From the NCBI GenBank assembly GCA_030041475.1, contig JASHNU010000051.1, positions 62,001 through 126,000 on the forward strand: a stretch of DNA of 64,000 nucleotides, read 5' to 3'. The notes beneath the pieces are model-generated. The model did not search any database. It saw only the letters and a program-made list of their open reading frames with translations, and had not been told where the DNA came from. Positions 1 through 64,000 of this stretch are shown one piece after another. The DNA comes from Candidatus Sulfotelmatobacter sp. (GTDB lineage Bacteria > Acidobacteriota > Terriglobia > Terriglobales > Acidobacteriaceae). Numbering within the stretch: the stretch's first letter is position 1; each line of letters starts with the position of its first letter. Both the position numbers and the translations under genes were made by a program.

Positions 1-14
1 GCGGGAGGTGAATC

Positions 15-875
15 GTGTCCGGCATTCTAGCCTCTATGATTGACGGTCTGCTGATTGGCTCGGTCTACGGGCTGGCGGCGATGGGCCTGAGCCTGATCTG
101 GGGCGTCATGGACGTGATCAACCTGACCCACGGATCCATGATCGCGCTCGGCATGTTCGGCATGTATCTGCTGTTTAGCGCGACCGCGAGCAACGCATAT
201 TTCTTGTTGGCGCCTTTGATCGTTGTCGGTCTGGTTCTTGGCATTATCGTGTATTGGCTCGCGGTCAACTGGGTTGTGGACCGCCCGATCTTGATGAGCC
301 TGCTCTCGACGTTCGCCGTGAACATGGTGGTCATTGGTCTCGGCACCGCTATTTGGAGCACCAGCCCTTACAACGTGAACTTCAGCGTGCCCGGCATCAC
401 CGTAGGCGAATACACGTTCACGGGAAACCATATCGCGGCGGCGAGTTCGGCGGTGGTAATTGCGCTCCTGCTGGAGTTGTTTTTGCGTCGAACGCGAGCA
501 GGCAAAGCCATCCGCGCAGTCGCGGACAATCGCGCCGCCGCCGAGCTGATGGGGATCTCCTCGACCCGCGTCCTGATGGTCGCCTTCGCCATCGGCATTG
601 CGCTGGCGATGGCCTCGGGCGCGCTGGTCTCGACGCTGTTCCCCTTCACCATTCTTTCCGGTGCCGGCTACCAGCTCAAGAGTTTTGTGGTGACGGTTCT
701 AGCCGGTCTGGGCAAGCCTTTCGGGGCATTAATCGCGGGCGTGCTTCTCGGTCTGCTGGAAGGAGCCGTATCGCCGTTCATCGCCGTGAGTTGGATTCCT
801 CTGATTGAATTTGGCCTGTTCGTGGTGGTGCTGATCGCGTTCCCGCGGGGCATTTTCGGAAAGGCGACGGCATGA
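15..875 (+). CDS. livH: Branched-chain amino acid ABC transporter permease LivH
   Basis: Inner-membrane permease of a HAAT-type importer for leucine/isoleucine/valine or related amides. The 286 residues are almost wholly hydrophobic, with about eight membrane segments. The family signature near the N terminus (GLAAMGLSLIWGVMDVINLTHG) and the LKSFVVTVLAGLGKPFGA stretch near residue 220 are typical of LivH. The GTG start is chosen because GGGAGGTG lies just upstream and the N terminus then matches the family. The stop overlaps the livM start by 4 bases, so the genes are translationally coupled. The substrate cannot be fixed from sequence; urea and other amides are alternatives for this family. 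Confidence 0.92.
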   Translation: MSGILASMIDGLLIGSVYGLAAMGLSLIWGVMDVINLTHGSMIALGMFGMYLLFSATASNAYFLLAPLIVVGLVLGIIVYWLAVNWVVDRPILMSLLSTFAVNMVVIGLGTAIWSTSPYNVNFSVPGITVGEYTFTGNHIAAASSAVVIALLLELFLRRTRAGKAIRAVADNRAAAELMGISSTRVLMVAFAIGIALAMASGALVSTLFPFTILSGAGYQLKSFVVTVLAGLGKPFGALIAGVLLGLLEGAVSPFIAVSWIPLIEFGLFVVVLIAFPRGIFGKATA

Positions 876-1837
876 TCCTGCGCCGGCCGCTGCTTTGGCT
901 GATTCTCGCGCTGGCCGCGCTGTTCGTGTGGCTTCCCCTGCGTAACCACGATGTGGCTCTGCGAGAAGACCTGATTCTGGTGGCGGTGGCTATCATCCTG
1001 ACCAGCAATCTCAACCTCATGATCGGTTACACCGGCTATGTGAACTTCGGCCACATCGTGTTCTACGGCCTGGGCGGATACGTGGGACTGTACCTGGCGA
1101 CGGTGCTGAACTGGAACCTGATCGTGGCGGCGCTGATTGCGGGCGTGACCGTGAGTGTTCTGGCATTGTTGTTTGGACTCGGCATTCTGCGCCTTCGCGG
1201 CGCCTATTTTGCTCTGGCCACGATCGGCGTGCTGGTGGCGGTGCAGGCCTTCGTGGCGAATTTCGAGCCTTGGGGCCGATCGACCGGCATGTACGTTTCC
1301 TTTGCATCGTACGCGCCGCTGGGCGGCGCGCGGCGTGCGCTCTGGATCACGTATTACCTGATCATTGGCGTTATGGCGCTGTCGCTCGTCTTGAGCCTGG
1401 GCATCAGAAGGTCGAAGTTCGGCTTGGGCCTGTTTGCGATTCGCGAAGACGAAGACGCCGCCATCGTCCTGGGCGTGAACGCCACAGTGTACAAGGCAAT
1501 CATTTACAGCGTGTCGGCATTTCTGCCGGCGGTCGCTGGCGCACTCATGTTTTTCAAGAACGGCATGATCGATCCTTCGATCGCGTTCGAGTACATGCTG
1601 TCGCTCGAGGGCATCGTGATGCTGATGCTCGGAGGCCAGGGCACGGTGGCCGGATCGGCGCTGGGTGGGGCCTTGTACGAACGGCTGCGCTCTTATCTGC
1701 TCACGTCACCGCGGCTTTCGGAATTTCACCTGGTGATCGCCGGCGCTCTGCTGCTGCTGGTGGTGAGGCTTGCGCCGGGCGGGCTGATCGGCTGGCTCTA
1801 TCGTCTGGTTCCGCGGTCGCGGGAGGTGGTGGAATGA
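872..1837 (+). CDS. livM: Branched-chain amino acid ABC transporter permease LivM
   Basis: Second inner-membrane permease (321 residues), pairing with LivH to form the translocation path. The motif around NLMIGYTGYVNFGHIVFYGLGGY (residues ~50-70) and AIREDEDAAIVLGVN (~190) are hallmarks of LivM. It overlaps livH at its start (ATGA) and livG at its end (ATGA), so four genes are read as one operon. Length and topology are normal. A periplasmic binding protein gene is not visible here and is expected just upstream of the window. Confidence 0.92.
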   Translation: MILRRPLLWLILALAALFVWLPLRNHDVALREDLILVAVAIILTSNLNLMIGYTGYVNFGHIVFYGLGGYVGLYLATVLNWNLIVAALIAGVTVSVLALLFGLGILRLRGAYFALATIGVLVAVQAFVANFEPWGRSTGMYVSFASYAPLGGARRALWITYYLIIGVMALSLVLSLGIRRSKFGLGLFAIREDEDAAIVLGVNATVYKAIIYSVSAFLPAVAGALMFFKNGMIDPSIAFEYMLSLEGIVMLMLGGQGTVAGSALGGALYERLRSYLLTSPRLSEFHLVIAGALLLLVVRLAPGGLIGWLYRLVPRSREVVE

Positions 1838-2586
1838 CGGCGCTGCTCGAAGTGCAAGGCGTCAGCAAACGCTTCGGCGGATTGCAGGCCGTCGGCGATG
1901 TGAGCTTCACGTTGCAGGAGGGGGAAATTCTCGGCCTGATCGGGCCGAACGGGGCAGGCAAGACCACACTCTTTAATCTGGTGAACGGCGTCTACAAGAC
2001 CGACACCGGTTCGATCATTTTTTCAGGCAAGAACATCACGGGCCGTTCGCCCGATCAGGTGGTTCATCTCGGATTGGCGCGAACCCACCAGATCGTGCGT
2101 CCTCTCAACGGCATGAGCGTGCTGGAGAACGTCATTGTGGGCGCATGCTATGGGCGTGAGTATCAGTCTTTGCGGGCAGCGCGGGCGACCGCGCTTGAGG
2201 TACTGGAACAGGTTGGCATGGCCAGCCGCGCCAATTCTCCCGCGCATTCTCTTACGTTGGCGTTCAAGAAGAGGCTGGAAGTCGCGCGGGCGCTGGCGGC
2301 ACGCCCGAAACTACTTCTGCTTGACGAAGTGCTGGCCGGTTTGAACCCCACCGAGATCGCGCAGATGATCGATCTGATTCGGAAGATTCGAGACAGCGGC
2401 GTCTCGGTGTTCATGATCGAGCATGTGATGCAGGCCATTATGAATTTGTCCGACCGTATCCTCGTCCTCAATCTGGGCCACAAGATTGCCGAGGCGCCAC
2501 CCGCCGAAGTGGTGAAGAATCCCGACGTGGTCGAGGCCTACCTGGGGTTTCCCGATATCGTGGACAAACTGCGAGGCGCGTCATGA
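1834..2586 (+). CDS. livG: Branched-chain amino acid ABC transporter ATPase LivG
   Basis: Cytoplasmic ATPase subunit (250 residues). Walker A is GPNGAGKTT near residue 38 and the Walker B region is LLLLDEVLAGLNP. As in other LivG-type ATPases the signature sequence is weakly canonical: SLTLAFKKRLEVARAL replaces the usual LSGGQ. The ATG at 1834 overlaps the livM stop, and an upstream in-frame extension is rejected because it lies inside livM. It powers import together with LivF. Confidence 0.93.
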   Translation: MTALLEVQGVSKRFGGLQAVGDVSFTLQEGEILGLIGPNGAGKTTLFNLVNGVYKTDTGSIIFSGKNITGRSPDQVVHLGLARTHQIVRPLNGMSVLENVIVGACYGREYQSLRAARATALEVLEQVGMASRANSPAHSLTLAFKKRLEVARALAARPKLLLLDEVLAGLNPTEIAQMIDLIRKIRDSGVSVFMIEHVMQAIMNLSDRILVLNLGHKIAEAPPAEVVKNPDVVEAYLGFPDIVDKLRGAS

Positions 2587-3299
2587 CCGACGTGGCTCTG
2601 GAACTCCAGAACCTCGAATCCGGCTACGGCGAAGTCCAGGTGCTGTGGGGCATATCACTGAAGGTGCGGGCTGGGAAGCTGACCACGATCATTGGCGCAA
2701 ACGGCGCGGGCAAGACGACAACGCTGCGCACGATCATGGGCTCAACGCGGCCATGGGGCGGGCGCATCCTGCTGGACGGTGAGGACGTCACCAAGCTCTC
2801 GCCTCACGCCAAAGCCGGACGCGGCATGGTGCTTGTGCCCGAGGGGCGACAGCTCTTTCCGGATATGTCCGTGGCCGAGAACCTGGAGATGGGTGCATAT
2901 TCGCGCCGCGCCCGGCCACGGCAGAAAGAAAACCTGGAGCGAGTCTATGCCGCGTTCCCGCGTCTGAAAGAGAGAAGCAAACAGAAAGCCTCCACTCTCT
3001 CGGGCGGCGAACAGCAGATGGTTGCCCTCGGCCGCGGGCTCATGCAGGAGCCTGTCGTCCTGATGATTGATGAGCTGTCGCTCGGCTTGGCGCCGGTGCT
3101 GGCGCAGCAGCTTTTCCTGACGCTGAAACAGCTCAAAGAGCAGGGAATTACGATCATTCTGGTCGAGCAGAATGTGCACCTCGCGCTGGCCGTGAGCGAT
3201 TACACATATGTGCTCGCCGAGGGCCGCGTGCCCATCGAAGGCGAATCGCAGCAGGTGGCGCTGATGGACGAGGTGCGGCGTGCGTACCTGGGGCTGTAA
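2583..3299 (+). CDS. livF: Branched-chain amino acid ABC transporter ATPase LivF
   Basis: Second ATPase of the importer (238 residues). It shows Walker A GANGAGKTT, the signature STLSGGEQQMVALGRGL, Walker B VVLMIDELSLGLAP and the H-loop region ILVEQNVHLAL. The ATG overlaps the livG stop codon by 4 bases. It is the last gene of the livHMGF operon; the next feature downstream is a tRNA gene on the same strand. Confidence 0.93.
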   Translation: MTDVALELQNLESGYGEVQVLWGISLKVRAGKLTTIIGANGAGKTTTLRTIMGSTRPWGGRILLDGEDVTKLSPHAKAGRGMVLVPEGRQLFPDMSVAENLEMGAYSRRARPRQKENLERVYAAFPRLKERSKQKASTLSGGEQQMVALGRGLMQEPVVLMIDELSLGLAPVLAQQLFLTLKQLKEQGITIILVEQNVHLALAVSDYTYVLAEGRVPIEGESQQVALMDEVRRAYLGL

Positions 3300-3383
3300 T
3301 TGGTTTGTATCCGGCTGAGAAGTGGGGCTTGTCGGCGGTGTCCAGACGCACACGCCTGTGCGATACTGAGGCCGGGCTCCGAT

Positions 3384-3460
3384 GGGCCCGTAGCTCAAAC
3401 GGATAGAGCATCGGATTTCTAATCCGAGGGTTGCAGGTTCGATTCCTGCCGGGCCTACCA
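3384..3460 (+). tRNA. tRNA-Arg (UCU)
   Basis: A complete cloverleaf is visible. The acceptor GGGCCCG pairs with CGGGCCT (one G-T pair). The D arm contains TAGCTCAAACGGATAGAGCA, the anticodon arm is TCGGA-TTTCTAA-TCCGA with anticodon TCT, and the T arm is GCAGG-TTCGATT-CCTGC. The 3' end ACCA is encoded, with CCA at 3458-3460. It reads AGA/AGG codons. A 136-bp tandem repeat starts inside its T arm. Confidence 0.96.
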
Positions 3461-3729
3461 GAAAAGACGAAATTCCCGAGATGAGGAGGCCCCTCCCCTT
3501 CTGCCTACGCTGCGCGTGGCATTCAGAGTCGGGATTTCGGCAGCGGGCTCCGATGCCCGCTAAACGCCTCAAGTTCGATTCCTGCCGGGCCTACCAGAAA
3601 AGACGAAATTCCCGAGATGAGGAGGTCCCTCCCCTTCTGCCTACGCTGCGCGTGGCATTCAGGGTCGGGATTTCGGCAGCGGGCTCCGACGCCCGCTAAA
3701 CGCCTCAAGTTCGATTCCTGCCGGGCCTA
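3437..3729 (+). repeat. 136-bp tandem repeat carrying the tRNA-Arg 3' end
   Basis: Two full units (3437-3572 and 3573-3708) plus a 21-bp partial third (3709-3729). The full units differ at only three positions. Each begins with the tRNA T-arm/acceptor sequence GTTCGATTCCTGCCGGGCCTA, so the 3' part of the tRNA is present three times. The remainder holds an imperfect hairpin (GAAATTCCCGA against TCGGGATTTC) and a GCGGGCTCCGATGCCCGC palindrome. The layout resembles the rtT repeats after tyrT in Escherichia coli, but the sequence is unrelated as far as can be seen. Confidence 0.93.
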
Positions 3730-3738
3730 ACTGCGATT

Positions 3739-4077
3739 TCAGGAAAAGGACGCCACCGCAGCATCTTCCGCGTCGTAGACCTCGAACAGGTTGAGCACGC
3801 CCACCAGTCGCAGCGTCTGGACGGCAAACTTCGAAGGCTGCAGTAGCTTGACGCTCCCGCCAAGTTTCTTGGCTGATACCAAAATCTTTACCAGCAGGCC
3901 GATTCCGCTGGAATCGATCATGGGAACTTCGGAGAGGTTCATGACGAAGCGGGTGTCGCCACTGGCGACGGCCTCCTCCAGGGTCTGCCGCAGGCTGTCG
4001 ACCGCTGGCCCCATGCGAAGCTGCCCCCGCAGCTGAATCACCTGCACTTGCGCACGCTTACGGACGTTGATGTCCAA
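3739..4077 (-). CDS. STAS-domain anti-sigma factor antagonist
   Basis: A 112-residue single-domain STAS protein of the SpoIIAA/RsbV type. The conserved phospho-acceptor loop is MIDSSGIGLLV (residues ~53-63), with the serine that partner kinases phosphorylate in this family. It would bind an anti-sigma kinase and release a sigma factor or other partner. No kinase or phosphatase partner lies beside it. The neighbour on the other strand is a sigma-54 activator 264 bases away, and a functional link to it is only a guess. Confidence 0.85.
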   Translation of the reverse strand: MDINVRKRAQVQVIQLRGQLRMGPAVDSLRQTLEEAVASGDTRFVMNLSEVPMIDSSGIGLLVKILVSAKKLGGSVKLLQPSKFAVQTLRLVGVLNLFEVYDAEDAAVASFS

Positions 4078-4264
4078 CTTTCCTCCAGCCCGGCTTGCAA
4101 ATTCTCGGATGAAGGTGCGGGCGACTTCTCCGAGCGGGTCTTAAGTTACGAAATGACGCAGGGATTTGCAAGTGGACGAGGAATCTGGTCGGCCCGGCGG
4201 CTTGATCCCGGAATGGGATTCCCGACAAAGGTCTGAGGATTCTGGTTTCCGGGTGCGCTAGGAT

Positions 4265-4277
4265 ATGAAAAATTCAT
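4265..4277. promoter_or_regulatory. 13-bp near-palindrome upstream of the sigma-54 activator
   Basis: ATGAAAAATTCAT, one mismatch from a perfect ATGAATnATTCAT inverted repeat. Related 13-mers occur at 5745-5757 and 5796-5808. Its position 65 bases before the activator start suggests autoregulation. Inferred from repetition only. Confidence 0.4.
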
Positions 4278-4341
4278 CCCCGGGAGTCGAACTTTTTGGC
4301 ATAATGCGGAGCGCTGATCGAGCACAGTCGGAGGAGGCGAC

Positions 4342-5748
4342 ATGCGCGCCGCACTCAAGTCGGAACCGGGCCGGGCCAGCGTAGTCATCGTCACCACGGA
4401 TGAGCGGGTGGGGCCCGAAGCCGACACGTATCTGGCCGGCGGCTATGAGCTCGGCATGGTGCAGACTTGGGATCAGCTGCTGGCTTTGGTGAACCTGCAG
4501 ATGCCGGACGCCATCCTGGTGGACCTCGATACCGTGGGAGAGACCAGCGATGACGGGATCGCCGCCCTCGGCGAGCTGCGCGCCATGGGGCCGGACCTGG
4601 TGCTGATCGGGCTGACGCGCTCGAACAGCCGCAATCTGCGGCTGAAAGCCGTCGGGGCCACGGCAGATGAATACTTTGTGGCTCCTATCAATTTCGAGGA
4701 GGTTCGTGCGGCGCTGGTCCGAACCTTGGACAAGCGGGCGCTCGAGATTGAGTGGCGCAATCGCCAGAGTGAGCAGGCCGAGCAACACCAGTTTGGTGAC
4801 ATGATTGGCGCCAGCGAGCCTATGCAACGGGTTTACGAGGCTGTCCGGCGCGTGGCCGACAGCAACAGTACGGTGCTGATCCGGGGTGAGAGCGGCACCG
4901 GCAAGGAATTGGTGGCGCGGGCGATCGTTGCTCTGGGGCCGCGAGCGGAAAAGCCATTCATCAGCATCAATTGTGCCGCGCTGCCGGAGAATCTGATCGA
5001 GGCGGAGTTGTTCGGGCACGAAAAGGGAGCCTTCACGGACGCGCGGACGGCGCGGCCTGGTCACATCGAACTAGCCCATACGGGTACGTTGTTTTTGGAC
5101 GAAATTGGGACACTTGGCCTGGCCCTTCAGACCAAGCTGTTGAGAGTGCTGGAGTATCGGTCCGTCACTCGCATCGGGGGCCAGACGGCGAAGAAAATCG
5201 ACTTCCGCCTGATCACAGCCACGAACGAGGACCTGGAGGAGATGGTAAAGATTGGCCGTTTCCGCGAGGACCTGTATTACCGCATCAATGTCGTGCCGAT
5301 CGCCCTGCCTCCTTTGCGCGAGCGGACGGGGGACATCCCCTTGCTGGTGGATCATTTCCTGCGCATCTACTGCGCGGCCAACAATACTCCTCTGAAGCGA
5401 CTGGACCCGGAAGTGATGCACATTCTTGAGGAAGATGCCTGGCCGGGAAACGTCCGCGAGCTGGAAAACCTGGTGCAGCGGCTTGTGTTGATGGTGGACG
5501 GGCCGACGATCAAGATCCATCACCTGCCCCAGCGGCTGATCTACAACAGCGCGGCGAGCCAGGAATCAATGCTGATCCCGGAGGGGGGAGTCGCCTTCGA
5601 CGAGGAGATTGCCAAGATTGAAATGGCCTATTTGACGGCGGCGCTGCGGCGAACAGAAGGCAGCAAGATCGCTGCGGCGCGCCTGCTGCGGGTGGATAAG
5701 CAGAGAATGCACTATTTATGCCGCAAATACGGGATCGGGAAAGCATGA
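4342..5748 (+). CDS. Sigma-54-dependent response-regulator-type activator, Fis family
   Basis: NtrC-like protein of 468 residues: an N-terminal receiver-like domain (~10-130), an AAA+ sigma-54 interaction domain (~150-385) and a Fis-type helix-turn-helix at the C terminus. Walker A is GESGTGKE and Walker B is GTLFLDEIG. The GAFTGA loop that contacts sigma-54 reads GAFTDA. In the receiver the paired acidic residues after strand 1 are missing (VIVTTDERV) and the usual KP is AP (FVAPINF), although a DLD occurs at the phosphorylation strand, so control may not be by phosphorylation. No histidine kinase is adjacent. Start ATG follows GGAGGAGG. The next gene has a sigma-54 promoter and is the obvious target. 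Confidence 0.88.
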   Translation: MRAALKSEPGRASVVIVTTDERVGPEADTYLAGGYELGMVQTWDQLLALVNLQMPDAILVDLDTVGETSDDGIAALGELRAMGPDLVLIGLTRSNSRNLRLKAVGATADEYFVAPINFEEVRAALVRTLDKRALEIEWRNRQSEQAEQHQFGDMIGASEPMQRVYEAVRRVADSNSTVLIRGESGTGKELVARAIVALGPRAEKPFISINCAALPENLIEAELFGHEKGAFTDARTARPGHIELAHTGTLFLDEIGTLGLALQTKLLRVLEYRSVTRIGGQTAKKIDFRLITATNEDLEEMVKIGRFREDLYYRINVVPIALPPLRERTGDIPLLVDHFLRIYCAANNTPLKRLDPEVMHILEEDAWPGNVRELENLVQRLVLMVDGPTIKIHHLPQRLIYNSAASQESMLIPEGGVAFDEEIAKIEMAYLTAALRRTEGSKIAAARLLRVDKQRMHYLCRKYGIGKA

Positions 5749-5757
5749 AAAATTCGA
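5745..5757. promoter_or_regulatory. Degenerate copy of the 13-bp palindrome at the activator stop codon
   Basis: ATGAAAAATTCGA, matching the copy at 4265 for its first 11 bases. It overlaps the stop codon of the activator and lies about 190 bases before the predicted transcription start of the repeat-peptide gene, within the normal range for enhancer-like sites. Confidence 0.35.
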
Positions 5758-5795
5758 CGGAGGCGGTACTGACATTAAAATTCAATCCTGCAAAG

Positions 5796-5808
5796 ATGAA
5801 TTATTCAT
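5796..5808. promoter_or_regulatory. Perfect 13-bp palindrome, candidate upstream activator site
   Basis: ATGAAT-T-ATTCAT is a perfect inverted repeat centred about 140 bases before the predicted start of the sigma-54 transcript, a typical distance for a bacterial enhancer-binding protein. The Fis-type domain of the adjacent activator is the likely reader. Confidence 0.5.
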
Positions 5809-5918
5809 ATCTCGATTCTTTTTCTCGTCGCCCCCTTTTGCCCTCTAGTCTCTCCCGGCAGCGGCTAAGTGATTGACGACAATGTAGTTCTGTTTTGGCT
5901 GTGGCTGACATAACAGTT

Positions 5919-5934
5919 TGGCACACCGACTGCT
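5919..5934 (+). promoter_or_regulatory. Sigma-54 (-24/-12) promoter of the repeat-peptide gene
   Basis: TGGCAC-ACCGA-CTGCT. The GG and GC elements have the required 10-base spacing. The only departure from consensus is C for T in TTGC. Transcription would begin near 5945, giving a leader of about 50 bases that contains AGGAGAG ahead of the ATG at 5994. The preceding gene encodes a sigma-54 activator. Confidence 0.75.
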
Positions 5935-5993
5935 CTTTACCCAACCGAGCAGCAACGCAGAGATCGAAAAATAAAAATACAGGAGAGATTCCA

Positions 5994-6248
5994 ATGGCGA
6001 TTCAGAAAAAGAGTTTGATCGGGAACCTGACGGCGGCGAAGAAGGCCATCATCGCCACGAACGCCGCCGCGACGAGCCCCGTAGTGAGCGCGCAGGCACT
6101 GGAAACCGGCAAGAGGCTCGACTCGGCCAAGAGGCTCGACTCGGCCAAGAGACTCGACTCGGCCAAGAGACTCGACTCAGCTAAGAGGCTCGACTCAGCT
6201 AAGAGGCTCGACTCGGCCAAGAGACTTGACTCGGCCAAGAGGTACTAG
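5994..6248 (+). CDS. Repeat peptide precursor with seven KRLDSA repeats
   Basis: Unrecognised 84-residue protein. Residues 1-39 form an Ala/Lys-rich, possibly helical leader (MAIQKKSLIGNLTAAKKAII...). Residues 40-81 are seven exact copies of KRLDSA and the protein ends KRY. The DNA repeats are 18 bp and vary only at synonymous positions (AGG/AGA, CTC/CTT, TCG/TCA, GCC/GCT), so the amino-acid pattern is under selection. There is no cysteine and no conventional signal peptide. ATG is preceded by AGGAGAG. It has its own sigma-54 promoter and terminator. A convergent operon encodes a PqqD-S2P-adaptor fusion and two more adaptors, so a ribosomally made, processed and exported peptide is the favoured reading. 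A charged structural peptide is the alternative. Confidence 0.85.
   Translation: MAIQKKSLIGNLTAAKKAIIATNAAATSPVVSAQALETGKRLDSAKRLDSAKRLDSAKRLDSAKRLDSAKRLDSAKRLDSAKRY
6111..6245 (+). repeat. 18-bp in-gene tandem repeat (7.5 copies)
   Basis: Units start at 6111, 6129, 6147, 6165, 6183, 6201 and 6219, with a half unit at 6237. All differences between units are silent. It encodes (KRLDSA)7-KRY. Confidence 0.97.
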
Positions 6249-6289
6249 ACAACAAATTCCGCTCTGGCCGAAACAGCGTCAACGTGGTC

Positions 6290-6328
6290 GGGGAGAGATC
6301 GCAACGGCGGTTTCTCCCCTTATCTTTT
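6290..6328 (+). terminator. Intrinsic terminator after the repeat-peptide gene
   Basis: Stem GGGGAGA (6290-6296) / TCTCCCC (6313-6319) with a 16-base loop, followed by TTATCTTTT. It lies 42 bases after the peptide stop codon and separates it from the convergent operon. Confidence 0.75.
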
Positions 6329-6342
6329 GAACGAAAGCAATT

Positions 6343-8487
6343 TCACCAGATCTTGCGTTGGACGAACTCCCGTCCCATTTCGCACACGAACCAGGCAAGG
6401 CTGCGCCGCCGAACCTGAATCTTGGCATCTCCCGACATGCCGGCGCGCAGGGCTCCGCTTCGATTTACGACAACTACGGTGACGACATATTGCGGTGGAG
6501 GTGTCAACCCCTTGTACTGCTCAATGTGGATGAGTCCGGCCGGCAGGTCCAGCGGAGTCGGGGAAATCGCGCTCACCTGCCCCAGAACCGGCTGAAACTG
6601 TGACTCGAGCTTCAAAGACACCGGGGCGCCAGGAGCGACACGGTGAAGTTCAAAATCGGGAACAAAGATCCGGGCTTTGAGGGTCTGGGTAGCGTCGATT
6701 TCCGCCAGTTCGGTTCCTTCCGCAACAAAAGAGCCAGCGAGGTTGCGGATTCGCGGCGTGACCACGACCCCTGAGATCGGACTGGTTATTTGAAGTACGG
6801 CTAGCTGGCGAGAAGCGGACCGGTAACGTTCCGATTGCGATTCCTGCTCGCTACGGGCGTAACCCAGGTCTGCGTAATTGAACTGTGCCCGGCGAGTATT
6901 GGCTTGCGCCAAGCTCAGGTCGGCCAAAGACCGGCCCGCATCTCCCTCCAGATTCAGGTTCCGCATCTGAAAGATCGTTGCGCCGGCAGCGATCGGCGAA
7001 CCTTCGTCGGCCAGGACCTGCATAACCTGTCCGGGAACGGTGGCGCGGATTACAGCGCGCTGATACGGCTCCAGCAGGAATCGCCCTCGAACGGTCTCGC
7101 GCCAGACGGGAGCGAATATAACCAAAGCAAGCGCGATACCAGCTACAACCTTGCGAGGAGCGGTCCACCACGTGCGAAAGCTTTCTTGTTTGTCCAGATA
7201 AAGGTCTTTCATAAACCTCACCGATGAGCGCAATCGCGAGCGAAGAATCATCAGCCCAAGTGCGAGGGCAGGCAGAAATGCCCACTGCGGGCTGAAGCGA
7301 AACGAGATGTTGTAAGCGAGACGCACTACAGCAAACAGGAGCAGGTAGCTATATGCGCCGGAAAGCAAGGCATAGCTCGTGAACAACCATCGCCGCCGCC
7401 GCCGCAGGAAAGGAACCTCGACCGGCATTCGGAAGACATAGTGCTTCACCCAGCTGGAGACGTACTCGGTGGAGCTCTCCTTAAGGCCGGGAACGCCGAC
7501 CACTTCGCTAAAGAGATAGTAGCCGTCAAGTTTCATCAAGGGGTTCAGGTTCATGAGCACCACAGCCACGCCCGTGATCAGAATGACTTTGTACGCAAAG
7601 TCGTGAACCGGGCTACCGACGGGAGTTCCCCACCAGATAATGCTCGCTACAGAACAGAACATCAGCTCGACCCAGATTCCAGCAACGATGGCAGTAATCC
7701 GTTGCCACTTGCTCCCATATACATATATCTCGGTGAGATCTACAAAGAAGCAGGGCTCCAGATAGAGGAGCATAAAGCCCATGCGGTGAACCCCGCCTCC
7801 ATAGTGCTTGCAGGTCAGCCCATGGGCAGACTCGTGGAAAAAGCCCAGAGCAAAGAAGAGCAACCAGAACTCGGCCAGATCGGCCGCTCCCTTGTGAGTG
7901 AAAGTGTAATACTCAACCGAGTCGCGCGAGATTTCGCTCCAGCCGCCGATGAAGATTAGCGTCATGATGAAAAACATGCCGAGCGTCAGGAGAGTGAACC
8001 AACCTGAATAAACAAATGAGATCTTCTCGTGGAGCGCGCTGAGATATCTGTCGGGGTCCCAGGTAGAAAATGTCATGTGAGCGAGGTTCAATTTTGATCG
8101 CCGTCGCTTGCGCTCCTCGGTGAGCTTCTGGTCACCAGTGCCTTTGAGCTCAAGGGTGGCTTTGTAGAACAGTCCTGCCTCGTCGAGTTGCTCGGCAAAA
8201 CTGCGGGCATACTCCTCGCTGCACAGGACCCCAGTGCGCTCGGTAAAGACCTCGGCGATTCCGCTGTAGGAATGTCGCCCATCAAACAGTTCAACCAGCT
8301 TCCACTGCTCGGGCGTAAAGAAATATACGGAAGTATCGGCGCCGGAGACCATCGCGACCATCGTCGGAACCCCATCCTTGAGTTGCTCGCGACAGATGAG
8401 TTTGGGATGAAGCCGGGGGCGATCCTGGCCGGCCCTGCGCGCGGGCAGCTCAGGAAGCACGACGTTAAAGACCTCAGCGAGGTTCAT
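6343..8487 (-). CDS. PqqD-like / M50 (S2P) metalloprotease / HlyD-like adaptor fusion
   Basis: 714 residues with three parts. Residues ~25-110 look like a PqqD-type winged helix (YFFTPEQWKLVELFDGRHS ... FAEQLDEAGLFY), the fold used to recognise precursor peptides in many RiPP systems. Residues ~160-460 hold several membrane helices with the site-2-protease zinc motif HESAH (218-222) and the second motif NPLMKLDG (315-322). Residues ~470-700 form a biotinyl-lipoyl/HlyD-like adaptor with a long helical pair. The protein would sit in the inner membrane with its C-terminal part outside. The family is annotated as putative peptide zinc metalloprotease (YydH-like). It overlaps the preceding adaptor gene by 4 bases and faces the repeat-peptide gene, its likely substrate by inference. 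Confidence 0.88.
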   Translation of the reverse strand: MNLAEVFNVVLPELPARRAGQDRPRLHPKLICREQLKDGVPTMVAMVSGADTSVYFFTPEQWKLVELFDGRHSYSGIAEVFTERTGVLCSEEYARSFAEQLDEAGLFYKATLELKGTGDQKLTEERKRRRSKLNLAHMTFSTWDPDRYLSALHEKISFVYSGWFTLLTLGMFFIMTLIFIGGWSEISRDSVEYYTFTHKGAADLAEFWLLFFALGFFHESAHGLTCKHYGGGVHRMGFMLLYLEPCFFVDLTEIYVYGSKWQRITAIVAGIWVELMFCSVASIIWWGTPVGSPVHDFAYKVILITGVAVVLMNLNPLMKLDGYYLFSEVVGVPGLKESSTEYVSSWVKHYVFRMPVEVPFLRRRRRWLFTSYALLSGAYSYLLLFAVVRLAYNISFRFSPQWAFLPALALGLMILRSRLRSSVRFMKDLYLDKQESFRTWWTAPRKVVAGIALALVIFAPVWRETVRGRFLLEPYQRAVIRATVPGQVMQVLADEGSPIAAGATIFQMRNLNLEGDAGRSLADLSLAQANTRRAQFNYADLGYARSEQESQSERYRSASRQLAVLQITSPISGVVVTPRIRNLAGSFVAEGTELAEIDATQTLKARIFVPDFELHRVAPGAPVSLKLESQFQPVLGQVSAISPTPLDLPAGLIHIEQYKGLTPPPQYVVTVVVVNRSGALRAGMSGDAKIQVRRRSLAWFVCEMGREFVQRKIW

Positions 8488-9386
8488 TGCGGATTCTGCA
8501 GGCGAATGTTGACGGTCATTCCCGGGCGCAGGCCGACGGGAGCGCCTTGCAGTTCGGCGGTGACGTCGATCGTGTCGCTGGAAGGATCGACGACCGGGCT
8601 GACGAGGATGACTCTGGCCGGGTGAGTTTCGTCGGCTGCCTCCTGCGTTGTCACGATCAGTTCAGTGCCTCTCTTCATGTGTCCGAAATAGCTTTCGGGC
8701 AGGGAGAACTTCACTCGCAACGGTGCTATGGCTGAGACCCAGAAGAGGCGGTCATGCTTGGCGACTTCCTGCCCGACGCGCACGTAGCGGCGCGCCACGA
8801 CGCCATCAAAGGGAGCCGTGATACGGGTTTTTTCCAGCTCGAAATCGAGCGATCGCAGACTCTCCTGCGCGTACTTCAGATCCTCGCGCTGACGCTCGAC
8901 TTCGAAATCGGTGGCTTCCGACTGGTACCGCGCCTTCTCTTCCTGCTCCTTGGCAATAATGTTCGCCTTCCAGAGTTCCTCAGCCCGATCCCGTTCAGCG
9001 CGCGCGACTTTCGCGCCCGCCTCCCAGTTCTTCAGGTCAGCGGCAGTGCTTTTCGCTTTGGCCTCAGCGGCATCGCGATCGGCGGTGAGTTGGCGGTCGT
9101 CGAGTTTCGCGAGAAGCTGACCCTTCTGTACAGGTGCGCCAGCTTCGACAAGAATCTCGGCGACGATTCCATCGCGCAGAGCAGCGAGATCGACCTGGTC
9201 CTCAACGACGATGGGGCCGGAGGCAATGTAATCGTTGCGTGCGGTTTGCAGCGGGGTGGTCGCAGACGCGCCCGGCTGTGGAAGTGGCGCGGCTGCGGCC
9301 GCCGTCGGCGCAGAACCGGAACTGCAACCGGCCATGACCAGCGTTGCGAAGGAAATTATCACGGCGAGATAACGGGAGTAGCGCAT
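8484..9386 (-). CDS. Lipoprotein periplasmic adaptor (RND/HlyD-type membrane fusion protein)
   Basis: 300 residues starting at the ATG at 9386, which has GGAG six bases upstream; a GTG four codons earlier is also possible. A lipoprotein signal is present (lipobox VMAGC). The order is barrel-sandwich half, alpha hairpin (~90-180: DAAEAKAKSTAADLKNWEAG...), barrel half (ITAPFDGVVARRYVRVGQEV) and C-terminal adaptor domain, as in AcrA/HlyD proteins. No RND pump, ABC ATPase or outer-membrane channel gene is adjacent, which is unusual for such an adaptor. It sits between a GAF-adaptor gene and the protease-adaptor gene in one operon. Confidence 0.88.
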   Translation of the reverse strand: MRYSRYLAVIISFATLVMAGCSSGSAPTAAAAAPLPQPGASATTPLQTARNDYIASGPIVVEDQVDLAALRDGIVAEILVEAGAPVQKGQLLAKLDDRQLTADRDAAEAKAKSTAADLKNWEAGAKVARAERDRAEELWKANIIAKEQEEKARYQSEATDFEVERQREDLKYAQESLRSLDFELEKTRITAPFDGVVARRYVRVGQEVAKHDRLFWVSAIAPLRVKFSLPESYFGHMKRGTELIVTTQEAADETHPARVILVSPVVDPSSDTIDVTAELQGAPVGLRPGMTVNIRLQNPQ

Positions 9387-9476
9387 GATCGACTCCACAG
9401 TCGAACTTCAATATTTTGAGCTACACGAGAAACTTGCCAACCGAACCCAGCAACCAAGCGCCTCACCAACTGGACT

Positions 9477-11876
9477 TCACCAACCAAACCAGGACCACAA
9501 TTTGCCCCAAATCCACATGGCGGTTCCACGGAAAACCACGTAGCCGGCGGGATGCCACCCGACAGATACCTTGCCTTGACCTTGCATGCCGGGACGGATC
9601 GCGCCGTCCTCGTTGGCCAGACTGACACGAGCGGCGAAGACGCGGTGCTCCGACTCGACCTGACCCTGCGGACTGACGACCATCACATCTCCTCGAAATG
9701 TCCGGAGGGGGAAGCTCTCGAGCTTGATGGCGGCGTGCTCGCCGCGTTGGAGCAGTGCAACGTCGTCTTCGGGAACGGCGACGTCGATGGTCACTTGCGA
9801 TGTTTCCACGATCTCGGCAAAGGTGTCGCCCTGCGCCAGACGGCGTCCCACGGCATTTTCGACATGTGGTGTGATGACGATGCCGTCGATTGGAGAGCGG
9901 ATGGTGGTGCGATCGAGGCGCTCCAGCGCGCGGGCCAGTTCGGCTTTCGAGTAATCCGCCTTGATGCGTTCGGTTCCGGCGCGCGTTCCGTCATTCTGCG
10001 CGAGGGCGCGATTCATCGCTTCCGTTGCCTCGCTGTAGCGAGCTTGCGCAGCGGCTGCATCTGCGCGGTAGTTCCAGTCTTCCAGTTCAGCGAGTGCTGC
10101 ATTTTTCTTCACGCGGTCGCCCTCGTGGACATAAACTTTCTTGACCACGCCGTCCACGCCCGGCTGCACTTGCGCCAGGGCGGCGGGAGCGACGGTGGCC
10201 CCTCCCGAAACCCGCATGGGCAGCGGACAAAATATGAAGAATAGAACCAAGGCTGCCGCAATCGCGATCATCAGCCCGCGCCGGCGTTTTTCCATGGCCA
10301 GGAACCGCTTCTTTTTCTGCAGCAGGGGCTCCAGCACATTAATGAAAGGAACTTCGCGGTAGAGCGACGCGTTGCGCAGGGCGACAGTCGCCTGGCCGGC
10401 GAGCACCTTGATGATTTCCAGGTGAGCGACCGTCAGAAAATCCGGATCACTGCTCTCAAAGGAGAGAATTCCGAGCCGGCCCTGATCGTCAATGAGCGGA
10501 AGGGAGTAGAATCCGCGCATTCCCGTGTTCGCAAAATATTCGGCAAACTTAGCCTGGGTTTCGTGCCGGGGATCGCTGATCTCATCTCCGTGCTGGGTGA
10601 CGTGGGTTTCTTCGGATGAAATCGAAGCCCACTCCAGCAGATCTTTCAGCGCGGAAACCGCGGGGTCGGCCAGGCTGATCTGGGTCATGCCCGAGATGGC
10701 TTTGAGCTGCAACGAGCCACGCTGCTCCAACGCGATGGCCGCGCGTTCGAATGGAATGATGGCCTGTGTGTGATTGACCACGGACTGCAGAACGCGATCG
10801 ATATTCAGCGTGGACGTGATTTCGCTGCTCACCTGCACCAGAGTTTGCAGGATTTCCACTTTGCGTTCCGCCTGCAAAAGGCTGGCGTTGTGCAGCGCAT
10901 TGCTGGCGGTTTCGCAGATGTTAATCAGCAGGAACTGGTCGTCGTCGTCGAAAGGCGTGCCGTTCAGGCTGTTGATCACCTCGACCACGCCCACGAGGTT
11001 CTCGTGCTCCATCAGCGGAGCGGCCACCAGCGAGAAGATTGGCTGATCTTCGTGACCCGTGTTTCGTTTCTGCAGGCGCTCGTCATTGGGATCATCGATC
11101 AGGACGGCTTCGCCGTTGTCGGAAATATCTCCCGCGATGCCCTCGCCTGGCTTCTGAACCATGCCGACCATAACCGTGGGATCGAATCCCTCGCAGCTCA
11201 TTAGCTCGAGTGCATCGCCATTGATCATCCACAGGTTGACACCCTGTACATTCATGACGTCCTGGAATTTCTTGGCGATGGTGCCGAGCAGTTCATTCAT
11301 CTCCAACGTGGAGTTGAAGACTTTTTCCAGGTCGTACATCTGGGTGACGCGGCTGATGGAATGGAGGGTGGCATTGCGCTCGCTCACGTAGGAAAGTGCG
11401 GCAGCTATGGCCGCGGAGGCCAACTCGGCGATTTCGCTGAGCGGTTCCTGCATGGCTTCGGGGAACGGGTGATCGAAACTGATTAGTTCGATGGCGCCGA
11501 TGAGGGTTTCGTCTACCAGGAGTGGAAGATAGGCGAGGGAAGCGATCGTGCGCCGGACGTCGAGGTGGGCGAAGTCCTCGCGCCGCAGGGCCGCGCCCTC
11601 AAACACCGCAAATTCTTTATTCTGCGCGAGCGATCCCAGCGTGCCCGCTTCGAACTCCATTCCCTGGACCGCGTTGATTTCACCGGCAGTGGCTTTGGGA
11701 GCCCAAGACGGGGCCTCCTGGTCCTCAATGATGTAGACCGCGACTGCAGTATCGGGCAGAAGCTGAGCGATCAGGTCGGCAGTCAACTGCGCCCGCGGGC
11801 CCACTTCCTGCCGGGCCAGCAAAGCCGTGGCAAATTCAGCCACGGGAACGGCGAGCGGAGGTCTTCGAGTCGCCAT
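9477..11876 (-). CDS. Three-GAF sensor fused to a HlyD-like adaptor
   Basis: 799 residues from the ATG at 11876; a TTG at 11966 would add 30 residues, and neither start has a clear ribosome site. Residues ~20-510 comprise three GAF domains (the middle one includes DRVLQ/GEGIAGDISDNGEAVLIDD-type features), then a coiled linker, one membrane helix at ~535-558 (LMIAIAAALVLFFIFCPLP) and a HlyD-like adaptor ending in Trp-rich MWIWGKLWSWFGW. Input domains are thus cytoplasmic and the adaptor is periplasmic. GAF domains usually bind small ligands or cyclic nucleotides; the ligand here is unknown. First gene of the operon leading into the lipoprotein adaptor and the S2P fusion. Confidence 0.87.
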   Translation of the reverse strand: MATRRPPLAVPVAEFATALLARQEVGPRAQLTADLIAQLLPDTAVAVYIIEDQEAPSWAPKATAGEINAVQGMEFEAGTLGSLAQNKEFAVFEGAALRREDFAHLDVRRTIASLAYLPLLVDETLIGAIELISFDHPFPEAMQEPLSEIAELASAAIAAALSYVSERNATLHSISRVTQMYDLEKVFNSTLEMNELLGTIAKKFQDVMNVQGVNLWMINGDALELMSCEGFDPTVMVGMVQKPGEGIAGDISDNGEAVLIDDPNDERLQKRNTGHEDQPIFSLVAAPLMEHENLVGVVEVINSLNGTPFDDDDQFLLINICETASNALHNASLLQAERKVEILQTLVQVSSEITSTLNIDRVLQSVVNHTQAIIPFERAAIALEQRGSLQLKAISGMTQISLADPAVSALKDLLEWASISSEETHVTQHGDEISDPRHETQAKFAEYFANTGMRGFYSLPLIDDQGRLGILSFESSDPDFLTVAHLEIIKVLAGQATVALRNASLYREVPFINVLEPLLQKKKRFLAMEKRRRGLMIAIAAALVLFFIFCPLPMRVSGGATVAPAALAQVQPGVDGVVKKVYVHEGDRVKKNAALAELEDWNYRADAAAAQARYSEATEAMNRALAQNDGTRAGTERIKADYSKAELARALERLDRTTIRSPIDGIVITPHVENAVGRRLAQGDTFAEIVETSQVTIDVAVPEDDVALLQRGEHAAIKLESFPLRTFRGDVMVVSPQGQVESEHRVFAARVSLANEDGAIRPGMQGQGKVSVGWHPAGYVVFRGTAMWIWGKLWSWFGW

Positions 11877-12035
11877 CAGCGGCGGTCCAGATTGTTCAGG
11901 TTGGGCCCGTGCCAATTGCGGGGGATACGGCCAGAGACTGTGGGCCCCTCGTTTTATGAGCCGCAATCTTATGCCCCATTGCCGGAGCAGGTCAAATGCT
12001 TTTGTGAGGGCGGCGGCCCATACTCTCGCGACTCG

Positions 12036-12511
12036 ATGGCCAACCCAGACTCAGGCAAGGCGACGCAACCGCCGCCACGCGGGCGGCAGCGGCGGAGTAC
12101 ATTCAGCAGCGGCTGCAGGCGCACGAACAATTTCGCCGGCTGCGGCGGCGCAAAGCTTTTTATGAGATTCACGCCGCGGGCAATGGCAAGTTTGGTTGGC
12201 GTTTTCATGACGACAAGGGGAAGGTGCTGGCGACTTCGACGCAGACTTATGGGTCACCGATGGCGCAGGCCGATATTGAACGGATGAGAGATCTGGCGCC
12301 GTTTGCGCGTCAGACCAATCCTGAATACGAAACCAGCGCCGAAGCAGAGTCCGAAGAAGAGACGGAAGTAAGGTTCGCTCCAAGGCTACAAATCCAGTTG
12401 AAGCCGAAGAGCGAGAGGATTTTGCGGATCGCCAGGCCGGGCCGGAGAATTAAGGCGGCACATGCATCCCTCCGTCACTACCCGATTTCGCACGTGGCTG
12501 CCATAATGTGA
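12036..12511 (+). pseudogene. DUF1508-like (YegP family) gene, apparently frameshifted
   Basis: From about 12090 the frame ending at 12511 reads AFYEIHAAGNGKFGWRFHDD-KGKVLATSTQTYGSPMAQADIE. This resembles the DUF1508 pattern (F/Y-E-I-x-aromatic-x-x-G-x-F-x-W-R ... I-A-T-S-x-x-Y-x-S). That frame has no ATG before a stop at about 12005 and its first GTG is at 12224, inside the domain. The natural start ATG at 12036 (MANPDSGKATQPP) is in another frame, so a shift around 12070-12090 is suspected. The C terminus is charged and rich in Glu. It may be a real decayed gene, a sequencing error, or a gene with an unusual start. Confidence 0.4.
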
Positions 12512-14226
12512 AAATGGCATGTACTTTCCTGAATGAAAATTGGCTTCCGAAGTCTGTCCTTTGTCTGCGGGACTACACCCGGCACAAATTTCTGCTCGAT
12601 TTGATCGCGGGCGTCACAGTCGGGCTGGTGGCTTTGCCGCTGGCAATGGCGTTTGCCATTGCGTCCGGGCTGACTCCACAGGCGGGGATTTACTGCGCAA
12701 TCGTAACCGGATTTCTGATTTCCGCGCTCGGCGGGTCGAAGACTCAGATTGGCGGCCCGACGGGAGCGTTTGTCGTCGTTGTGGCAGGGATCGTCGCGGT
12801 GCACGGCGTGGACGGGCTGTTCATGTGCACGGTGATGGCTGGCGTCTTGTTGGTCGTCATGGGCCTCACGGGCCTGGGCACGGCGGTGAAGTTCATTCCG
12901 CGGCCAGTGGTGATCGGATTTACCAATGGCATCGCCGTGCTGATCGCCAGCACGCAGGTGAAAGATTTCTTCGGGCTGCATCTCGACAAGGTCCCCGGGG
13001 TTTTCTGGTTGCGCATGGAGGCGCTGGCGGCGAGCTTTCACACCTTGTCATTCGAAGCTACGGCGCTCGCTGTATTTACGCTGGTCACGCTGATTGTTTG
13101 CCGCAGCATCTCGGCCCGTATTCCGGGGCCAATTGTGGCGCTGTTGCTGGCAACGTGCGCTGTTTATTTTTTCCGGTTGCCGGTGGAAACGATCGGCAGC
13201 CGCTTCGGCGGAATCCCCGGCGGGCTGCCCCATTTGCAGATCCCCAAATTTCGCTCGGATCTGATTCACGGATTGCTGGGGCCGGCGTTCACCGTGGCCA
13301 TGCTCGGCGCGATCGAGTCTCTCATGTCCGCGGTAGTTTCCGACCGCATGAGCAACGATCGGCATAATCCGAACGTCGAATTGATGGCCCAGGGTGTGGC
13401 CAATGTTTTTTCGCCGATGTTCGGCGGTTTGCCCGCCACCGGCGCGATCGCGCGCACGGCGACCAACATTCGTTCGGGTGCGCAGTCGCCCGTGGCGGGA
13501 ATGGTTCATGCCCTGACGTTGCTGTGCATTCTGCTGTTTGCCGCGCCTCTGGTCAGCTATGTACCCATGGCTGCACTAGCGGGAATCCTGATGGTCGTGG
13601 CCTATAACATGGGCGAGTGGCGCGAGATTCCGCAATTGCTGAAGTTGACCAAGACCGACATCAGCATATGGCTGGTGACGTTTGCGCTGACCGTATTCGC
13701 CGACCTCACCGTCGCGGTGGAGGCGGGAATGATTCTAGCGGCGCTTTTGTTCATCAGCCGCGTGGCCGCGACCACAACAGTTTCACGGGTGACCGACGAC
13801 TACGTGGAGGATGGGCGTGTCCACATCCTGCAGGACAAAGACATACCCTACTATGCGACGATCTTCCGCATCCACGGGCCATTTCTGTTTGGGGCGACGG
13901 ATAAAATCTCGGCGGTGACTGAAGATTTGCACCGGCTGCCGCCAGTGGTGGTTCTGCGATTACGAAATATGACTGCGCTCGACGCAACCGGGTTGTTTGC
14001 CATCGAAGAAGTTGCCCGGCTACTGCACGCGAGCAACCGGACGCTGATTCTTTGCGGGGCGCGGGAGCAACCGTCGAAACTGATCCACCAGGCGGAGTTT
14101 GAAGAAGTCATCGGAGAGGAAAATATCTGCGACAACGTGCAGGAGGCGCTCCGCAGAGCCGAGGAAGTCTACGAAGGCCTGGAGACCAGCGGCATTGTCG
14201 GAAGGAATGCAAATATCCGAGGCTAG
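12508..14226 (+). CDS. SulP-family anion transporter with C-terminal STAS domain
   Basis: 572 residues (GTG at 12508; ATG two codons on is equally likely). Residues ~25-430 are membrane helices with SulP features (DLIAGVTVGLVALPLAMAFAIASGLTPQAGIY near the N terminus; GLPATGAIARTATNIRSG near residue 312). Residues ~450-560 form a STAS domain (VVVLRLRNMTALDATGLFAIEE). Likely a proton- or sodium-coupled importer of sulfate, bicarbonate or a dicarboxylate; the substrate cannot be read from sequence. It stands alone, followed by the purA promoter. Confidence 0.9.
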   Translation: MKMACTFLNENWLPKSVLCLRDYTRHKFLLDLIAGVTVGLVALPLAMAFAIASGLTPQAGIYCAIVTGFLISALGGSKTQIGGPTGAFVVVVAGIVAVHGVDGLFMCTVMAGVLLVVMGLTGLGTAVKFIPRPVVIGFTNGIAVLIASTQVKDFFGLHLDKVPGVFWLRMEALAASFHTLSFEATALAVFTLVTLIVCRSISARIPGPIVALLLATCAVYFFRLPVETIGSRFGGIPGGLPHLQIPKFRSDLIHGLLGPAFTVAMLGAIESLMSAVVSDRMSNDRHNPNVELMAQGVANVFSPMFGGLPATGAIARTATNIRSGAQSPVAGMVHALTLLCILLFAAPLVSYVPMAALAGILMVVAYNMGEWREIPQLLKLTKTDISIWLVTFALTVFADLTVAVEAGMILAALLFISRVAATTTVSRVTDDYVEDGRVHILQDKDIPYYATIFRIHGPFLFGATDKISAVTEDLHRLPPVVVLRLRNMTALDATGLFAIEEVARLLHASNRTLILCGAREQPSKLIHQAEFEEVIGEENICDNVQEALRRAEEVYEGLETSGIVGRNANIRG

Positions 14227-14247
14227 AGGCGCTGCTGCCTGTGTGCG

Positions 14248-14277
14248 TTGCTTCCGTTCGACGGAGCACGGTAGAAT
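14248..14277 (+). promoter_or_regulatory. Candidate sigma-70-type promoter of purA
   Basis: TTGCTT (14248-14253), 18-base spacer, TAGAAT (14272-14277). Transcription would start near 14285, giving a GC-rich leader of about 120 bases before the TTG start of purA. No known riboswitch is recognised in that leader. Confidence 0.4.
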
Positions 14278-14405
14278 ATCGCGTACACGTCTTCTCCGCT
14301 TATATCCCTAGAATTCTTGCGCAGGCATCCCCGCGGGTGAGAAGTGTGCGACCCGGGGACGGGCCCAGCCATGGCCTGCTCGAATGTGCGTGATCGGAGA
14401 CCGAC

Positions 14406-15731
14406 TTGAAAAAAGGCACGACCGCGGTGATTGTAGGCGCCCAATGGGGCGACGAGGGCAAGGGGAAGATCGTCGACGTGCTGTCGGAGAACTTCTCGGT
14501 CGTGGCCCGCTACGCCGGCGGACATAACGCCGGTCACACCGTCATCATCAATGGGAAGAAATTCATTTTGCAACTCGTGCCCTGTGGCGTATTGCGCACG
14601 GCATGTCGCAGTGTCATCGGCAACGGTGTGGTGCTCGATCCGATGGCGTTCCTGAAAGAGGTCTCCGCCCTGCGCGAAGCGGGCGTGAGGGTGGATGGCA
14701 ACCTCTTCGTGTCGAATCGGGCGCACGTGATTTTGCCGTATCACCGCATGATTGAACTGGCGGCGGAAAATGCGCCCGGACGGGTGAAGATCGGCACTAC
14801 TTCCCGCGGCATCGGGCCAGCTTACGAAGACAAGATGGGGCGCCGCGGCCTGCGCGTGGCCGATCTGCTCGATTTGCAGCTGCTTAAGAAGCACATCGAG
14901 AACGCGGTCCGCGAAAAAAACATGATTGCGCACGCGCTGTTCAATTCCGAGCCGCTCGATGCCGACAGGATGTACGCAGAGTACGCCCGGGCCGCGGAGA
15001 AGGTTGCGCCGTTCGTCCGCGACACGGCCGTTCTGCTGAACCAGGCACTGGCCCAGGGTGAATCGATTCTGTTCGAAGGTGCTCAGGGAACGATGCTCGA
15101 CATCGACCACGGAACATATCCGTTTGTCACGTCGTCGAGCGCGACTTCTGGCGGCGCGGTGATTGGCACAGGAATCGCGCCGACTGCAATCACCCGCGTC
15201 ATCGGCATCACAAAGGCCTACTGCACGCGCGTGGGTGAAGGCCCGTTTCCGACCGAAGACAAAGGAGCGGCCGGCGAGAACCTGCGCAAACGGGGCAACG
15301 AGTATGGGGCGGTAACGGGACGCCCGCGGCGCACGGGCTGGCTCGATCTCCCCCTGCTGCGCTACTCCGGCATGATCAACGGCACTTCGTGGCTGGTGGT
15401 CACGAAGCTCGACGTGCTCGACGATCTGGCCGAGATTCCAGTGTGCGTCGAGTACAAGATCGACGGCAAAGCCACGGCCGAAGCACCCGCGCAGGCGAGC
15501 GGGTTTGAGAAGATCGAGTGTGTCTACAAGAAGATGCCCGGCTGGGGTACTTCCACCGAGGGCATCACCGAGTTTGACAAGCTGCCGCGCCCGGCGCGCG
15601 AATACCTCGCGTTTGTGGCCAAGGAGACGGGCGCAAGAATCGGCATGATTTCGACCGGCCCCGACCGCGACCACACCATCCTGATGGACGATTTCGTGGC
15701 GGAGTTGAAGACGGTCGCGAAGAAAGCCTAG
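14406..15731 (+). CDS. purA: Adenylosuccinate synthetase
   Basis: 441 residues; condenses IMP with aspartate using GTP in AMP synthesis. The N terminus holds the catalytic GTP-binding loop VIVGAQWGDEGKGKIVD. VARYAGGHNAGHT contains the catalytic His, and QGTMLDIDHGTYPFVTSS and GRPRRTGWLDLPLLRYS are family blocks. The start is TTG with GGAG nine bases upstream, the only start that keeps the loop near the N terminus. Length is normal. Confidence 0.96.
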   Translation: MKKGTTAVIVGAQWGDEGKGKIVDVLSENFSVVARYAGGHNAGHTVIINGKKFILQLVPCGVLRTACRSVIGNGVVLDPMAFLKEVSALREAGVRVDGNLFVSNRAHVILPYHRMIELAAENAPGRVKIGTTSRGIGPAYEDKMGRRGLRVADLLDLQLLKKHIENAVREKNMIAHALFNSEPLDADRMYAEYARAAEKVAPFVRDTAVLLNQALAQGESILFEGAQGTMLDIDHGTYPFVTSSSATSGGAVIGTGIAPTAITRVIGITKAYCTRVGEGPFPTEDKGAAGENLRKRGNEYGAVTGRPRRTGWLDLPLLRYSGMINGTSWLVVTKLDVLDDLAEIPVCVEYKIDGKATAEAPAQASGFEKIECVYKKMPGWGTSTEGITEFDKLPRPAREYLAFVAKETGARIGMISTGPDRDHTILMDDFVAELKTVAKKA

Positions 15732-15820
15732 AATGACCTCCCCGGCCTGAGGCTAATCAGGATGCCGGTTTCCCAAACCGGCTTGCTTCACCAGGCACGG
15801 CCGCGGCGAAGGAGCGAACG

Positions 15821-16108
15821 ATGGTGGTGTTGGCGGTTACCTGGATGGCGAAAGTTGGGCACGAAGCCGAAGTTGCCGCACTGTTTCAGAAGCTGACCGA
15901 ACAATCCCGCAAGGAACCCGGATGTTCCATGTATCAGGTACATCGGCATAAGACCGAACCGCGCCGCTTCTTTATCTACGAACAGTACAAGGACGATGCC
16001 GCACTCGAAGCGCATCGCACGGCTCCCCACTTTTTGCAGTTCGCGAGGAAAGATCTTCCCAAGCACGCGGACCGCGTAGAAGGACACCTGTTCGAGCCGC
16101 TGGGGTAG
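15821..16108 (+). CDS. Antibiotic biosynthesis monooxygenase (ABM/YgiN-like) domain protein
   Basis: 95-residue single ABM domain: KVGHEAEVAALFQKLTEQSRKEPGCSMYQVHRHK ... RRFFIYEQYKDDAALEAHRTAPHF. The EPGC...Y and F-x-x-x-E-x-Y-x-D blocks are typical of small dimeric ferredoxin-like proteins such as quinol monooxygenase YgiN or LsrG-like enzymes. Substrate unknown. ATG follows AAGGAGCG. Convergent with the tautomerase gene. Confidence 0.82.
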   Translation: MVVLAVTWMAKVGHEAEVAALFQKLTEQSRKEPGCSMYQVHRHKTEPRRFFIYEQYKDDAALEAHRTAPHFLQFARKDLPKHADRVEGHLFEPLG

Positions 16109-16144
16109 GGCCGTGTGGAGCGGACACTTCTGCCCGCTTGATCG

Positions 16145-16336
16145 TCACTTCTGCTTGTCGGCCATCAGTTCGCCGCCGCTGGCGTAGCTTTCCTTCGAGA
16201 CTTCGTGAAAAGCAACGATGATGGCTTCGCGGCGCGCTCCAGCTTCTTCGACGAGAGCGTCGGTGATGCGCTTGGCGATCTTGCGCTTCTGATCGGCCGT
16301 GCGGCCCTGCAGCATTGTGATTTGAACCATGGGCAT
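16145..16336 (-). CDS. 4-oxalocrotonate tautomerase family protein
   Basis: 63 residues with the family length and layout. After removal of Met the N-terminal residue is the catalytic Pro (MPMVQITMLQGRTADQKRK). KRITDALVEEAGARREAIIVAFHEV follows with the usual helix. Small oligomeric tautomerases of this type act on enol/keto acids; the physiological substrate is not predictable. It lies 21 bases after the acetyltransferase gene on the same strand. Confidence 0.87.
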   Translation of the reverse strand: MPMVQITMLQGRTADQKRKIAKRITDALVEEAGARREAIIVAFHEVSKESYASGGELMADKQK

Positions 16337-16357
16337 AGATGTTCCTCACTCAGATAT

Positions 16358-16810
16358 TCAGGAGAGGCGTTTCTGCATCACCAGCTCCGAAAAGCCATCT
16401 GCGATGAAATCCGGCAGTTCGCCAACTTTTCCATAGCCGTGCAGTTCGTAAAACCGCAACGCTCGCAGGTTGAAAGAAGATACGCATAGGTAGACATGAC
16501 GGCTGCCCGAAAAATGACTCTCGGCGAATTCCAAAAGCTGCGCTCCAATTCCCCGGCTGCGGAAGCTGGCAACAACCACGACCACAGCGATATACGGACA
16601 CCCCAGGAAGCCCTTCGGGTGAAGCAACATAAAGCCGACAGGATCGGCGGCTTTAGCGATGAACAATCTGCTGCCGGGCCATCGCAATATCCCCGTGCAT
16701 GTTTCTACCGAAAACTTGTATTTCAGCCAGGGATCGGTGCTGGCCATGACTTGGGCGCACCACACCAGTTCAGACTCACCAGCAACAGCGATCTGAATTT
16801 CTTCAGGCAT
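16358..16810 (-). CDS. GNAT family N-acetyltransferase
   Basis: 150 residues from ATG 16810, which gives a normal GNAT N terminus (MPEEIQIAVAGESELVWCAQV). Motif A is VVVVVASFRSRGIGAQLLEFAE, with the R-x-x-G-x-G acetyl-CoA loop, followed by VYLCVSSFNLRALRFYELHGYGKVGE. The substrate is unknown. Upstream extension to 16894 is less likely because it reads through repeat-like sequence. Confidence 0.82.
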   Translation of the reverse strand: MPEEIQIAVAGESELVWCAQVMASTDPWLKYKFSVETCTGILRWPGSRLFIAKAADPVGFMLLHPKGFLGCPYIAVVVVVASFRSRGIGAQLLEFAESHFSGSRHVYLCVSSFNLRALRFYELHGYGKVGELPDFIADGFSELVMQKRLS

Positions 16811-16949
16811 TCGAATCTTCCCGCTGCATAGGGGCAGGCGCCCGTCACCCCACGCCAAGTTGCCTGGGCGCGGCCGGGACTCGAGATCCTTCACTTCGTT
16901 CAGGATGACGAGTGCGGGCTCCCGCTCCGCTCACACCCCCAGAACGCCG

Positions 16950-17375
16950 TCACTTTGCCAATTCGTACCCTGCAAAGAAGAAACTCAGTTCGAAGCGCGC
17001 TGTGTCTTCCGCATCGGAGCCGTGAATCGCGTTGTGCTCGATGTTGGTCGCCCATTTTTTGCGGATTGTGCCGTCCTCGGCGTTGGCGGGATTGGTGGCG
17101 CCCATAAGCTTGCGCAGATCGGCGATGGCGTTTTCCTTTTCGAGCGCCAGCACGACGATGGGGCCGCTCGACATGAAATCGGTCAGCGTATTGAAAAACG
17201 GCCGGCTAGCGTGCACGGCGTAAAACTGTTCGGCCTGATGCTTGGAGATTTCGAGCATCTTCATGGCGAGAATGCGAAACCCGTTTTTCTCGAACTGTTC
17301 GATGATGTCGCCGATCGCGTTCTTGCGGACGGCATCGGGCTTAACGATGGTAAGAGTGCGTTGGAGGGTCTTCAT
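16950..17375 (-). CDS. ndk: Nucleoside diphosphate kinase
   Basis: 141 residues; transfers phosphate from ATP to NDPs by a phosphohistidine intermediate. It shows [13 protein letters not shown] at the N terminus and the active-site block [12 protein letters not shown] with catalytic His. Length is standard. It is followed on the same strand after a repeat-bearing gap by GNAT and tautomerase genes. The sequence just beyond its stop is a dispersed palindromic repeat also found next to the dnaK stop. Confidence 0.96.
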
Positions 17376-17497
17376 TCGGTCGTTGTTCCTTGGTCGTGTC
17401 GAAAAGTCGTTGGTCGTTCGTCGTTGGTTGTCAGCTAAGAGCCTGGGTCAACCCAGTTGCCATTCCGAGTCAGCGAGAAATGTGATTCTGGCCCGGG

Positions 17498-18376
17498 CTA
17501 CGCGTGCACGCCCAGTGCAGCGGCGAGCGTTTCCCCGATCACCGCGGGAGATTTCGCCACACGAATCCCGGCAGCTTCGAGCGCCTTGATTTTCTCCGCA
17601 GCAGTGCCCTTTCCGCCGGAGATGATCGCTCCGGCGTGTCCCATGCGGCGACCGGGAGGCGCGGTTTGCCCGGCGATGAAACCTACCACAGGTTTTTTCA
17701 TGTGCGACTTGACGAACTCGGCTGCGGTCTCCTCGGCATTGCCGCCGATTTCGCCGATCATGATGACGGCTTCGGTTTCGGGATCACGATTGAACAGGTC
17801 AAGCGCGTCCAAGAAAGTCGTGCCGATGATCGGGTCGCCACCGATGCCGATCGCTGTGGACTGTCCGATACCACGCTGCGTGAGCTGATGCACGGCCTCA
17901 TAGGTCAGCGTGCCCGAGCGCGAAACGATGCCGATCGATCCTTCTTTGTGAATCGACGCCGGCATGATGCCGATTTTGCATTTACCCGGCGAGATGATTC
18001 CAGGGCAATTTGGCCCGATGAGCCGAGAGCGCCGGTTCTGCAGGAATTCCCAGGCCTTGACCATGTCGAGAGTGGGAATGCCCTCGGTGATGCAGACGAT
18101 CAGGTCGATTTCCGCGTCAGCGGCTTCCATGATGGCGTCGGCCGCGAACGGCGGGGGCACGAAGATGACTGTGGCATTGGCGCCGGTTTGATCGGCAGCC
18201 TCGCGCACCGTATTGAAGATTGGCCAGCCTTCGTGTGTGGTACCACCCTTTCCGGGAGTGACGCCACCGACGATCTGTGTTCCGTAAGCGGCGCTGGCTT
18301 TCGCGTGGAACGTGCCCTCGCGGCCGGTCAGACCCTGCACAAGTACTCGCGTTTTCTTGTCGGCTAAAATTGCCAT
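17498..18376 (-). CDS. sucD: Succinyl-CoA ligase (ADP-forming) alpha subunit
   Basis: 292 residues. [29 protein letters not shown] is the CoA-binding Rossmann part, and [26 protein letters not shown] contains the His phosphorylated in catalysis. Citric-acid cycle, cytoplasm. It lies downstream of sucC on the same strand with a 77-base gap. Confidence 0.96.
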
Positions 18377-18453
18377 ATCAATTCCTCGCTTCTAGGCCCA
18401 CTGTTCGGACGCGCAAACTAAACCACTGAGGTCACAGAGGGCCACAGGGTTGA

Positions 18454-19650
18454 CTATCGCCACTCCGTCACCCCGAGCGTACCTCTCGCAGCTGCGACCA
18501 CTTTATCGGCCGCGTCTTTCATAGTGTCTGTGACAACGAAGTTGAAACCCGAGTTCTGCAGAATCTTCTTGCCCTCGTCCACGTTGGTTCCTTCGAGGCG
18601 CAACACAACCGGCAACTTGATGTTGGTCTTACGCGCGGCCTCGACCACACCGGTGGCCAGCGTGTCGACGCGCAGGATTCCGCCAAAAATATTGATCAGC
18701 ACGGCCTTCACATTCCGATCGCTGAGCAGGATTTCAAAGGCGTGCGCTACCTGTTCCGCATTGGCGCCGCCGCCCACGTCAAGAAAATTCGCCGGCATGC
18801 CGCCGGCGTACTTGATGATGTCCATGGTAGCCATGGCCAAGCCGGCGCCGTTGACCATGCAGCCCACATTGCCATCCAGCTTGATGTAGTTGAGACTGTA
18901 CTTCGAGGCCTCGACTTCGAGCGGGTCTTCTTCGGTGATGTCGCGCAATTCGCGCAGGTCGGGGTGGCGGAAGAGCGCATTGTCGTCGAAGTTGATCTTG
19001 GCATCGAGCGCAAAGAGTCGGCCGTCGGTGGTCGTGATGAAGGGATTGATTTCGAGGAGCGATGCATCGGTGTCGAGGAATGCCCTGTAAAGGCTAGTAA
19101 GAAACTGCACCGCGGGATTGATCTGCTGCGCTTTGAGTCCGAGTTTGAAGGCGATCTTGCGGGCCTGAAATGCCTCCAGTCCCATGCCGGGATCGATGTG
19201 CTGCTTGAGAATGGCATCAGGATTTTCGGCTGCGACCTGCTCGATTTCCATTCCGCCGGCAGCCGAGGCCATAAAGACGGGCTTGCCCTCGGCGCGATCG
19301 ACCAGAATACCAAGGTAAAGTTCCTTTTCGATGGGTAAGGTTTCTTCGATCAGCAATCGGCGGACGATGCGACCATCGGGGCCGGTCTGATGGGTGATCA
19401 GTTTCATGCCCAGCATTCTGGCGGCGAGATCGCCCGCTTCATTCACCGACTTGGCGATCTTGACGCCGCCGCCCTTGCCGCGTCCTCCGGCATGAATCTG
19501 CGCCTTGACCACAATTCCGGTCGCGCCGGAGTTGAGCAAGTCTTTGGCAACCGATTCAGCCTCTTCGCGCGACGCAGCCATCGCTCCGCGCGGCACCGTG
19601 ACGCCGTACCTCTTGAGAATTGCCTTCGCCTGATACTCGTGGATTTTCAT
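18454..19650 (-). CDS. sucC: Succinyl-CoA ligase (ADP-forming) beta subunit
   Basis: 398 residues with an ATP-grasp fold ([22 protein letters not shown] at the N terminus; [10 protein letters not shown] glycine loop; [26 protein letters not shown] metal site; [14 protein letters not shown] near the C terminus). Catalyses succinyl-CoA + ADP + Pi to succinate + ATP with SucD. Upstream gene of a sucCD pair. Confidence 0.96.
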
Positions 19651-19882
19651 AAATGAAGCTCGTCAGTAATCGATTGGGGAGATCCTGCTTGCGGCGACGC
19701 AGTGCGGGCAGCAAACCTGCAATTCTATAGAACGGCGGCAGAATTGGGCAAACTGCTGCGGTGAATTTTGCAGACTTCGAGTTCCGGAAGCGAACGCCGG
19801 AGCAATTGTGAACCTTTTCGATTCAGAGGCACATCAAAGTGGCAACGAGGCAGTACGAAGGCTTCAGATTATGGCAAGCACC

Positions 19883-20548
19883 ATGAAGCTGATTTCCCTC
19901 AACGTGGCACGTCCGCAGCTGACCGTCTACCAGGGCACAACGATCAACACCGGCATCTTCAAGCAGCCCCTGGCTGGTCCGGTCGCGCTGCGTGCTCTGA
20001 ATCTCGACGGCGACCGCCAAGCCGATCTCAGTGTGCACGGTGGCCCATTTAAAGCGGTTTACGGTTATCCTTCCGAGCACTATTCATTCTGGCGGCGAGA
20101 ACTTCCAGGGATGAGACTGCCTTGGGGGATGTTTGGCGAGAACTTCACGACCGAGGGGCTCGGCGAATCCGAACTTCACATTGGAGATCGGCTGCAGATC
20201 GGCAGCGCGATTGTCATGGTGCGGCAGACACGCACCCCGTGTTACAAGCTGGCCGCCAAGTTTCAGCGCGACGACATGTTGGATCGCTTCCTGAAAAGCG
20301 GGCGCAGCGGATTCTATTTCTCAGTTGAGCAGGAAGGTACCGTGACAGCGGGCGACTCGTTCGAGTTCGTGAGCCGCGAAGGGCACGCGTTAACAATCGA
20401 AGAAATGAACCACGCGCTGGTGCGAGACCGCTACAATCGGGGTTTGCTCGAGAAGACACTTGCCACTCCAGCGCTGCCCGACAACTGGCGAGACTACTTT
20501 TCCCGCCGGCTGACGGCGGCGAATGGCAGTGCCGTTGAAGTGCGGTGA
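19883..20548 (+). CDS. MOSC domain-containing protein (YiiM-like)
   Basis: 221 residues from ATG 19883 (MKLISLNVARPQ), the usual start for this family; in-frame starts at 19871 and 19808 exist. MOSC signatures are DRQADLSVHGGPFKAVYGYPSEHY, MFGENFTTEGL and the cysteine in RQTRTPCYKLAAKFQ, the presumed ligand of a molybdenum or similar cofactor. A C-terminal helical part follows. Related proteins reduce N-hydroxylated compounds; the exact role here is unknown. Confidence 0.85.
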   Translation: MKLISLNVARPQLTVYQGTTINTGIFKQPLAGPVALRALNLDGDRQADLSVHGGPFKAVYGYPSEHYSFWRRELPGMRLPWGMFGENFTTEGLGESELHIGDRLQIGSAIVMVRQTRTPCYKLAAKFQRDDMLDRFLKSGRSGFYFSVEQEGTVTAGDSFEFVSREGHALTIEEMNHALVRDRYNRGLLEKTLATPALPDNWRDYFSRRLTAANGSAVEVR

Positions 20549-20590
20549 ACTTTCCTGGAAGCGATTATGCCGTACAATGCCGCCTGACGC

Positions 20591-21691
20591 ATGATTCTCG
20601 ACGCCCTCCATCGTTTAGCCAATCCTCATCCCGTCGACCACAGCCAATCGCTTTCTCGCGCCGAAGCGCGCGACGTGATGGGCGAAGTCCTTACCGGCAG
20701 ATGCACTGACGCGCAGATCGCAGCGCTGCTGATTGCCCTGCGCATGAAGGGTGAAACGGTCGAAGAGATCGTCGGCTTTGCCGAAGCGATCCGCGCGGCC
20801 GCGGTGCCGTTGCCGAGCGGCCACACTCGCGCCGACGAAAGTTCGGACGCGCTGGCCGTCAGCGGCACCGGGCGTGACGCTTTGTTTCCGGAGGATGCGT
20901 TGGTTGATACCAGCGGTACCGGCGGCGACGCCAGCGGCACGTTCAACATCTCCACGGCGACCGCGCTGGTGACCGCCGGGGCGGGTGTCCGCGTGGCCAA
21001 GCACGGCAACCGCAGCATCAGTTCGAAATGCGGGTCGGCGGATGTGGTGGAAGCGCTCGGTGTGAATATTCAGTTCTCGCCCGAGCGCGCCGCGCAATGC
21101 CTGCGTGAAGTTGGCATTTGCTTTCTGTATGCGCCGAATCTGCATCCCGCAATGAGGCAGGTGCAGGGCGTACGCCGCGAATTGCGCATGCGGACGATGT
21201 TCAACCTGCTCGGTCCGTTGACGAATCCGGCGCACGCTTCCGGGCAAGTGGTCGGCGTGTATTCGCTGGAGCTGGTGGAGAAGCTGGCGGAGGCCTTGAG
21301 CATGCTCGGATTGCGGCGGGCGCTGGTCGTGCACGGACTCGACGGACTGGACGAAATTACGATCACAGGCGTTACTCGTATTGCCGAAGCGCGCGAGGGT
21401 TCGGTGCGGTCGTTCGAAGTCGAGCCGGAAGAATTCGGCCTGATGCGCGGCACATTGAAAGACATCGCCGGCGGCGACGCGGCCGAGAATGCGGCAATCA
21501 TCCGAGCGATCTTGCGTGGCGAAAAATCGCCGCGGCGCGACGTCGTACTGCTGAACTCTGCCGCGGCACTCGTGGCGGCGGGCAGGGCGGATCACATCGG
21601 GGAGGCGGTGCCTATCGCAGCGACGTCGATTGACTCGGGTGCGGCGGCGCGAAAGCTGGAAGCACTGATCGAGTTCTCAAAGCTAAGCTAG
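20591..21691 (+). CDS. trpD: Anthranilate phosphoribosyltransferase
   Basis: 366 residues; second step of tryptophan synthesis. Blocks seen: [24 protein letters not shown] (PRPP-binding glycine loop), [25 protein letters not shown] and [15 protein letters not shown]. Between the N-terminal helical domain and the glycine loop there is an extra stretch (~80-105, [21 protein letters not shown]) not usual for TrpD. No other trp genes are next to it. Ends overlapping the 3' end of the nuclease gene on the other strand by 9 bases. Confidence 0.94.
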
Positions 21692-23113
21692 GTTGACTCT
21701 CTCGAGATACTGAGCGACCTGTACGTTCCAGCCCAGATCCTTCTGCATTATTTCGCGCAGTTGGCTGGAAGCGTCCGGTTCGCCGTGAACCAGGTAGGTC
21801 GCTGCCGGGCGGTTGTGGAACGTGTGCAACCACTGGAGGAGCTCGGGTGGATCGGCATGATCGCTGAACTGCTCCAGCGCTGCGACCTGGGCACGGATCG
21901 GCACGAAATCGCCGTAGATTTTTACCTCATCAGCTTTGCTCTTAATGGTGAATCCGCGCGTGCCCGGCGCCTGAAATCCAATAAAGAGAACAAGGTTTCT
22001 GGGGTCGGGCAACCGCTGCGCCAGGTGGTGCAAAATGCGCCCGCCGGTAACCATGCCGCTCGAAGAGAGGATGATCGCGGGCATGGTGGCATTGTTAATT
22101 TTTTTCGACTCCTCGGGTGTTGACGCGAAAGTGAAGCCCGGCCATTCGAGCGGGGAGCCATACTTGCGGATCATCTCTCGAGTCTCGTCGCTGTACTCCT
22201 CGTCGTGCTTCAGGAAAATCTCAACGGCCTTGATGGCCATGGGGCTGTCGCAAAAGACCGGCATTCGCGGAATCTGGCCCGACTCGATCAGGTGCTTGAG
22301 AATGAAAACAAACTTCTGCGTGCGCTCGATCGCAAACGCCGGAACGACGACGTTGCCGCCGCGCGCCGCGGTGGCGGAGATCAATTGCGCAAGCTCTGGC
22401 AACGGGTCTTCTTTCGGGTGCTGGCGATTGCCATACGTCGATTCCATGACCACCAGATCCGCAATTTCGCCTTCCTGCGGACCGGAGTGCACGACTTTTC
22501 CTGGTGCGACCGCATGATCGAGTACGCGCCCGATGTCGCCCGTAAAGAGTAATCGCCTTGTCTGACCGGATGTTGTCAGAGAAATTTCCGCCATGCACGA
22601 TCCGAGAATGTGCGCCGCGCGGACAAAACGAAATGAAATCTCGGGAGAAAGCCGGGTTTCCGCGCCAACGGAGACAGGCTTGAAATACTGCAGCGAATTT
22701 TGAGCTTCTTCAAACGTATAGAGCGGCAGGGCGGGATCGTGCTTCGACGTCTTCGTCTTGTTGTAGAAGTTGGCGTCTTCTTCCTGCAGGTGGCCAGAGT
22801 CGGGGAGAATGATGCCGCACAGATCGATCGTAGGCGGTGTGGCGTAAATTGCTCCACGGAAGCCCTCTTTCACCAGGCGAGGAATCCATCCGCAGTGGTC
22901 GAGATGGGCGTGAGTCAGGATGACCGCGTCGATTTCTTTGGCTGGAATTGGTGTGTCGCGCCAGTTGCGCTCGCGCCACTCTTTCGGGCCCTGAAACAGG
23001 CCGCAGTCGATCAGAACCTGAAAGCCGCTTTTGCCTTGCGGGTCTCCCGTGTTGATCAGATGTTTCGAGCCCGTGACGGTGCCCGCTGCGCCGAGAAATT
23101 GAATGTAGGCCAC
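21683..23113 (-). CDS. Beta-CASP metallo-beta-lactamase RNA nuclease-like protein
   Basis: 476 residues; metallo-beta-lactamase core with [16 protein letters not shown] (HxHxDH metal motif), ESTYGNRQH, a beta-CASP insert ([17 protein letters not shown]), the histidine of [14 protein letters not shown] and [13 protein letters not shown] at the end. This combination marks the YSH1/CPSF-type RNA endonuclease family (COG1236) found in many bacteria. Substrate unknown. GTG start at 23113. A gap of 42 bases separates it from the upstream gluzincin-like gene on the same strand. Confidence 0.88.
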
Positions 23114-23155
23114 GCTTCCTCCGGATCAAAGAATCGAACTTACCACAGAGGCAAA

Positions 23156-24895
23156 TCATTCGCTCGATACCTTGAACGTGTTGTTGGTCATGTCGCTCTC
23201 CGGCACGCTGCCGTCGTTCACGACCACTTCTGTAGGCGGCGCGGGAGCCTCGATGCGGATCGTGGCTTTGTTTTTTGCGCGTACTTCGAGGCGCTTGGTT
23301 ACGTCGGCGCCGGATGACTTGACGATGACCGGCACTTCGGCGCCCGCACCACCGAGATTCTCGATCGTGACGGCGACCATATACGTTCCTGTCATGGTTT
23401 GGCGCGAAGACACCGAGTCGACTTTGAAGTCCGGCAGGCCGCGGTCGCGATAGACCCAGTCGTCGAAAAACCACTCCAGATCTCGCCTGGTCTGCGCGAA
23501 AATGAGACGCGGCATATACGAAGGTTCTTTGTCCTCGTCGGGATGGTAAGCGGCCAGCGCCTTCTTGAGAGCGTCGTCGCCGACCATATCGCGCAGCATC
23601 CACCAGACCGACATCGCCTTGCTGCGGTAGAGTTCCTCGCTCGTCGTGCTTACCAGAGAACGGTTCACTTCATCTTCGGATCGCGGCAAGCTGCGAAGCT
23701 TCTCGGCATCCAGAAACGCTGCGCGATGCAATCCCATGTAGTCGAGCGCGGCCTGGCGATTTCTCTCGTGTTCGAGATAGAGAGCCTGCGCGAAGTGAGC
23801 GAGGCCTTCTTCGATCCAAGGCCGGAATGATAGGAACGCAGCGTGCGTGAGCTGATGAGCGGCCGCCAGCCCGGCCAAGTTCGGATCGGTGGTGGGGAGC
23901 GGGGTCAGCAACAGGGCGCCGCTTTCGAAAGGCGCAGCCTTGGCATCGGGAAGGTCGGCGGTCTTGGCCCGCTCACGCTGTTTGCCAAACCAATCGGCGA
24001 TGAATGGAACCACCTTCTCCGCTGCGTCGGCGAAGGCTGTCGCCGCTGCCTCGTGGCCTTGCAGGTAACGAACTTCAATTGTCGGACGCTCCAGTACGTG
24101 ATAGTCGGCGACCACGAGGGTCGGTGCGTCCAACCGCAGAGACTGGTAGGTGCAATCCCAAAGGACGCGGGAGATTGCACCCATCGACTCCGTCATCGCC
24201 ATTTGGCAGCTAACACCGCTAAACAGAACTGCAGGGGCCGCGCTGGTGTAGCTTGTCAACCCAATCTGAAGACGCATCTTCGATCCGGCTTCCCGCGCCT
24301 TCCATCGTCCCACAACCTCAAACAAGCCGCTGCCCTCTGAGAGATTCGCCACCTCGGTTGCGATCGGATACCACGCGACATAGCCCGCACCACGCAGGCC
24401 CGTGAAATCTGCGCTGATCTGGTCCCAGTCCGAACTGTTGGCAGCGTCTTCCGGTGTGCCGATGCGAGTCAGTCGTGTCGCATCGAGAACAATCACGCCT
24501 TCGTAGGCGATCTCCAGCTCGATCGTGCCACCCGGAGCGACCGGCTGCGGCAGAGTCAAGATCGCTTCGGACAGCGCTCCAGTATGGTCGATGTCAGAGG
24601 CGTAGGGTTGCGTAACGAATTGCGGTGTCTTGTCACCCACTCGAATCGACCGCCAGTCGAGCGACGAAGAGATCTGCAGCACCGCGATTTTCTGTGGCGT
24701 CGGCGAATCGTTGCGGAGCGTCATCTTTCCGCGAACGCCGAGCCGATGCTGGCCCGGTTCGATCTGCAGGTTCAGGTCGTAGCTGGTGATGGAGAACGCC
24801 TCGCGATCAATGGCGGAGGCCCGCAACGTGCAGCTCCAAAGGACACAGAGGAGCCACAGAGTAATCCTCGATTGCGTCAGCGTGCGGCATTTCAT
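23156..24895 (-). CDS. Secreted M1-like (gluzincin) protein with altered catalytic motif
   Basis: 579 residues from ATG 24895, which overlaps the rlmB stop and begins a signal peptide (LWLLCVLWSCTLRASA). An N-terminal beta domain resembles that of M1 aminopeptidases (SYDLNLQIEPGQHRLGVRGKMTLRND). The zinc motif reads HQLTH (residues 347-351) with a following WIEEGLAHF, so the metal ligands are kept but the catalytic Glu of HExxH is Gln. The C terminus is an Ig-like or CARDB-type domain (EVVVNDGSVPESDMTNNTFKV). Probably exported; could be a binding or regulatory relative rather than an active peptidase. Confidence 0.78.
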   Translation of the reverse strand: MKCRTLTQSRITLWLLCVLWSCTLRASAIDREAFSITSYDLNLQIEPGQHRLGVRGKMTLRNDSPTPQKIAVLQISSSLDWRSIRVGDKTPQFVTQPYASDIDHTGALSEAILTLPQPVAPGGTIELEIAYEGVIVLDATRLTRIGTPEDAANSSDWDQISADFTGLRGAGYVAWYPIATEVANLSEGSGLFEVVGRWKAREAGSKMRLQIGLTSYTSAAPAVLFSGVSCQMAMTESMGAISRVLWDCTYQSLRLDAPTLVVADYHVLERPTIEVRYLQGHEAAATAFADAAEKVVPFIADWFGKQRERAKTADLPDAKAAPFESGALLLTPLPTTDPNLAGLAAAHQLTHAAFLSFRPWIEEGLAHFAQALYLEHERNRQAALDYMGLHRAAFLDAEKLRSLPRSEDEVNRSLVSTTSEELYRSKAMSVWWMLRDMVGDDALKKALAAYHPDEDKEPSYMPRLIFAQTRRDLEWFFDDWVYRDRGLPDFKVDSVSSRQTMTGTYMVAVTIENLGGAGAEVPVIVKSSGADVTKRLEVRAKNKATIRIEAPAPPTEVVVNDGSVPESDMTNNTFKVSSE

Positions 24896-25644
24896 TTCGT
24901 ATTGGATGCGGCCTCGCCCGCGCGCCGCTGCCGCACGATCTCGTATAGGACAACACCGGCGGCGACCGATACATTCAATGACGGCACTTTGCCCAGCATT
25001 GGTATCGACACCAGGAAGTCGCACTTCTTCTTCACCAGATCGTGCAAGCCCTTGCCCTCAGCGCCCAGCACCAGTGCACAGTCCATTTTGTAGTCGAGCG
25101 CGTCGTAGGTCTGCGTGCCGTGCTCATCGAGGCCGACCGTCCAGATGTTGCGGTCTTTAAGTTCTTCGACCGTGCGCGCGATGTTGGTGACTTTGGCGAT
25201 GGGCAGGTGCTCGCTTGCACCGGCCGAAGCTTTGGTGACGGTACCAGTCACGCCCGCGGCACGGCGTTCGGGAATGACGACCCCGTCGGCCGCCGCTGCG
25301 TCGGCTGTGCGCAGGATTGCGCCCAGATTGTGCGGGTCTTCCACTCCGTCGAGCACTACGATCAGCGAATAGTGCCCGCGCTTGGCGTCGATCACGTCGT
25401 CGAGATCGTTGTACTGCTTGGCCGATGTGACAGCAACCACTCCCTGATGAGCAGGGCTGCCGGCCATGCGGTCGAGTTCCGTGCGCTGCACAAACCGCAC
25501 GGGCACGCTCAGGCGGCGGCAGTCTTCGATCAGGCGCTGGAGACGGAGATCGTGCCGCTCCTTCGCCATGCCGACCCACTCGAACGCGCGTCCGCGCGCT
25601 TTCAGCGCCTCAGTGACGGCGTTAATGCCGTAGATGTAATGCAT
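24892..25644 (-). CDS. rlmB: 23S rRNA (guanosine-2'-O)-methyltransferase RlmB-like (SpoU family)
   Basis: 250 residues from ATG 25644. It has an N-terminal substrate-binding domain (HYIYGINAVTEALKARG) and a SpoU catalytic domain with VLDGVEDPHNLGAILRTADAAAADGVVIPE (motif 1), ALVLGAEGKGL (motif 2) and IPMLGKVPSLNVSVAAGVVLYE (motif 3), together forming the knotted SAM site. Methylates G2251-equivalent in 23S rRNA in characterised members. Confidence 0.92.
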   Translation of the reverse strand: MHYIYGINAVTEALKARGRAFEWVGMAKERHDLRLQRLIEDCRRLSVPVRFVQRTELDRMAGSPAHQGVVAVTSAKQYNDLDDVIDAKRGHYSLIVVLDGVEDPHNLGAILRTADAAAADGVVIPERRAAGVTGTVTKASAGASEHLPIAKVTNIARTVEELKDRNIWTVGLDEHGTQTYDALDYKMDCALVLGAEGKGLHDLVKKKCDFLVSIPMLGKVPSLNVSVAAGVVLYEIVRQRRAGEAASNTK

Positions 25645-25702
25645 CAATCTATCAGTGTAGCGCGCCGGCGCTTTTCCTCGCCGGAGGGAGTCACAACTCG
25701 TT

Positions 25703-25806
25703 TGTCATTCTGAGCGAAGCGAAGAATCTATGTATTTTGCCGGCAAGACTCAATGCACGCAGATTGCATAGATCCTTCGCGTCAAAAAACGCCGCTCAGG
25801 ATGACA
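25703..25806. repeat. Dispersed inverted repeat, TGTCATTCTGAGCG type
   Basis: Begins TGTCATTCTGAGCG and ends CGCTCAGGATGACA; inner segments GAAGAATCTATG and CATAGATCCTTC also pair. A second copy is at 53916-54000 and fragments are at 31058-31094 and 50927-50945. Probably a REP-like non-autonomous element. Confidence 0.8.
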
Positions 25807-25814
25807 ACGCCTTC

Positions 25815-26507
25815 TTACTGGAAAGATTGTAGAAAATGGACAATCTCATCCGGTTCCGGGCGCTCCGTATAATCCTCGCTTGCGGTAGCGTAGAGAATCG
25901 TGCCGTCGCGGTCGGCGATGAACGTCGCAGGAATCGGTAATTCCCAGCTGTCGTCACCGTTCGTGAAAGGCAGGTTGACGAAGGCGCGGCGATAGACGGC
26001 TTTCTGTTGCTGCGAGACGCGGTATGTCAGTCCAAACTGCCGCGCGACGTTGTTGTGCGCATCCGACAGCAGCGGAAATCGCAGTTTGTGCTGATCGTGC
26101 ATGAAGAACGATTGCTTCACAGTCTGCGGCGAGATAGCGACGAGTTTCGCTCCGGCTTGTTCGATCTGCGCCACGATGAGGTTCATGGCCTCCATCTGCC
26201 CGACACAAAACGGGCACCAGCGCCCACGGATAAAGCAGACGACCAGGCGTGATTTCGCGAGCAGATCAGATGAGCGAACGATTGTGCCCTGGTGATCTGG
26301 CAGTTCGAACTGGGGAGCGTTGGAGCCGACCGGAAGGATGTTTGCCGCGAGTTTTCGTTGCTTAAGTTCAGCGATCGCCTGCGCGTGAATTGCCTGCGTC
26401 TCGGCCGGAACGTATTTCCCGATCAACTCTTTGCGCTCAGCATAGATTTCGCGCAGAGGTCGCACATCAAGTGCGGGAGCCGATTCTTCGAGCGAGCGCC
26501 ATTTCAT
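25815..26507 (-). CDS. Peroxiredoxin-like protein (AhpC/TSA family)
   Basis: 230 residues: an N-terminal helical region (~1-65) and a thioredoxin-fold domain (FELPDHQGTIVRSSDLLAKSRLVVCFIRGRWCPFCVGQMEAMN). The WCPFC motif supplies the peroxidatic Cys and a nearby second Cys. Reduction of hydroperoxides or a bacterioferritin-comigratory-protein-like role is likely. Confidence 0.86.
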   Translation of the reverse strand: MKWRSLEESAPALDVRPLREIYAERKELIGKYVPAETQAIHAQAIAELKQRKLAANILPVGSNAPQFELPDHQGTIVRSSDLLAKSRLVVCFIRGRWCPFCVGQMEAMNLIVAQIEQAGAKLVAISPQTVKQSFFMHDQHKLRFPLLSDAHNNVARQFGLTYRVSQQQKAVYRRAFVNLPFTNGDDSWELPIPATFIADRDGTILYATASEDYTERPEPDEIVHFLQSFQ

Positions 26508-26517
26508 GATGATGTTG

Positions 26518-27015
26518 TTAGAGGGCTTCCAAATCCGGGCGACCGATGCGGCGGAGGATGTACTGCCTCAGTTCTCTCCGACCTTCTGTATATCGGCCAA
26601 CTTCAATGCGCCGGTCGCCGGACAAGTAGATTATCAGCCCGGTGCTCATATCCGTGTTCACATCTTGCACATCCTTCCACGGTACCCGATGTCTTCTCAG
26701 CAAATGGTGCCAGGTCAACTCGTCTTGAGACACCTGGACAGTAACGGGCCAGCTAAGGACGGTCATAGTCAAAAAGCCAGTTGTTAAAATTAGTCCGAGC
26801 AGGTCACTAACGAGTACCCTTCCGCGATCGCTCACCACGCTCATTGCTTCGAACGCCGAAGCCCAGCCGAACATAATCAACCCTCCGGGATATAAAGCAC
26901 GCAGAGGAGGAGATGGCAAGAATTTATCTTTGACTTCGCTGGGCCGGTCGGCAAGCATGAAAGTCCAGCGAATCAGAATCGGCACCACAATCACAGCAAG
27001 GACGGCGGCAGACAT
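26518..27015 (-). CDS. Membrane protein with bacterial PH-like domain, function unknown
   Basis: 165 residues. Two or three membrane segments (residues ~5-20, ~44-60 and ~70-90) precede a beta-rich C-terminal domain (VQVSQDELTWHHLLRRHRVPWKDVQDVNT...IIYLSGDRRIEVG). This pattern of a W-K-D-V motif after a 'hrvpW' strand is that of bPH/DUF304-type domains. No partner suggests a function. Separated from the peroxiredoxin gene by 10 bases. Confidence 0.65.
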   Translation of the reverse strand: MSAAVLAVIVVPILIRWTFMLADRPSEVKDKFLPSPPLRALYPGGLIMFGWASAFEAMSVVSDRGRVLVSDLLGLILTTGFLTMTVLSWPVTVQVSQDELTWHHLLRRHRVPWKDVQDVNTDMSTGLIIYLSGDRRIEVGRYTEGRRELRQYILRRIGRPDLEAL

Positions 27016-27077
27016 GTGTGGAAGTTCCCCTAGCGGACATAGAAGCCACCTCTCGAGTCAGTTGGGCGACACCCCAG

Positions 27078-28436
<1,359 letters not shown>

Positions 28437-28446
28437 AGGTTCCTGG

Positions 28447-28518
28447 TTATTTTATCAGCCGATCTTCGATCCCAGCCTCTTCGACAACAGGGGCTTTGCG
28501 GTGCAGAGGAGGATTCAT
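28447..28518 (-). CDS. Possible 23-residue small protein after the TetR gene
   Basis: MNPPLHRKAPVVEEAGIEDRLIK. Its ATG follows AAGGAG at ideal spacing, overlapping the tetR stop region, and it ends 10 bases before ffh. Composition looks protein-like, but the length is small and no family is known. A leader or a chance ORF are alternatives. Confidence 0.35.
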   Translation of the reverse strand: MNPPLHRKAPVVEEAGIEDRLIK

Positions 28519-28520
28519 GA

Positions 28521-29171
28521 TCACTCCTTCACGCCCAGGTAGCGCAGGAACATTCTTGGCAGTTCGCGTTCGAGTTGAGCATCGACGTCGGGCCATAGCC
28601 GCGAGAGATCTTTGGGGTCGGGAGGCAGGACGAGGACGCCCTGCGCGGCGATGCCGACCATCAGCATGGCGAATCTGATGGCCGATTCCGGATGGGGATG
28701 GCGAATCTCGCTGCGACGGGTGAGCAGAAGATCCGCGACGTCCTGAAATGTTTTCCACTCCATCTCGTCGCAGCGGCGCACGAATGCGGCATCAGGATGC
28801 TGCCAGATGAAGAAAAGCAGTGCACGCAGCAGGCCGCGGTGCTGGCGATGTCCCTTCAACGTGAGAGCGATGACGGAGCGCGCAACTTCCGGCAGAGGTT
28901 TGTCTTTCCACCGGTCGACAGCGACCAACTCCTTCGTATGTTTGTAATTGGATTCGAAGACGCGGAGGCAGACTTCGCGCATGAGGGCGTCTTTGTCGGG
29001 AAAGCGGCGATAAACAGCGCCCGGAGAAAGGCCGGCCCGGGCGGCGATGCGAGGGATGGTGGCCCCTTCAATGCCGTCTTTGTCCAAGACTTCGATCGTG
29101 GCTTTGACGAGGCGGGTGAGAGACTCGCGGCTGCGCGCCTGATGGGCCGGCAGGGTGGTTTTTCTTGGCAT
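28521..29171 (-). CDS. TetR family transcriptional regulator
   Basis: 216 residues. The N-terminal HTH (ATIPRIAARAGLSPGAVYRRFPDKDALMREV) is typical; the C terminus is a ligand-binding domain. It is transcribed away from a CPBP protease gene, and a perfect 11-bp inverted repeat lies between them, so repression of both is expected. Inducer unknown. Confidence 0.92.
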   Translation of the reverse strand: MPRKTTLPAHQARSRESLTRLVKATIEVLDKDGIEGATIPRIAARAGLSPGAVYRRFPDKDALMREVCLRVFESNYKHTKELVAVDRWKDKPLPEVARSVIALTLKGHRQHRGLLRALLFFIWQHPDAAFVRRCDEMEWKTFQDVADLLLTRRSEIRHPHPESAIRFAMLMVGIAAQGVLVLPPDPKDLSRLWPDVDAQLERELPRMFLRYLGVKE

Positions 29172-29193
29172 GAAGCGATTTTACAGGAAGGAT

Positions 29194-29222
29194 TTGACAA
29201 AATGTAAATGTGAATATACATT
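29194..29222 (+). promoter_or_regulatory. Promoter of the CPBP gene, overlapped by an operator
   Basis: TTGACA (29194-29199), 17-base spacer, TACATT (29217-29222). The TetR-type operator covers the spacer and the -10 element, which fits repression by occlusion. Confidence 0.6.
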
Positions 29223-29228
29223 TACATT
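29201..29228. promoter_or_regulatory. Perfect TetR-type operator palindrome
   Basis: AATGTAAATGT (29201-29211) and ACATTTACATT (29218-29228) are exact inverted copies with a 6-base spacer, midway between the divergent tetR and CPBP genes. Confidence 0.82.
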
Positions 29229-29251
29229 ACGAAAAGAGGGAGGGGGATTGT

Positions 29252-29965
29252 ATGGCTCATCTGATCGCTCATCTTCTTGCTGCCTATGCCATCGTGGTGG
29301 CGCCATCGCTTAGCTGTTTTACGTACCAGAAGGCGAAGAAGCACTTCCAGGCCGGCGATCCAATGGCGAAAGTACGGCTCTATCGCGAATGGATTGCCGA
29401 GCAGGCCGTTACCACTGCGCTGGTTTTGGGGCTATGGCGGTTTGGCGGGATTTCAGGAACGAGTCTCGGCATCACCACGCCTTTTTCCTGGCTTTGGAGC
29501 GCGGCCGCGCTAGTGGTTGTCACCGTCTTGCTGGTGTGGACCGCCGTTCGCCTCCGTCCCAAAGCATCCAAGATCCGCAAGCGTTTTCAGGATTCCCTCG
29601 GAATGCTATTTCCCGATTCGCCCCAGGATCGGAACTGGTTTGGCGCACTCAGCATTGGAGCGGGAATCTCCGAAGAACTCGTTTTCCGCGGATTCCTGAT
29701 GTATTACCTGAGCGCGTATATTCCGCATATCAACACTGCGGAGAAAGTTTTGTTGACCTCGCTGGTTTTTGGTTTGGCGCACATCTATCAGGGATGGCGA
29801 AGGTCGATTCCCACGGGAATTGTGGGGATAGTTCTGGCTCTTCTGTATGTATTTAGCGGCAGCTTGCTGCTGCCGATTGTGGTTCACGCTCTGGCCGATT
29901 GGCGGATGTTATTAATCCTTCCCTCAAATGCAACACCGGCCGAACCGGTGGAAAGTGCAGCCTAG
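29252..29965 (+). CDS. CPBP family intramembrane metalloprotease
   Basis: 237 residues from ATG 29252, preceded by GAGGGAGGGGG. Several membrane helices; the family motifs are GISEELVFRGFL (EExxxR), VFGLAHIYQG and VVHALADW. Members include Rce1-like prenyl-protein proteases and bacteriocin self-immunity proteins. It is controlled by the divergent TetR regulator. The substrate is unknown. Confidence 0.85.
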   Translation: MAHLIAHLLAAYAIVVAPSLSCFTYQKAKKHFQAGDPMAKVRLYREWIAEQAVTTALVLGLWRFGGISGTSLGITTPFSWLWSAAALVVVTVLLVWTAVRLRPKASKIRKRFQDSLGMLFPDSPQDRNWFGALSIGAGISEELVFRGFLMYYLSAYIPHINTAEKVLLTSLVFGLAHIYQGWRRSIPTGIVGIVLALLYVFSGSLLLPIVVHALADWRMLLILPSNATPAEPVESAA

Positions 29966-30972
29966 ACCCTAGCGGATGAGAACACTTCTTTCGCCGCGAC
30001 CACCGTGTTCGAGTGGATGGTCACCGTGTCTTCCAAATTCATTGCATAGCCGCCGGCGAAGGTCACCATCACCGGGATGTTCCGCGTGCGGGCGACCTGG
30101 AAGACGAGTTCGTCACGCTGCTTCAATCCTGCAATCGTCAGGTTCAGGCCCCCTAGCTGATCTTCTTTGTACGGATCGGCACCCGCGACGTAGCACAGCA
30201 CATCGGGCTCAAACTGCTGCAGTCCGGAACTGAGCGCGTGGTCCACCCAGGCCAAGTAGTCATCGTCGCCGAGGCCATCGGGCAGGTCGACGTCAATCGA
30301 AGACGGTGGCTTCCATAGCGGGTAGTTGTTGTGCTGGTGCAGCGAAATAGTGAAGACGTCGCCGGCGTGTGCCTGGCGCATCCTTCCCCCACGTGGCGCG
30401 CCTTCGGGCCGCCGCAACGTCGAAATAGGGGCCGAAGGTAGCGAGCTTGCCGCGTGGGGGCTGGCAAAAATTGTCGCGGTGCCATTTCCCTGATGCACGT
30501 CGCAATCGAGAGTCATGGCGGTGCGGATTTTGTCGTCGCGCTGCAAGCGGCGAATGGCGACGGCAACGTCGTGGATCATGCAGAATCCTTCGCCGTGATC
30601 GGGGAAGGCGTGATGAAATCCGCCGCCGAGGCTGATGGAGACTCCATCGCCGAGGCACTGGCGCGCGGCGAGGATGGAGCCGCCGGCGGCCAGCCAGAAA
30701 GCTTCGGCAAGATCGCGAGAGTAGGGAATTTCCATTTCCATTTCTTCACGCGGACTGAGCGTGCCGGTCTTCAGCTTCTCTACATATTCGGGTTTGTGGA
30801 CCAGCAGAATGTCCTGGTCGCTCGCGGGCTTGGGCTCGAGATAATCCTCCGGTTCAGCGACACCCGTTGCGATCAGCCGGTCGCGTACGCGCCGGTATTT
30901 TTCGGCAGGGAAGACGTGGGCTCCGATGGGCAGGTAATACGCGTCGCTGTAGACGAGTTTGAAAGGGAGCAT
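29962..30972 (-). CDS. Histone deacetylase-like (arginase/deacetylase fold) hydrolase with in-frame insertion
   Basis: 336 residues; zinc amidohydrolase of the HDAC/AcuC superfamily. GGGFHHAFPDHGEGFC holds the catalytic histidines, DCDVHQGNGTA and GADPYKEDQLGGL the zinc-binding residues, and FAGGYA the C-terminal block. Between GNGTATIFA and DVFTISLHQHNNYP about 33 residues (SPHAASSLPSAPISTLRR...) are inserted that homologues lack; the DNA there is a nested palindrome. Whether the enzyme is active with this insert is unclear. Ends 4 bases into the CPBP gene on the other strand. Confidence 0.86.
   Translation of the reverse strand: MLPFKLVYSDAYYLPIGAHVFPAEKYRRVRDRLIATGVAEPEDYLEPKPASDQDILLVHKPEYVEKLKTGTLSPREEMEMEIPYSRDLAEAFWLAAGGSILAARQCLGDGVSISLGGGFHHAFPDHGEGFCMIHDVAVAIRRLQRDDKIRTAMTLDCDVHQGNGTATIFASPHAASSLPSAPISTLRRPEGAPRGGRMRQAHAGDVFTISLHQHNNYPLWKPPSSIDVDLPDGLGDDDYLAWVDHALSSGLQQFEPDVLCYVAGADPYKEDQLGGLNLTIAGLKQRDELVFQVARTRNIPVMVTFAGGYAMNLEDTVTIHSNTVVAAKEVFSSARV
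30386..30460. repeat. Palindromic element inserted in frame in the deacetylase gene
   Basis: Outer arms CCCCCACG (30386-30393) and CGTGGGGG (30453-30460); inner arms CCTTCGGGCC (30401-30410) and GGGCCGAAGG (30429-30438), one mismatch. It encodes the extra residues of the deacetylase without breaking its frame. Confidence 0.65.
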
Positions 30973-31109
30973 CGAGGCCCGATGATAGCCCCCGGCCTTC
31001 GCGGGCTGAGGGACTTCATATCATACGCGTGGGTCTCAGAAGAGGGTAGGGATCCTTCGACTGCGCTCTCGTTCGCGCGCGCTCCGCTCAGGATGACGAT
31101 CGGTAGGAA

Positions 31110-31511
31110 CTAGCGTTTTTTCGCCAGCGGCACCGTCGGTGCGACCATCGGCCTTCTCACAGGCACAATCGCTCCCTTGGACGGATCGGCGGCGGCATTC
31201 GCGCGCGTAAGCACTTCCTGCTGGATGTACTGCACGAATTCCTGGATCTGGCGCTGCATCTCCTCCATGCGCTCGCGCATCTGGAGAATGATCGCCATTC
31301 CGGCGATGTTGACGCCCAAGTCGCGGGCAAGGTTCAAGATGAATTCCAGCCGCTGCAGGTCTTCGTCGGTGTAGAGGCGGGTGTTGCCTTCGGTGCGCGA
31401 CGGTTTGAGCAGTCCTTCGCGTTCGTACAGGCGCAAAGTTTGCGGATGGATGCCGTACATCTCTGCGACGGAGGAGATCATGTAGGCACCTTTCGATTTC
31501 CGCTTAGTCAC
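31110..31511 (-). CDS. hspR: MerR-family heat-shock repressor HspR
   Basis: 133 residues (GTG at 31511; ATG at 31481 is the alternative). MISSVAEMYGIHPQTLRLYEREGLLKPSRTEGNTRLYTDEDLQRLEFI is the HspR-type winged helix, followed by a coiled region and a basic tail. HspR represses dnaK by binding HAIR sites; a HAIR-like site is at the dnaK promoter of this window. In many bacteria hspR follows dnaJ; here an amino-acid permease gene stands between. Confidence 0.9.
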   Translation of the reverse strand: MTKRKSKGAYMISSVAEMYGIHPQTLRLYEREGLLKPSRTEGNTRLYTDEDLQRLEFILNLARDLGVNIAGMAIILQMRERMEEMQRQIQEFVQYIQQEVLTRANAAADPSKGAIVPVRRPMVAPTVPLAKKR

Positions 31512-31644
31512 GGGTTCCCTCGCTCCGCTCGGAATTTCGCCAGCGGACTCCCGTCGCCCCTCACGTCTGCTAAACGACTCAATATGTAAGCGCCTTTAGA
31601 TTTCCGGTTGGTCATGCCAGAAACAATTTACAACAAAAACAAAA

Positions 31645-31716
31645 CGGCCACGGATTATCACGAATGTTCACGGACCCTTTGATCAATCCGTGATGATCCG
31701 TACTAATCCGTGGCCG
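31645..31716. repeat. Dispersed inverted repeat, CGGCCACGGATTA type
   Basis: Arms CGGCCACGGATTA (31645-31657) and TAATCCGTGGCCG (31704-31716) are exact inverted copies. The inside also repeats CACGGA/TCCGTG. A related element is at 35998-36062. Confidence 0.85.
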
Positions 31717-31722
31717 ATGAAG

Positions 31723-33165
31723 TTACGCTGCCGGCTGGGCTTTGCTCTCTTCAGGCACAGACCATCCTGCCGGCTTCAGCGCGTGGTTGACGAAGTAAAC
31801 AACGAAGCCTGCGACGACAAGGATCATGCCGAAGGCGAACGAGCTCATGCCAAGGATTGACTCATGTTCGCTGCGGATCACCGAGAATCCAAGCAACAGC
31901 ATGGGCGGAATGCCGATCGCGATGGCCCCGAACAGGCCGCCGGGCACGCGGAACGGCCGCGGCAGATCAGGTTCGCGGAAGCGAAGCACGGCCAGCGCCA
32001 TGAACTCCAGAAGGAGGCTCGCGCCGTAGAGAAGAATATCGAGTGTGACCAGGCGGGCGAAGCCCAGGCCTAAGCACATGGCCCATCCGATGGCGAGCGC
32101 GATGATGGCCACCCAGGGCGCCCGGGATTTCCGCTGCAGCTTGCCGAAGAATGCGGGCAGCATGCCGTCCTGAGCCATGGCCAGCGGCAGGCGCGAGTAG
32201 CTCATGACCAGAGCGTTGAACATGCCGAAGGCGCTGATGATGCCCCCCAGCACCACCCCAACGCGCAGAATCGGTCCGCCAACCAGGCCGGCGATGTCGG
32301 CCCACGCGCCGGTTTCCCACGCGGTCGATTTCAGGCCCGTCGCCCACAGGGCGGCAAAGGGTAGGACGTAGCTGACGGCCACAATGCAGACCGCGACCAG
32401 CATGGCGCGCGGGTAGGTCCGCTGCGGGCGCTCGACTTCCGTGGCGATCGTAGAGGCGTTGTCCCAGCCCATGTAATTCCACATGCAGATGAGCAGGCCG
32501 CCGAGAATATCGACAGTGGAAGTCGTCGGCTTGGTCACGGCGTTGGCCAGTGCGCCCAGCTTGAATGGAGCGATCAGCACAATCGCCGCGAACGGCGCCG
32601 AGAGAGCGAGGAACAGCCAGAGTGACGTGAGGGAGACGACTTTGACTCCGGCGATATTGAGCAGCGCGCAGGCGACCACCACCGTCAGCGCGACCCACCA
32701 TCCGCGGTTGTTCACCTGAAACCAGGGGAACATGCGCGTCAGATAAGCCACAAACAGCGTGGGATAGATCGCCATGTCGAAAATGGACGCAACCAGCGAC
32801 AGCCAGGCTTCCTGAAATCCCCAGAAGTTGCCCATGGCACGGCGTACCCAGGCGTAGTAACCGCCTTCATAAGGCAGCGCGCTGGAAAGCTCGCCAATCA
32901 TGAAGGCTGTGGGCAGGCTCCAGAGCAGCGGCGTGATGAGCAGAATCAGAATCGCGCGTCCGTAGCCGGCGCCGTGCACGATGTCTTCGGTGCCATAGGT
33001 TCCGCCCGACACCATAAAGAAGGTGGCGGCGACCAAGGGCCAAAGCGTGAGGCGGACGAATTTCTTCGGCGCAAGCTTGGTTGGGGAGGATCCGTTCCGG
33101 TCAGGGACTGCGGCGAGGGTTTGGGGGTTATCGAGTTGTTGACGTGGCGAGCTAGCTGTTGCCAA
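31723..33165 (-). CDS. APC-superfamily amino acid permease
   Basis: 480 residues, about 12-14 membrane helices. The N-terminal block LTLWPLVAATFFMVSGGTYGTEDIV and ELSSALPYEGGYYAWVRRAMG are family features. Likely proton-coupled amino-acid/polyamine uptake; the substrate is unknown. Lies between hspR and dnaJ on the same strand. Confidence 0.87.
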   Translation of the reverse strand: MATASSPRQQLDNPQTLAAVPDRNGSSPTKLAPKKFVRLTLWPLVAATFFMVSGGTYGTEDIVHGAGYGRAILILLITPLLWSLPTAFMIGELSSALPYEGGYYAWVRRAMGNFWGFQEAWLSLVASIFDMAIYPTLFVAYLTRMFPWFQVNNRGWWVALTVVVACALLNIAGVKVVSLTSLWLFLALSAPFAAIVLIAPFKLGALANAVTKPTTSTVDILGGLLICMWNYMGWDNASTIATEVERPQRTYPRAMLVAVCIVAVSYVLPFAALWATGLKSTAWETGAWADIAGLVGGPILRVGVVLGGIISAFGMFNALVMSYSRLPLAMAQDGMLPAFFGKLQRKSRAPWVAIIALAIGWAMCLGLGFARLVTLDILLYGASLLLEFMALAVLRFREPDLPRPFRVPGGLFGAIAIGIPPMLLLGFSVIRSEHESILGMSSFAFGMILVVAGFVVYFVNHALKPAGWSVPEESKAQPAA

Positions 33166-33441
33166 TTTCTATGGCTGCCTCCTTAAGCGACTCACTCTCA
33201 CCACCGCGTCTTCCTTGATATCTTCGAGTGAAGGCTTTCTTTTCCGCGGCTCCCGGAACGATGCGATTTCCCGGGCATTTCGGCGAAGTTAGTTCGCACT
33301 AGTGAGATTACGGCAAATTTCCACAGATGCAAGAAAATTTTGAGTTTTTTAGAAAATTTTGTAAGCGAGCGGGCTGGTACTGAGGTAATGAATTCTGGGT
33401 CCTGAGTCGCGAGTCCTGGCTCGGCAGGCCCTCGGTACTGA

Positions 33442-34674
33442 CTAGACTTTACTCCACAACTCCGCCCTTGGGTCTTCCGGGTTCAGCTTGGCCAGTTCGC
33501 GGAGGAGCTCCTTGGTGCGTTCGTCGCGGGGCATGGGGACCGTTACGGTGATTTCGACGATTTCGTCTCCGCGCACGCCTTCGCGCGTGGCTGAGGGCAC
33601 GCCTTTTTCGCGCAGGCGGAGTTTCTGGCCGGATTGTGTTCCGGGTGGAATTTTCAAGAGCGCCCGGCCGTCGATGGTCGGCACTTCGATCTTAGCGCCC
33701 AGCGCGGCTTCGGTGGCGCTCACAGGGACGGTCAGATAGATGTCATCGCCATCACGCCGGAAAATGGCGTGTGTCTCCGTGCGGATGATCGCGTAAAGAT
33801 CCCCCGGAGGACCACCATGCGACCCGGCATTGCCCTTGCCCGGCAAGCGGATGCGCTGGCTGTCGCGTGTGCCGGCTTTGATGCGCACTTCGAGCGGTTC
33901 GGTCTTCGTAACCGTGCCCTCGCCGTGGCAGGTGGGGCAGGTCGCCAGGTTCTTGCCCGTGCCATGGCAGCGCGGGCACTGCACATTGAACTTCATGCGG
34001 CCGCTGGTTTGCGTAATTTGGCCGCTGCCCCCGCACTCCGGGCACTTGCCCGGAGATTCCAGTTCTCCGTTTCCGTGGCATTGCGGGCAGACGTCCTGCC
34101 GGGTGATGTTCAGGCGCATGACGCCGCCGCGAATCGCCGTCCAGAAGGGAACGTTGACCTGATATTCCAGATCGGCGCCCGGTTCGGGGCCTTCCTCGGC
34201 GTGAGCGGCGCCGCGGCCGCCACCGAAGATTCCAGAAAAGATGTCGCGGAAGCTGCTGCCGCCGGATGTCTTGGCTCCGCGACCGGCATTATCCACCAGG
34301 TCGGAAAAGTCGAATCCGCCGAAATCGAAATGGGCTCCACCCTGGCCGCCTTGCTGGGCAGTGCCGGGAAATCCTCCCGGGAAGCCCCCACCGCCCTGGG
34401 CGCCAGCGCGGGCGTAGGCCTCGGCCGTGGCCGGGTCGATGTTGTCGGAGTAAAAGCCGACCTGGTCGTAGATTTTGCGCTTCTTCGGATCCGAGAGAAC
34501 GTCGTTGGCCTCGGAGATGGCCTTGAACTTCTCCTCCGCCGACTTGTCTCCCGGATTGACGTCGGGATGGTACTTGCGGGCGAGCTTGCGAAAGGCCTTG
34601 CGGATGTCCTCGGCCGAGGCGGTCTTCTTCACGCCGAGGGTTTCGTAGTAGTCCTTCTTGGTGGTGGTTGCCAT
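33442..34674 (-). CDS. dnaJ: Chaperone DnaJ
   Basis: 410 residues: J domain with [10 protein letters not shown] (HPD), Gly/Phe-rich region (~90-140), four zinc-finger CxxCxGxG repeats ([32 protein letters not shown]) and the C-terminal substrate domains. Stimulates DnaK. The ATG lies 3 bases after the stop of the SIR2-like gene, with no clear Shine-Dalgarno sequence in that gene's last codons, so expression may depend on coupling. Confidence 0.96.
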
Positions 34675-34677
34675 GCG

Positions 34678-35787
34678 TTATGAAAAATTGAACGCCGAAA
34701 TATTTGAGATCGCTGTATCGAAACGGTTCTTCGAGACTGCAAATTTATCCCGGGCCAGCGGGCCAAGAAGCTGCCTTATGCGCTCACCGACCTCCTGATC
34801 GGGATTGAAGACCATCACCTTTTCCAACCATCCGTCGCCAATGGTGCCGAGGGCGTACAGGTACCGAAAGAACTCGTCCGTGGGAGGGTAAGAGTACCCG
34901 ATTATGAAGATATATTCGGCCTCCGATAGGCGTCGGGCGGCCCTCTTCCATACTCGGCCGATTCCGGAGTGATGAGTGCCCTTATTCCAAGTGGGCGGCA
35001 CGATAAGCGGCTCCGGCTTCAATTGAGAACCGCAGTGCTGAAGAAAGCGTAGATCCTGGGAAACCTCAAACCTTAGGCTTCCGGCGGCCTTTACGCTCAG
35101 CCTCTGAAGGCAAGCGCGCATGTCCAACATCATGACCTCCTTGCACAAGGGGCATTTCCCCCAATTTAAGGAGCCGTGCAGCTTGAGCAGATCAACAGCG
35201 TCGGCGGAGTCCTGACTAAATCCATATCTGTAGGGTATGTCATCGAAGTATAGGCAGACGTCGATGCCCAGGTCGTAGTTGAACGTAATCACCGATACGC
35301 TGCCCCAGTCCCCTTTCGCGACCTTGCGGACTAGTTCAGCGAAAGAGTCGTACGGGGGCGGCGGCATGAGTTTAGGAAACTTGCCGGAGGTCCATTCTTG
35401 CCGATACTGCTTGGTGGGGGTCGGGCGCATTGGGGAGGAGAGAATGGGGAATTCCATACTCAGCTCAACCGTGCGAGAGATCAACCTTCGCATCGCTGGA
35501 AGGGAATCCACGTCGGCCTCAGAAAGCGAGCCCAGTCGTCCGAAGAGAGCCGCCATCTCGAAGGCGCTAAACAGCACCTCAATGTTGGCCAAATCTAAGT
35601 CTGCTTTCGAGTGAACCGCCTTGAGCGCGTCTCTGGCCCTGAAGACCAAATTAAATGCATCATTATCTTCTGGAGGCAGCGCACCACTCCGCAACAGAGA
35701 TCTCGCCTTATCCATGAAATCCGAGGCGAGAGGCGCTTTGGCGGCCGCGGACGCGCCAGCCCCAAGGACAAACACAAACCTGCTCAC
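34678..35787 (-). CDS. SIR2-like domain protein between dnaK and dnaJ
   Basis: 369 residues. SIR2-like Rossmann features: FVFVLGAGASAAAKAPLASDF (residues 4-24), VITFNYD (166-172), LKLHGSLNW (201-209, with the conserved His) and IFIIGYSYPPTDEFF near residue 300. A CPLC pair (212-215) may bind zinc. Such SIR2 proteins often act as NAD+-consuming effectors in phage defence. GTG start follows GAGGAGG. It is preceded by a 58-residue ORF ending 12 bases upstream and followed directly by dnaJ. Its position inside a chaperone operon suggests a late insertion; its action here is inferred. Confidence 0.82.
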   Translation of the reverse strand: MSRFVFVLGAGASAAAKAPLASDFMDKARSLLRSGALPPEDNDAFNLVFRARDALKAVHSKADLDLANIEVLFSAFEMAALFGRLGSLSEADVDSLPAMRRLISRTVELSMEFPILSSPMRPTPTKQYRQEWTSGKFPKLMPPPPYDSFAELVRKVAKGDWGSVSVITFNYDLGIDVCLYFDDIPYRYGFSQDSADAVDLLKLHGSLNWGKCPLCKEVMMLDMRACLQRLSVKAAGSLRFEVSQDLRFLQHCGSQLKPEPLIVPPTWNKGTHHSGIGRVWKRAARRLSEAEYIFIIGYSYPPTDEFFRYLYALGTIGDGWLEKVMVFNPDQEVGERIRQLLGPLARDKFAVSKNRFDTAISNISAFNFS

Positions 35788-35799
35788 GCAGTCGCCTCC

Positions 35800-35976
35800 T
35801 CAGTTGACTATCTTCCGTCTTCGTTTATCTTCCACTAGCAAGGACGAGTCTTCGAGGTCGGTGCCGTCGTCGTAGACCGGAATCTGCCGGGCCCCGGTCG
35901 GGGTTGACACGAAGACTTGCCATTCTCCATCGCCCAGGCTGGCGAAATAGGTGTCATCGTTAACCTGAAAGTCCAA
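35800..35976 (-). CDS. Small acidic-basic protein paired with the SIR2-like gene
   Basis: 58 residues, not recognised: MDFQVNDDTYFASLGDGEWQ ... VSTPTGARQIPVYDDGTDLE ... VEDKRRRKIVN. The start is TTG with GGGGAG six bases upstream, which is probably why it is easily missed. Acidic centre, basic tail, no membrane segment. It ends 12 bases before the SIR2-like start on the same strand, so the two are probably co-expressed. A sensor, inhibitor or antitoxin role is possible but unproven. Confidence 0.62.
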   Translation of the reverse strand: MDFQVNDDTYFASLGDGEWQVFVSTPTGARQIPVYDDGTDLEDSSLLVEDKRRRKIVN

Positions 35977-35997
35977 TTTCTGCTCCCCAAAATATCG

Positions 35998-36062
35998 GCC
36001 ACGGATTCACACGAATTTCACGGATCTGTTTTTATCCGTGTTGATCCGTGCCAATCCGTGGC
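35998..36062. repeat. Dispersed inverted repeat, GCCACGGATT type
   Basis: Arms GCCACGGATT (35998-36007) and AATCCGTGGC (36053-36062). Same family as 31645-31716. It borders the SIR2-like pair on its dnaK side. Confidence 0.8.
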
Positions 36063-36159
36063 TATGTCTTTGTTCGATGCCTCGCTACGCGTGAGATCCC
36101 TCGCTACGCTCGGGATGACGGCTGCGGGCACCCGCTCCGCTCACGCCCGCAAAGCGCCG

Positions 36160-38097
36160 TCACTTCTTGTCTTCGACGTCCACGTACTCAGCGTCGATAA
36201 CGCCTTCGTCCTTCTTGGCCTGACCGTCGCCGCCGTTTGCACCGGGCTGCGGACCGGCTCCAGCGGACGGCCCCGCGCCTGCTCCCGGCCCCGGCTGCGC
36301 CGCCTTGTACATCTGCTCGGCCAGCTTGTGCGAGGCCTTGGTCAGGTTCTCGCGAGCGCGGTCCATCTGCGATTTGTCGTTCGATTCGAGTGCCTTCTTC
36401 GCGTCGGCGAGTGCGTTTTCGACGTCACCCCGCTCGGAGCCCGAGATCTTGTCGCCGTGCTCTTTCAGCATCTTCTCGATGTTGTAGACCATCGAGTCGA
36501 GCTGGTTCTTGGCCTCGATCGATTCCCGTTGCGCTTTGTCCTCGGCCGCGTGCGCATCGGCTTCCTTCGCCATGCGCTCGACCTCTTCCTTCGACAAGCC
36601 GGAAGACGACGTAATCGTGATCTTCTGGTCCTTCTGTGTCGCCATGTCCTTGGCGGTCACGTTCAGGATGCCGTTTGCGTCGATGTCGAAAGTAACTTCA
36701 ATCTGCGGCACGCCACGCGGCGCTGGCGGAATCCCGGTCAGGTGGAACTTGCCCAGGGTCCGGTTTTGCGCCGCCATCGGGCGTTCGCCCTGCAGCACGT
36801 GAACTTCGACCGAGGTCTGGCTGTCAGCCGCGGTCGAGAACGTCTCGGTCTTTTTGGTCGGAATCGTTGTATTGCGCGGGATCATCGGCGTTGCGACTCC
36901 CCCCAGGGTTTCGATCGACAAAGTCAGCGGAGTCACGTCGAGCAGAAGCAGGTCCTTCACTTCGCCCTTGAGCACGCCGCCCTGAATGGCCGCGCCGACT
37001 GCCACGACCTCATCCGGGTTCACGCTCTTGTTGCCTTCCTTACCAAACAGCTCTTTTACAAGCTGTTGAATGCGCGGCATCCGCGTCTGTCCGCCGACCA
37101 GCACGACTTCGTTGATCTTCGAGGGATCGATACCCGCATCTTTCATGCACTGCTTGCAGGGCCCAACCGACTTCTGGATGATGTCTTCCACCATCGACTC
37201 GAATTTGGCGCGAGTCAGTTTCTTTACCAGGTGCTTGGGACCGCTGGCATCGGCCGTGATGAACGGCAGATTGATCTCGGTCTCCATGGTTGTGGAGAGC
37301 TCGATCTTCGCCCGCTCGGCCGCGTCGCGCAGGCGCTGCAGGGCCATCTCGTTGCCTTTGGCACGCAGGTCGAGGCCTTCATCTTTCTTGAATTCGTCGA
37401 TCAGCCAATCGACCAGGCGCTGGTCGATGTTGTCGCCGCCCAGGTGGGTGTCGCCGTTGGTGGCTTTGACTTCGATGACGCCTTCGCCGACTTCCAGGAT
37501 TGAAATGTCGAAGGTTCCACCGCCGAAATCGTATACGGCGATGGTCTCGTCCTTTCCTTTGTCGAGCCCATAGGCGAGCGCGGCCGCCGTCGGCTCGTTG
37601 ATGATGCGCTTCACTTCCAGGCCGGCGATCTGGCCGGCGTCTTTGGTCGCCTGCCGCTGCGCGTCGTTGAAGTACGCGGGCACAGTGATGACCGCCTCGG
37701 TGACCTTTTCCCCGAGGTAGTCTTCCGCAGCTTTCTTCAGCTTCTGCAGAATCAGTGCGGAAATCTGCGGCGGTGTATACTCCTTACCCTGCGCCACGAC
37801 GGCGACGTGGTCGCCCGACTTCACGACCTTGAACGGCACCATCTTCATTTCTTCAGTGACTTCGTCGTAGCGGCGGCCCATGAACCGCTTGATCGAATAA
37901 ACGGTATTCTCGGGATTGGTGATGGCCTGCCGCTTGGCCACCTGGCCGACCAGCCGTTCGCCGGTCTTGGTAAAGCCGACAACAGAAGGTGTGGTTCGCC
38001 CTCCTTCTTCATTCGCGATGACCTTGGGCTCGCCGCCTTCCATCACTGCCACGCAGGAATTGGTTGTTCCCAGGTCGATTCCGATAATCTTCCCCAT
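36160..38097 (-). CDS. dnaK: Chaperone DnaK (Hsp70)
   Basis: 645 residues. ATPase domain starts [21 protein letters not shown], with [20 protein letters not shown] and [15 protein letters not shown]; the substrate domain includes [19 protein letters not shown]; the C-terminal tail is Gly/Ala-rich and ends EYVDVEDKK. Upstream a sigma-70-type promoter is overlapped by a HAIR-like operator, implying HspR control. AGGAGGACC precedes the ATG. Confidence 0.97.
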
Positions 38098-38162
38098 AAT
38101 ACGGTCCTCCTAGACTTGATAAATGCTTTGGAATCAGCACATTTATGATTGCGCCGAGCACC

Positions 38163-38191
38163 ATGCTAAGACTTGAGTGGATCACTGTCAA
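38163..38191 (-). promoter_or_regulatory. dnaK promoter
   Basis: On the minus strand TTGACA (38191-38186), 17-base spacer, TAGCAT (38168-38163). The predicted start is near 38156, giving a leader of about 60 bases with AGGAGG before the ATG. Confidence 0.7.
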
Positions 38192-38192
38192 G
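38172..38192. promoter_or_regulatory. HAIR-like HspR operator
   Basis: CTTGAGT-N7-TGTCAAG; the HspR consensus is CTTGAGT-N7-ACTCAAG, so the first arm is perfect and the second matches 5 of 7. It covers the -35 element and spacer of the dnaK promoter. Confidence 0.7.
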
Positions 38193-38305
38193 CTTTAGAT
38201 GTTCTGGCCGACACAGAGGATGCACCGTTCTGGGAGAAGGTCCTCGTGGCGGAGGATGAATCAAAGCTAAAGAGCCCGGGGGCCGCTTGTATTACCATCC
38301 CAACG

Positions 38306-39880
38306 ATGATCTCAGGTTCTGTGCGCTGGCTGCGGGACCCTGTATTCCTTCTATGCCTGACGGCAGGTCTGCTCGCCTTCGTCGTTCAATCCGGCGAGCT
38401 GGGAAGTGCCGACACAGCGCACCGGCTTCAGACCACGCACTGGCTCTGGACGTCAGAACCGCAGGTGTTTCCCTACGAGTATCCCGAGTTCGGTCTGCGT
38501 GGCAGAGGCGGCCAGCTCTACAGCTGGTATGGCATCGGGCAATCGCTGCTGATGCTCCCCGCGGACTTGGTGGGCACCTGGATCTCCCATTGGCGCATTT
38601 TCTCCGAGTATGAGGACGACCCTTCCATCCGGAGTATCGTGGTCAGCTACGGCACAAGCATTCTCGTGAACGTGCTGACTGCGGCGATAGCGTTCCACTT
38701 CCTGCAGCAGCTGCGATTCAATGTGAAGGAAGCCATTGCCGGAGTTCTGGCCCTGCTGTTCTGCACCACCCGCCTGCACTACACCCAGAACATGATGGAG
38801 AACAACTACATCATGCTGCTCACGCTCACCGGATTTTCTTTCCAGTACGAGTGGCTGCGCACCGGTAAATGGCCAGCACTGGTGATCGGCTCCGGCGCGC
38901 TCGGCCTGAACTTGCTGACTCGCCTGACTACTGTGCTCGATCTGATCGCAGCCGGGGTCTTCTTGCTGGCTGTGCTGTGGTTTGAACAGGTGCGCGGCGC
39001 GATGTTTTGGCGGCGCGCTCTGGATTATGCCAAGATTGCATTTCCCGTCTACTTGTTTTTTCTGGTCGTTGATCGTGTCTACCAGTTTTATCGCTTTGGA
39101 TCGTTCACCAACACCTACGTCTCGCTTTATGCGCGGGAAATGCGGCTTCAGGATCCGACTCTGCCGCCAAATTTTCCCTGGAGCACGCCGTTTTACCGCG
39201 GCTTCTTAGGAGCGCTGTTCAAGCCGGAGAAGTCGATTTTTCTGTTCGATCCCCTGCTGGTGCTCGCTCTCCTGCTCTTGCTGTTGGTGTGGAAGCGGCT
39301 GACCCCGGAAGTGCGTGCCTGCTCTCTGACCGGCATTCTGCTTTTGCTCGGCTACATCGGTTTCTATGCGCGATACGCCTATTGGGCGGGCGACTTTTCT
39401 TGGGGCGACCGCTATGTTTCGACCGCGGTCGAGCTGGTAGCCCTGCTGGCTGTGCCGTTGCTGCTGCGATATCGGGAAGGCCTAGGTCGCCCGGTCTGGT
39501 ATTTTGCAGTGATGCTGATTGGGGTAAGCCTCATCATTCAGATCGCCTCGCTCGCCTTCTGGATGCCGCTCGAAATCTACCAAATGGAGACATTGGGCCA
39601 TCCCACGTTCGTGGTTGCTTTGCGATTCAAAAATATCGCGGCCTTTGCGCTGGGGAAAATGGATGCCTGGGGACTGAACACCGTGGCCATGACGCAAGAC
39701 CCGTGGGACTATGTTCATATCACGACTTGGAATTTTCTGCCGTTCTTGTTGCGCCGCGTCGGCGTGGCATCACCGTGGCTCGTTGATGTGGTGTTTGCGA
39801 TCTGGGGCGTAGGAGTCGCCGGATTGCTGCTTGTGATAAGCAAGCTACGAAGCCTATTGGCAGTTCAGGCTGAAAGCTGA
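38306..39880 (+). CDS. Multi-spanning membrane protein, GT-C glycosyltransferase-like
   Basis: About 524 residues from ATG 38306 (MISGSVRWLRDPVFLLC). An earlier GTG at 38177 falls inside the dnaK control region and is rejected. Around 10-12 membrane helices with a first periplasmic loop containing acidic residues (GSADTAHRLQTTHWLW) and a loop with GDRYVSTAVEL near the middle. This topology suits lipid-linked-sugar glycosyltransferases, but no strong signature confirms it. Confidence 0.6.
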   Translation: MISGSVRWLRDPVFLLCLTAGLLAFVVQSGELGSADTAHRLQTTHWLWTSEPQVFPYEYPEFGLRGRGGQLYSWYGIGQSLLMLPADLVGTWISHWRIFSEYEDDPSIRSIVVSYGTSILVNVLTAAIAFHFLQQLRFNVKEAIAGVLALLFCTTRLHYTQNMMENNYIMLLTLTGFSFQYEWLRTGKWPALVIGSGALGLNLLTRLTTVLDLIAAGVFLLAVLWFEQVRGAMFWRRALDYAKIAFPVYLFFLVVDRVYQFYRFGSFTNTYVSLYAREMRLQDPTLPPNFPWSTPFYRGFLGALFKPEKSIFLFDPLLVLALLLLLLVWKRLTPEVRACSLTGILLLLGYIGFYARYAYWAGDFSWGDRYVSTAVELVALLAVPLLLRYREGLGRPVWYFAVMLIGVSLIIQIASLAFWMPLEIYQMETLGHPTFVVALRFKNIAAFALGKMDAWGLNTVAMTQDPWDYVHITTWNFLPFLLRRVGVASPWLVDVVFAIWGVGVAGLLLVISKLRSLLAVQAES

Positions 39881-39899
39881 TCAGCGGAGCGCCTGCACC

Positions 39900-41774
39900 C
39901 TACTCGACCGTAACCGACTTGGCCAGATTCCTCGGCTGATCCACATCGCACCCGCGGCGCACCGCGATGTGATAGGCCAGCAGCTGTAATGGAACAATCT
40001 CCAGGATCGGCGACAGCTCTTCAGGCGCCGCGGGAATGTACAGCACGTGGTCTGCGGCATCTTTGATTTCTTCGTCGCCTTCGGTCGCGAGCGCGATTAC
40101 GACTCCCGAGCGCGCCTTCACTTCCTTCAAGTTCGACATGGTCTTTTCGTAGCGCAGTACAGCGTGGGGATTATTCGCATCCCGCGTCGCGATGATCACG
40201 ACGGGAAGATTCTCGTCAATCAGCGCGTTTGGCCCGTGCTTCATCTCTCCGGCGGGATACCCCTCGGCGTGGATGTAAGAGATTTCCTTCAGCTTGAGTG
40301 CGCCCTCGAGCGCGATGGGATAGTGAATGCCGCGGCCGAGGAAAAGAAAGTCGTGGACCTTCTGATATCGCTTGGCGAGCTCGTCGCAAGCTTCATCGTG
40401 GGTGAGAATGGTCTCAAGTTTTCCCGGGATGCGAGTTAATTCAAGCATCGCAGCGCGAGCCTGCTCAGTGGTCATCACCCCGCGCACCTGCGCCAGACAC
40501 ATGGCAAGGATGTACAGCGCAGTAAGCTGTGCAGTGAACGCTTTCGTTGAAGCCACTCCGATCTCGGGACCGGCGTGGGTGTAAATAGTGCCCGCAGCCT
40601 CGCGCGCGATCATGGAGCCGACCACATTGCAGATGGCCAAAGTCTTCGACCCCCGCGCCTTGGCTTCGCGCTGGGCAGCAATGGTGTCGGCGGTCTCGCC
40701 GGATTGCGAAATCACCAGCGTGATCGTGTCCGGCTCCACGATGGGATTGCGGTAGCGCCATTCGCTGGCGTAGTCGACTTCCACCGGAACGCGGGCCAGT
40801 GACTCAATCATGAACTTGCCTGCCAGCCCGGCGTGCCAGCTGGTCCCGCAGGCGATGACATTAATCTTCGTCGCGGCGCGAAATTCCTTTTCGCTGATTT
40901 CTACTTCATCGAGAAAAATGTGTCCCGTGTCCTGTGAGACGCGGCCCAGCGCGGTGTCGCGGACGGCGCGCGGCTGCTCATAGATTTCCTTGAGCATGAA
41001 ATGCTTGAAGCCGCCCTTCTCCGCCATGATCGGATCCCAGGTCACATGCGTCACCTGGCGCTGAATCGGGCGCCCGTCAAAGTCGGAGAGCTGCACGCCG
41101 TCGGGCGTCACTACGGCCATATCGCCATCGGCTAGAAAGAAAATGTCGCGTGTGTGGTACAGAATGGCGGGCACGTCAGAAGCGACGAAATATTCATCGT
41201 TGCCCAACCCGATCACAGCCGGCGGGCCATTGCGGGCCGCGACGATTTTATTGGGATCGCGGCTCGAAATCACGGCCAGGGCGAACACTCCGCTTAACTG
41301 CTTGATCGCCTGCCGCACTGCCTCTTCCAGCGGAATGCGCCTTCCATTACCTGAGCTCGCCGAGTATTTCTCGACGAGGTGCGCAATGATCTCGGTGTCG
41401 GTTTCGGTGGTGAACTGGTGGCCTTCCTCGATCAGCTTTTTCTTGAGGCTCAGGTAATTCTCGACGATGCCGTTGTGCACAACCACGATCTTGCCGGTGC
41501 AGTCGCGGTGAGGATGTGCGTTTTCTTCGGTGGGACGTCCGTGGGTGGCCCAGCGCGTGTGCCCAATGCCGTAGGTGCCGTCGAGCGGCTTCTGGCGTAT
41601 CGCTTCCTCAAGGTTGCGCAGCTTGCCTTCTGCGCGGCGGACCTGCAACCCGTCCCCATTGCCGGCAACCGCAATCCCCGCAGAATCGTAGCCGCGGTAT
41701 TCGAGTCGTCTCAGGCCTTCAACGATGATGGGAACGACACTTTTCTTGCCAACGTAGCCGACAATGCCACACAT
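39900..41774 (-). CDS. glmS: Glutamine-fructose-6-phosphate aminotransferase (isomerizing)
   Basis: 624 residues. N-terminal glutaminase with Cys nucleophile ([35 protein letters not shown]), then two SIS sugar-isomerase domains ([24 protein letters not shown]), ending [10 protein letters not shown]. Makes glucosamine-6-phosphate for cell-wall synthesis. No ribozyme motif was recognised upstream; purS follows 39 bases away upstream on the same strand. Confidence 0.97.
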
Positions 41775-41813
41775 GGAGAAACCTCAGGACGCCCGATTTC
41801 CCATCTCGCCGAT

Positions 41814-42059
41814 CTATTCCGCCAGGGAAAAACGGAATTCCTCGATCACTGGATTGGTTAGCACCTCACGGGCCATCCGCTCGACTTCCGCCTGGGCTTC
41901 TTCGCGGGAGAGTCCTCCGTCGAGCGCGATCTCGAAATACTTTCCCTGCCGCACGCTCTCCAGCCCTTTGTAGCCCATCTTCTGGAGTGCGCCCTGAATG
42001 GTCTTGCCCTGAGGATCGAGAACGCTCTTTTTGAGAGAAACGTAGACGTAGGCTGTCAT
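41814..42059 (-). CDS. purS: Phosphoribosylformylglycinamidine synthase subunit PurS
   Basis: 81 residues, the usual PurS length: YVYVSLKKSVLDPQGKTIQGALQKMGYKGLESVRQGKYFEIALDG. It links PurL and PurQ in the purine pathway; purL and purQ are not in the window. Confidence 0.93.
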   Translation of the reverse strand: MTAYVYVSLKKSVLDPQGKTIQGALQKMGYKGLESVRQGKYFEIALDGGLSREEAQAEVERMAREVLTNPVIEEFRFSLAE

Positions 42060-42119
42060 AAACGAGCCATTATACGTGACCTTGGTGATCGCCAGACCTT
42101 GGAAGAATGACTATACCTC

Positions 42120-42374
42120 TCACGCCGGTGGCCCCTCAATCCGCCTCAGCTTCGAATCCAGTTCGGCTAGTTCCTGCTCAAGCAACTTACGGTGTCGCGA
42201 ATTCAGGTTCGACTGCAGTTGTTGCAGGACTCTCTTTCGGGCGAGACGAAGACCCTCTTGTTCCCGCTGGCGCATTGCCTGCTCAGCCGTCAGCGGCGGC
42301 TTTGCTTTCGGTTGCTTCTCAGCGGCCTCTGCCTGCTGCGCTTCCACGGATTTGCTTTCCCAACCCCGCGCCAT
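42120..42374 (-). CDS. Small coiled-coil protein of unknown function
   Basis: 84 residues, rich in Glu, Gln, Arg and Lys, with a long predicted coiled helix (EQAMRQREQEGLRLARKRVLQQLQSNLNSRHRKLLEQELAELDSKLRRI). No family recognised. Same strand as purS and glmS, 60 bases before purS. Confidence 0.55.
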   Translation of the reverse strand: MARGWESKSVEAQQAEAAEKQPKAKPPLTAEQAMRQREQEGLRLARKRVLQQLQSNLNSRHRKLLEQELAELDSKLRRIEGPPA

Positions 42375-42819
42375 CCCCGGATTATAGTCCGGTGATCGCT
42401 GCAGCCAAGCTCATGCGTTCCCGCGCGGAGGATGAGGATCGATGTGAGTCAGTTTGGAGCAATTGAGGCTGTCTAGCTGTACCGAAATCGTAACAAGGGC
42501 AGAAAGCCGTGCTTTCGACTTGACACGGGCCTATAATTTTTCTATGAAGGTGGGCTGCCTTTGAGGGGGAGGCGGCAGCAGGAGTTGTTCGTGCGCCCCT
42601 CGTTTGTGGCAGGCCTGAGCCACGGATCGCCACCCAAAGTTATGAGCGTGGCCGTTGTGGCGTGGCTGCGTAAGCGGATTCGTGATTGTCCTCTCAGTTT
42701 GGCACGAGGTTCATCCGCAGATATCCTCCACTCCCCTGTGCCGTTCGTTTTCCCGCAACTTAACTTCCTCTCTCTAGTCGAAGCAACCCCCGCAGTCCCG
42801 CTGGACGAGGGTTTCCCCT
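42375..42819. other. 445-base gap without a convincing gene
   Basis: A TATAAT at 42532-42537 is preceded by TTGACA only 6 bases away, which does not form a normal promoter. A TGGCAC at 42703 lacks a matching GC at the -12 distance. Short open frames here have no coding character. Confidence 0.4.
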
Positions 42820-44811
42820 ATGGCGAGTGATCCCCGCGGCAACGTGATCGCGCTCGCTTACCCCGAAGCTCTGAACGATCCGGAGAAATTGCTCGCAGCC
42901 TATTTCACTTCGGCAGCAGTCGGGCTTGGCATTCTAGACACGCAGTTTCGGTACCTGGCGATCAACGATGCTCTGGCTCGCATGAACGGCATGCCCGCGA
43001 AGGACCACATCGGCAAAACAATACAAGAGGTCTTGGGAAGCCTTGCCCCCATGATGGAGGCCGATTTGCAGCGCGTGATCTCCACGGGCGAAGCGGTGCT
43101 GAACACGGAAGCGTCTGGAGTGCTACGCGCCAGAACCGATGTCGGGCATTGGGTCGCCCATCTGTTTCCGATCAAAGATGCCACGGGCAAAGTGACGCGA
43201 ATCGCCGCGGTCGTGATCGAAATTACGACCCAAAAAAATCTGGAACAGTCGCTGCAGGAGGCCGGATCCAAACTGCAGAAGGAAGTTGGCCGGCTGCAGA
43301 TGCTGCTGGAGGTCGGCAACATCCTTTCGTCGAACTGGGACGTGCAGCAGGTCTTTCCCACGATTTCCGCCCGGATTCGCCGCGTGCTGCGCCAGGAATA
43401 CGCCGGTTTTGTATTGCGGGATTCTACGAGTGGATTGCTGGTCCGGCAGGCCGAGGATTTTCCCTTGCGGAGGGGGCTGGCATCGTCGACTGAGGTGAGT
43501 TCACAGAACAGTCCGAGCGGGCGGTCTCTCGAGGAAGGCGCTCCCTTGATCTTCTCGAAGGAACAGCTCAGAGACTTCGACGCCGAAATTGCGAGGCAGT
43601 ATCTGGCCGAAGGAATTCAGGCGTTGTGCTGCGTGCCCATGCTGCGACCGAAGGGGCCGCTCGGAGTTTTTGTTCTGGGGAGCACTCGCAAGGACGCATT
43701 TCGCGCCGACGACCTTTCCCTGCTGAACCAGGTGGCTGCCCAGCTAGCCCTGGCACTGGACAATCACCGGGCCATGGAGGAGCTCGAGGCCCTCAAACGG
43801 CAGCTCGCTGAGGACAAGAAGCACCTGGAGGGAGAGCCTCGTTCGTCAGGCCTGTTTCCAGAAATGATCGGCGAAAGTCCTACGCTGAAACGCGTTCTCG
43901 ATCACGTGCTGACTGTCGCTCCCAGCGACGCCACGGTTTTAATCCTTGGAGAAACGGGCACGGGAAAGGAACTGGTCGCCCGCGCCATCCACCGCATGAG
44001 CCGCCGTCACGATCGCCCCTTTATCAAGGTGAACTGTGCCGCCATTCCGACCGGCCTGCTGGAGAGCGAGTTCTTCGGGCATGAGAAAGGCGCGTTCACT
44101 GGCGCCATCAGTCAGAAAGTTGGGCGTATGGAGCTAGCCAATGGCGGCACGCTTTTTCTCGATGAGGTCGGGGAGATTCCGCTTGAATTGCAGCCCAAGC
44201 TTCTGCGTGTCCTTCAGGATCAGGAGTTCGAGCGCTTGGGCAGCACTAAAACGATCAAGGTAAATCTGCGCCTGGTAGCGGCCACCAATCGCGACTTGGC
44301 CCGCAGTGTTGCCGAGCGCCAGTTCCGCAGCGACCTCTTTTACCGTCTGAACGTGTTTCCCATTCAGGCGCCGCCCTTGCGGGAACGGCGAGAGGACATC
44401 CCCATCCTGGTTCGCTACTTCGTACGCAAGTTTGCCAGCCGCATGGATCGGCACATTGAAACGATCTCCAGCGAAACCATCCGGGCTCTGACGGAGTGGT
44501 CGTGGCCGGGCAACGTTCGTGAACTCGAAAATCTTATGGAAAGGTCCGTCATCATGAGCGAGGGGCGCGCGCTGCGGCTTCCGCTCGCGGCGCTGAAGGC
44601 GCAGAGCAGCGGCTCAGCACCCCAATCAGATCACACGCTAAATAGCGCAGAGCGCGGCCACATTATTCGCATCCTGCGGGAAACCAAGGGCGTGCTTTCT
44701 GGACCCGGCGGCGCCGCCCATCGTCTGGGACTCAAGCGGACTACCCTCCAGTCGAAGATGCAGCGGCTGAAGATCACCCGCCGGGATTACACCGATCCAC
44801 ATTCAAGCTAA
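42820..44811 (+). CDS. PAS-GAF sigma-54-dependent activator, Fis family
   Basis: 663 residues: PAS domain (~25-140, FTSAAVGLGILDTQFRYLAINDALARMNG), GAF domain (~165-330), AAA+ domain (~345-580; GETGTGKELVARAI, intact GAFTGA, GGTLFLDEVGE) and a Fis-type HTH (GGAAHRLGLKRTTLQSKMQRL). FhlA-like arrangement: ligand- or redox-dependent activation of sigma-54 promoters. Target genes are not evident nearby; a CRP-type regulator follows on the same strand. Confidence 0.92.
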   Translation: MASDPRGNVIALAYPEALNDPEKLLAAYFTSAAVGLGILDTQFRYLAINDALARMNGMPAKDHIGKTIQEVLGSLAPMMEADLQRVISTGEAVLNTEASGVLRARTDVGHWVAHLFPIKDATGKVTRIAAVVIEITTQKNLEQSLQEAGSKLQKEVGRLQMLLEVGNILSSNWDVQQVFPTISARIRRVLRQEYAGFVLRDSTSGLLVRQAEDFPLRRGLASSTEVSSQNSPSGRSLEEGAPLIFSKEQLRDFDAEIARQYLAEGIQALCCVPMLRPKGPLGVFVLGSTRKDAFRADDLSLLNQVAAQLALALDNHRAMEELEALKRQLAEDKKHLEGEPRSSGLFPEMIGESPTLKRVLDHVLTVAPSDATVLILGETGTGKELVARAIHRMSRRHDRPFIKVNCAAIPTGLLESEFFGHEKGAFTGAISQKVGRMELANGGTLFLDEVGEIPLELQPKLLRVLQDQEFERLGSTKTIKVNLRLVAATNRDLARSVAERQFRSDLFYRLNVFPIQAPPLRERREDIPILVRYFVRKFASRMDRHIETISSETIRALTEWSWPGNVRELENLMERSVIMSEGRALRLPLAALKAQSSGSAPQSDHTLNSAERGHIIRILRETKGVLSGPGGAAHRLGLKRTTLQSKMQRLKITRRDYTDPHSS

Positions 44812-45097
44812 CTTCTTCTGGAGCGCACAATCTTGTCATGCGTAGCCGACTGCTAATCGGCAGTTGCCGATGTTCCGGCAGGTTGCTCAGAACTTGCCCC
44901 TGGCTTTCTGTTTCGGAACTTGTTCCAAACAGGGAAGTTTTCACAATCTCGCAGCGACGGCTAGTTCTGGTTGGCGATTTGCTCTGACACGGGCCTCTGC
45001 CTCTGGCCGTGGCAAGCGCCGACCTTAGCAGAGAAGACTCAGCCCTACCCCAAAGTGAAGTCTCCGGCCTGGGTGGCCGGTCTCGCGGAGGTCGAGA

Positions 45098-46255
45098 ATG
45101 TTGTTGCCAGGGAAAAAGTGTCACGGAATTCGGTCCATCCCGGGCCGGGGATTCCTTAACTCAGGGACTGAGCCGAGACCATGGCTGCGCCGCCCTCCTA
45201 CAAACCACAGCGGACAAGCACTCGAGAGAAGCTCGGAGCTTCTGCACGAGTCCTCGCATTGCGGCAAGACATGCCAGCATACAAATGCTGCTGCACCCGT
45301 TGAGCCCGAAACGCAGGAGGGAGCGATCGATCCCTTTTATCTTCTCGCCTGCCGCGTAGAGTGGGAACGGCGGCAGGACACGGGCGCAGCCTGGGAACTG
45401 ATCGCCGCTTCTCGCAGCTCGCACAGCGATACGCGTGCTCAAGCCCGCGCCTTGCTGGCCTCTTCCCAGTTGGCTGGAACCGGAGCGGCTCCGGCCGCCT
45501 GCTCAAACAAGCCGAGGCTGGACTTCCGTCTGGAGGCGGATGTGACAGGTCCATGCGAGCTCGAGACTATTGAGAACTGCGGCGAATGCACGCGTACTCA
45601 GCCCGGCTTCTACTGCGGCTTTTCACCACCTGTTCTGCGCGCCTTCAACCAAGCCAGCCACAAAAGCACGTTGCCGGCTGGGACCATTCTCTTTGTGGAA
45701 GGTCAGAGTCCTCGCGGCATGTTCATCGTCTGCGCGGGCCGGGTCAATCTTTCGACCACTTCGCGAGAGGGCAAGGTTCTGATTCTCAAAACCGTGGAGG
45801 CCGGAGACACGCTGGGCCTGAGCGCTGCCGTTTCCGGCGCGGGCTACGAAGTCACTGCGGAGACGTCGACTCCGTGCCGGCTGGCCTTCATAGACCGCAA
45901 GCATCTGTTGGAGCTGCTGCAGTCACACCCCGAGGTTGGCCTGCAGACGGCGTTAACCCTGAGCCGCGATTTCCAGTCTGCCTATCGTGACATTCACGAT
46001 CTCGTGCTAACTCGATCGTCGGCCGGCAAGCTGGCCCGCCTGTTATTGTCCCAGTCTTCCCCGCCCGGCCCGGAAACGGTCGAGATTCGCATGCTTTCCT
46101 CCATGACCCATGAAGAAATGGCGCACCGCATCGGCTCCTCCCGGGAGACCGTAACACGGCTACTAAGCGACCTTAAGAGGAAACAGCTAATCCGACTGGA
46201 AGGGCCCACACTGGTGATCCGAAATCGTGTGGCATTGGAGGCATTGGCGATCTGA
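45098..46255 (+). CDS. CRP/FNR family regulator with cysteine cluster
   Basis: 385 residues from ATG 45098, although the true start may be later since coding character is clear only from ~residue 75 (DPFYLLACRVEWERRQDTGAAWELIA). Then a cysteine-rich segment CELETIENCGECTRTQPGFYCGF, a cyclic-nucleotide-type beta roll (LPAGTILFVEGQSPRGMFIVCAGRVNLS) and a winged HTH (MTHEEMAHRIGSSRETVTRLLSDLKRKQLIRLEG). The cysteines could hold an iron-sulfur cluster as in FNR. Ends at a strong hairpin. Confidence 0.82.
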   Translation: MLLPGKKCHGIRSIPGRGFLNSGTEPRPWLRRPPTNHSGQALERSSELLHESSHCGKTCQHTNAAAPVEPETQEGAIDPFYLLACRVEWERRQDTGAAWELIAASRSSHSDTRAQARALLASSQLAGTGAAPAACSNKPRLDFRLEADVTGPCELETIENCGECTRTQPGFYCGFSPPVLRAFNQASHKSTLPAGTILFVEGQSPRGMFIVCAGRVNLSTTSREGKVLILKTVEAGDTLGLSAAVSGAGYEVTAETSTPCRLAFIDRKHLLELLQSHPEVGLQTALTLSRDFQSAYRDIHDLVLTRSSAGKLARLLLSQSSPPGPETVEIRMLSSMTHEEMAHRIGSSRETVTRLLSDLKRKQLIRLEGPTLVIRNRVALEALAI

Positions 46256-46270
46256 GCTTCCCCCTGGTAC

Positions 46271-46309
46271 CCGGAGGACGGTTTCCCTTTCTCTCTCGCC
46301 GTCCTCCGG
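46271..46309 (+). terminator. Hairpin after the CRP-family gene
   Basis: CCGGAGGACGG (46271-46281) pairs exactly with CCGTCCTCCGG (46299-46309). It is followed by AGTTCTTAG rather than a long T run, so termination may need help. Confidence 0.5.
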
Positions 46310-46372
46310 AGTTCTTAGAACGAGCTCCTCAACGGAGCGCTCTTGATACTCCAGTGGGAGTGAAGTCTTAGG

Positions 46373-46616
46373 ATGTACACCGGCACACTGATTGACGATC
46401 TGATCGACCACCGTGGAGAGAGCAGAACGCCCGGCGAATTTGCGATCGCGCGGCGACGATCTAACTCCTGACTCACCCTGTAGAGATAGCCAGAATCCAA
46501 GCTGTGAACTCGAAGCCGCGGAAAAGACAACCGCGGCAAGCGCGAGGGTCAAACCGGAAAAAGAAGTTCTCAGAGCCGAAACAATTCCCGCAAGCGCCTC
46601 GTCTGAGCGCGACTGA
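46373..46616 (+). pseudogene. Possible small gene with a one-base frameshift
   Basis: ATG 46373 opens MYTGTLIDDLID and stops early at 46471. If one base is skipped near 46410 the reading continues TVERAERPANLRSRGDDLTP... to 46616 (about 80 residues). The joined N terminus reads like a real amphipathic helix. No family assigned. It may instead be chance. Confidence 0.25.
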
Positions 46617-47349
46617 CAGGAATCTCGGTTTGTTTCTTATCGTCCATCCGAAGTTGGTAGGAGCCTTTGAACCATGGGACGACTTCGCGGATGCGGTTCA
46701 CATTCACGAGATAAGACCGGTGCGCCCGCCAGAAAAGATTTCCGTCAAGCGTGGCCAGGAGCTCTTCCAGGGTGCGGCAGTTCGATTGCCCCTCCAAGCC
46801 GGCTGCCCCGCTGGTCACCACCGTGATCACGCCTTCTTCGATCCACGCGTAACAGATATCCTTTTGGTCAACAAGGAACATTCGCCCCAGAGCTTTGAGC
46901 AGAATCTTCGTTGCCGGTTGTTTCTGCGATTCCAGCATGCGAACCAGCGACTCGATCTTCTCCGCCGGCAACGCATCCGCTTCCTGCTTGGCGCGCGCTT
47001 TTTGCACGGCCTGCGCCACCCGTTTCTTGTCGAACGGTTTCAGCAGATAATCCACCGCGTTGACTTCGAATGCCTTCACCGCATACTGGTCAAACGCGGT
47101 GGCGAAGACGATTTTGGGCAGCGGGATTTTCTTGTCCAGGAGTTTCTTGATGACTCCAAAGCCGTCGAGCCCCGGCATCTGCACATCCAGAAACACCATG
47201 TCCGGGTTGTGCTCCTTGATGAGGTTGACGGCATCCAGACCGTTCTTGCCCTGCGCGACTACGTTCACGTCGTCGGCATTTTTCAGCAGGTAGGCGAGTT
47301 CGTCGCGGGCCAACTGCTCATCGTCGACAATCACTGCTGACAAAGACAT
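46570..47349 (-). CDS. LytTR-type response regulator
   Basis: 259 residues. Receiver with paired acids VDDE near the N terminus, the phosphorylated Asp in MVFLDVQMPGLDG and KP in VDYLLKPF; a linker; then a LytTR DNA-binding domain (FWRAHRSYLVNVNRIREVVPWFKGSYQLRMDD). Histidine kinase partner not in the window. Such regulators often control exopolysaccharide or quorum-related genes. Confidence 0.93.
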   Translation of the reverse strand: MSLSAVIVDDEQLARDELAYLLKNADDVNVVAQGKNGLDAVNLIKEHNPDMVFLDVQMPGLDGFGVIKKLLDKKIPLPKIVFATAFDQYAVKAFEVNAVDYLLKPFDKKRVAQAVQKARAKQEADALPAEKIESLVRMLESQKQPATKILLKALGRMFLVDQKDICYAWIEEGVITVVTSGAAGLEGQSNCRTLEELLATLDGNLFWRAHRSYLVNVNRIREVVPWFKGSYQLRMDDKKQTEIPVSRAQTRRLRELFRL

Positions 47350-47496
47350 GGAGGCTCCAGCCGACCTCGAGCATCAGGCTGCAACAAGGTTGCCTGAACT
47401 GAGTATAGAGACCTGACTTTCGCGACGCAACGGAACGCAGCTTGAATCGCGTGGATGCGCAGCGAACTGCACGAAGGAAGATGCGAGTCGCAGCTG

Positions 47497-48129
47497 CTAC
47501 TGCGGACGCTGCTGCATCATGCTGCCCATGTCGAACTTGGTGTAACCCGCGGGTATTTCAAACAGGCTCGCCGGCTGCGATCCTTCCTGAATATTGCGGA
47601 GTTCCCCGGAGCTGTTCTTGCCCTGCCATTTCACCGGGAAACGCAGCTTGGGATCGATCCAGAATGTTCCAGTGTCGCCGCTCGCATTCGTTGCCTCGTA
47701 CTTGACCGTGCTACGCCCATTCACTGTGTCACTGCCGACTCTGCGGCAGGTTCCTCCCTTGTTGCGGGGTAGCTGGCCCCAATCGGCACAGGCGTTCTCC
47801 GCGTCGCCCGTACGGAAAAAGTTGTACGCAATCTTCTGCTGGCCCTGCTGCATCTGGACCGGCATTTCCATGTACATGTGTTGTTGGTCCATGAGAACGG
47901 TCGAGGTCTGGGTGGTCAGGTTCATTATGACCACGCCACCGCGGCTCTTGCCGTTAGCTACGGGTTCCATGCGAATCCTGTCCTTGGCGAAACAGATCTT
48001 CGCTTCGCTCGGAGTGCCGGATTTCTGCAGGTCCACGATCTCAGCGGAAAATTCAGCCTGCGCCAGAGCGAAACTGGCACACAGCAGGAATGCAATCGTG
48101 CACGACACTCTCCAACTCAATCGGATCAT
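47497..48129 (-). CDS. Secreted protein of unknown function (DUF4412-like)
   Basis: 210 residues from ATG 48129, with a cleavable signal peptide (TIAFLLCASFALAQA). The rest is beta-rich, with repeated structure around GGVVIMNLTTQTSTVLMDQQHMYMEMPVQ and a final Met/Gln-rich end (DMGSMMQQRPQ). The hydrophobic-beta pattern resembles the LolA-like/DUF4412 periplasmic group. No function is assigned. Confidence 0.6.
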   Translation of the reverse strand: MIRLSWRVSCTIAFLLCASFALAQAEFSAEIVDLQKSGTPSEAKICFAKDRIRMEPVANGKSRGGVVIMNLTTQTSTVLMDQQHMYMEMPVQMQQGQQKIAYNFFRTGDAENACADWGQLPRNKGGTCRRVGSDTVNGRSTVKYEATNASGDTGTFWIDPKLRFPVKWQGKNSSGELRNIQEGSQPASLFEIPAGYTKFDMGSMMQQRPQ

Positions 48130-48189
48130 GACCGTCTCCTGGACCAGTTTCACAGCCTCAACCGAGGCGATTCTATTACACAAGGCCAT

Positions 48190-48681
48190 TCAATGTCCGC
48201 CTTTAGCTGCAGGCTTGGAACAATCCTGGGCAATCCATTTCGACAAGAATGTGCTCTGATGTTCGCGGAATCCCAATTTGCAATACACCTCGAGAGCGGC
48301 GGCATTCTGCTGCACGACCTCCAGATGCAAGGTGCGGATTCCCGCCTCGCGTGCGGCTCCTTCTAAGAACGCCATTGTCTTCCGGCCCCAGCCGCGGCCG
48401 CGCCACTCTTGGCGCAAATAGAGCTCATCCACGAAAGCATCCCGTCCCAGCCACTCCAGGCTGTAGCCAAAACAAAGCACGATGTAGCCCACGGGCGCTT
48501 CATCGTCTAGAATCAGCCAGGCGCGGCCCAGACTCTCATCGCGCAGTAGCATGATCAAGGCGCCGCGCGCCTTCTCGCGGTCGAAGCCGTGCCCGTCAAA
48601 TGCGTAATAGGCTCCCATGAAGTCGAGCAGAATCTCGGAATCCGATACCGCTGCCTGCCGAAATCGCGGCTCGGAGGTCAT
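48190..48681 (-). CDS. GNAT family N-acetyltransferase
   Basis: 163 residues from ATG 48681, overlapping the thiolase end by 4 bases if that start is used. ELYLRQEWRGRGWGRKTMAFLEGAA holds the acetyl-CoA loop; VVQQNAAALEVYCKLGFREH follows. The substrate is unknown. It is downstream of the thiolase gene on the same strand and probably co-transcribed. Confidence 0.85.
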   Translation of the reverse strand: MTSEPRFRQAAVSDSEILLDFMGAYYAFDGHGFDREKARGALIMLLRDESLGRAWLILDDEAPVGYIVLCFGYSLEWLGRDAFVDELYLRQEWRGRGWGRKTMAFLEGAAREAGIRTLHLEVVQQNAAALEVYCKLGFREHQSTFLSKWIAQDCSKPAAKGGH

Positions 48682-49865
48682 ACGACATTCTCCAGCGCCA
48701 GCGCCATGCCCATGCCGCCGCTCACGCACAGTGTAGCCACGCCACGCCTGGTATTGCGCTTCAGCATCTCATGCAGCAGCGTAACGGTGATGCGTGTGCC
48801 GGTGCAGCCGATCGGATGCCCCAGCGCGATGGCGCCTCCATTCACATTCAGCCGCTCGCGGTTAAAGTTCAGCACCCGGTCGCAAGCCAGCACCTGCGCG
48901 GCGAAGGCTTCATTCAACTCGATCAGGCCGAAGTCGTGCAGACGCAGATTGTGCTTGTCTTCCAGTTTCTTGAGTGCCGGAACGGGTCCAATTCCCATCG
49001 TGCGAGGATCCACGCCGGCCGATGCAACCGCCGCAATGCGCGCCAGGGGCTTCAGATTGTTCTGCTTCACAAAATATTCGCTGGCGACCACCACGGCCGC
49101 CGCCCCGTCGGTGATCCCCGAAGAGTTTCCCGCGGTGATGCCTCCGGTTTTCGAAAACACCGGAGGAAGCTTTCCCAGCTTCTCCCGACTGGCGTCGGGA
49201 AACGGATGTTCATCACGGCTGAACGTTGTCGTTCCCGTCTTTTTTTCTTTGGAGCGGCCTTCGATGGTTACAGGCACAAGTTCCGCCTCGAACCTTCCCG
49301 CAGCGATTGCTCTGGCCGCGCGAGTCTGTGACATCAGCGCAAATTCATCCTGATCGTCGCGGGAAATCCTGTACTGTTCGGCGAGAACTTCCGCAGTCTC
49401 TCCCATGACCATTTTCGCGAGTGGGCAGAAAAAGCCGTCGCGATACATGCCGTCCACTAGTTCCTGATGGCCCAGTCGGTATCCCCAGCGTGCACCATCA
49501 AGGTAGTAGGGCAGCCGTGACATGGATTCCGTCCCGCCCGCCAGAATGCAGCTCGCGTCACCCAGCGTAATCGCCTGATAGGCCAGCGCAATGGCCTTCA
49601 TCCCTGACGCGCATGCCTTGTTGACCGTGAACGCCGGAACTTCCGGGGGCACGCCGCTGCGCACGGAAATCTGCCGCGCCGGATTGGGCCCTCCGCCAGC
49701 CTGCCGGGCATTGCCGAAGATCGTCTCCTCGACCTGCTCGGGCCGAACTCCGGCCCGCTCCATGGCCGCCTTCGCCGCAACCACGCCCATGTCGGCCGCG
49801 GACAGAGACGCGAGCGTCCCGCCAAACTTGCCGATCGGCGTCCGCACCGCTGAAAGAATGTACAC
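48678..49865 (-). CDS. Acetyl-CoA acetyltransferase (thiolase)
   Basis: 395 residues from GTG 49865 (VYILSAVRTPIGKFGG), the normal thiolase start; a longer frame reaches 50072 but its extra residues have no family character and overlap the hydrolase gene. Catalytic residues are seen in VNKACASGMKA (Cys), NGGAIALGHPIGCTG (His) and CVSGGMGMA (Cys). Joins or cleaves acetoacetyl-CoA. Confidence 0.94.
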   Translation of the reverse strand: MYILSAVRTPIGKFGGTLASLSAADMGVVAAKAAMERAGVRPEQVEETIFGNARQAGGGPNPARQISVRSGVPPEVPAFTVNKACASGMKAIALAYQAITLGDASCILAGGTESMSRLPYYLDGARWGYRLGHQELVDGMYRDGFFCPLAKMVMGETAEVLAEQYRISRDDQDEFALMSQTRAARAIAAGRFEAELVPVTIEGRSKEKKTGTTTFSRDEHPFPDASREKLGKLPPVFSKTGGITAGNSSGITDGAAAVVVASEYFVKQNNLKPLARIAAVASAGVDPRTMGIGPVPALKKLEDKHNLRLHDFGLIELNEAFAAQVLACDRVLNFNRERLNVNGGAIALGHPIGCTGTRITVTLLHEMLKRNTRRGVATLCVSGGMGMALALENVV

Positions 49866-50009
49866 CGCCTGCAAACCACACCTCCGAACGTTTGAGTCTA
49901 GCAGGAACAGGCGTATCCTTACCTCTGGGTGCAGCGTCTGTCCGGCAGCAGTGTTTAACTCCTGCAACCAAACCTGTCTTCGCAAAGTGCAAAGTAAAGG
50001 AGGCGCTTC

Positions 50010-50891
50010 ATGTCCTACGTTGATGTTGGAAAAGAAAATTCCACTTCCATTCATCTCTACTATGAGGATCACGGCTCAGGCCAGCCCGTTGTTCTGATCC
50101 ATGGTTATCCGCTCAGCAGTGCATCGTGGGAGAAGCAGGTACCGGCCCTTCTCGCTGCGGGACATCGCGTCATCGCCTACGATCGCCGCGGGTTCGGAAA
50201 ATCCAGCCAGCCCACGACTGGCTATAACTACGACACGTTCGCCGAAGATCTGCGCAAGCTAGTCACCCATCTCAAGCTCAAGGATTTCACACTCGTCGGC
50301 TTCTCGATGGGTGGCGGCGAGGTCGCGCGCTACATCGGCAAGTACGGGTCGAAGGACGTGAACAAGGCGGTCATTATGGGCGGCATTCCGCCGTATCTGC
50401 TGAAGACCGACGACAATCTCGAAGGCGTGGATGGCAGCATCTTCGCCGGTATTGAGAAAGCCGTCGCCGCCGACCGCTACGCGTTCTTCACCGAGTTTTT
50501 TAAGAATTTCTACAACACCGACGTCAATCTCGGAAAGCGCGTGAGCCAGCAGGCGATCCAGGCCAGCTGGAACACTGCCGCGATCGCCTCTGCCACGGCC
50601 AGCCTGGCCTGCGTTCCAACGTGGCATGAAGACTTCCGTAGAGACGTGGCCAAGATCGATGTTCCAACCCTGGTCATTCATGGCGATTCGGACCGCATTG
50701 TACCGTTCGCCGCGGCCGGCCAGCGTACAGCGAAGCTCATCAGCGGTGCCGAGCTCGTTGTCATCAAGGACGGCCCACACAACGTCGCGTGGACGCATGC
50801 CGACGAAGTCAACGATGCTCTGCTGAAGTTCCTGGCGAAGCCGGGCGCGAAGGGGCAAGCAACCGCTCCGAAGCGAAAAGCGGTCGCGTAA
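50010..50891 (+). CDS. Alpha/beta hydrolase (non-haem chloroperoxidase-like)
   Basis: 293 residues. GSGQPVVLIHGYPLSSASWEKQVP (oxyanion region), GFSMGGGEVARYIGKYG (nucleophile elbow with Ser), a catalytic Asp in VIHGDSDRIVPF and His in DGPHNVAW. Closest to the chloroperoxidase/esterase group of alpha/beta hydrolases; substrate unknown. C terminus is Lys/Ala-rich. Confidence 0.9.
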   Translation: MSYVDVGKENSTSIHLYYEDHGSGQPVVLIHGYPLSSASWEKQVPALLAAGHRVIAYDRRGFGKSSQPTTGYNYDTFAEDLRKLVTHLKLKDFTLVGFSMGGGEVARYIGKYGSKDVNKAVIMGGIPPYLLKTDDNLEGVDGSIFAGIEKAVAADRYAFFTEFFKNFYNTDVNLGKRVSQQAIQASWNTAAIASATASLACVPTWHEDFRRDVAKIDVPTLVIHGDSDRIVPFAAAGQRTAKLISGAELVVIKDGPHNVAWTHADEVNDALLKFLAKPGAKGQATAPKRKAVA

Positions 50892-51024
50892 GTTCTGTAG
50901 GGACAGCCGCCCAAGCCTGCCCTGAGCGAAGTCGAAGGGGCTGTCCGGTCGAGCGAAAGCTCGACAGTACGTGCAAAGCGGGTGCCCCACTTCTGGCTGG
51001 TTCTACCGGAAGTGGGGATTTGAG
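50892..51024. repeat. Repeat-derived intergenic sequence
   Basis: Contains CCTGAGCGAAGTCGAAGG (a piece of the TGTCATTCTGAGCG-type repeat), GTCGAGCGAAAGCTCGAC (palindrome) and GCCCCACTTC...GAAGTGGGG (inverted repeat, similar to AGAAGTGGGGC near 3320). Confidence 0.5.
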
Positions 51025-51699
51025 CTATTTCCTGAGAATGATCATGTCCCTGCGCGCGTGCTCCAGGAACATGTGCGCGGCTGCGGGCGCTTGTTCGTCT
51101 AACACAACCCCGCCGGCACGGACCGGCACGTCAGAGTTTTCTGGCAGCGCCTCGCCGTAAATGATCATGAGCTCGGTGCGGCGGTCGAACGTGGGCAGGT
51201 GAAACATGCGTACCCGCGCGGCGCGCTTGGGAAACAGAAAATTGTGCTCTGCGAGCAACCGCTCGATGGCGGCTCCATCCGACGCGGGATCGTCTGCGTT
51301 GTTCGCGGCATAGTCGGGCCAGCTCTTTGTGTCGTAAATAAAATTCAGCCCGCCAATGTCAGTTGTGCGGCCCTGATAGTTGTAGGTGTGCTTGTCCTTG
51401 GGAAGGCGGTGCTCAAACTGCACCCAGTAGAAGCGCTCGACCACGCCGCCGGCGCCAGCGACGACGAAGACATGCTGCTCGGCCTCGGCCATTCCGTAGA
51501 GGTTGACTTGCTGCCCGCCCACGTACCGAAAGTCCTTGGCAAAGGTCAGCTCTGCTTTGGGAAGCTCGTTGGAGACGATGGTCTGGCCGTGCACTTCGCG
51601 TAGCGGTACCGGCGAAGGCTCCTGTGCGAACGCGCAGTTCACCAGGCAAGTGGAAAGAACACCAGCAACAATTGTCGTTGCGACAGCGGGTTTGCTCAT
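51025..51699 (-). CDS. Secreted protein of unknown function
   Basis: 224 residues with a signal peptide (TIVAGVLSTCLVNCAFAQ). The rest shows beta-rich pieces with conserved-looking aromatic residues (FRYVGGQQVNLYGMAEAEQHVFVV, RFYWVQFEHRLPKDKHTYNYQG). No family was recognised; a periplasmic lipid- or polymer-related role cannot be shown. Confidence 0.65.
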   Translation of the reverse strand: MSKPAVATTIVAGVLSTCLVNCAFAQEPSPVPLREVHGQTIVSNELPKAELTFAKDFRYVGGQQVNLYGMAEAEQHVFVVAGAGGVVERFYWVQFEHRLPKDKHTYNYQGRTTDIGGLNFIYDTKSWPDYAANNADDPASDGAAIERLLAEHNFLFPKRAARVRMFHLPTFDRRTELMIIYGEALPENSDVPVRAGGVVLDEQAPAAAHMFLEHARRDMIILRK

Positions 51700-51756
51700 T
51701 TACTCCTCGTCATGTTGGACGCTGACCATCGTACGCGGTGAGCCGCAGTGCCAAGG

Positions 51757-51785
51757 TTGCAATTCCGTCTAACCTTCGGCATAAT
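51757..51785 (+). promoter_or_regulatory. Candidate promoter of the rpsP operon
   Basis: TTGCAA (51757-51762), 17-base spacer, CATAAT (51780-51785), about 50 bases before the rpsP start. Confidence 0.5.
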
Positions 51786-51843
51786 AAGAGTTTGTCTTGA
51801 TCTCGCCGGACTCTTCCGGAACAAGGATACACGTCTCGTGTTA

Positions 51844-52098
51844 ATGATCCGACTGGCGCGCACGGGTGCGCGCAAACAACCGCATTATCGCATTGTGGTG
51901 ATTGAGAAGGCGCGCGCGCGCAACGGCCGTCCGGTGGAAGTGGTGGGGACCTACAACCCCCGCACTAATCCCGCCTCGATCGAGCTGAAGCGCGACCGCG
52001 TCGAGTACTGGGTGTCGAAGGGCGCGCAGATGTCGGAGCGGGTGGACAAACTGTTCTCGAAGACTCCGGCCCCAGCCACCGCCGGCTCCGCCGCCTAG
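51844..52098 (+). CDS. rpsP: 30S ribosomal protein S16
   Basis: 84 residues: MIRLARTGARKQPHYRIVVIEKARARNGRPVEVVGTYNPRT is the universal S16 N terminus. ATG 51844 is preferred; a GTG two codons earlier is possible. First gene of the rpsP-khpA-rimM-trmD-rplS operon. Confidence 0.97.
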   Translation: MIRLARTGARKQPHYRIVVIEKARARNGRPVEVVGTYNPRTNPASIELKRDRVEYWVSKGAQMSERVDKLFSKTPAPATAGSAA

Positions 52099-52151
52099 AA
52101 GACGGGCTGTCCTCAATCGGGGCATTCATTTCCACAGTGAGAATCGAGAGT

Positions 52152-52394
52152 ATGACTGAGTCTAGCGGGGATGTGCGCGCACTGATCGAGATCGTCGCCA
52201 AGTCGCTGGTCGACGCGCCCGACGAGGTCTTCGTGGAGCTGTTCGATGATGGAGTAATTGAGCTCGAAGTGGCCGAAAGCGACGTGGGCAAAGTCATCGG
52301 TCGCCAGGGACGCACGGCTCGCGCGCTGCGGGCTCTGCTGAGCGCTGCCGGACATCGCGCCCGCAAGCGTTTCTCGCTCGAAATCATCGAGTAG
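52152..52394 (+). CDS. khpA: KH-domain RNA-binding protein KhpA
   Basis: 80 residues from ATG 52152 (GTG 52137 possible). ELEVAESDVGKVIGRQGRTARALRALL holds the GxxG loop (GRQG) of a type II KH domain. Lies between rpsP and rimM as in many bacteria. Acts with KhpB in RNA binding in characterised species. Confidence 0.92.
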   Translation: MTESSGDVRALIEIVAKSLVDAPDEVFVELFDDGVIELEVAESDVGKVIGRQGRTARALRALLSAAGHRARKRFSLEIIE

Positions 52395-52398
52395 GGCC

Positions 52399-53043
52399 GT
52401 GAGCGCTGATGAATTCATCACTCTGGCGCGCGTTGTCAAAACGCAAGGCCGCCACGGCGAAGTCGCGGCCGAAGTTCATAGCGACGTCCCGCAGCGCTTT
52501 GCCGCGGGCATGAAATTGTTCGCGCTGCGGAACGCAGAAACCGCAACGCAACTGCCGGCGCAAAAGGCAGGCCTGGAGCGGGTTTCTTTAGAAGTCGAAG
52601 ACCTGTGGCCGCACAAGGGCCTGCTGGTCCTGAAATTCGCAGGCATCGATTCGATATCCGACGCGGAAACGCTTATCGGATCGGAATTACAGGTCCCGCG
52701 TTCCGAGCGCGCCGAACTTGAGAGCGGTTGGACGTACGTCAGCGATCTGATCGGTTGCAGGGTAATGGATCTTTCTAGTGGAATCAGCCGCGAGATCGGC
52801 CGCATCGAAGACGTTCAGTTCGGGGCAGGCGAAGCGCCCCTGCTGATTGTGGCACGCACAGGCAAGGGTGGCGAAGCCACGAAGTATGATGTCCCGTTTG
52901 CCGAAGCGTATCTCGAGGGAATGGACATTGCGCGACGGGAAGTGCGGATGCGGCTTCCCGAGGGCATGCTGGATGTTAACGCCCCGATGACGGCAGCAGA
53001 AAAAAGAGAGCAGGCGGGCCAACAGGGCAGAAGGAAGCGCTGA
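52399..53043 (+). CDS. rimM: 16S rRNA processing protein RimM
   Basis: 214 residues: RimM N-terminal barrel (ARVVKTQGRHGEVAAEVHSDVPQRF...) and PRC-barrel (LIGCRVMDLSSGISREIGRIEDVQF). GTG start four bases after the khpA stop. Needed for maturation of the 30S subunit. The C-terminal tail is basic. Confidence 0.94.
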   Translation: MSADEFITLARVVKTQGRHGEVAAEVHSDVPQRFAAGMKLFALRNAETATQLPAQKAGLERVSLEVEDLWPHKGLLVLKFAGIDSISDAETLIGSELQVPRSERAELESGWTYVSDLIGCRVMDLSSGISREIGRIEDVQFGAGEAPLLIVARTGKGGEATKYDVPFAEAYLEGMDIARREVRMRLPEGMLDVNAPMTAAEKREQAGQQGRRKR

Positions 53044-53098
53044 AGTCTTCTCTGTGCCTCTGTGGTGAAAACGGTTTTGAGTTCCGTGGTTTGCGAAA

Positions 53099-53926
53099 AT
53101 GAAGGCCGACATCGTCACGATTTTTCCGGACTTCTTTCGCGGACCCTTGGATCACGGCATCACCCGCCGGGCTGCGGAAATGGGTCTGGTGAAAGTCGAT
53201 GTCCACGACCTGCGCGAGTTTACACACGACAAGCACCGCACCGTGGATGACCGACCATTCGGCGGCGGCGAAGGCATGGTCCTGAAGCCGGAACCGATTT
53301 TTGAATGTTTGGAACCGCTTGCGCTGGCTTCTCGTGAGCGGCGACTGACTAGCGAAAAAACGCCTGGCTCTGCCAAGGAATCCGTGATCCTGCTCTCACC
53401 GCAAGGCGAGCGCTTCACGCAGAAGATGGCTGCAAAACTGGCCGGACTCGATCGGCTGGTGCTGATCTGCGGCCGCTACGAAGGGGTGGACGAACGCGTC
53501 GCTGATTTTCTCGCCGACCGCGAGATCTCGATCGGCGATTACGTTCTGAGCGGAGGCGAACTGGCCGCGGCGGTGATCATCGAAGCGGTTACCCGATTGC
53601 TGCCTGGTGCGGTGGGAAACGAAGCCTCGACGCGGCAGGAAAGTTTCACCGCGCAAGAAGGCGGCGAGTTTATAGAAAACGCTTCGACTTGTGGCTCTGG
53701 CGGATTGCTGGATTATCCGCACTACACGCGGCCGGCCGAATTTCGCGGCATGGCCGTGCCGTCGGTGCTGATCAACGGCGACCACCAGGAGATTCGCCGC
53801 TGGCGTCGCGCGCAGGCGCTCGAAAAGACGCTGCGCAACCGCCCGGATTTGCTCGAGGGCGCAGCGCTGAACGAAGATGACAAAAAACTCTTGCTGCAAA
53901 TCAAAGATTCCCGTCTGTCATCCTGA
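53099..53926 (+). CDS. trmD: tRNA (guanine-37-N1)-methyltransferase
   Basis: 275 residues: [53 protein letters not shown] and [17 protein letters not shown] (SAM-binding knot). Methylates G37 of tRNAs reading CNN/CCN-type codons. The final SS and stop codon lie inside a dispersed repeat (TGTCATCCTGA), so the C-terminal end has been supplied by the repeat. Confidence 0.97.
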
Positions 53927-54000
53927 GCGTAGCGAAGGATCTATGTACTTTGCTGGCGCAGAGTAGACTGCATAGATTCTTCGCTTCACTCAGAATGACA
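53916..54000. repeat. Dispersed inverted repeat, second copy (TGTCATCCTGAGCG type)
   Basis: Begins TGTCATCCTGAGCG inside trmD and ends CTCAGAATGACA before rplS; inner GGATCTATG and CATAGATTC pair. Same family as 25703-25806. Confidence 0.8.
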
Positions 54001-54037
54001 GAAGCTACAATTCTTGGAATTGCGAAGGACGGACAAC

Positions 54038-54388
54038 ATGTCAAATCTCATCATCGAAAAACTGCTGGCCAAGACCCAGCGCACCGACATACCCGCGTTC
54101 CGCCCGGGCGACACCGTGCGCGTGCATGTGAAGATCAAAGAAGGCGACAAGGAACGACTGCAGGCCTTCGAAGGCGTGGTCATCAAGCGCGACAACGGAC
54201 CGCAGGCCAGCTTCACTGTGCGCAAAATCAGCTTCGGCCAGGGCGTCGAGCGCATCTTCCCGATTCACTCCAAGGTGATCGACAAGGTCGACCTGGTGCG
54301 CTCCTCGAAGGTGCGGCGCGCGCGCTTGTTCTACCTGCGCGGACTCAAAGGCAAGGCCGCCCGCCTGCGGGATGTCGAGAAGGCTTAA
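54038..54388 (+). CDS. rplS: 50S ribosomal protein L19
   Basis: 116 residues: [37 protein letters not shown] and [18 protein letters not shown] are L19 signatures. Start at ATG 54038 gives the normal N terminus. Last gene of the ribosomal operon. Confidence 0.97.
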
Positions 54389-54449
54389 TCGCGCCGCACT
54401 TTTGCGAGGCGGAGAAGCAGCTGCCCGTATCACGAGATTGGGATTAACG

Positions 54450-54701
54450 CTAATCCTTGAGGGGAACTACGGCGCTGCCGTCCCGACAGAGAGTAGCGAC
54501 CCGCTGTAAATCGCCATTTGCCTGCGGCAGGGTCATGACCGGCCCGTAGCAATACACGGCGTGGCCGCTGGCGGCGAAGTACCATCGTCCGCCCTTCGAG
54601 TGGCGGGTGAGATGTGTCGAGAGTTGGGGCAGAGGTTTTTGTGGCGGCAAGGGCGAGATTGCAGGCAGGCTCAACAACAAGGCTAGGGTCAAGGCCTTCA
54701 T
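54450..54701 (-). CDS. Small exported protein of unknown function
   Basis: 83 residues. Signal peptide (ALTLALLLSLPAISPLPPQ), then a short domain with GGRWYFAASGHAVYCYGPVMTL and a final CRDGSAVVPLKD; two cysteines may form a disulfide. No family recognised. Confidence 0.55.
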   Translation of the reverse strand: MKALTLALLLSLPAISPLPPQKPLPQLSTHLTRHSKGGRWYFAASGHAVYCYGPVMTLPQANGDLQRVATLCRDGSAVVPLKD

Positions 54702-54804
54702 CAGTTTTCCCCCGGGGACTTCCTACCACTGGCTTGCTAAAAATGCGTTCCCACAAAACGCAATCAGCACAACAGCAAATTTCTCAGCCTCAAATCTTGC
54801 AACC

Positions 54805-55263
54805 TCAAATCTTGATCAACGCCCGGCGGTCGTCGTTAAGGTCAGAGGCCGGCCTCGACGGCATCTGAAAGGGCGTTCTCTGCTGACTCTGCATACGGTG
54901 TTGCGGTACTGCCTGCGGTGCTGCCTGGGACGACGGGGCCTGCTTTGCCTGACCCTGGGCCGACGGAGTCGACGGAGGATTCTGGGCTGCTGGAGCCTGA
55001 GCCTTCGCCGGAGCCTGGGCGGCGGTGGCCTGAGCAGACCTGCGGGCGGCAGACAGTTCAGCGCTGTCCTTGAACAGTTCGCGAATGAGCGCGCGCTGCG
55101 ATTCGATCGTCGCACCCTGCTCCACAATCAGCATGGTCATAATGCCGTAGGAGATCAGGAACAGAACGGTCAGCAGGGGCAGCCAGCCGCGCCGCTTGCG
55201 CGCAGGAGGAGCATCTATCGGAGGTACGACGTGTACGCCAGCGCTTTCGAATAACGTTGTCAA
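54805..55263 (-). CDS. Small membrane protein with Ala/Gln/Pro-rich tail
   Basis: 152 residues from TTG 55263. One membrane segment (~28-50, WLPLLTVLFLISYGIMTML), a short coiled stretch and a low-complexity tail rich in Ala, Gln, Pro and Ser. No function assigned. Confidence 0.55.
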   Translation of the reverse strand: MTTLFESAGVHVVPPIDAPPARKRRGWLPLLTVLFLISYGIMTMLIVEQGATIESQRALIRELFKDSAELSAARRSAQATAAQAPAKAQAPAAQNPPSTPSAQGQAKQAPSSQAAPQAVPQHRMQSQQRTPFQMPSRPASDLNDDRRALIKI

Positions 55264-55594
55264 GTGGCACCCCGATCCTTCGCCCCGGAGGAGCAGGCAC
55301 AGGGAAGAATTGCATCCTGCCAGCCAATGAACGAATTTCGTTCAAATAACTGATATCAAGGCGGTTAGCAGTTAGGGGCTGCGTGGATGAGGGCGCCGGA
55401 AGTGCAACTCGGTGCACTTTATGAGTAAGCTAGATTTGCTGCGGCAGGCTTCTGCGATGGCTAAAACCCGCGCCGGAAGCGGGGTTTTGAAAGCCCGAAG
55501 TTACTTTCGATACTGTCGCTAACCCTTCCGATTTCCTAAGATGTCCTCATAATTCGCTGTAGAAGAAAATTTTCTTTCCCAAGGATTCACAACG
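55264..55594. other. 331-base gap with inverted repeats
   Basis: Holds AAGTGCA-ACTCGG-TGCACTT (55400-55419), and about 45 bases later a hairpin of the form AAAACCCGC...GCGGGGTTTT (~55465-55490) resembling a bidirectional terminator. No open frame of interest. No gene ends there on the plus strand, so a small RNA is conceivable. Confidence 0.35.
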
Positions 55595-55927
55595 ATGCGG
55601 ATGCGGTCATTCCCAGTTCTTTTCGTGGTTTTACTCTGTTTCGGAGCGGCGCACCTGGCCCAAAGCCAGCAAGTCAGTGATGCCGGGCGCAAGCTCGTTA
55701 GAAAAGTGGACCCCGTCTATCCCGAGATGGCCAGGCGCGCCAACCTTACCGGTACGGTCAAGATCTATGCCGTGGTGGCACCGGATGGCACCGTGAAATC
55801 CGTCGAGCCAGTGGGAGGCAGCCCCTTGCTGGTGCAGGCCTCCGAGAGCGCCATCAAGCAGTGGAAATTTGCGCCGGCGGCGGGGGAGTCGAAGGAACTC
55901 GTCGAACTCCACTTTCATCCGCAGTAG
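55595..55927 (+). CDS. TonB C-terminal-domain protein (energy transducer-like)
   Basis: 110 residues with a signal peptide or anchor (FPVLFVVLLCFGAAHLAQS) and a TonB-like C-terminal fold (VDPVYPEMARRANLTGTVKIYAVVAPDGTVKSVEPVGGSPLLVQASESAIKQWKF). The proline-rich periplasm-spanning part of TonB is missing, so it is a short periplasmic form of unknown partner. Convergent with the acyl-CoA dehydrogenase gene. Confidence 0.85.
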   Translation: MRMRSFPVLFVVLLCFGAAHLAQSQQVSDAGRKLVRKVDPVYPEMARRANLTGTVKIYAVVAPDGTVKSVEPVGGSPLLVQASESAIKQWKFAPAAGESKELVELHFHPQ

Positions 55928-57103
55928 CTATCTACCCAGAACCAGCTTGGCGATGGTCGCCAGCTGCATGTTCGACGTTCCTTCGTAGATCTTGCCGATC
56001 TTGGCGTCGCGCCAGTATTTCTCGACGGGATAATCCTTGGTGAAACCGTAGCCGCCATAGATCTCGATGGCAAGTGACGTCACGCGCTCGGCCACCTGCG
56101 AGGCGAACAGCTTAGTCATGGCGGCTTCTTTTACGAAGTTCACGCCGGCGTCCTTCATGCGGGCGCAGTTGTAGACCATCAGGCGGGAGGCCTCAATCTC
56201 GGTCGCCATTTGCGCGATCTGGAACTGGATGCCCTGAAAGTCGGCAATGGCTTTGCCGAACTGCTTGCGCTCAAGTGCGTACTTGCAGGCAAATTCCCAC
56301 GCGCCGCGAGCCAGGCCGATCATCTGTGCTCCGATGCCGATTCGGCCTTCGTTGAGCGTCTCAATCGCGATCTTGTATCCCTTGCCCGGCTCACCCAGCA
56401 CGTTCTCCTTGGGCACGCGGCAGTCTTCCAGAATGAGTTCGCAGGTGGATGACGCGCGGATGCCGAGCTTGTCTTCCTTCTTGCCCACGGTGAATCCGGG
56501 AAAGTCTTTCTCGACGAGGAAAGCAGTGATGCCTTTGTAGCCGGCAGCAGGATCGAGGGTGGCGAAGAGCACGAACAGCCCTGCTTCCTTGCCGTTCGTG
56601 ATCCACAGCTTGCGGCCGTTGAGCACATAGTCCGATCCCTTCAGTTGGGCGCGCGTCTGCAATGCGAAGGCATCCGAGCCGGAGCCAGCCTCGCTGAGAG
56701 CGTAGGCGCCGACGACCTCTGTCGCCATCTTCGGCATATAACGATTCTTCTGCTCCGAGCTGGCCCAGCGCAGCAGGGCGTTATTGACCAGCGTGTTCTG
56801 CACGTCCACGATGACGCCCGAGGAAGCATCCGCACGCGACAATTCTTCGACGGCAAGAATGGCCTCGAAGAACTTGGCGCCGCTGCCGCCGTATTGCTCG
56901 GGAATTTCTATGCCCATCAGTCCGAGCTGAAAGAAATCGTGGATCAAGCTCTTCTCGAACACACCCTTCTCGTCCATCTCCCTGGCTAGCGGACGCACTT
57001 TCTCATCGGCAAATTGCCGGATGTTGTCGCGAAAAAGAATCTCGTCCTCCGTCAACGTAGTCAAAGGACTGGGAGCGGCGGTTTGTAGCGCAGTTTCGGG
57101 CAT
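55928..57103 (-). CDS. Acyl-CoA dehydrogenase
   Basis: 391 residues. N-terminal helical domain, middle beta domain (YALSEAGSGSDAFALQTRAQ, LWITNGKEAGLFVLFATLD), and C-terminal helical domain (ALERKQFGKAIADFQ; SLAIEIYGGYGFTKDYPVEKYWRDAKIGKIYEGTSNMQ, where the Glu of YEGTSN is catalytic in short-/branched-chain enzymes). Oxidises acyl-CoA in beta-oxidation or branched-chain amino-acid breakdown. FAD-dependent. Confidence 0.94.
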   Translation of the reverse strand: MPETALQTAAPSPLTTLTEDEILFRDNIRQFADEKVRPLAREMDEKGVFEKSLIHDFFQLGLMGIEIPEQYGGSGAKFFEAILAVEELSRADASSGVIVDVQNTLVNNALLRWASSEQKNRYMPKMATEVVGAYALSEAGSGSDAFALQTRAQLKGSDYVLNGRKLWITNGKEAGLFVLFATLDPAAGYKGITAFLVEKDFPGFTVGKKEDKLGIRASSTCELILEDCRVPKENVLGEPGKGYKIAIETLNEGRIGIGAQMIGLARGAWEFACKYALERKQFGKAIADFQGIQFQIAQMATEIEASRLMVYNCARMKDAGVNFVKEAAMTKLFASQVAERVTSLAIEIYGGYGFTKDYPVEKYWRDAKIGKIYEGTSNMQLATIAKLVLGR

Positions 57104-57229
57104 GGGAACACCTTCAGCGGGAAATGAAGAACCGGAAATTCTAGCACTTTCAGAGGAGCGACGGACCGGAGGGAAGGAATGGGTACTGATCTAAACGGAT
57201 TAGATCAGTACCAAGGAATGGGTCGTGTC

Positions 57230-57613
57230 CTAATTCCGTGACCGAGGTAAAGCCGAACGTCGCGTCCAGGCAACAGCGAGGAGAATCAGCAGCGGAAAAG
57301 CAGGGAAAAACCAGGCATAACCGTCGCGAAGGATGAAGAAGTGTGTAAGCATTGCACCACCCATCGTACAGGCTAACAACCCGGCTGCAATCGCTGAGGT
57401 CCTCGGAATCAACAGCAAGACCGCACAAACCACCTCAAGACCACCGATAAAATGACGAAACCACTGGCCGATTCCAAGTCTCGCAAACAATTCCACCCAG
57501 TAGACAAAATGCACGCTAAACTTGGTCGCTCCGAACAGCAGGAAGAGCGCGGCCAGGAGCGCTTGCAGAACCCAAAGCGTGAGGTTCCAAACCCGGTCCC
57601 ATGCGACCGTCAC
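57230..57613 (-). CDS. DoxX family membrane protein
   Basis: 127 residues, four membrane segments. GATKFSVHFVYWVELFARLGIGQWFRHFIGGLEVVCAVLLLIPRTSAIAAGLLACTMGGAMLTHFF is typical of DoxX-like proteins. GTG start. Function in redox or quinone metabolism is suggested for the family only. Confidence 0.85.
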   Translation of the reverse strand: MTVAWDRVWNLTLWVLQALLAALFLLFGATKFSVHFVYWVELFARLGIGQWFRHFIGGLEVVCAVLLLIPRTSAIAAGLLACTMGGAMLTHFFILRDGYAWFFPAFPLLILLAVAWTRRSALPRSRN

Positions 57614-57687
57614 GGCCGACCCCTTTGGTCGCGAATTGTCTCTCCGTACTCCGAATCAGCTAAATCAAATTCGGGCACCGCTAATGG

Positions 57688-58572
57688 TCAGCTTCGCTTG
57701 TGCACCAGTTTCAGCCCATCCGCCTGCAGGATGCGTTTGATCTGGCTGCGGGCGTGCACCGACCAAGGGCCTGAGGTGTCGAGCTTCACGTAGGCCTGCC
57801 AGTGTTTCAGGGCCTTGCGGGGTTCGCGCAGCTTCTCGTGAGCCAGCGCCAGATTGTAGTGAGCGTCGGCGTAAGTCGGCGCCAGTTGCAGCGCGGTCTT
57901 GTAGGCCTGAATCGCCTCCAGCACGCGGCCGGTTTCGTCGAGCACGTTGCCGAGATCGAAGTGGGCGAGCGCATAGCGCGGATCGGCCTCGATCGCCCGG
58001 CGGTAGTGCTTCTCGGCAATGCCAAAATCCTGTCGATTGTAGTAAAGCGTTCCCAGATTGATGTGCGCCGCGGCGTGATTTGGTTCGAGGTCGAGCACTT
58101 TGTGGTATGCGGCGATCGCTTCGGTCTGCGTGCTTGGATCCTCCTCGAGCGAGATACCGCGGGCAAACCAGGCCGTCGCCTCGTTCTCGCGGGGAGTGGG
58201 CTCAGGCCGCGGCACAGGAGTGCTGGTCACAACTTTTTCGCGCTCGGAGAAGTCCATCAGAAATTGCCCGGCAATCGGCTCCAGCAACTTGCCGTCATGA
58301 CGGAAGGCGACTCGGTGCTTGGCCGTCGACCACGCCGCCGCCTCAAGCAGTGGCTTCTCAACTCCGGCCGCCTGCTTGCGCATCGCGTCGAGCGACTCGC
58401 GAATCACGGCCGGCCGCACGCTCATGGCGCACAAATCACGCACTTTCTTGATTTCCAGCAGATCGGAGAAGGAATACGTTTCCGCCGAGGTCAACAGCCC
58501 TGCGCGCTCCCAGTTGGCTAACTGGCGCGGGGTGATGTGGAGAATCCTGAGTAGATCTTCTCGGCTGTACAC
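57688..58572 (-). CDS. MerR-type HTH protein with TPR repeats
   Basis: 294 residues. Residues ~1-45 look like a MerR/winged HTH (MYSREDLLRILHITPRQLANWERAGLLTSAETYSFSDLLEIKKVRDL), then a linker with acidic residues, then at least four TPR repeats (~130-275; AHINLGTLYYNRQDFGIAEKHYRRAIEADP ... AHFDLGNVLDETGRVLEAIQAYKTALQLAP). DNA binding combined with protein-protein binding is suggested. GTG start. Confidence 0.82.
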   Translation of the reverse strand: MYSREDLLRILHITPRQLANWERAGLLTSAETYSFSDLLEIKKVRDLCAMSVRPAVIRESLDAMRKQAAGVEKPLLEAAAWSTAKHRVAFRHDGKLLEPIAGQFLMDFSEREKVVTSTPVPRPEPTPRENEATAWFARGISLEEDPSTQTEAIAAYHKVLDLEPNHAAAHINLGTLYYNRQDFGIAEKHYRRAIEADPRYALAHFDLGNVLDETGRVLEAIQAYKTALQLAPTYADAHYNLALAHEKLREPRKALKHWQAYVKLDTSGPWSVHARSQIKRILQADGLKLVHKRS

Positions 58573-58778
58573 GATACCACCGGCAATTCCCGCAGCGCGG
58601 GAACGTCGCCGCCATTATCTTCAACTTGCGCCATCCCGCGCAACTGGAAAGCGTGTGGAAAGCTGTGGAGAACCTGGTTGATTCACATGCAACGAGGATG
58701 GTGCCAACTCGCGGAAGTCCCCGCCAAACTGAAATTTGTGCAACTCCGAACGCAGGAAGGGAGTCTGCTTTCCTGCCC

Positions 58779-60806
58779 TCAGTTGTGAGTAGCGCTGGCT
58801 TGAATTAACTGCTCCATCGGAGCCGCGATCATCAGCAGAAGTCCCGCCTGTGGCTTTTTCGCTTGTTCGACGAGAGCGAGTTGCTGTGTCTTCCATGCGT
58901 CGGGTGGCGGCTGCGCCTTGTCGATCGAGTCGAGCGCCGCAAGCCCTGCCGCGGCCAAAGCCGACAAGTTTTGCGACAAACCTTCGTCCTCCTGCAGGAG
59001 GAAAGACTGCTCCAGCAACGGATGTAACCGGGCGTCGTTGTCGCGCCAGAGCGTGAGCGATGCGCGAATTTGCGCCTCTGCGACTGGATCCTTTGCTCCG
59101 CCTTGTACGTATGCCTGCACGAACGCAGCAAACTCGCGCGCCGTGTCGCTCTCCGGATAAACCGCATCGATCATCCGGTTCAGTGGCGCGTGGAAGTCAA
59201 TCGGGCCTTGCTTTGTCTCGTCCCAACGGTCGTAGTCCTTCACGGGTTCGACCACGTCGGCCAGAACGCGCAGCGCGGAAATGCTCGAATCGCCGGCCAT
59301 GCGGTGCAACATTAGCGTGCGGGCAGAACGGTGTGTCAGGCCGAGCCATTCGAGATTGAGGCTGACAACATGGAGGCGCGCGTACATCGAGGCTACGCCG
59401 GTCACATTTTGCGGTGACCACAAACGCTCGGCAATCGCAGCGTTGCGCGGCCAAATGTGGGAATCGATGTTTTCTGGAGTCACCCACTCAGCCCACTGGC
59501 ACGACTCGCCGCCCAGGATCAGTTTTTGCTGGTCGAGGTTGAGAGTCGCCGCATCGCCACTCATCGGATCGACTGCATAGTGTCGCGCTGCCGGCCACAT
59601 GAGGTCGAGATAGTAGCCATAGGAAAGCACGCCGCTGTAGCCCTGTCGCGCCGCCGCTGCCAGCGACTGTTGCCCACGCCAGGATTGCACCACGATCGTC
59701 CTCGGCAGATCGGGATGCAGAATCTCATCCCACCCCATCATAGTTTTGTGATTCTTGGCCACAATTTTCTGAAGGCGCCGGTTGAAGTAGGCCTGCAGAT
59801 CCTGGTCGCTCTTCATCCCATGCGCCTGCTTGAAGGCCTGAATCTTTGGATTTGCGTCCCACTGCTTGCCATCCACTTCGTCGCCGCCGATGTGGAAGTA
59901 AGCATCGGGAAAGAGCTTCGCCATCTCCGCGATGAACTTCTCGAGAAACTTGTAGGTCTCTTCACGCGTGGGATCGATGGCGGGAGCAATGCCGCCATCA
60001 GCCAGCGTGTACGGCCCGGGGCCGCTCGCCAGTTCGGGATATCCGAGAAACCACGACCGGCTATGGCCTGGCATGTCGAACTCAGGCACAACACGAATGC
60101 CGCGATCATGCGCGTAGGCAATGAAATCGCGGATTTCGTCCTGGCTATAAAACATCTCTCCGGAAGCCATTGTCGTGAGCTTGGGAAATTTCTTGCTCTC
60201 GGCGCGGAAGCCCTGATCATCGGAAAGATGCCAGTGCAGCACATTCATCTTCACGGCGGCCATGCCGTCGACATTGCGCTTAAGCACGTCGAGTGGAATG
60301 AAGTGGCGGCTCACGTCAATCATCAGACCGCGCCACGGAAATCGCGGCTGATCCTTGATAGTGACGGCAGGAACCGCGAAGCCAGTGGGAGTGATTTCGA
60401 CCAGCTGAAGAAAGGTCTGCAGGCCGCGCAGGATGCCGAGCGACGTCGGCGCGGTGAGTTTCGCCCCGGAATCAGTGACGGTCAGTTCGTACGATTCATC
60501 CTCGCCCAGCTTCTGCACAGTTTCGCGGCCATGGTTGAAGTGAACGGTCAGCGTCGGAGCCGCGCCGGGCTTCCCCCGGAACGGAATCCCAGTTTGTCGG
60601 TGAAGCTGGTCCTCGAACCTTATGATCTCTTCGTTCAGAGACCGGTCGTGAAAAGCGGTGACCGAGAACGATTGGTCGATTGGAAGTTGCCCGGTCCCAA
60701 GCTGCACGCTGGCCGGCATTGGCATCAGGTTAAGCTGGGATGGGGCCTGAGAGTTGAGAAGCGGTGCAAGCCCCAGGACAGATACGAGTATTCCGAAAGT
60801 TCGCAT
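58779..60806 (-). CDS. Beta-N-acetylhexosaminidase (GH20)
   Basis: 675 residues. Signal-peptide-like N terminus (FGILVSVLGLAPLLNSQA), GH20b domain, then the TIM barrel with WRGLMIDVSRHFIP, HWHLSDDQGFR and the catalytic pair in YFHIGGDEVDGKQWD (Asp-Glu). Hydrolyses terminal GlcNAc/GalNAc, e.g. from chitin or peptidoglycan fragments. The C-terminal helical part has no clear motif. Confidence 0.92.
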   Translation of the reverse strand: MRTFGILVSVLGLAPLLNSQAPSQLNLMPMPASVQLGTGQLPIDQSFSVTAFHDRSLNEEIIRFEDQLHRQTGIPFRGKPGAAPTLTVHFNHGRETVQKLGEDESYELTVTDSGAKLTAPTSLGILRGLQTFLQLVEITPTGFAVPAVTIKDQPRFPWRGLMIDVSRHFIPLDVLKRNVDGMAAVKMNVLHWHLSDDQGFRAESKKFPKLTTMASGEMFYSQDEIRDFIAYAHDRGIRVVPEFDMPGHSRSWFLGYPELASGPGPYTLADGGIAPAIDPTREETYKFLEKFIAEMAKLFPDAYFHIGGDEVDGKQWDANPKIQAFKQAHGMKSDQDLQAYFNRRLQKIVAKNHKTMMGWDEILHPDLPRTIVVQSWRGQQSLAAAARQGYSGVLSYGYYLDLMWPAARHYAVDPMSGDAATLNLDQQKLILGGESCQWAEWVTPENIDSHIWPRNAAIAERLWSPQNVTGVASMYARLHVVSLNLEWLGLTHRSARTLMLHRMAGDSSISALRVLADVVEPVKDYDRWDETKQGPIDFHAPLNRMIDAVYPESDTAREFAAFVQAYVQGGAKDPVAEAQIRASLTLWRDNDARLHPLLEQSFLLQEDEGLSQNLSALAAAGLAALDSIDKAQPPPDAWKTQQLALVEQAKKPQAGLLLMIAAPMEQLIQASATHN

Positions 60807-60863
60807 AGTTCGTCATTTCAAGCTGCGCCAGCTGATTGAGGATGCCGGCTCGTGGTCGACGAA

Positions 60864-62255
60864 TCAGTGTCCACCGAGCTCCTTGACAATCGCGCCCACA
60901 AATTGCTTGGCATCGCCAAAGAGCATGAGCGTGTTGTCGAGGTAGTACAGCGGGTTGTCAATGCCGGCGAAGCCCGGGTTCATGCTGCGCTTGATGACCA
61001 TGACCGTGTGCGCCTTGTCGACGTCCAGGATGGGCATGCCGAAGATGGGGCTGGATTGATCGGTGCGCGCGGCTGGGTTGGTCACATCGTTCGCGCCGAT
61101 GACGAGCGCCACGTCGGTCTGCGGAAACTCGCCATTGATCTCGTCCATTTCCATGAGGCGGTCGTAAGGAATATCGGCCTCGGCCAGCAGCACATTCATA
61201 TGTCCGGGCATGCGGCCCGCGACCGGATGGATGGCGAAGCGAACGTCGACTCCCTTCTTGGTCAGCAGGTCGTAGAGCTCCCGCACTTTGTGTTGTGCCT
61301 GGGCCACAGCCATGCCGTAACCGGGCACGATCACCACTTTGTTCGCTGCAGCAAGAATGGCTGCCGCTTCTTCCGGCGTGGCGCTGCGGACCGACCTCGC
61401 TTCCTGCCCGGCGGCCGCTGAAGCTTGCACCTGTCCGAACGCGCCGAAAAGAACGTTCGTAAACGACCGGTTCATCGCCTTGCACATGATCACCGACAGG
61501 ATGAAGCCCGATGATCCGTCCAACGCGCCGGCAATGATGAGAAGCTTCGAATCGAGAACGAAGCCCATTGCGGCCGCGGAAAGCCCGGCGTAGGAGTTCA
61601 ATAGCGAGATCACCGTCGGCATGTCAGCCCCGCCGATAGGAATCACCAGAAAAACTCCGAAGACCAAAGCGATTCCAACAATTACGGGGAAAACCTGCTT
61701 CGCCTCAGGATGAATGACAAGGTAAACCGCCAGTCCAATGGCAACGGCGAGCAAAGCCAGGTTGACGATGTTCTGGCCTTTGTAGGTGATCGGCCTTTGC
61801 GGCAAGACTTCCTGCAACTTGCCCGCGGCGATCAAGCTGCCGGTGAAGGTAAGTCCTCCGAGGATGACCTCCATCGACAGCACCGACATCATGAACTTCG
61901 GAACATCAGGTGTGCGGAGATAAAACTCTGCCGTTCCGACCAGCGTGACGCACAATGCGCCGAACGCGTGGCTGAGCGCGGTTCGTTGCGGCACGGCCGT
62001 CATCTGCACCATGCCCAGCGGGATGCCGATTCCCGACCCGATGACCAACGCAATAATGATCCATTTCCAGTCGACGATGCCGTGGCGCAACAGCGTGCCG
62101 CCAATGGCCAGAACCATGCCGATTTCGCCCGCCAGAATGCCGTGGCGCGCGGTCGCCGGAGAACTCATCCACTTCAGCGAGAGGATGAATAACGCGCTGG
62201 CGATCAGATAAATGATCTCGATGACGTACTGGCTTCCGGCAAACTCGGGGCTCAT
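60864..62255 (-). CDS. pntB: NAD(P) transhydrogenase subunit beta
   Basis: 463 residues: N-terminal membrane helices and a C-terminal NADP-binding domain (VIVPGYGMAVAQAQHKVRELYDLLTKKGVDVRFAIHPVAGRMPGHMNVLLAEADIPYDRLMEMDEIN, then MPILDVDKAHTVMVIKRSMNPGFAGIDNPLYY). Proton-translocating transfer of hydride between NADH and NADP. Last gene of the operon, 5 bases after the SnoaL-like gene. Confidence 0.95.
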   Translation of the reverse strand: MSPEFAGSQYVIEIIYLIASALFILSLKWMSSPATARHGILAGEIGMVLAIGGTLLRHGIVDWKWIIIALVIGSGIGIPLGMVQMTAVPQRTALSHAFGALCVTLVGTAEFYLRTPDVPKFMMSVLSMEVILGGLTFTGSLIAAGKLQEVLPQRPITYKGQNIVNLALLAVAIGLAVYLVIHPEAKQVFPVIVGIALVFGVFLVIPIGGADMPTVISLLNSYAGLSAAAMGFVLDSKLLIIAGALDGSSGFILSVIMCKAMNRSFTNVLFGAFGQVQASAAAGQEARSVRSATPEEAAAILAAANKVVIVPGYGMAVAQAQHKVRELYDLLTKKGVDVRFAIHPVAGRMPGHMNVLLAEADIPYDRLMEMDEINGEFPQTDVALVIGANDVTNPAARTDQSSPIFGMPILDVDKAHTVMVIKRSMNPGFAGIDNPLYYLDNTLMLFGDAKQFVGAIVKELGGH

Positions 62256-62260
62256 TTTGT

Positions 62261-62683
62261 CTAGCTCTGAGTGAATTCCTTACCTGCCGCTTGGCGCATC
62301 GCCGCGCGGATCGGCTCGTTATCGGTGTAAACCTGCCATACAGCGATCTTTCCGTTACTTACTACCGCGCGCCATGCTGCTTTGGTATTCCAGAAATTCT
62401 CCTTGCGGATCTGGCCGCCTTGCGAAAAAGTGCCTTGCGCCGAGCCGAACATGGCCACGGTGTCGCCATGCCTGAAAATCTCATCGTGCGAAATGCTGTA
62501 ATCAGGCACCATCTTGAAGTAACCGTCCCATGCAGCGCGTAACTTCTCCCGACCTTGAACGCGCGATCCCAGGGAGTCAATGAACACGGAATCCGGGCTT
62601 AACAAGTCGACAATGGCTCTAGGGTCACGCGAGTTAATCCTCCGCTCAAACTCCAATACGACTTCCACTGGATCCGAACTCAT
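62261..62683 (-). CDS. SnoaL/NTF2-like fold protein inside the pnt operon
   Basis: 140 residues from ATG 62683 (a start five codons earlier exists). VEVVLEFERRINSRDPRAIVDLLSPDSVFIDSLGSRVQGREKLRAAWDGYFKMVPDYSISHDEIFRHGDTVAMFGSA is a SnoaL/ketosteroid-isomerase-like fold. It stands between pntA2 and pntB, an unusual place for this family. The ligand or role is unknown. Confidence 0.8.
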   Translation of the reverse strand: MSSDPVEVVLEFERRINSRDPRAIVDLLSPDSVFIDSLGSRVQGREKLRAAWDGYFKMVPDYSISHDEIFRHGDTVAMFGSAQGTFSQGGQIRKENFWNTKAAWRAVVSNGKIAVWQVYTDNEPIRAAMRQAAGKEFTQS

Positions 62684-62732
62684 TGGATCTCTCGACAAAG
62701 CGCTACTTCGTGCAGATAGCGGACCTGCACCC

Positions 62733-63029
62733 TCATTTCTTTGCTGGACGGCTGCTCTTGAACATCCTGAGCATTCGGTCGGTGATGAAGAACCCGCCCA
62801 CCACGTTGCTGGTGGCGGCGATGATGGCGATTACACCCAGTACCGTCGCAAACGTACTCTTCCTCTCGCCCACCAGAACGATCGCGCCCACCACAGCGAT
62901 GGCGTCGAGTGCATTGGTCAGCGACATGAGCGGTGTGTGCAACAACGGCGAGACGTGGCGGATGACTTCGAATCCAATAAACGCCGCCAGCATGAATACG
63001 AACAGCGCGTCGATGAGATTGGAATTCAT
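62733..63029 (-). CDS. pntA: NAD(P) transhydrogenase subunit alpha part 2 (PntA2)
   Basis: 98 residues with three membrane helices: FVFMLAAFIGFEVIRHVSPLLHTPLMSLTNALDAIAVVGAIVLVGE is the alpha-2 membrane domain. Split-subunit form of transhydrogenase, in which alpha is two genes. Ends GMVLAIG-like region absent here, so only the membrane domain. Confidence 0.93.
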   Translation of the reverse strand: MNSNLIDALFVFMLAAFIGFEVIRHVSPLLHTPLMSLTNALDAIAVVGAIVLVGERKSTFATVLGVIAIIAATSNVVGGFFITDRMLRMFKSSRPAKK

Positions 63030-63104
63030 GCACTCCCTCAGGGCTAAGGCCCTACGTTCTCCGGCGATCGAACCGCAGCGCTTAAGCGCTGCGCCCCGAA
63101 AACT

Positions 63105-64000
63105 TCATCCACCCGCCGGCGCCAGCGCCGGCAGCCTGAAGAATTCGCGCACCCGCGCATTCACGATTTCTCCGGCATTCGTGATCATGGTTTCGCGAAT
63201 GATTTCGTCCTGCATGTTCTGCTGCAGTTTGCCGTCCTTCACCATATACGTCAGGTAAGTCGTAATGTTGCGGGCGTACATCTGGCTGGCGTGGTAGGGC
63301 ACGCTGCTGGCGAGATTGATGGCGCCGATGATGGTGACTCCATACTGCGTTACGGTTTCACCGGTCTTCGTCAATTCGCAGTTTCCGCCACGCTCGGCCG
63401 CGAGATCGACGATCACCGATCCCGGGGCCATGCCCTTGACCATCTCGGCCGTAATTAGCACGGGCGACTTCTTGCCCGGGATGACCGCGGCTGTGATGAC
63501 CACGTCACTCTCTGCCACCACCCGCGTCAGCAATTCGCGCTGGCGGGCATAAAAAGTCTCATCCTGCGCCGTACCGTAGCCGCGGGCGTCCTGGGCGTCT
63601 TTGGCTTCGATCGGCAGCTCGACGAAACGCCCGCCCAGGCTCTGCACCTGTTCCTTGGCCGCGGGCCGCATGTCGTATGCGGAAGCAACCGCGCCGAGGC
63701 GGCGCGCGGTTGAAATGGCCTGCAATCCGGCGACTCCTGCACCGATCACGAACACGCGAGCGGGTGTAATCGTGCCCGCGGCGGTGGTCATCATGGGGAA
63801 GATGCGCGGCGAAGTTTCGGCAGCCAGCAAAACCGCCTTGTACCCGCAGCATGTCGCCATCGAAGAAAGTGCGTCCATGCTCTGGGCACGCGTGGTGCGG
63901 GGCATGAATTCCACCGCATACGCGGTCACTCCAGCCTGCGCGATTTGCTGCACCACTTCAGCAGAGCCCAGCGGCCGCAGAAATCCGATCAGAGCCTGGC
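63105..64000 (-). CDS. pntA: NAD(P) transhydrogenase subunit alpha part 1 (PntA1), cut by window edge
   Basis: The visible C-terminal 298 residues include GVTAYAVEFMPRTTRAQSMDALSSMA, FVIGAGVAGLQAISTARRLGAVASAYDMRPAAKEQVQSLGG (NAD-binding GxGxxG) and YGTAQDETFYARQRELL. The reading frame stays open to base 64000, so the start is outside the window. First visible gene of the pnt operon. Confidence 0.93.
   Translation of the reverse strand, partial: QALIGFLRPLGSAEVVQQIAQAGVTAYAVEFMPRTTRAQSMDALSSMATCCGYKAVLLAAETSPRIFPMMTTAAGTITPARVFVIGAGVAGLQAISTARRLGAVASAYDMRPAAKEQVQSLGGRFVELPIEAKDAQDARGYGTAQDETFYARQRELLTRVVAESDVVITAAVIPGKKSPVLITAEMVKGMAPGSVIVDLAAERGGNCELTKTGETVTQYGVTIIGAINLASSVPYHASQMYARNITTYLTYMVKDGKLQQNMQDEIIRETMITNAGEIVNARVREFFRLPALAPAGG

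Follow-up and report, generated by a model that had tools for sequence, protein, structure and literature searches.

A candidate sigma-54-switched cassette for production and export of a leader-tagged, polycationic repeat peptide in Acidobacteriaceae

Within a 64,000-nucleotide stretch of DNA from Candidatus Sulfotelmatobacter sp. (hereafter the window), the open reading frame at 5994-6248 on the forward strand encodes an 84-residue peptide dominated by tandem copies of the hexapeptide KRLDSA. Comparison with related genomes places this peptide in an undescribed leader-tagged family, and we interpret its locus, with a probability of about 70%, as a dedicated, sigma-54-switched cassette for the production and export of a polycationic tandem-repeat peptide that would be leader-guided, protease-processed and RiPP-like. 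The literature within reach of our search, which did not extend to subscription papers and preprints, contains no description of the peptide, the leader or the cassette, and no exact-word match to KRLDSA, KKSLIS or LEERIAPG.

The reading frame runs from an ATG at 5994 to a stop codon at 6248. It comprises a conserved leader, MAIQKKSLIGNLTAAKKAIIA (residues 1-21, 5994-6056), in which conservation is high and falls after A21 (47 of the 49 members compared); a variable linker (residues 22-39, 6057-6110) with low information from residue 22 onward; seven KRLDSA units of 18 bp each, in register (6111-6236); and a truncated last unit KRY followed by the stop codon (AAG AGG TAC TAG, 6237-6248). Tandem Repeats Finder reports the array with a period of 18, a score of 210 and 7.4 copies. 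Reading the codons confirmed what the earlier note had seen, namely seven 18-bp units with synonymous differences only, KRLDSA identical in each and a KRY end: just four codon positions vary (AGG/AGA, CTC/CTT, TCG/TCA and GCC/GCT), all of them silently and at third positions. Taken alone, this array gives four silent events out of four against an expected silent fraction of 0.24-0.30 (p = 0.003-0.008), some of the unit differences being non-independent because units 4 and 5 share TCA and GCT. Silent variation by itself cannot tell the coding strand, since an antisense reading frame (6002-6238, reverse strand) shares its wobble positions with the sense frame; what identifies the sense strand is the conserved leader, along with the sigma-54 element and the Shine-Dalgarno sequence in front of it. 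The antisense frame encodes perfect AESSLL repeats, one per unit. The window genome carries one copy of the leader peptide gene. Pfam and NCBIfam give no match to the peptide, and a scan of viral contigs revealed no relative.

The leader, with the pattern MxIQKKSLIxxxxxxKKAIxA, is the constant part of the family. Its profile matches 60 of 398 genomes in a sample of the same GTDB family. In a sample of the phylum it matches 9 of 396, all nine of which fall inside that family. A search of 200 genomes of the family at the protein level brought up peptides that begin alike and continue with other repeats. For the comparison, genomes were scanned by alignment to the M50 protein encoded next to the peptide, and the best 80 of 235 relatives were kept as loci; the leader profile, applied to these loci and to the regions fetched before, identified 56 peptides, or 49 after removal of duplicate loci, all distinct in sequence. 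They come from isolates and metagenome-assembled genomes of Edaphobacter, Granulicella, Candidatus Korobacter, Candidatus Sulfotelmatobacter and other Acidobacteriota, and include two from one assembly, where two separate cassettes (L079 and L096) carry the different units KVVGHSP and RVQS. The invariance of the KKSL residues is partly by construction, because the 49 peptides were chosen by the leader profile and trimmed by the pattern KK[SN]L, and relatives located by position do deviate from the leader pattern (KKSIV in L091). At two loci, L088 and L116, no leader peptide was seen although the sequence there is sufficient. Mean identity over the leader is 57% in the sense frame and 33-49% in the other five frames.

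Upstream of the window gene lies a sigma-54 type -24/-12 element, TTGGCACACCGACTGCT (5918-5934, forward strand), which scores 11 of 13 and stands 76 bp before the ATG. A GG-N10-GC element of this kind precedes all 49 family peptides, 60-108 bp before the start, and begins with TTGG in 48 of them and with CTGG in one; every element scores at least 9, a lowest observed value that shuffled sequences attain in about 7% of cases. Together with an adjacent activator gene, this promoter provides the features of a sigma-54 regulon. The Shine-Dalgarno sequence AGGAGAG occupies 5981-5987, and a GGAG-like sequence precedes the start in most of the relatives listed. Between the peptide gene and its convergent neighbor lies a terminator-like stem-loop of 13 pairs (6290-6319), a weak signal of which shuffled sequences yield about one per region. 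An Rfam search of window positions 1-20,000 matched no family except a tRNA. That tRNA gene, at 3384-3457, is followed by a 136-bp direct repeat (2.2 copies, 98% matches, 3384-3729) that begins inside the tRNA 3' end and looks like a footprint of repeated integration or duplication.

The neighborhood of the peptide is also conserved. To count neighbors, each reading frame of at least 90 residues within 9 kb was assigned to its best model at the 49 loci. The window gene is preceded by a sigma-54 activator with receiver-like, AAA and Fis-type HTH domains (4342-5748, forward strand), with a homologue at 46 of the 49 loci. Convergent with the peptide gene is a 714-residue fusion of an RRE domain, an M50 metalloprotease and an HlyD adaptor (6343-8487, reverse strand; 46 loci), followed on the same strand by an HlyD/RND-type periplasmic adaptor whose start we read as lipoprotein-like (8484-9398; 45 loci) and by three GAF domains fused to an HlyD adaptor (9477-11966; 45 loci). 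A STAS anti-sigma-antagonist-like protein (3739-4077, reverse strand) recurs within 9 kb at 32 loci. The misses among the activator, M50, HlyD and GAF-HlyD genes are due to a short contig on that side, except at L038 (8996-10878, genome G024), the sole case without a contig-end cause, where peptide and activator are present and no RRE-M50-HlyD gene lies within 9 kb on that side. The linkage was also examined at 37 of the places matching the leader, in genomes many of which overlap with the 49: the M50 gene is present, and convergent, at 33, the activator at 36, and at least one of the two at all 37. Three of the four loci lacking the M50 gene are at a contig edge, and the fourth, L156, belongs to the same genome as L038.

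Outside the cassette, the commonest neighbor family within 9 kb reaches just 6 of the 49 loci, and no tailoring enzyme, pump or channel recurs there; equally, no ATPase and no inner-membrane ABC, RND or MFS pump is recurrent in the cassette over the same loci and distance. The branched-chain-amino-acid-type ABC genes that we read at 15-3299 of the window are absent from the recurrent families. Judged by single-sequence hits to the Bdellovibrionota proteins described below, no OEP/TolC-type gene was found around the Acidobacteriota cassettes, and the window genome encodes several OEP proteins elsewhere. A suspected TolC gene beside an Edaphobacter cassette was rejected, its start looking, in our reading, like that of an HtrA-type protease.

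The fusion protein retains HExxH and NPLxKLDG invariantly in the 38 sequences aligned, and its C-terminal part is MexA/AcrA-like with an MFP fold. Its N-terminal domain (residues 22-112, 8152-8424, reverse strand), predicted to consist of three strands and three helices (pLDDT 93), is PqqD-like by fold and profiles. The closest solved structures found by Foldseek are lasso-peptide RREs with the leader bound, at an E-value of 9e-3 that is weak when taken alone; VIA Z-scores are 10.2 (rmsd 2.7 over 83 residues) and 9.6 against the lasso RREs, 7.7 against PqqD and 7.6 against TruD. The fold alone is not proof, because two non-RRE winged-helix families reach 8.0-8.7. The NCBIfam PqqD model matches the domain in 4 of 18 members (best 6.1e-6) and the Pfam model matches 3 of 38 (best 0.0025). 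A profile of the domain retrieved no related sequence among PDB chains (best E 0.56, unrelated), so the assignment draws on the fold and the NCBIfam and Pfam profiles; an RRE is indicated alike by the predicted fold, by these profiles and by the leader peptide encoded alongside. For the M50 part, the nearest NCBIfam model is the daptide protease NF041824 (E 4e-40, 138.1 bits against a cut-off of 300), and the epipeptide YydH/LiaK protease model NF058609 gives E 2.9e-10 and 40 of 225 bits.

RRE domains are a hallmark of RiPP pathways, and their presence in the M50 protein raises the question of whether the peptide is a true RiPP, each core unit being modified by an enzyme encoded elsewhere while the RRE-M50 protein just matures and exports the product. 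The daptide protease as nearest model of the M50 part, below its cut-off, points the same way. Nevertheless, we consider this reading unlikely: no tailoring enzyme recurs beside the peptide within 9 kb at the 49 loci, the units share no modifiable residue but a basic one, and the cores lack Cys and Trp. The RRE domain is present by fold and profile; the cassette is not filed as a RiPP because a tailoring enzyme in the cluster, which is a defining trait of such pathways, was sought and not found. A dedicated export cassette with RiPP-like leader recognition is the interpretation that we prefer.

Behind the shared leader most genomes carry a repeat of their own, such as RVQS, APNKL, KGLSGA or NQPLLK. 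Consensus units could be drawn for 34 of the 49 peptides and measure 3 to 12 residues, those of 12 being pairs of similar hexamers; besides KRLDSA they include LSGAKG, LSGGKG, KLAPN, SKVAA, RVQS, KPAI, VRPT, GNTR, NQPLLK, KVVGHSP and RVTPHA. Lys or Arg occurs in all 34 units, whereas 33 are without Asp and Glu, 11 without Lys and 8 without Ser and Thr; KRLDSA is the sole unit with an acidic residue, and its two basic residues keep it at +1 per unit. Each of the 49 cores carries a net positive charge, between +0.11 and +0.30 per residue, and contains neither Cys nor Trp; Asp and Glu account for 1.3% of core residues (49 cores) and Lys and Arg for 18.7%. In the same 34 peptides, 334 of 339 cells are basic in those columns where basic residues form the majority, and in the remaining columns 1251 of 1364 cells hold the majority residue. 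The suggestion in the earlier note that Asp, Ser and Lys might be sites of cleavage, acylation or isopeptide formation does not generalize to units of this composition, and neither a ligase nor any other tailoring enzyme is recurrent among the neighbors. We have set aside Lys/Asp/Ser crosslinking along with release of units after Ala or Lys, as units without these residues are common.

Near-uniform units within a genome that differ between species would also suit a multi-copy signal, in which the units are cut apart and released as short, species-specific, pheromone-like peptides, and the GAF-domain adaptor could sense something. This is less probable still than modification by a distant enzyme. 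The units can be as short as 3-4 residues (KMH, RVQS, KPAI), a common cleavage site is absent, and several arrays contain K-P or R-P junctions, which would resist trypsin-like cleavage; moreover, some members, L057 and L077, are hardly repetitive.

Scans of 15 members against domain models gave scattered matches. Collagen models match two (Pfam 6.9e-23, NCBIfam 3.4e-21), and the arrays of L034, L039 and L058 (3 of 34) have glycine at every third residue in the manner of collagen triplets; a collagen-like helix as the common feature of the family is ruled out, this periodicity being absent from the other 31 consensus units. Single matches were obtained to a TigB model (1.9e-4), to a histone-H1-like model (5.3e-7) and to pentapeptide models. 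The histone-like match in one member, together with the Lys/Ala/Pro-rich composition, would fit a cytoplasmic nucleic-acid-binding or histone-like basic repeat protein whose linkage to the cassette is incidental. We regard this as improbable in view of the convergent linkage to an RRE-bearing protease-exporter cassette and the shared leader of fixed length.

The repeats themselves were compared codon by codon across the family. In the 37 of 49 peptides with a period that could be set, events between units number 278 silent and 127 replacement, where about 123 silent would be expected (113 to 129 across transition biases of 1 to 6). Events were counted as distinct codons per column with kinship ignored, so that p-values below 1e-50 are nominal, and the replacement count is inflated because automatic array borders include ragged edge units. 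Slippage does grow and shrink tandem arrays, but a neutral minisatellite in a non-functional reading frame is contradicted by this silent excess, by the promoter at 49 of 49 loci and by the in-frame conservation of the leader (57% against 33-49%), and can be dismissed. The earlier note had taken the silent variation as selection on the peptide pattern and had named non-synonymous drift between the units of relatives as evidence to the contrary. Such evidence is partly present: several relatives have units that differ by replacements, for example RVTPHA/RVTPLA/RVTPVA and LSKQAH/LSKQIS, relatives of this kind including L068, L052, L066 and L064, and from one species to another the whole unit is different; a family-wide rule of silent changes only therefore fails, while the silent bias holds. 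Selection on the repeated peptide is much more strongly supported over the family than by the single array, but what persists is a uniform cationic unit and not KRLDSA.

Individual comparisons illustrate the change of unit. Among the pairs compared, the nearest relative of the window whose peptide could be read, L047, is 66% identical in the M50 protein and 92% in the leader, and bears the unrelated unit RPIANKAMP. In L051 and L053, whose M50 proteins are 91% identical, 90% of the core is kept, with unit changes, and in a genome of the same genus as the window (L151, genome G642) the array, there cut by the contig start, opens with GKRVDL. These sequences indicate that the core turns over fast between species.

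More distant relatives of the machinery are associated with other peptides and proteins. In the distant Acidobacteriota L101, L109 and L102 the convergent layout recurs with arrays of LQRAS, LQRGT and GVLQRGA behind a K-rich start. A second leader type (IKLTNEQQEAIRRATGQ; around LTxxQ and TGQ or TGR) occurs in L104, L107, L106 and L111; in L104 (5578-6540) and L107 (9813-10770, reverse strand) it is followed by a 12-residue repeat around ARKAPL, and in L106 (8785-9290) and L111 (10903-11590, reverse strand) by a peptide in the same convergent position without clear tandem repeats, so that repeats are not required by the machinery. With a simple pattern, no sigma-54 element was seen before the peptides of L101, L102, L104, L107, L109 and L111; an activator gene is near in each.

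In all four Bdellovibrionota loci (L108, L110, L114 and L123), homologous M50, GAF-HlyD and HlyD genes adjoin two OEP/TolC-type genes each, eight genes of which two were recognized by Pfam and the rest by similarity to these two. Three of the loci also encode, next to these genes, a large protein that begins KKLEERIAPG or RKLEERIAPG (L108 5009-8047, L110 17066-21187, L114 3759-6812); in L123 the gene at this place is cut by the contig end. In a Bacteroidetes locus, L117, two small proteins with LEERVAPS and LEARIAPS (8776-8967 and 9665-9889) are encoded just upstream of the M50-HlyD gene. The N-terminal KLEERIAPG may be a sorting tag. The position of homologous machinery beside TolC-type genes in the four Bdellovibrionota loci suggests a secretion system, and from the gene neighborhoods we infer a secretion machine with changing substrates.

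On this basis the following sequence of events is proposed for the dedicated export cassette. From its position and conservation, the activator (4342-5748) would switch on the peptide gene via the -24/-12 promoter. The predicted RRE domain that opens the M50-HlyD fusion would bind the 21-residue leader, which the M50 domain would remove at the inner membrane or within it. From there the core may be handed outward by the HlyD domains of the three adaptors, probably to a TolC-type channel whose gene lies elsewhere, so that the peptide is probably exported. At or outside the cell surface the repeats would form a soft, extended polycation, which, judging from its composition, would most likely bind anionic polymers of the envelope or matrix or harm competitors; this last step is the least secure of the scheme. 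Within a genome, purifying selection and array turnover would keep the unit near-uniform, while between species the unit would be replaced and the charge, leader and machinery would stay. A broader proposal, which we advance tentatively and at slightly less than even odds, is an undescribed, leader-guided secretion route in which the RRE-M50-HlyD protein recognizes its substrates through a tag at their N-terminus and, with no classical pump involved, delivers them via adaptors and TolC-type channels, the substrates being hypervariable polycationic repeat peptides in Acidobacteriota and large LEERIAPG-tagged proteins in Bdellovibrionota.

The combination of a conserved leader and machinery with species-specific, near-invariant units offers a clean natural experiment, showing which cores a leader-guided exporter will accept and which properties are under selection in a low-complexity peptide, in this case uniformity and charge. 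Should the RRE-M50-HlyD fusion itself act as the exporter, it would tie RiPP leader recognition directly to protein secretion and would also open a way into the cell surface biology of the abundant soil Acidobacteriota, about which little is known.

Comparison with established systems reveals partial likeness to several of them. The core motifs of graspetides, Thr/Ser/Lys plus Asp/Glu, do not describe a family in which 33 of 34 units lack Asp and Glu, and a scan of seven window proteins, namely the peptide plus six neighbors, revealed no ATP-grasp ligase, nor is one recurrent across the 49 loci. Multi-core repeat RiPPs such as TigB also have a tandem motif behind one leader, and one of 15 members matches TigB weakly, but here the unit is not constant between species, and the seven scanned window proteins include no radical SAM enzyme. 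The M50 leader proteases of daptides (NF041824) and epipeptides (YydH/LiaK, NF058609) are related intramembrane HExxH proteases; the cassette protein is far below both curated cut-offs and carries an HlyD adaptor domain, and the same seven proteins contain no daptide enzyme. Tripartite MFP-TolC export (MexAB-OprM, MacAB-TolC, type I secretion) employs HlyD/MexA-type adaptor domains like those of the cassette, which has no RND, MFS or ABC inner-membrane pump and whose adaptor is fused instead to the RRE and the protease. A further parallel is offered by the precursors of RRE-dependent RiPP systems (lasso B1, PqqD and TruD-type), which share the short conserved leader, the hypervariable core and a nearby RRE protein and protease; the present cassette differs from them in having no recurrent tailoring enzyme and in combining the RRE with an M50 protease and an HlyD adaptor in a single fusion protein.
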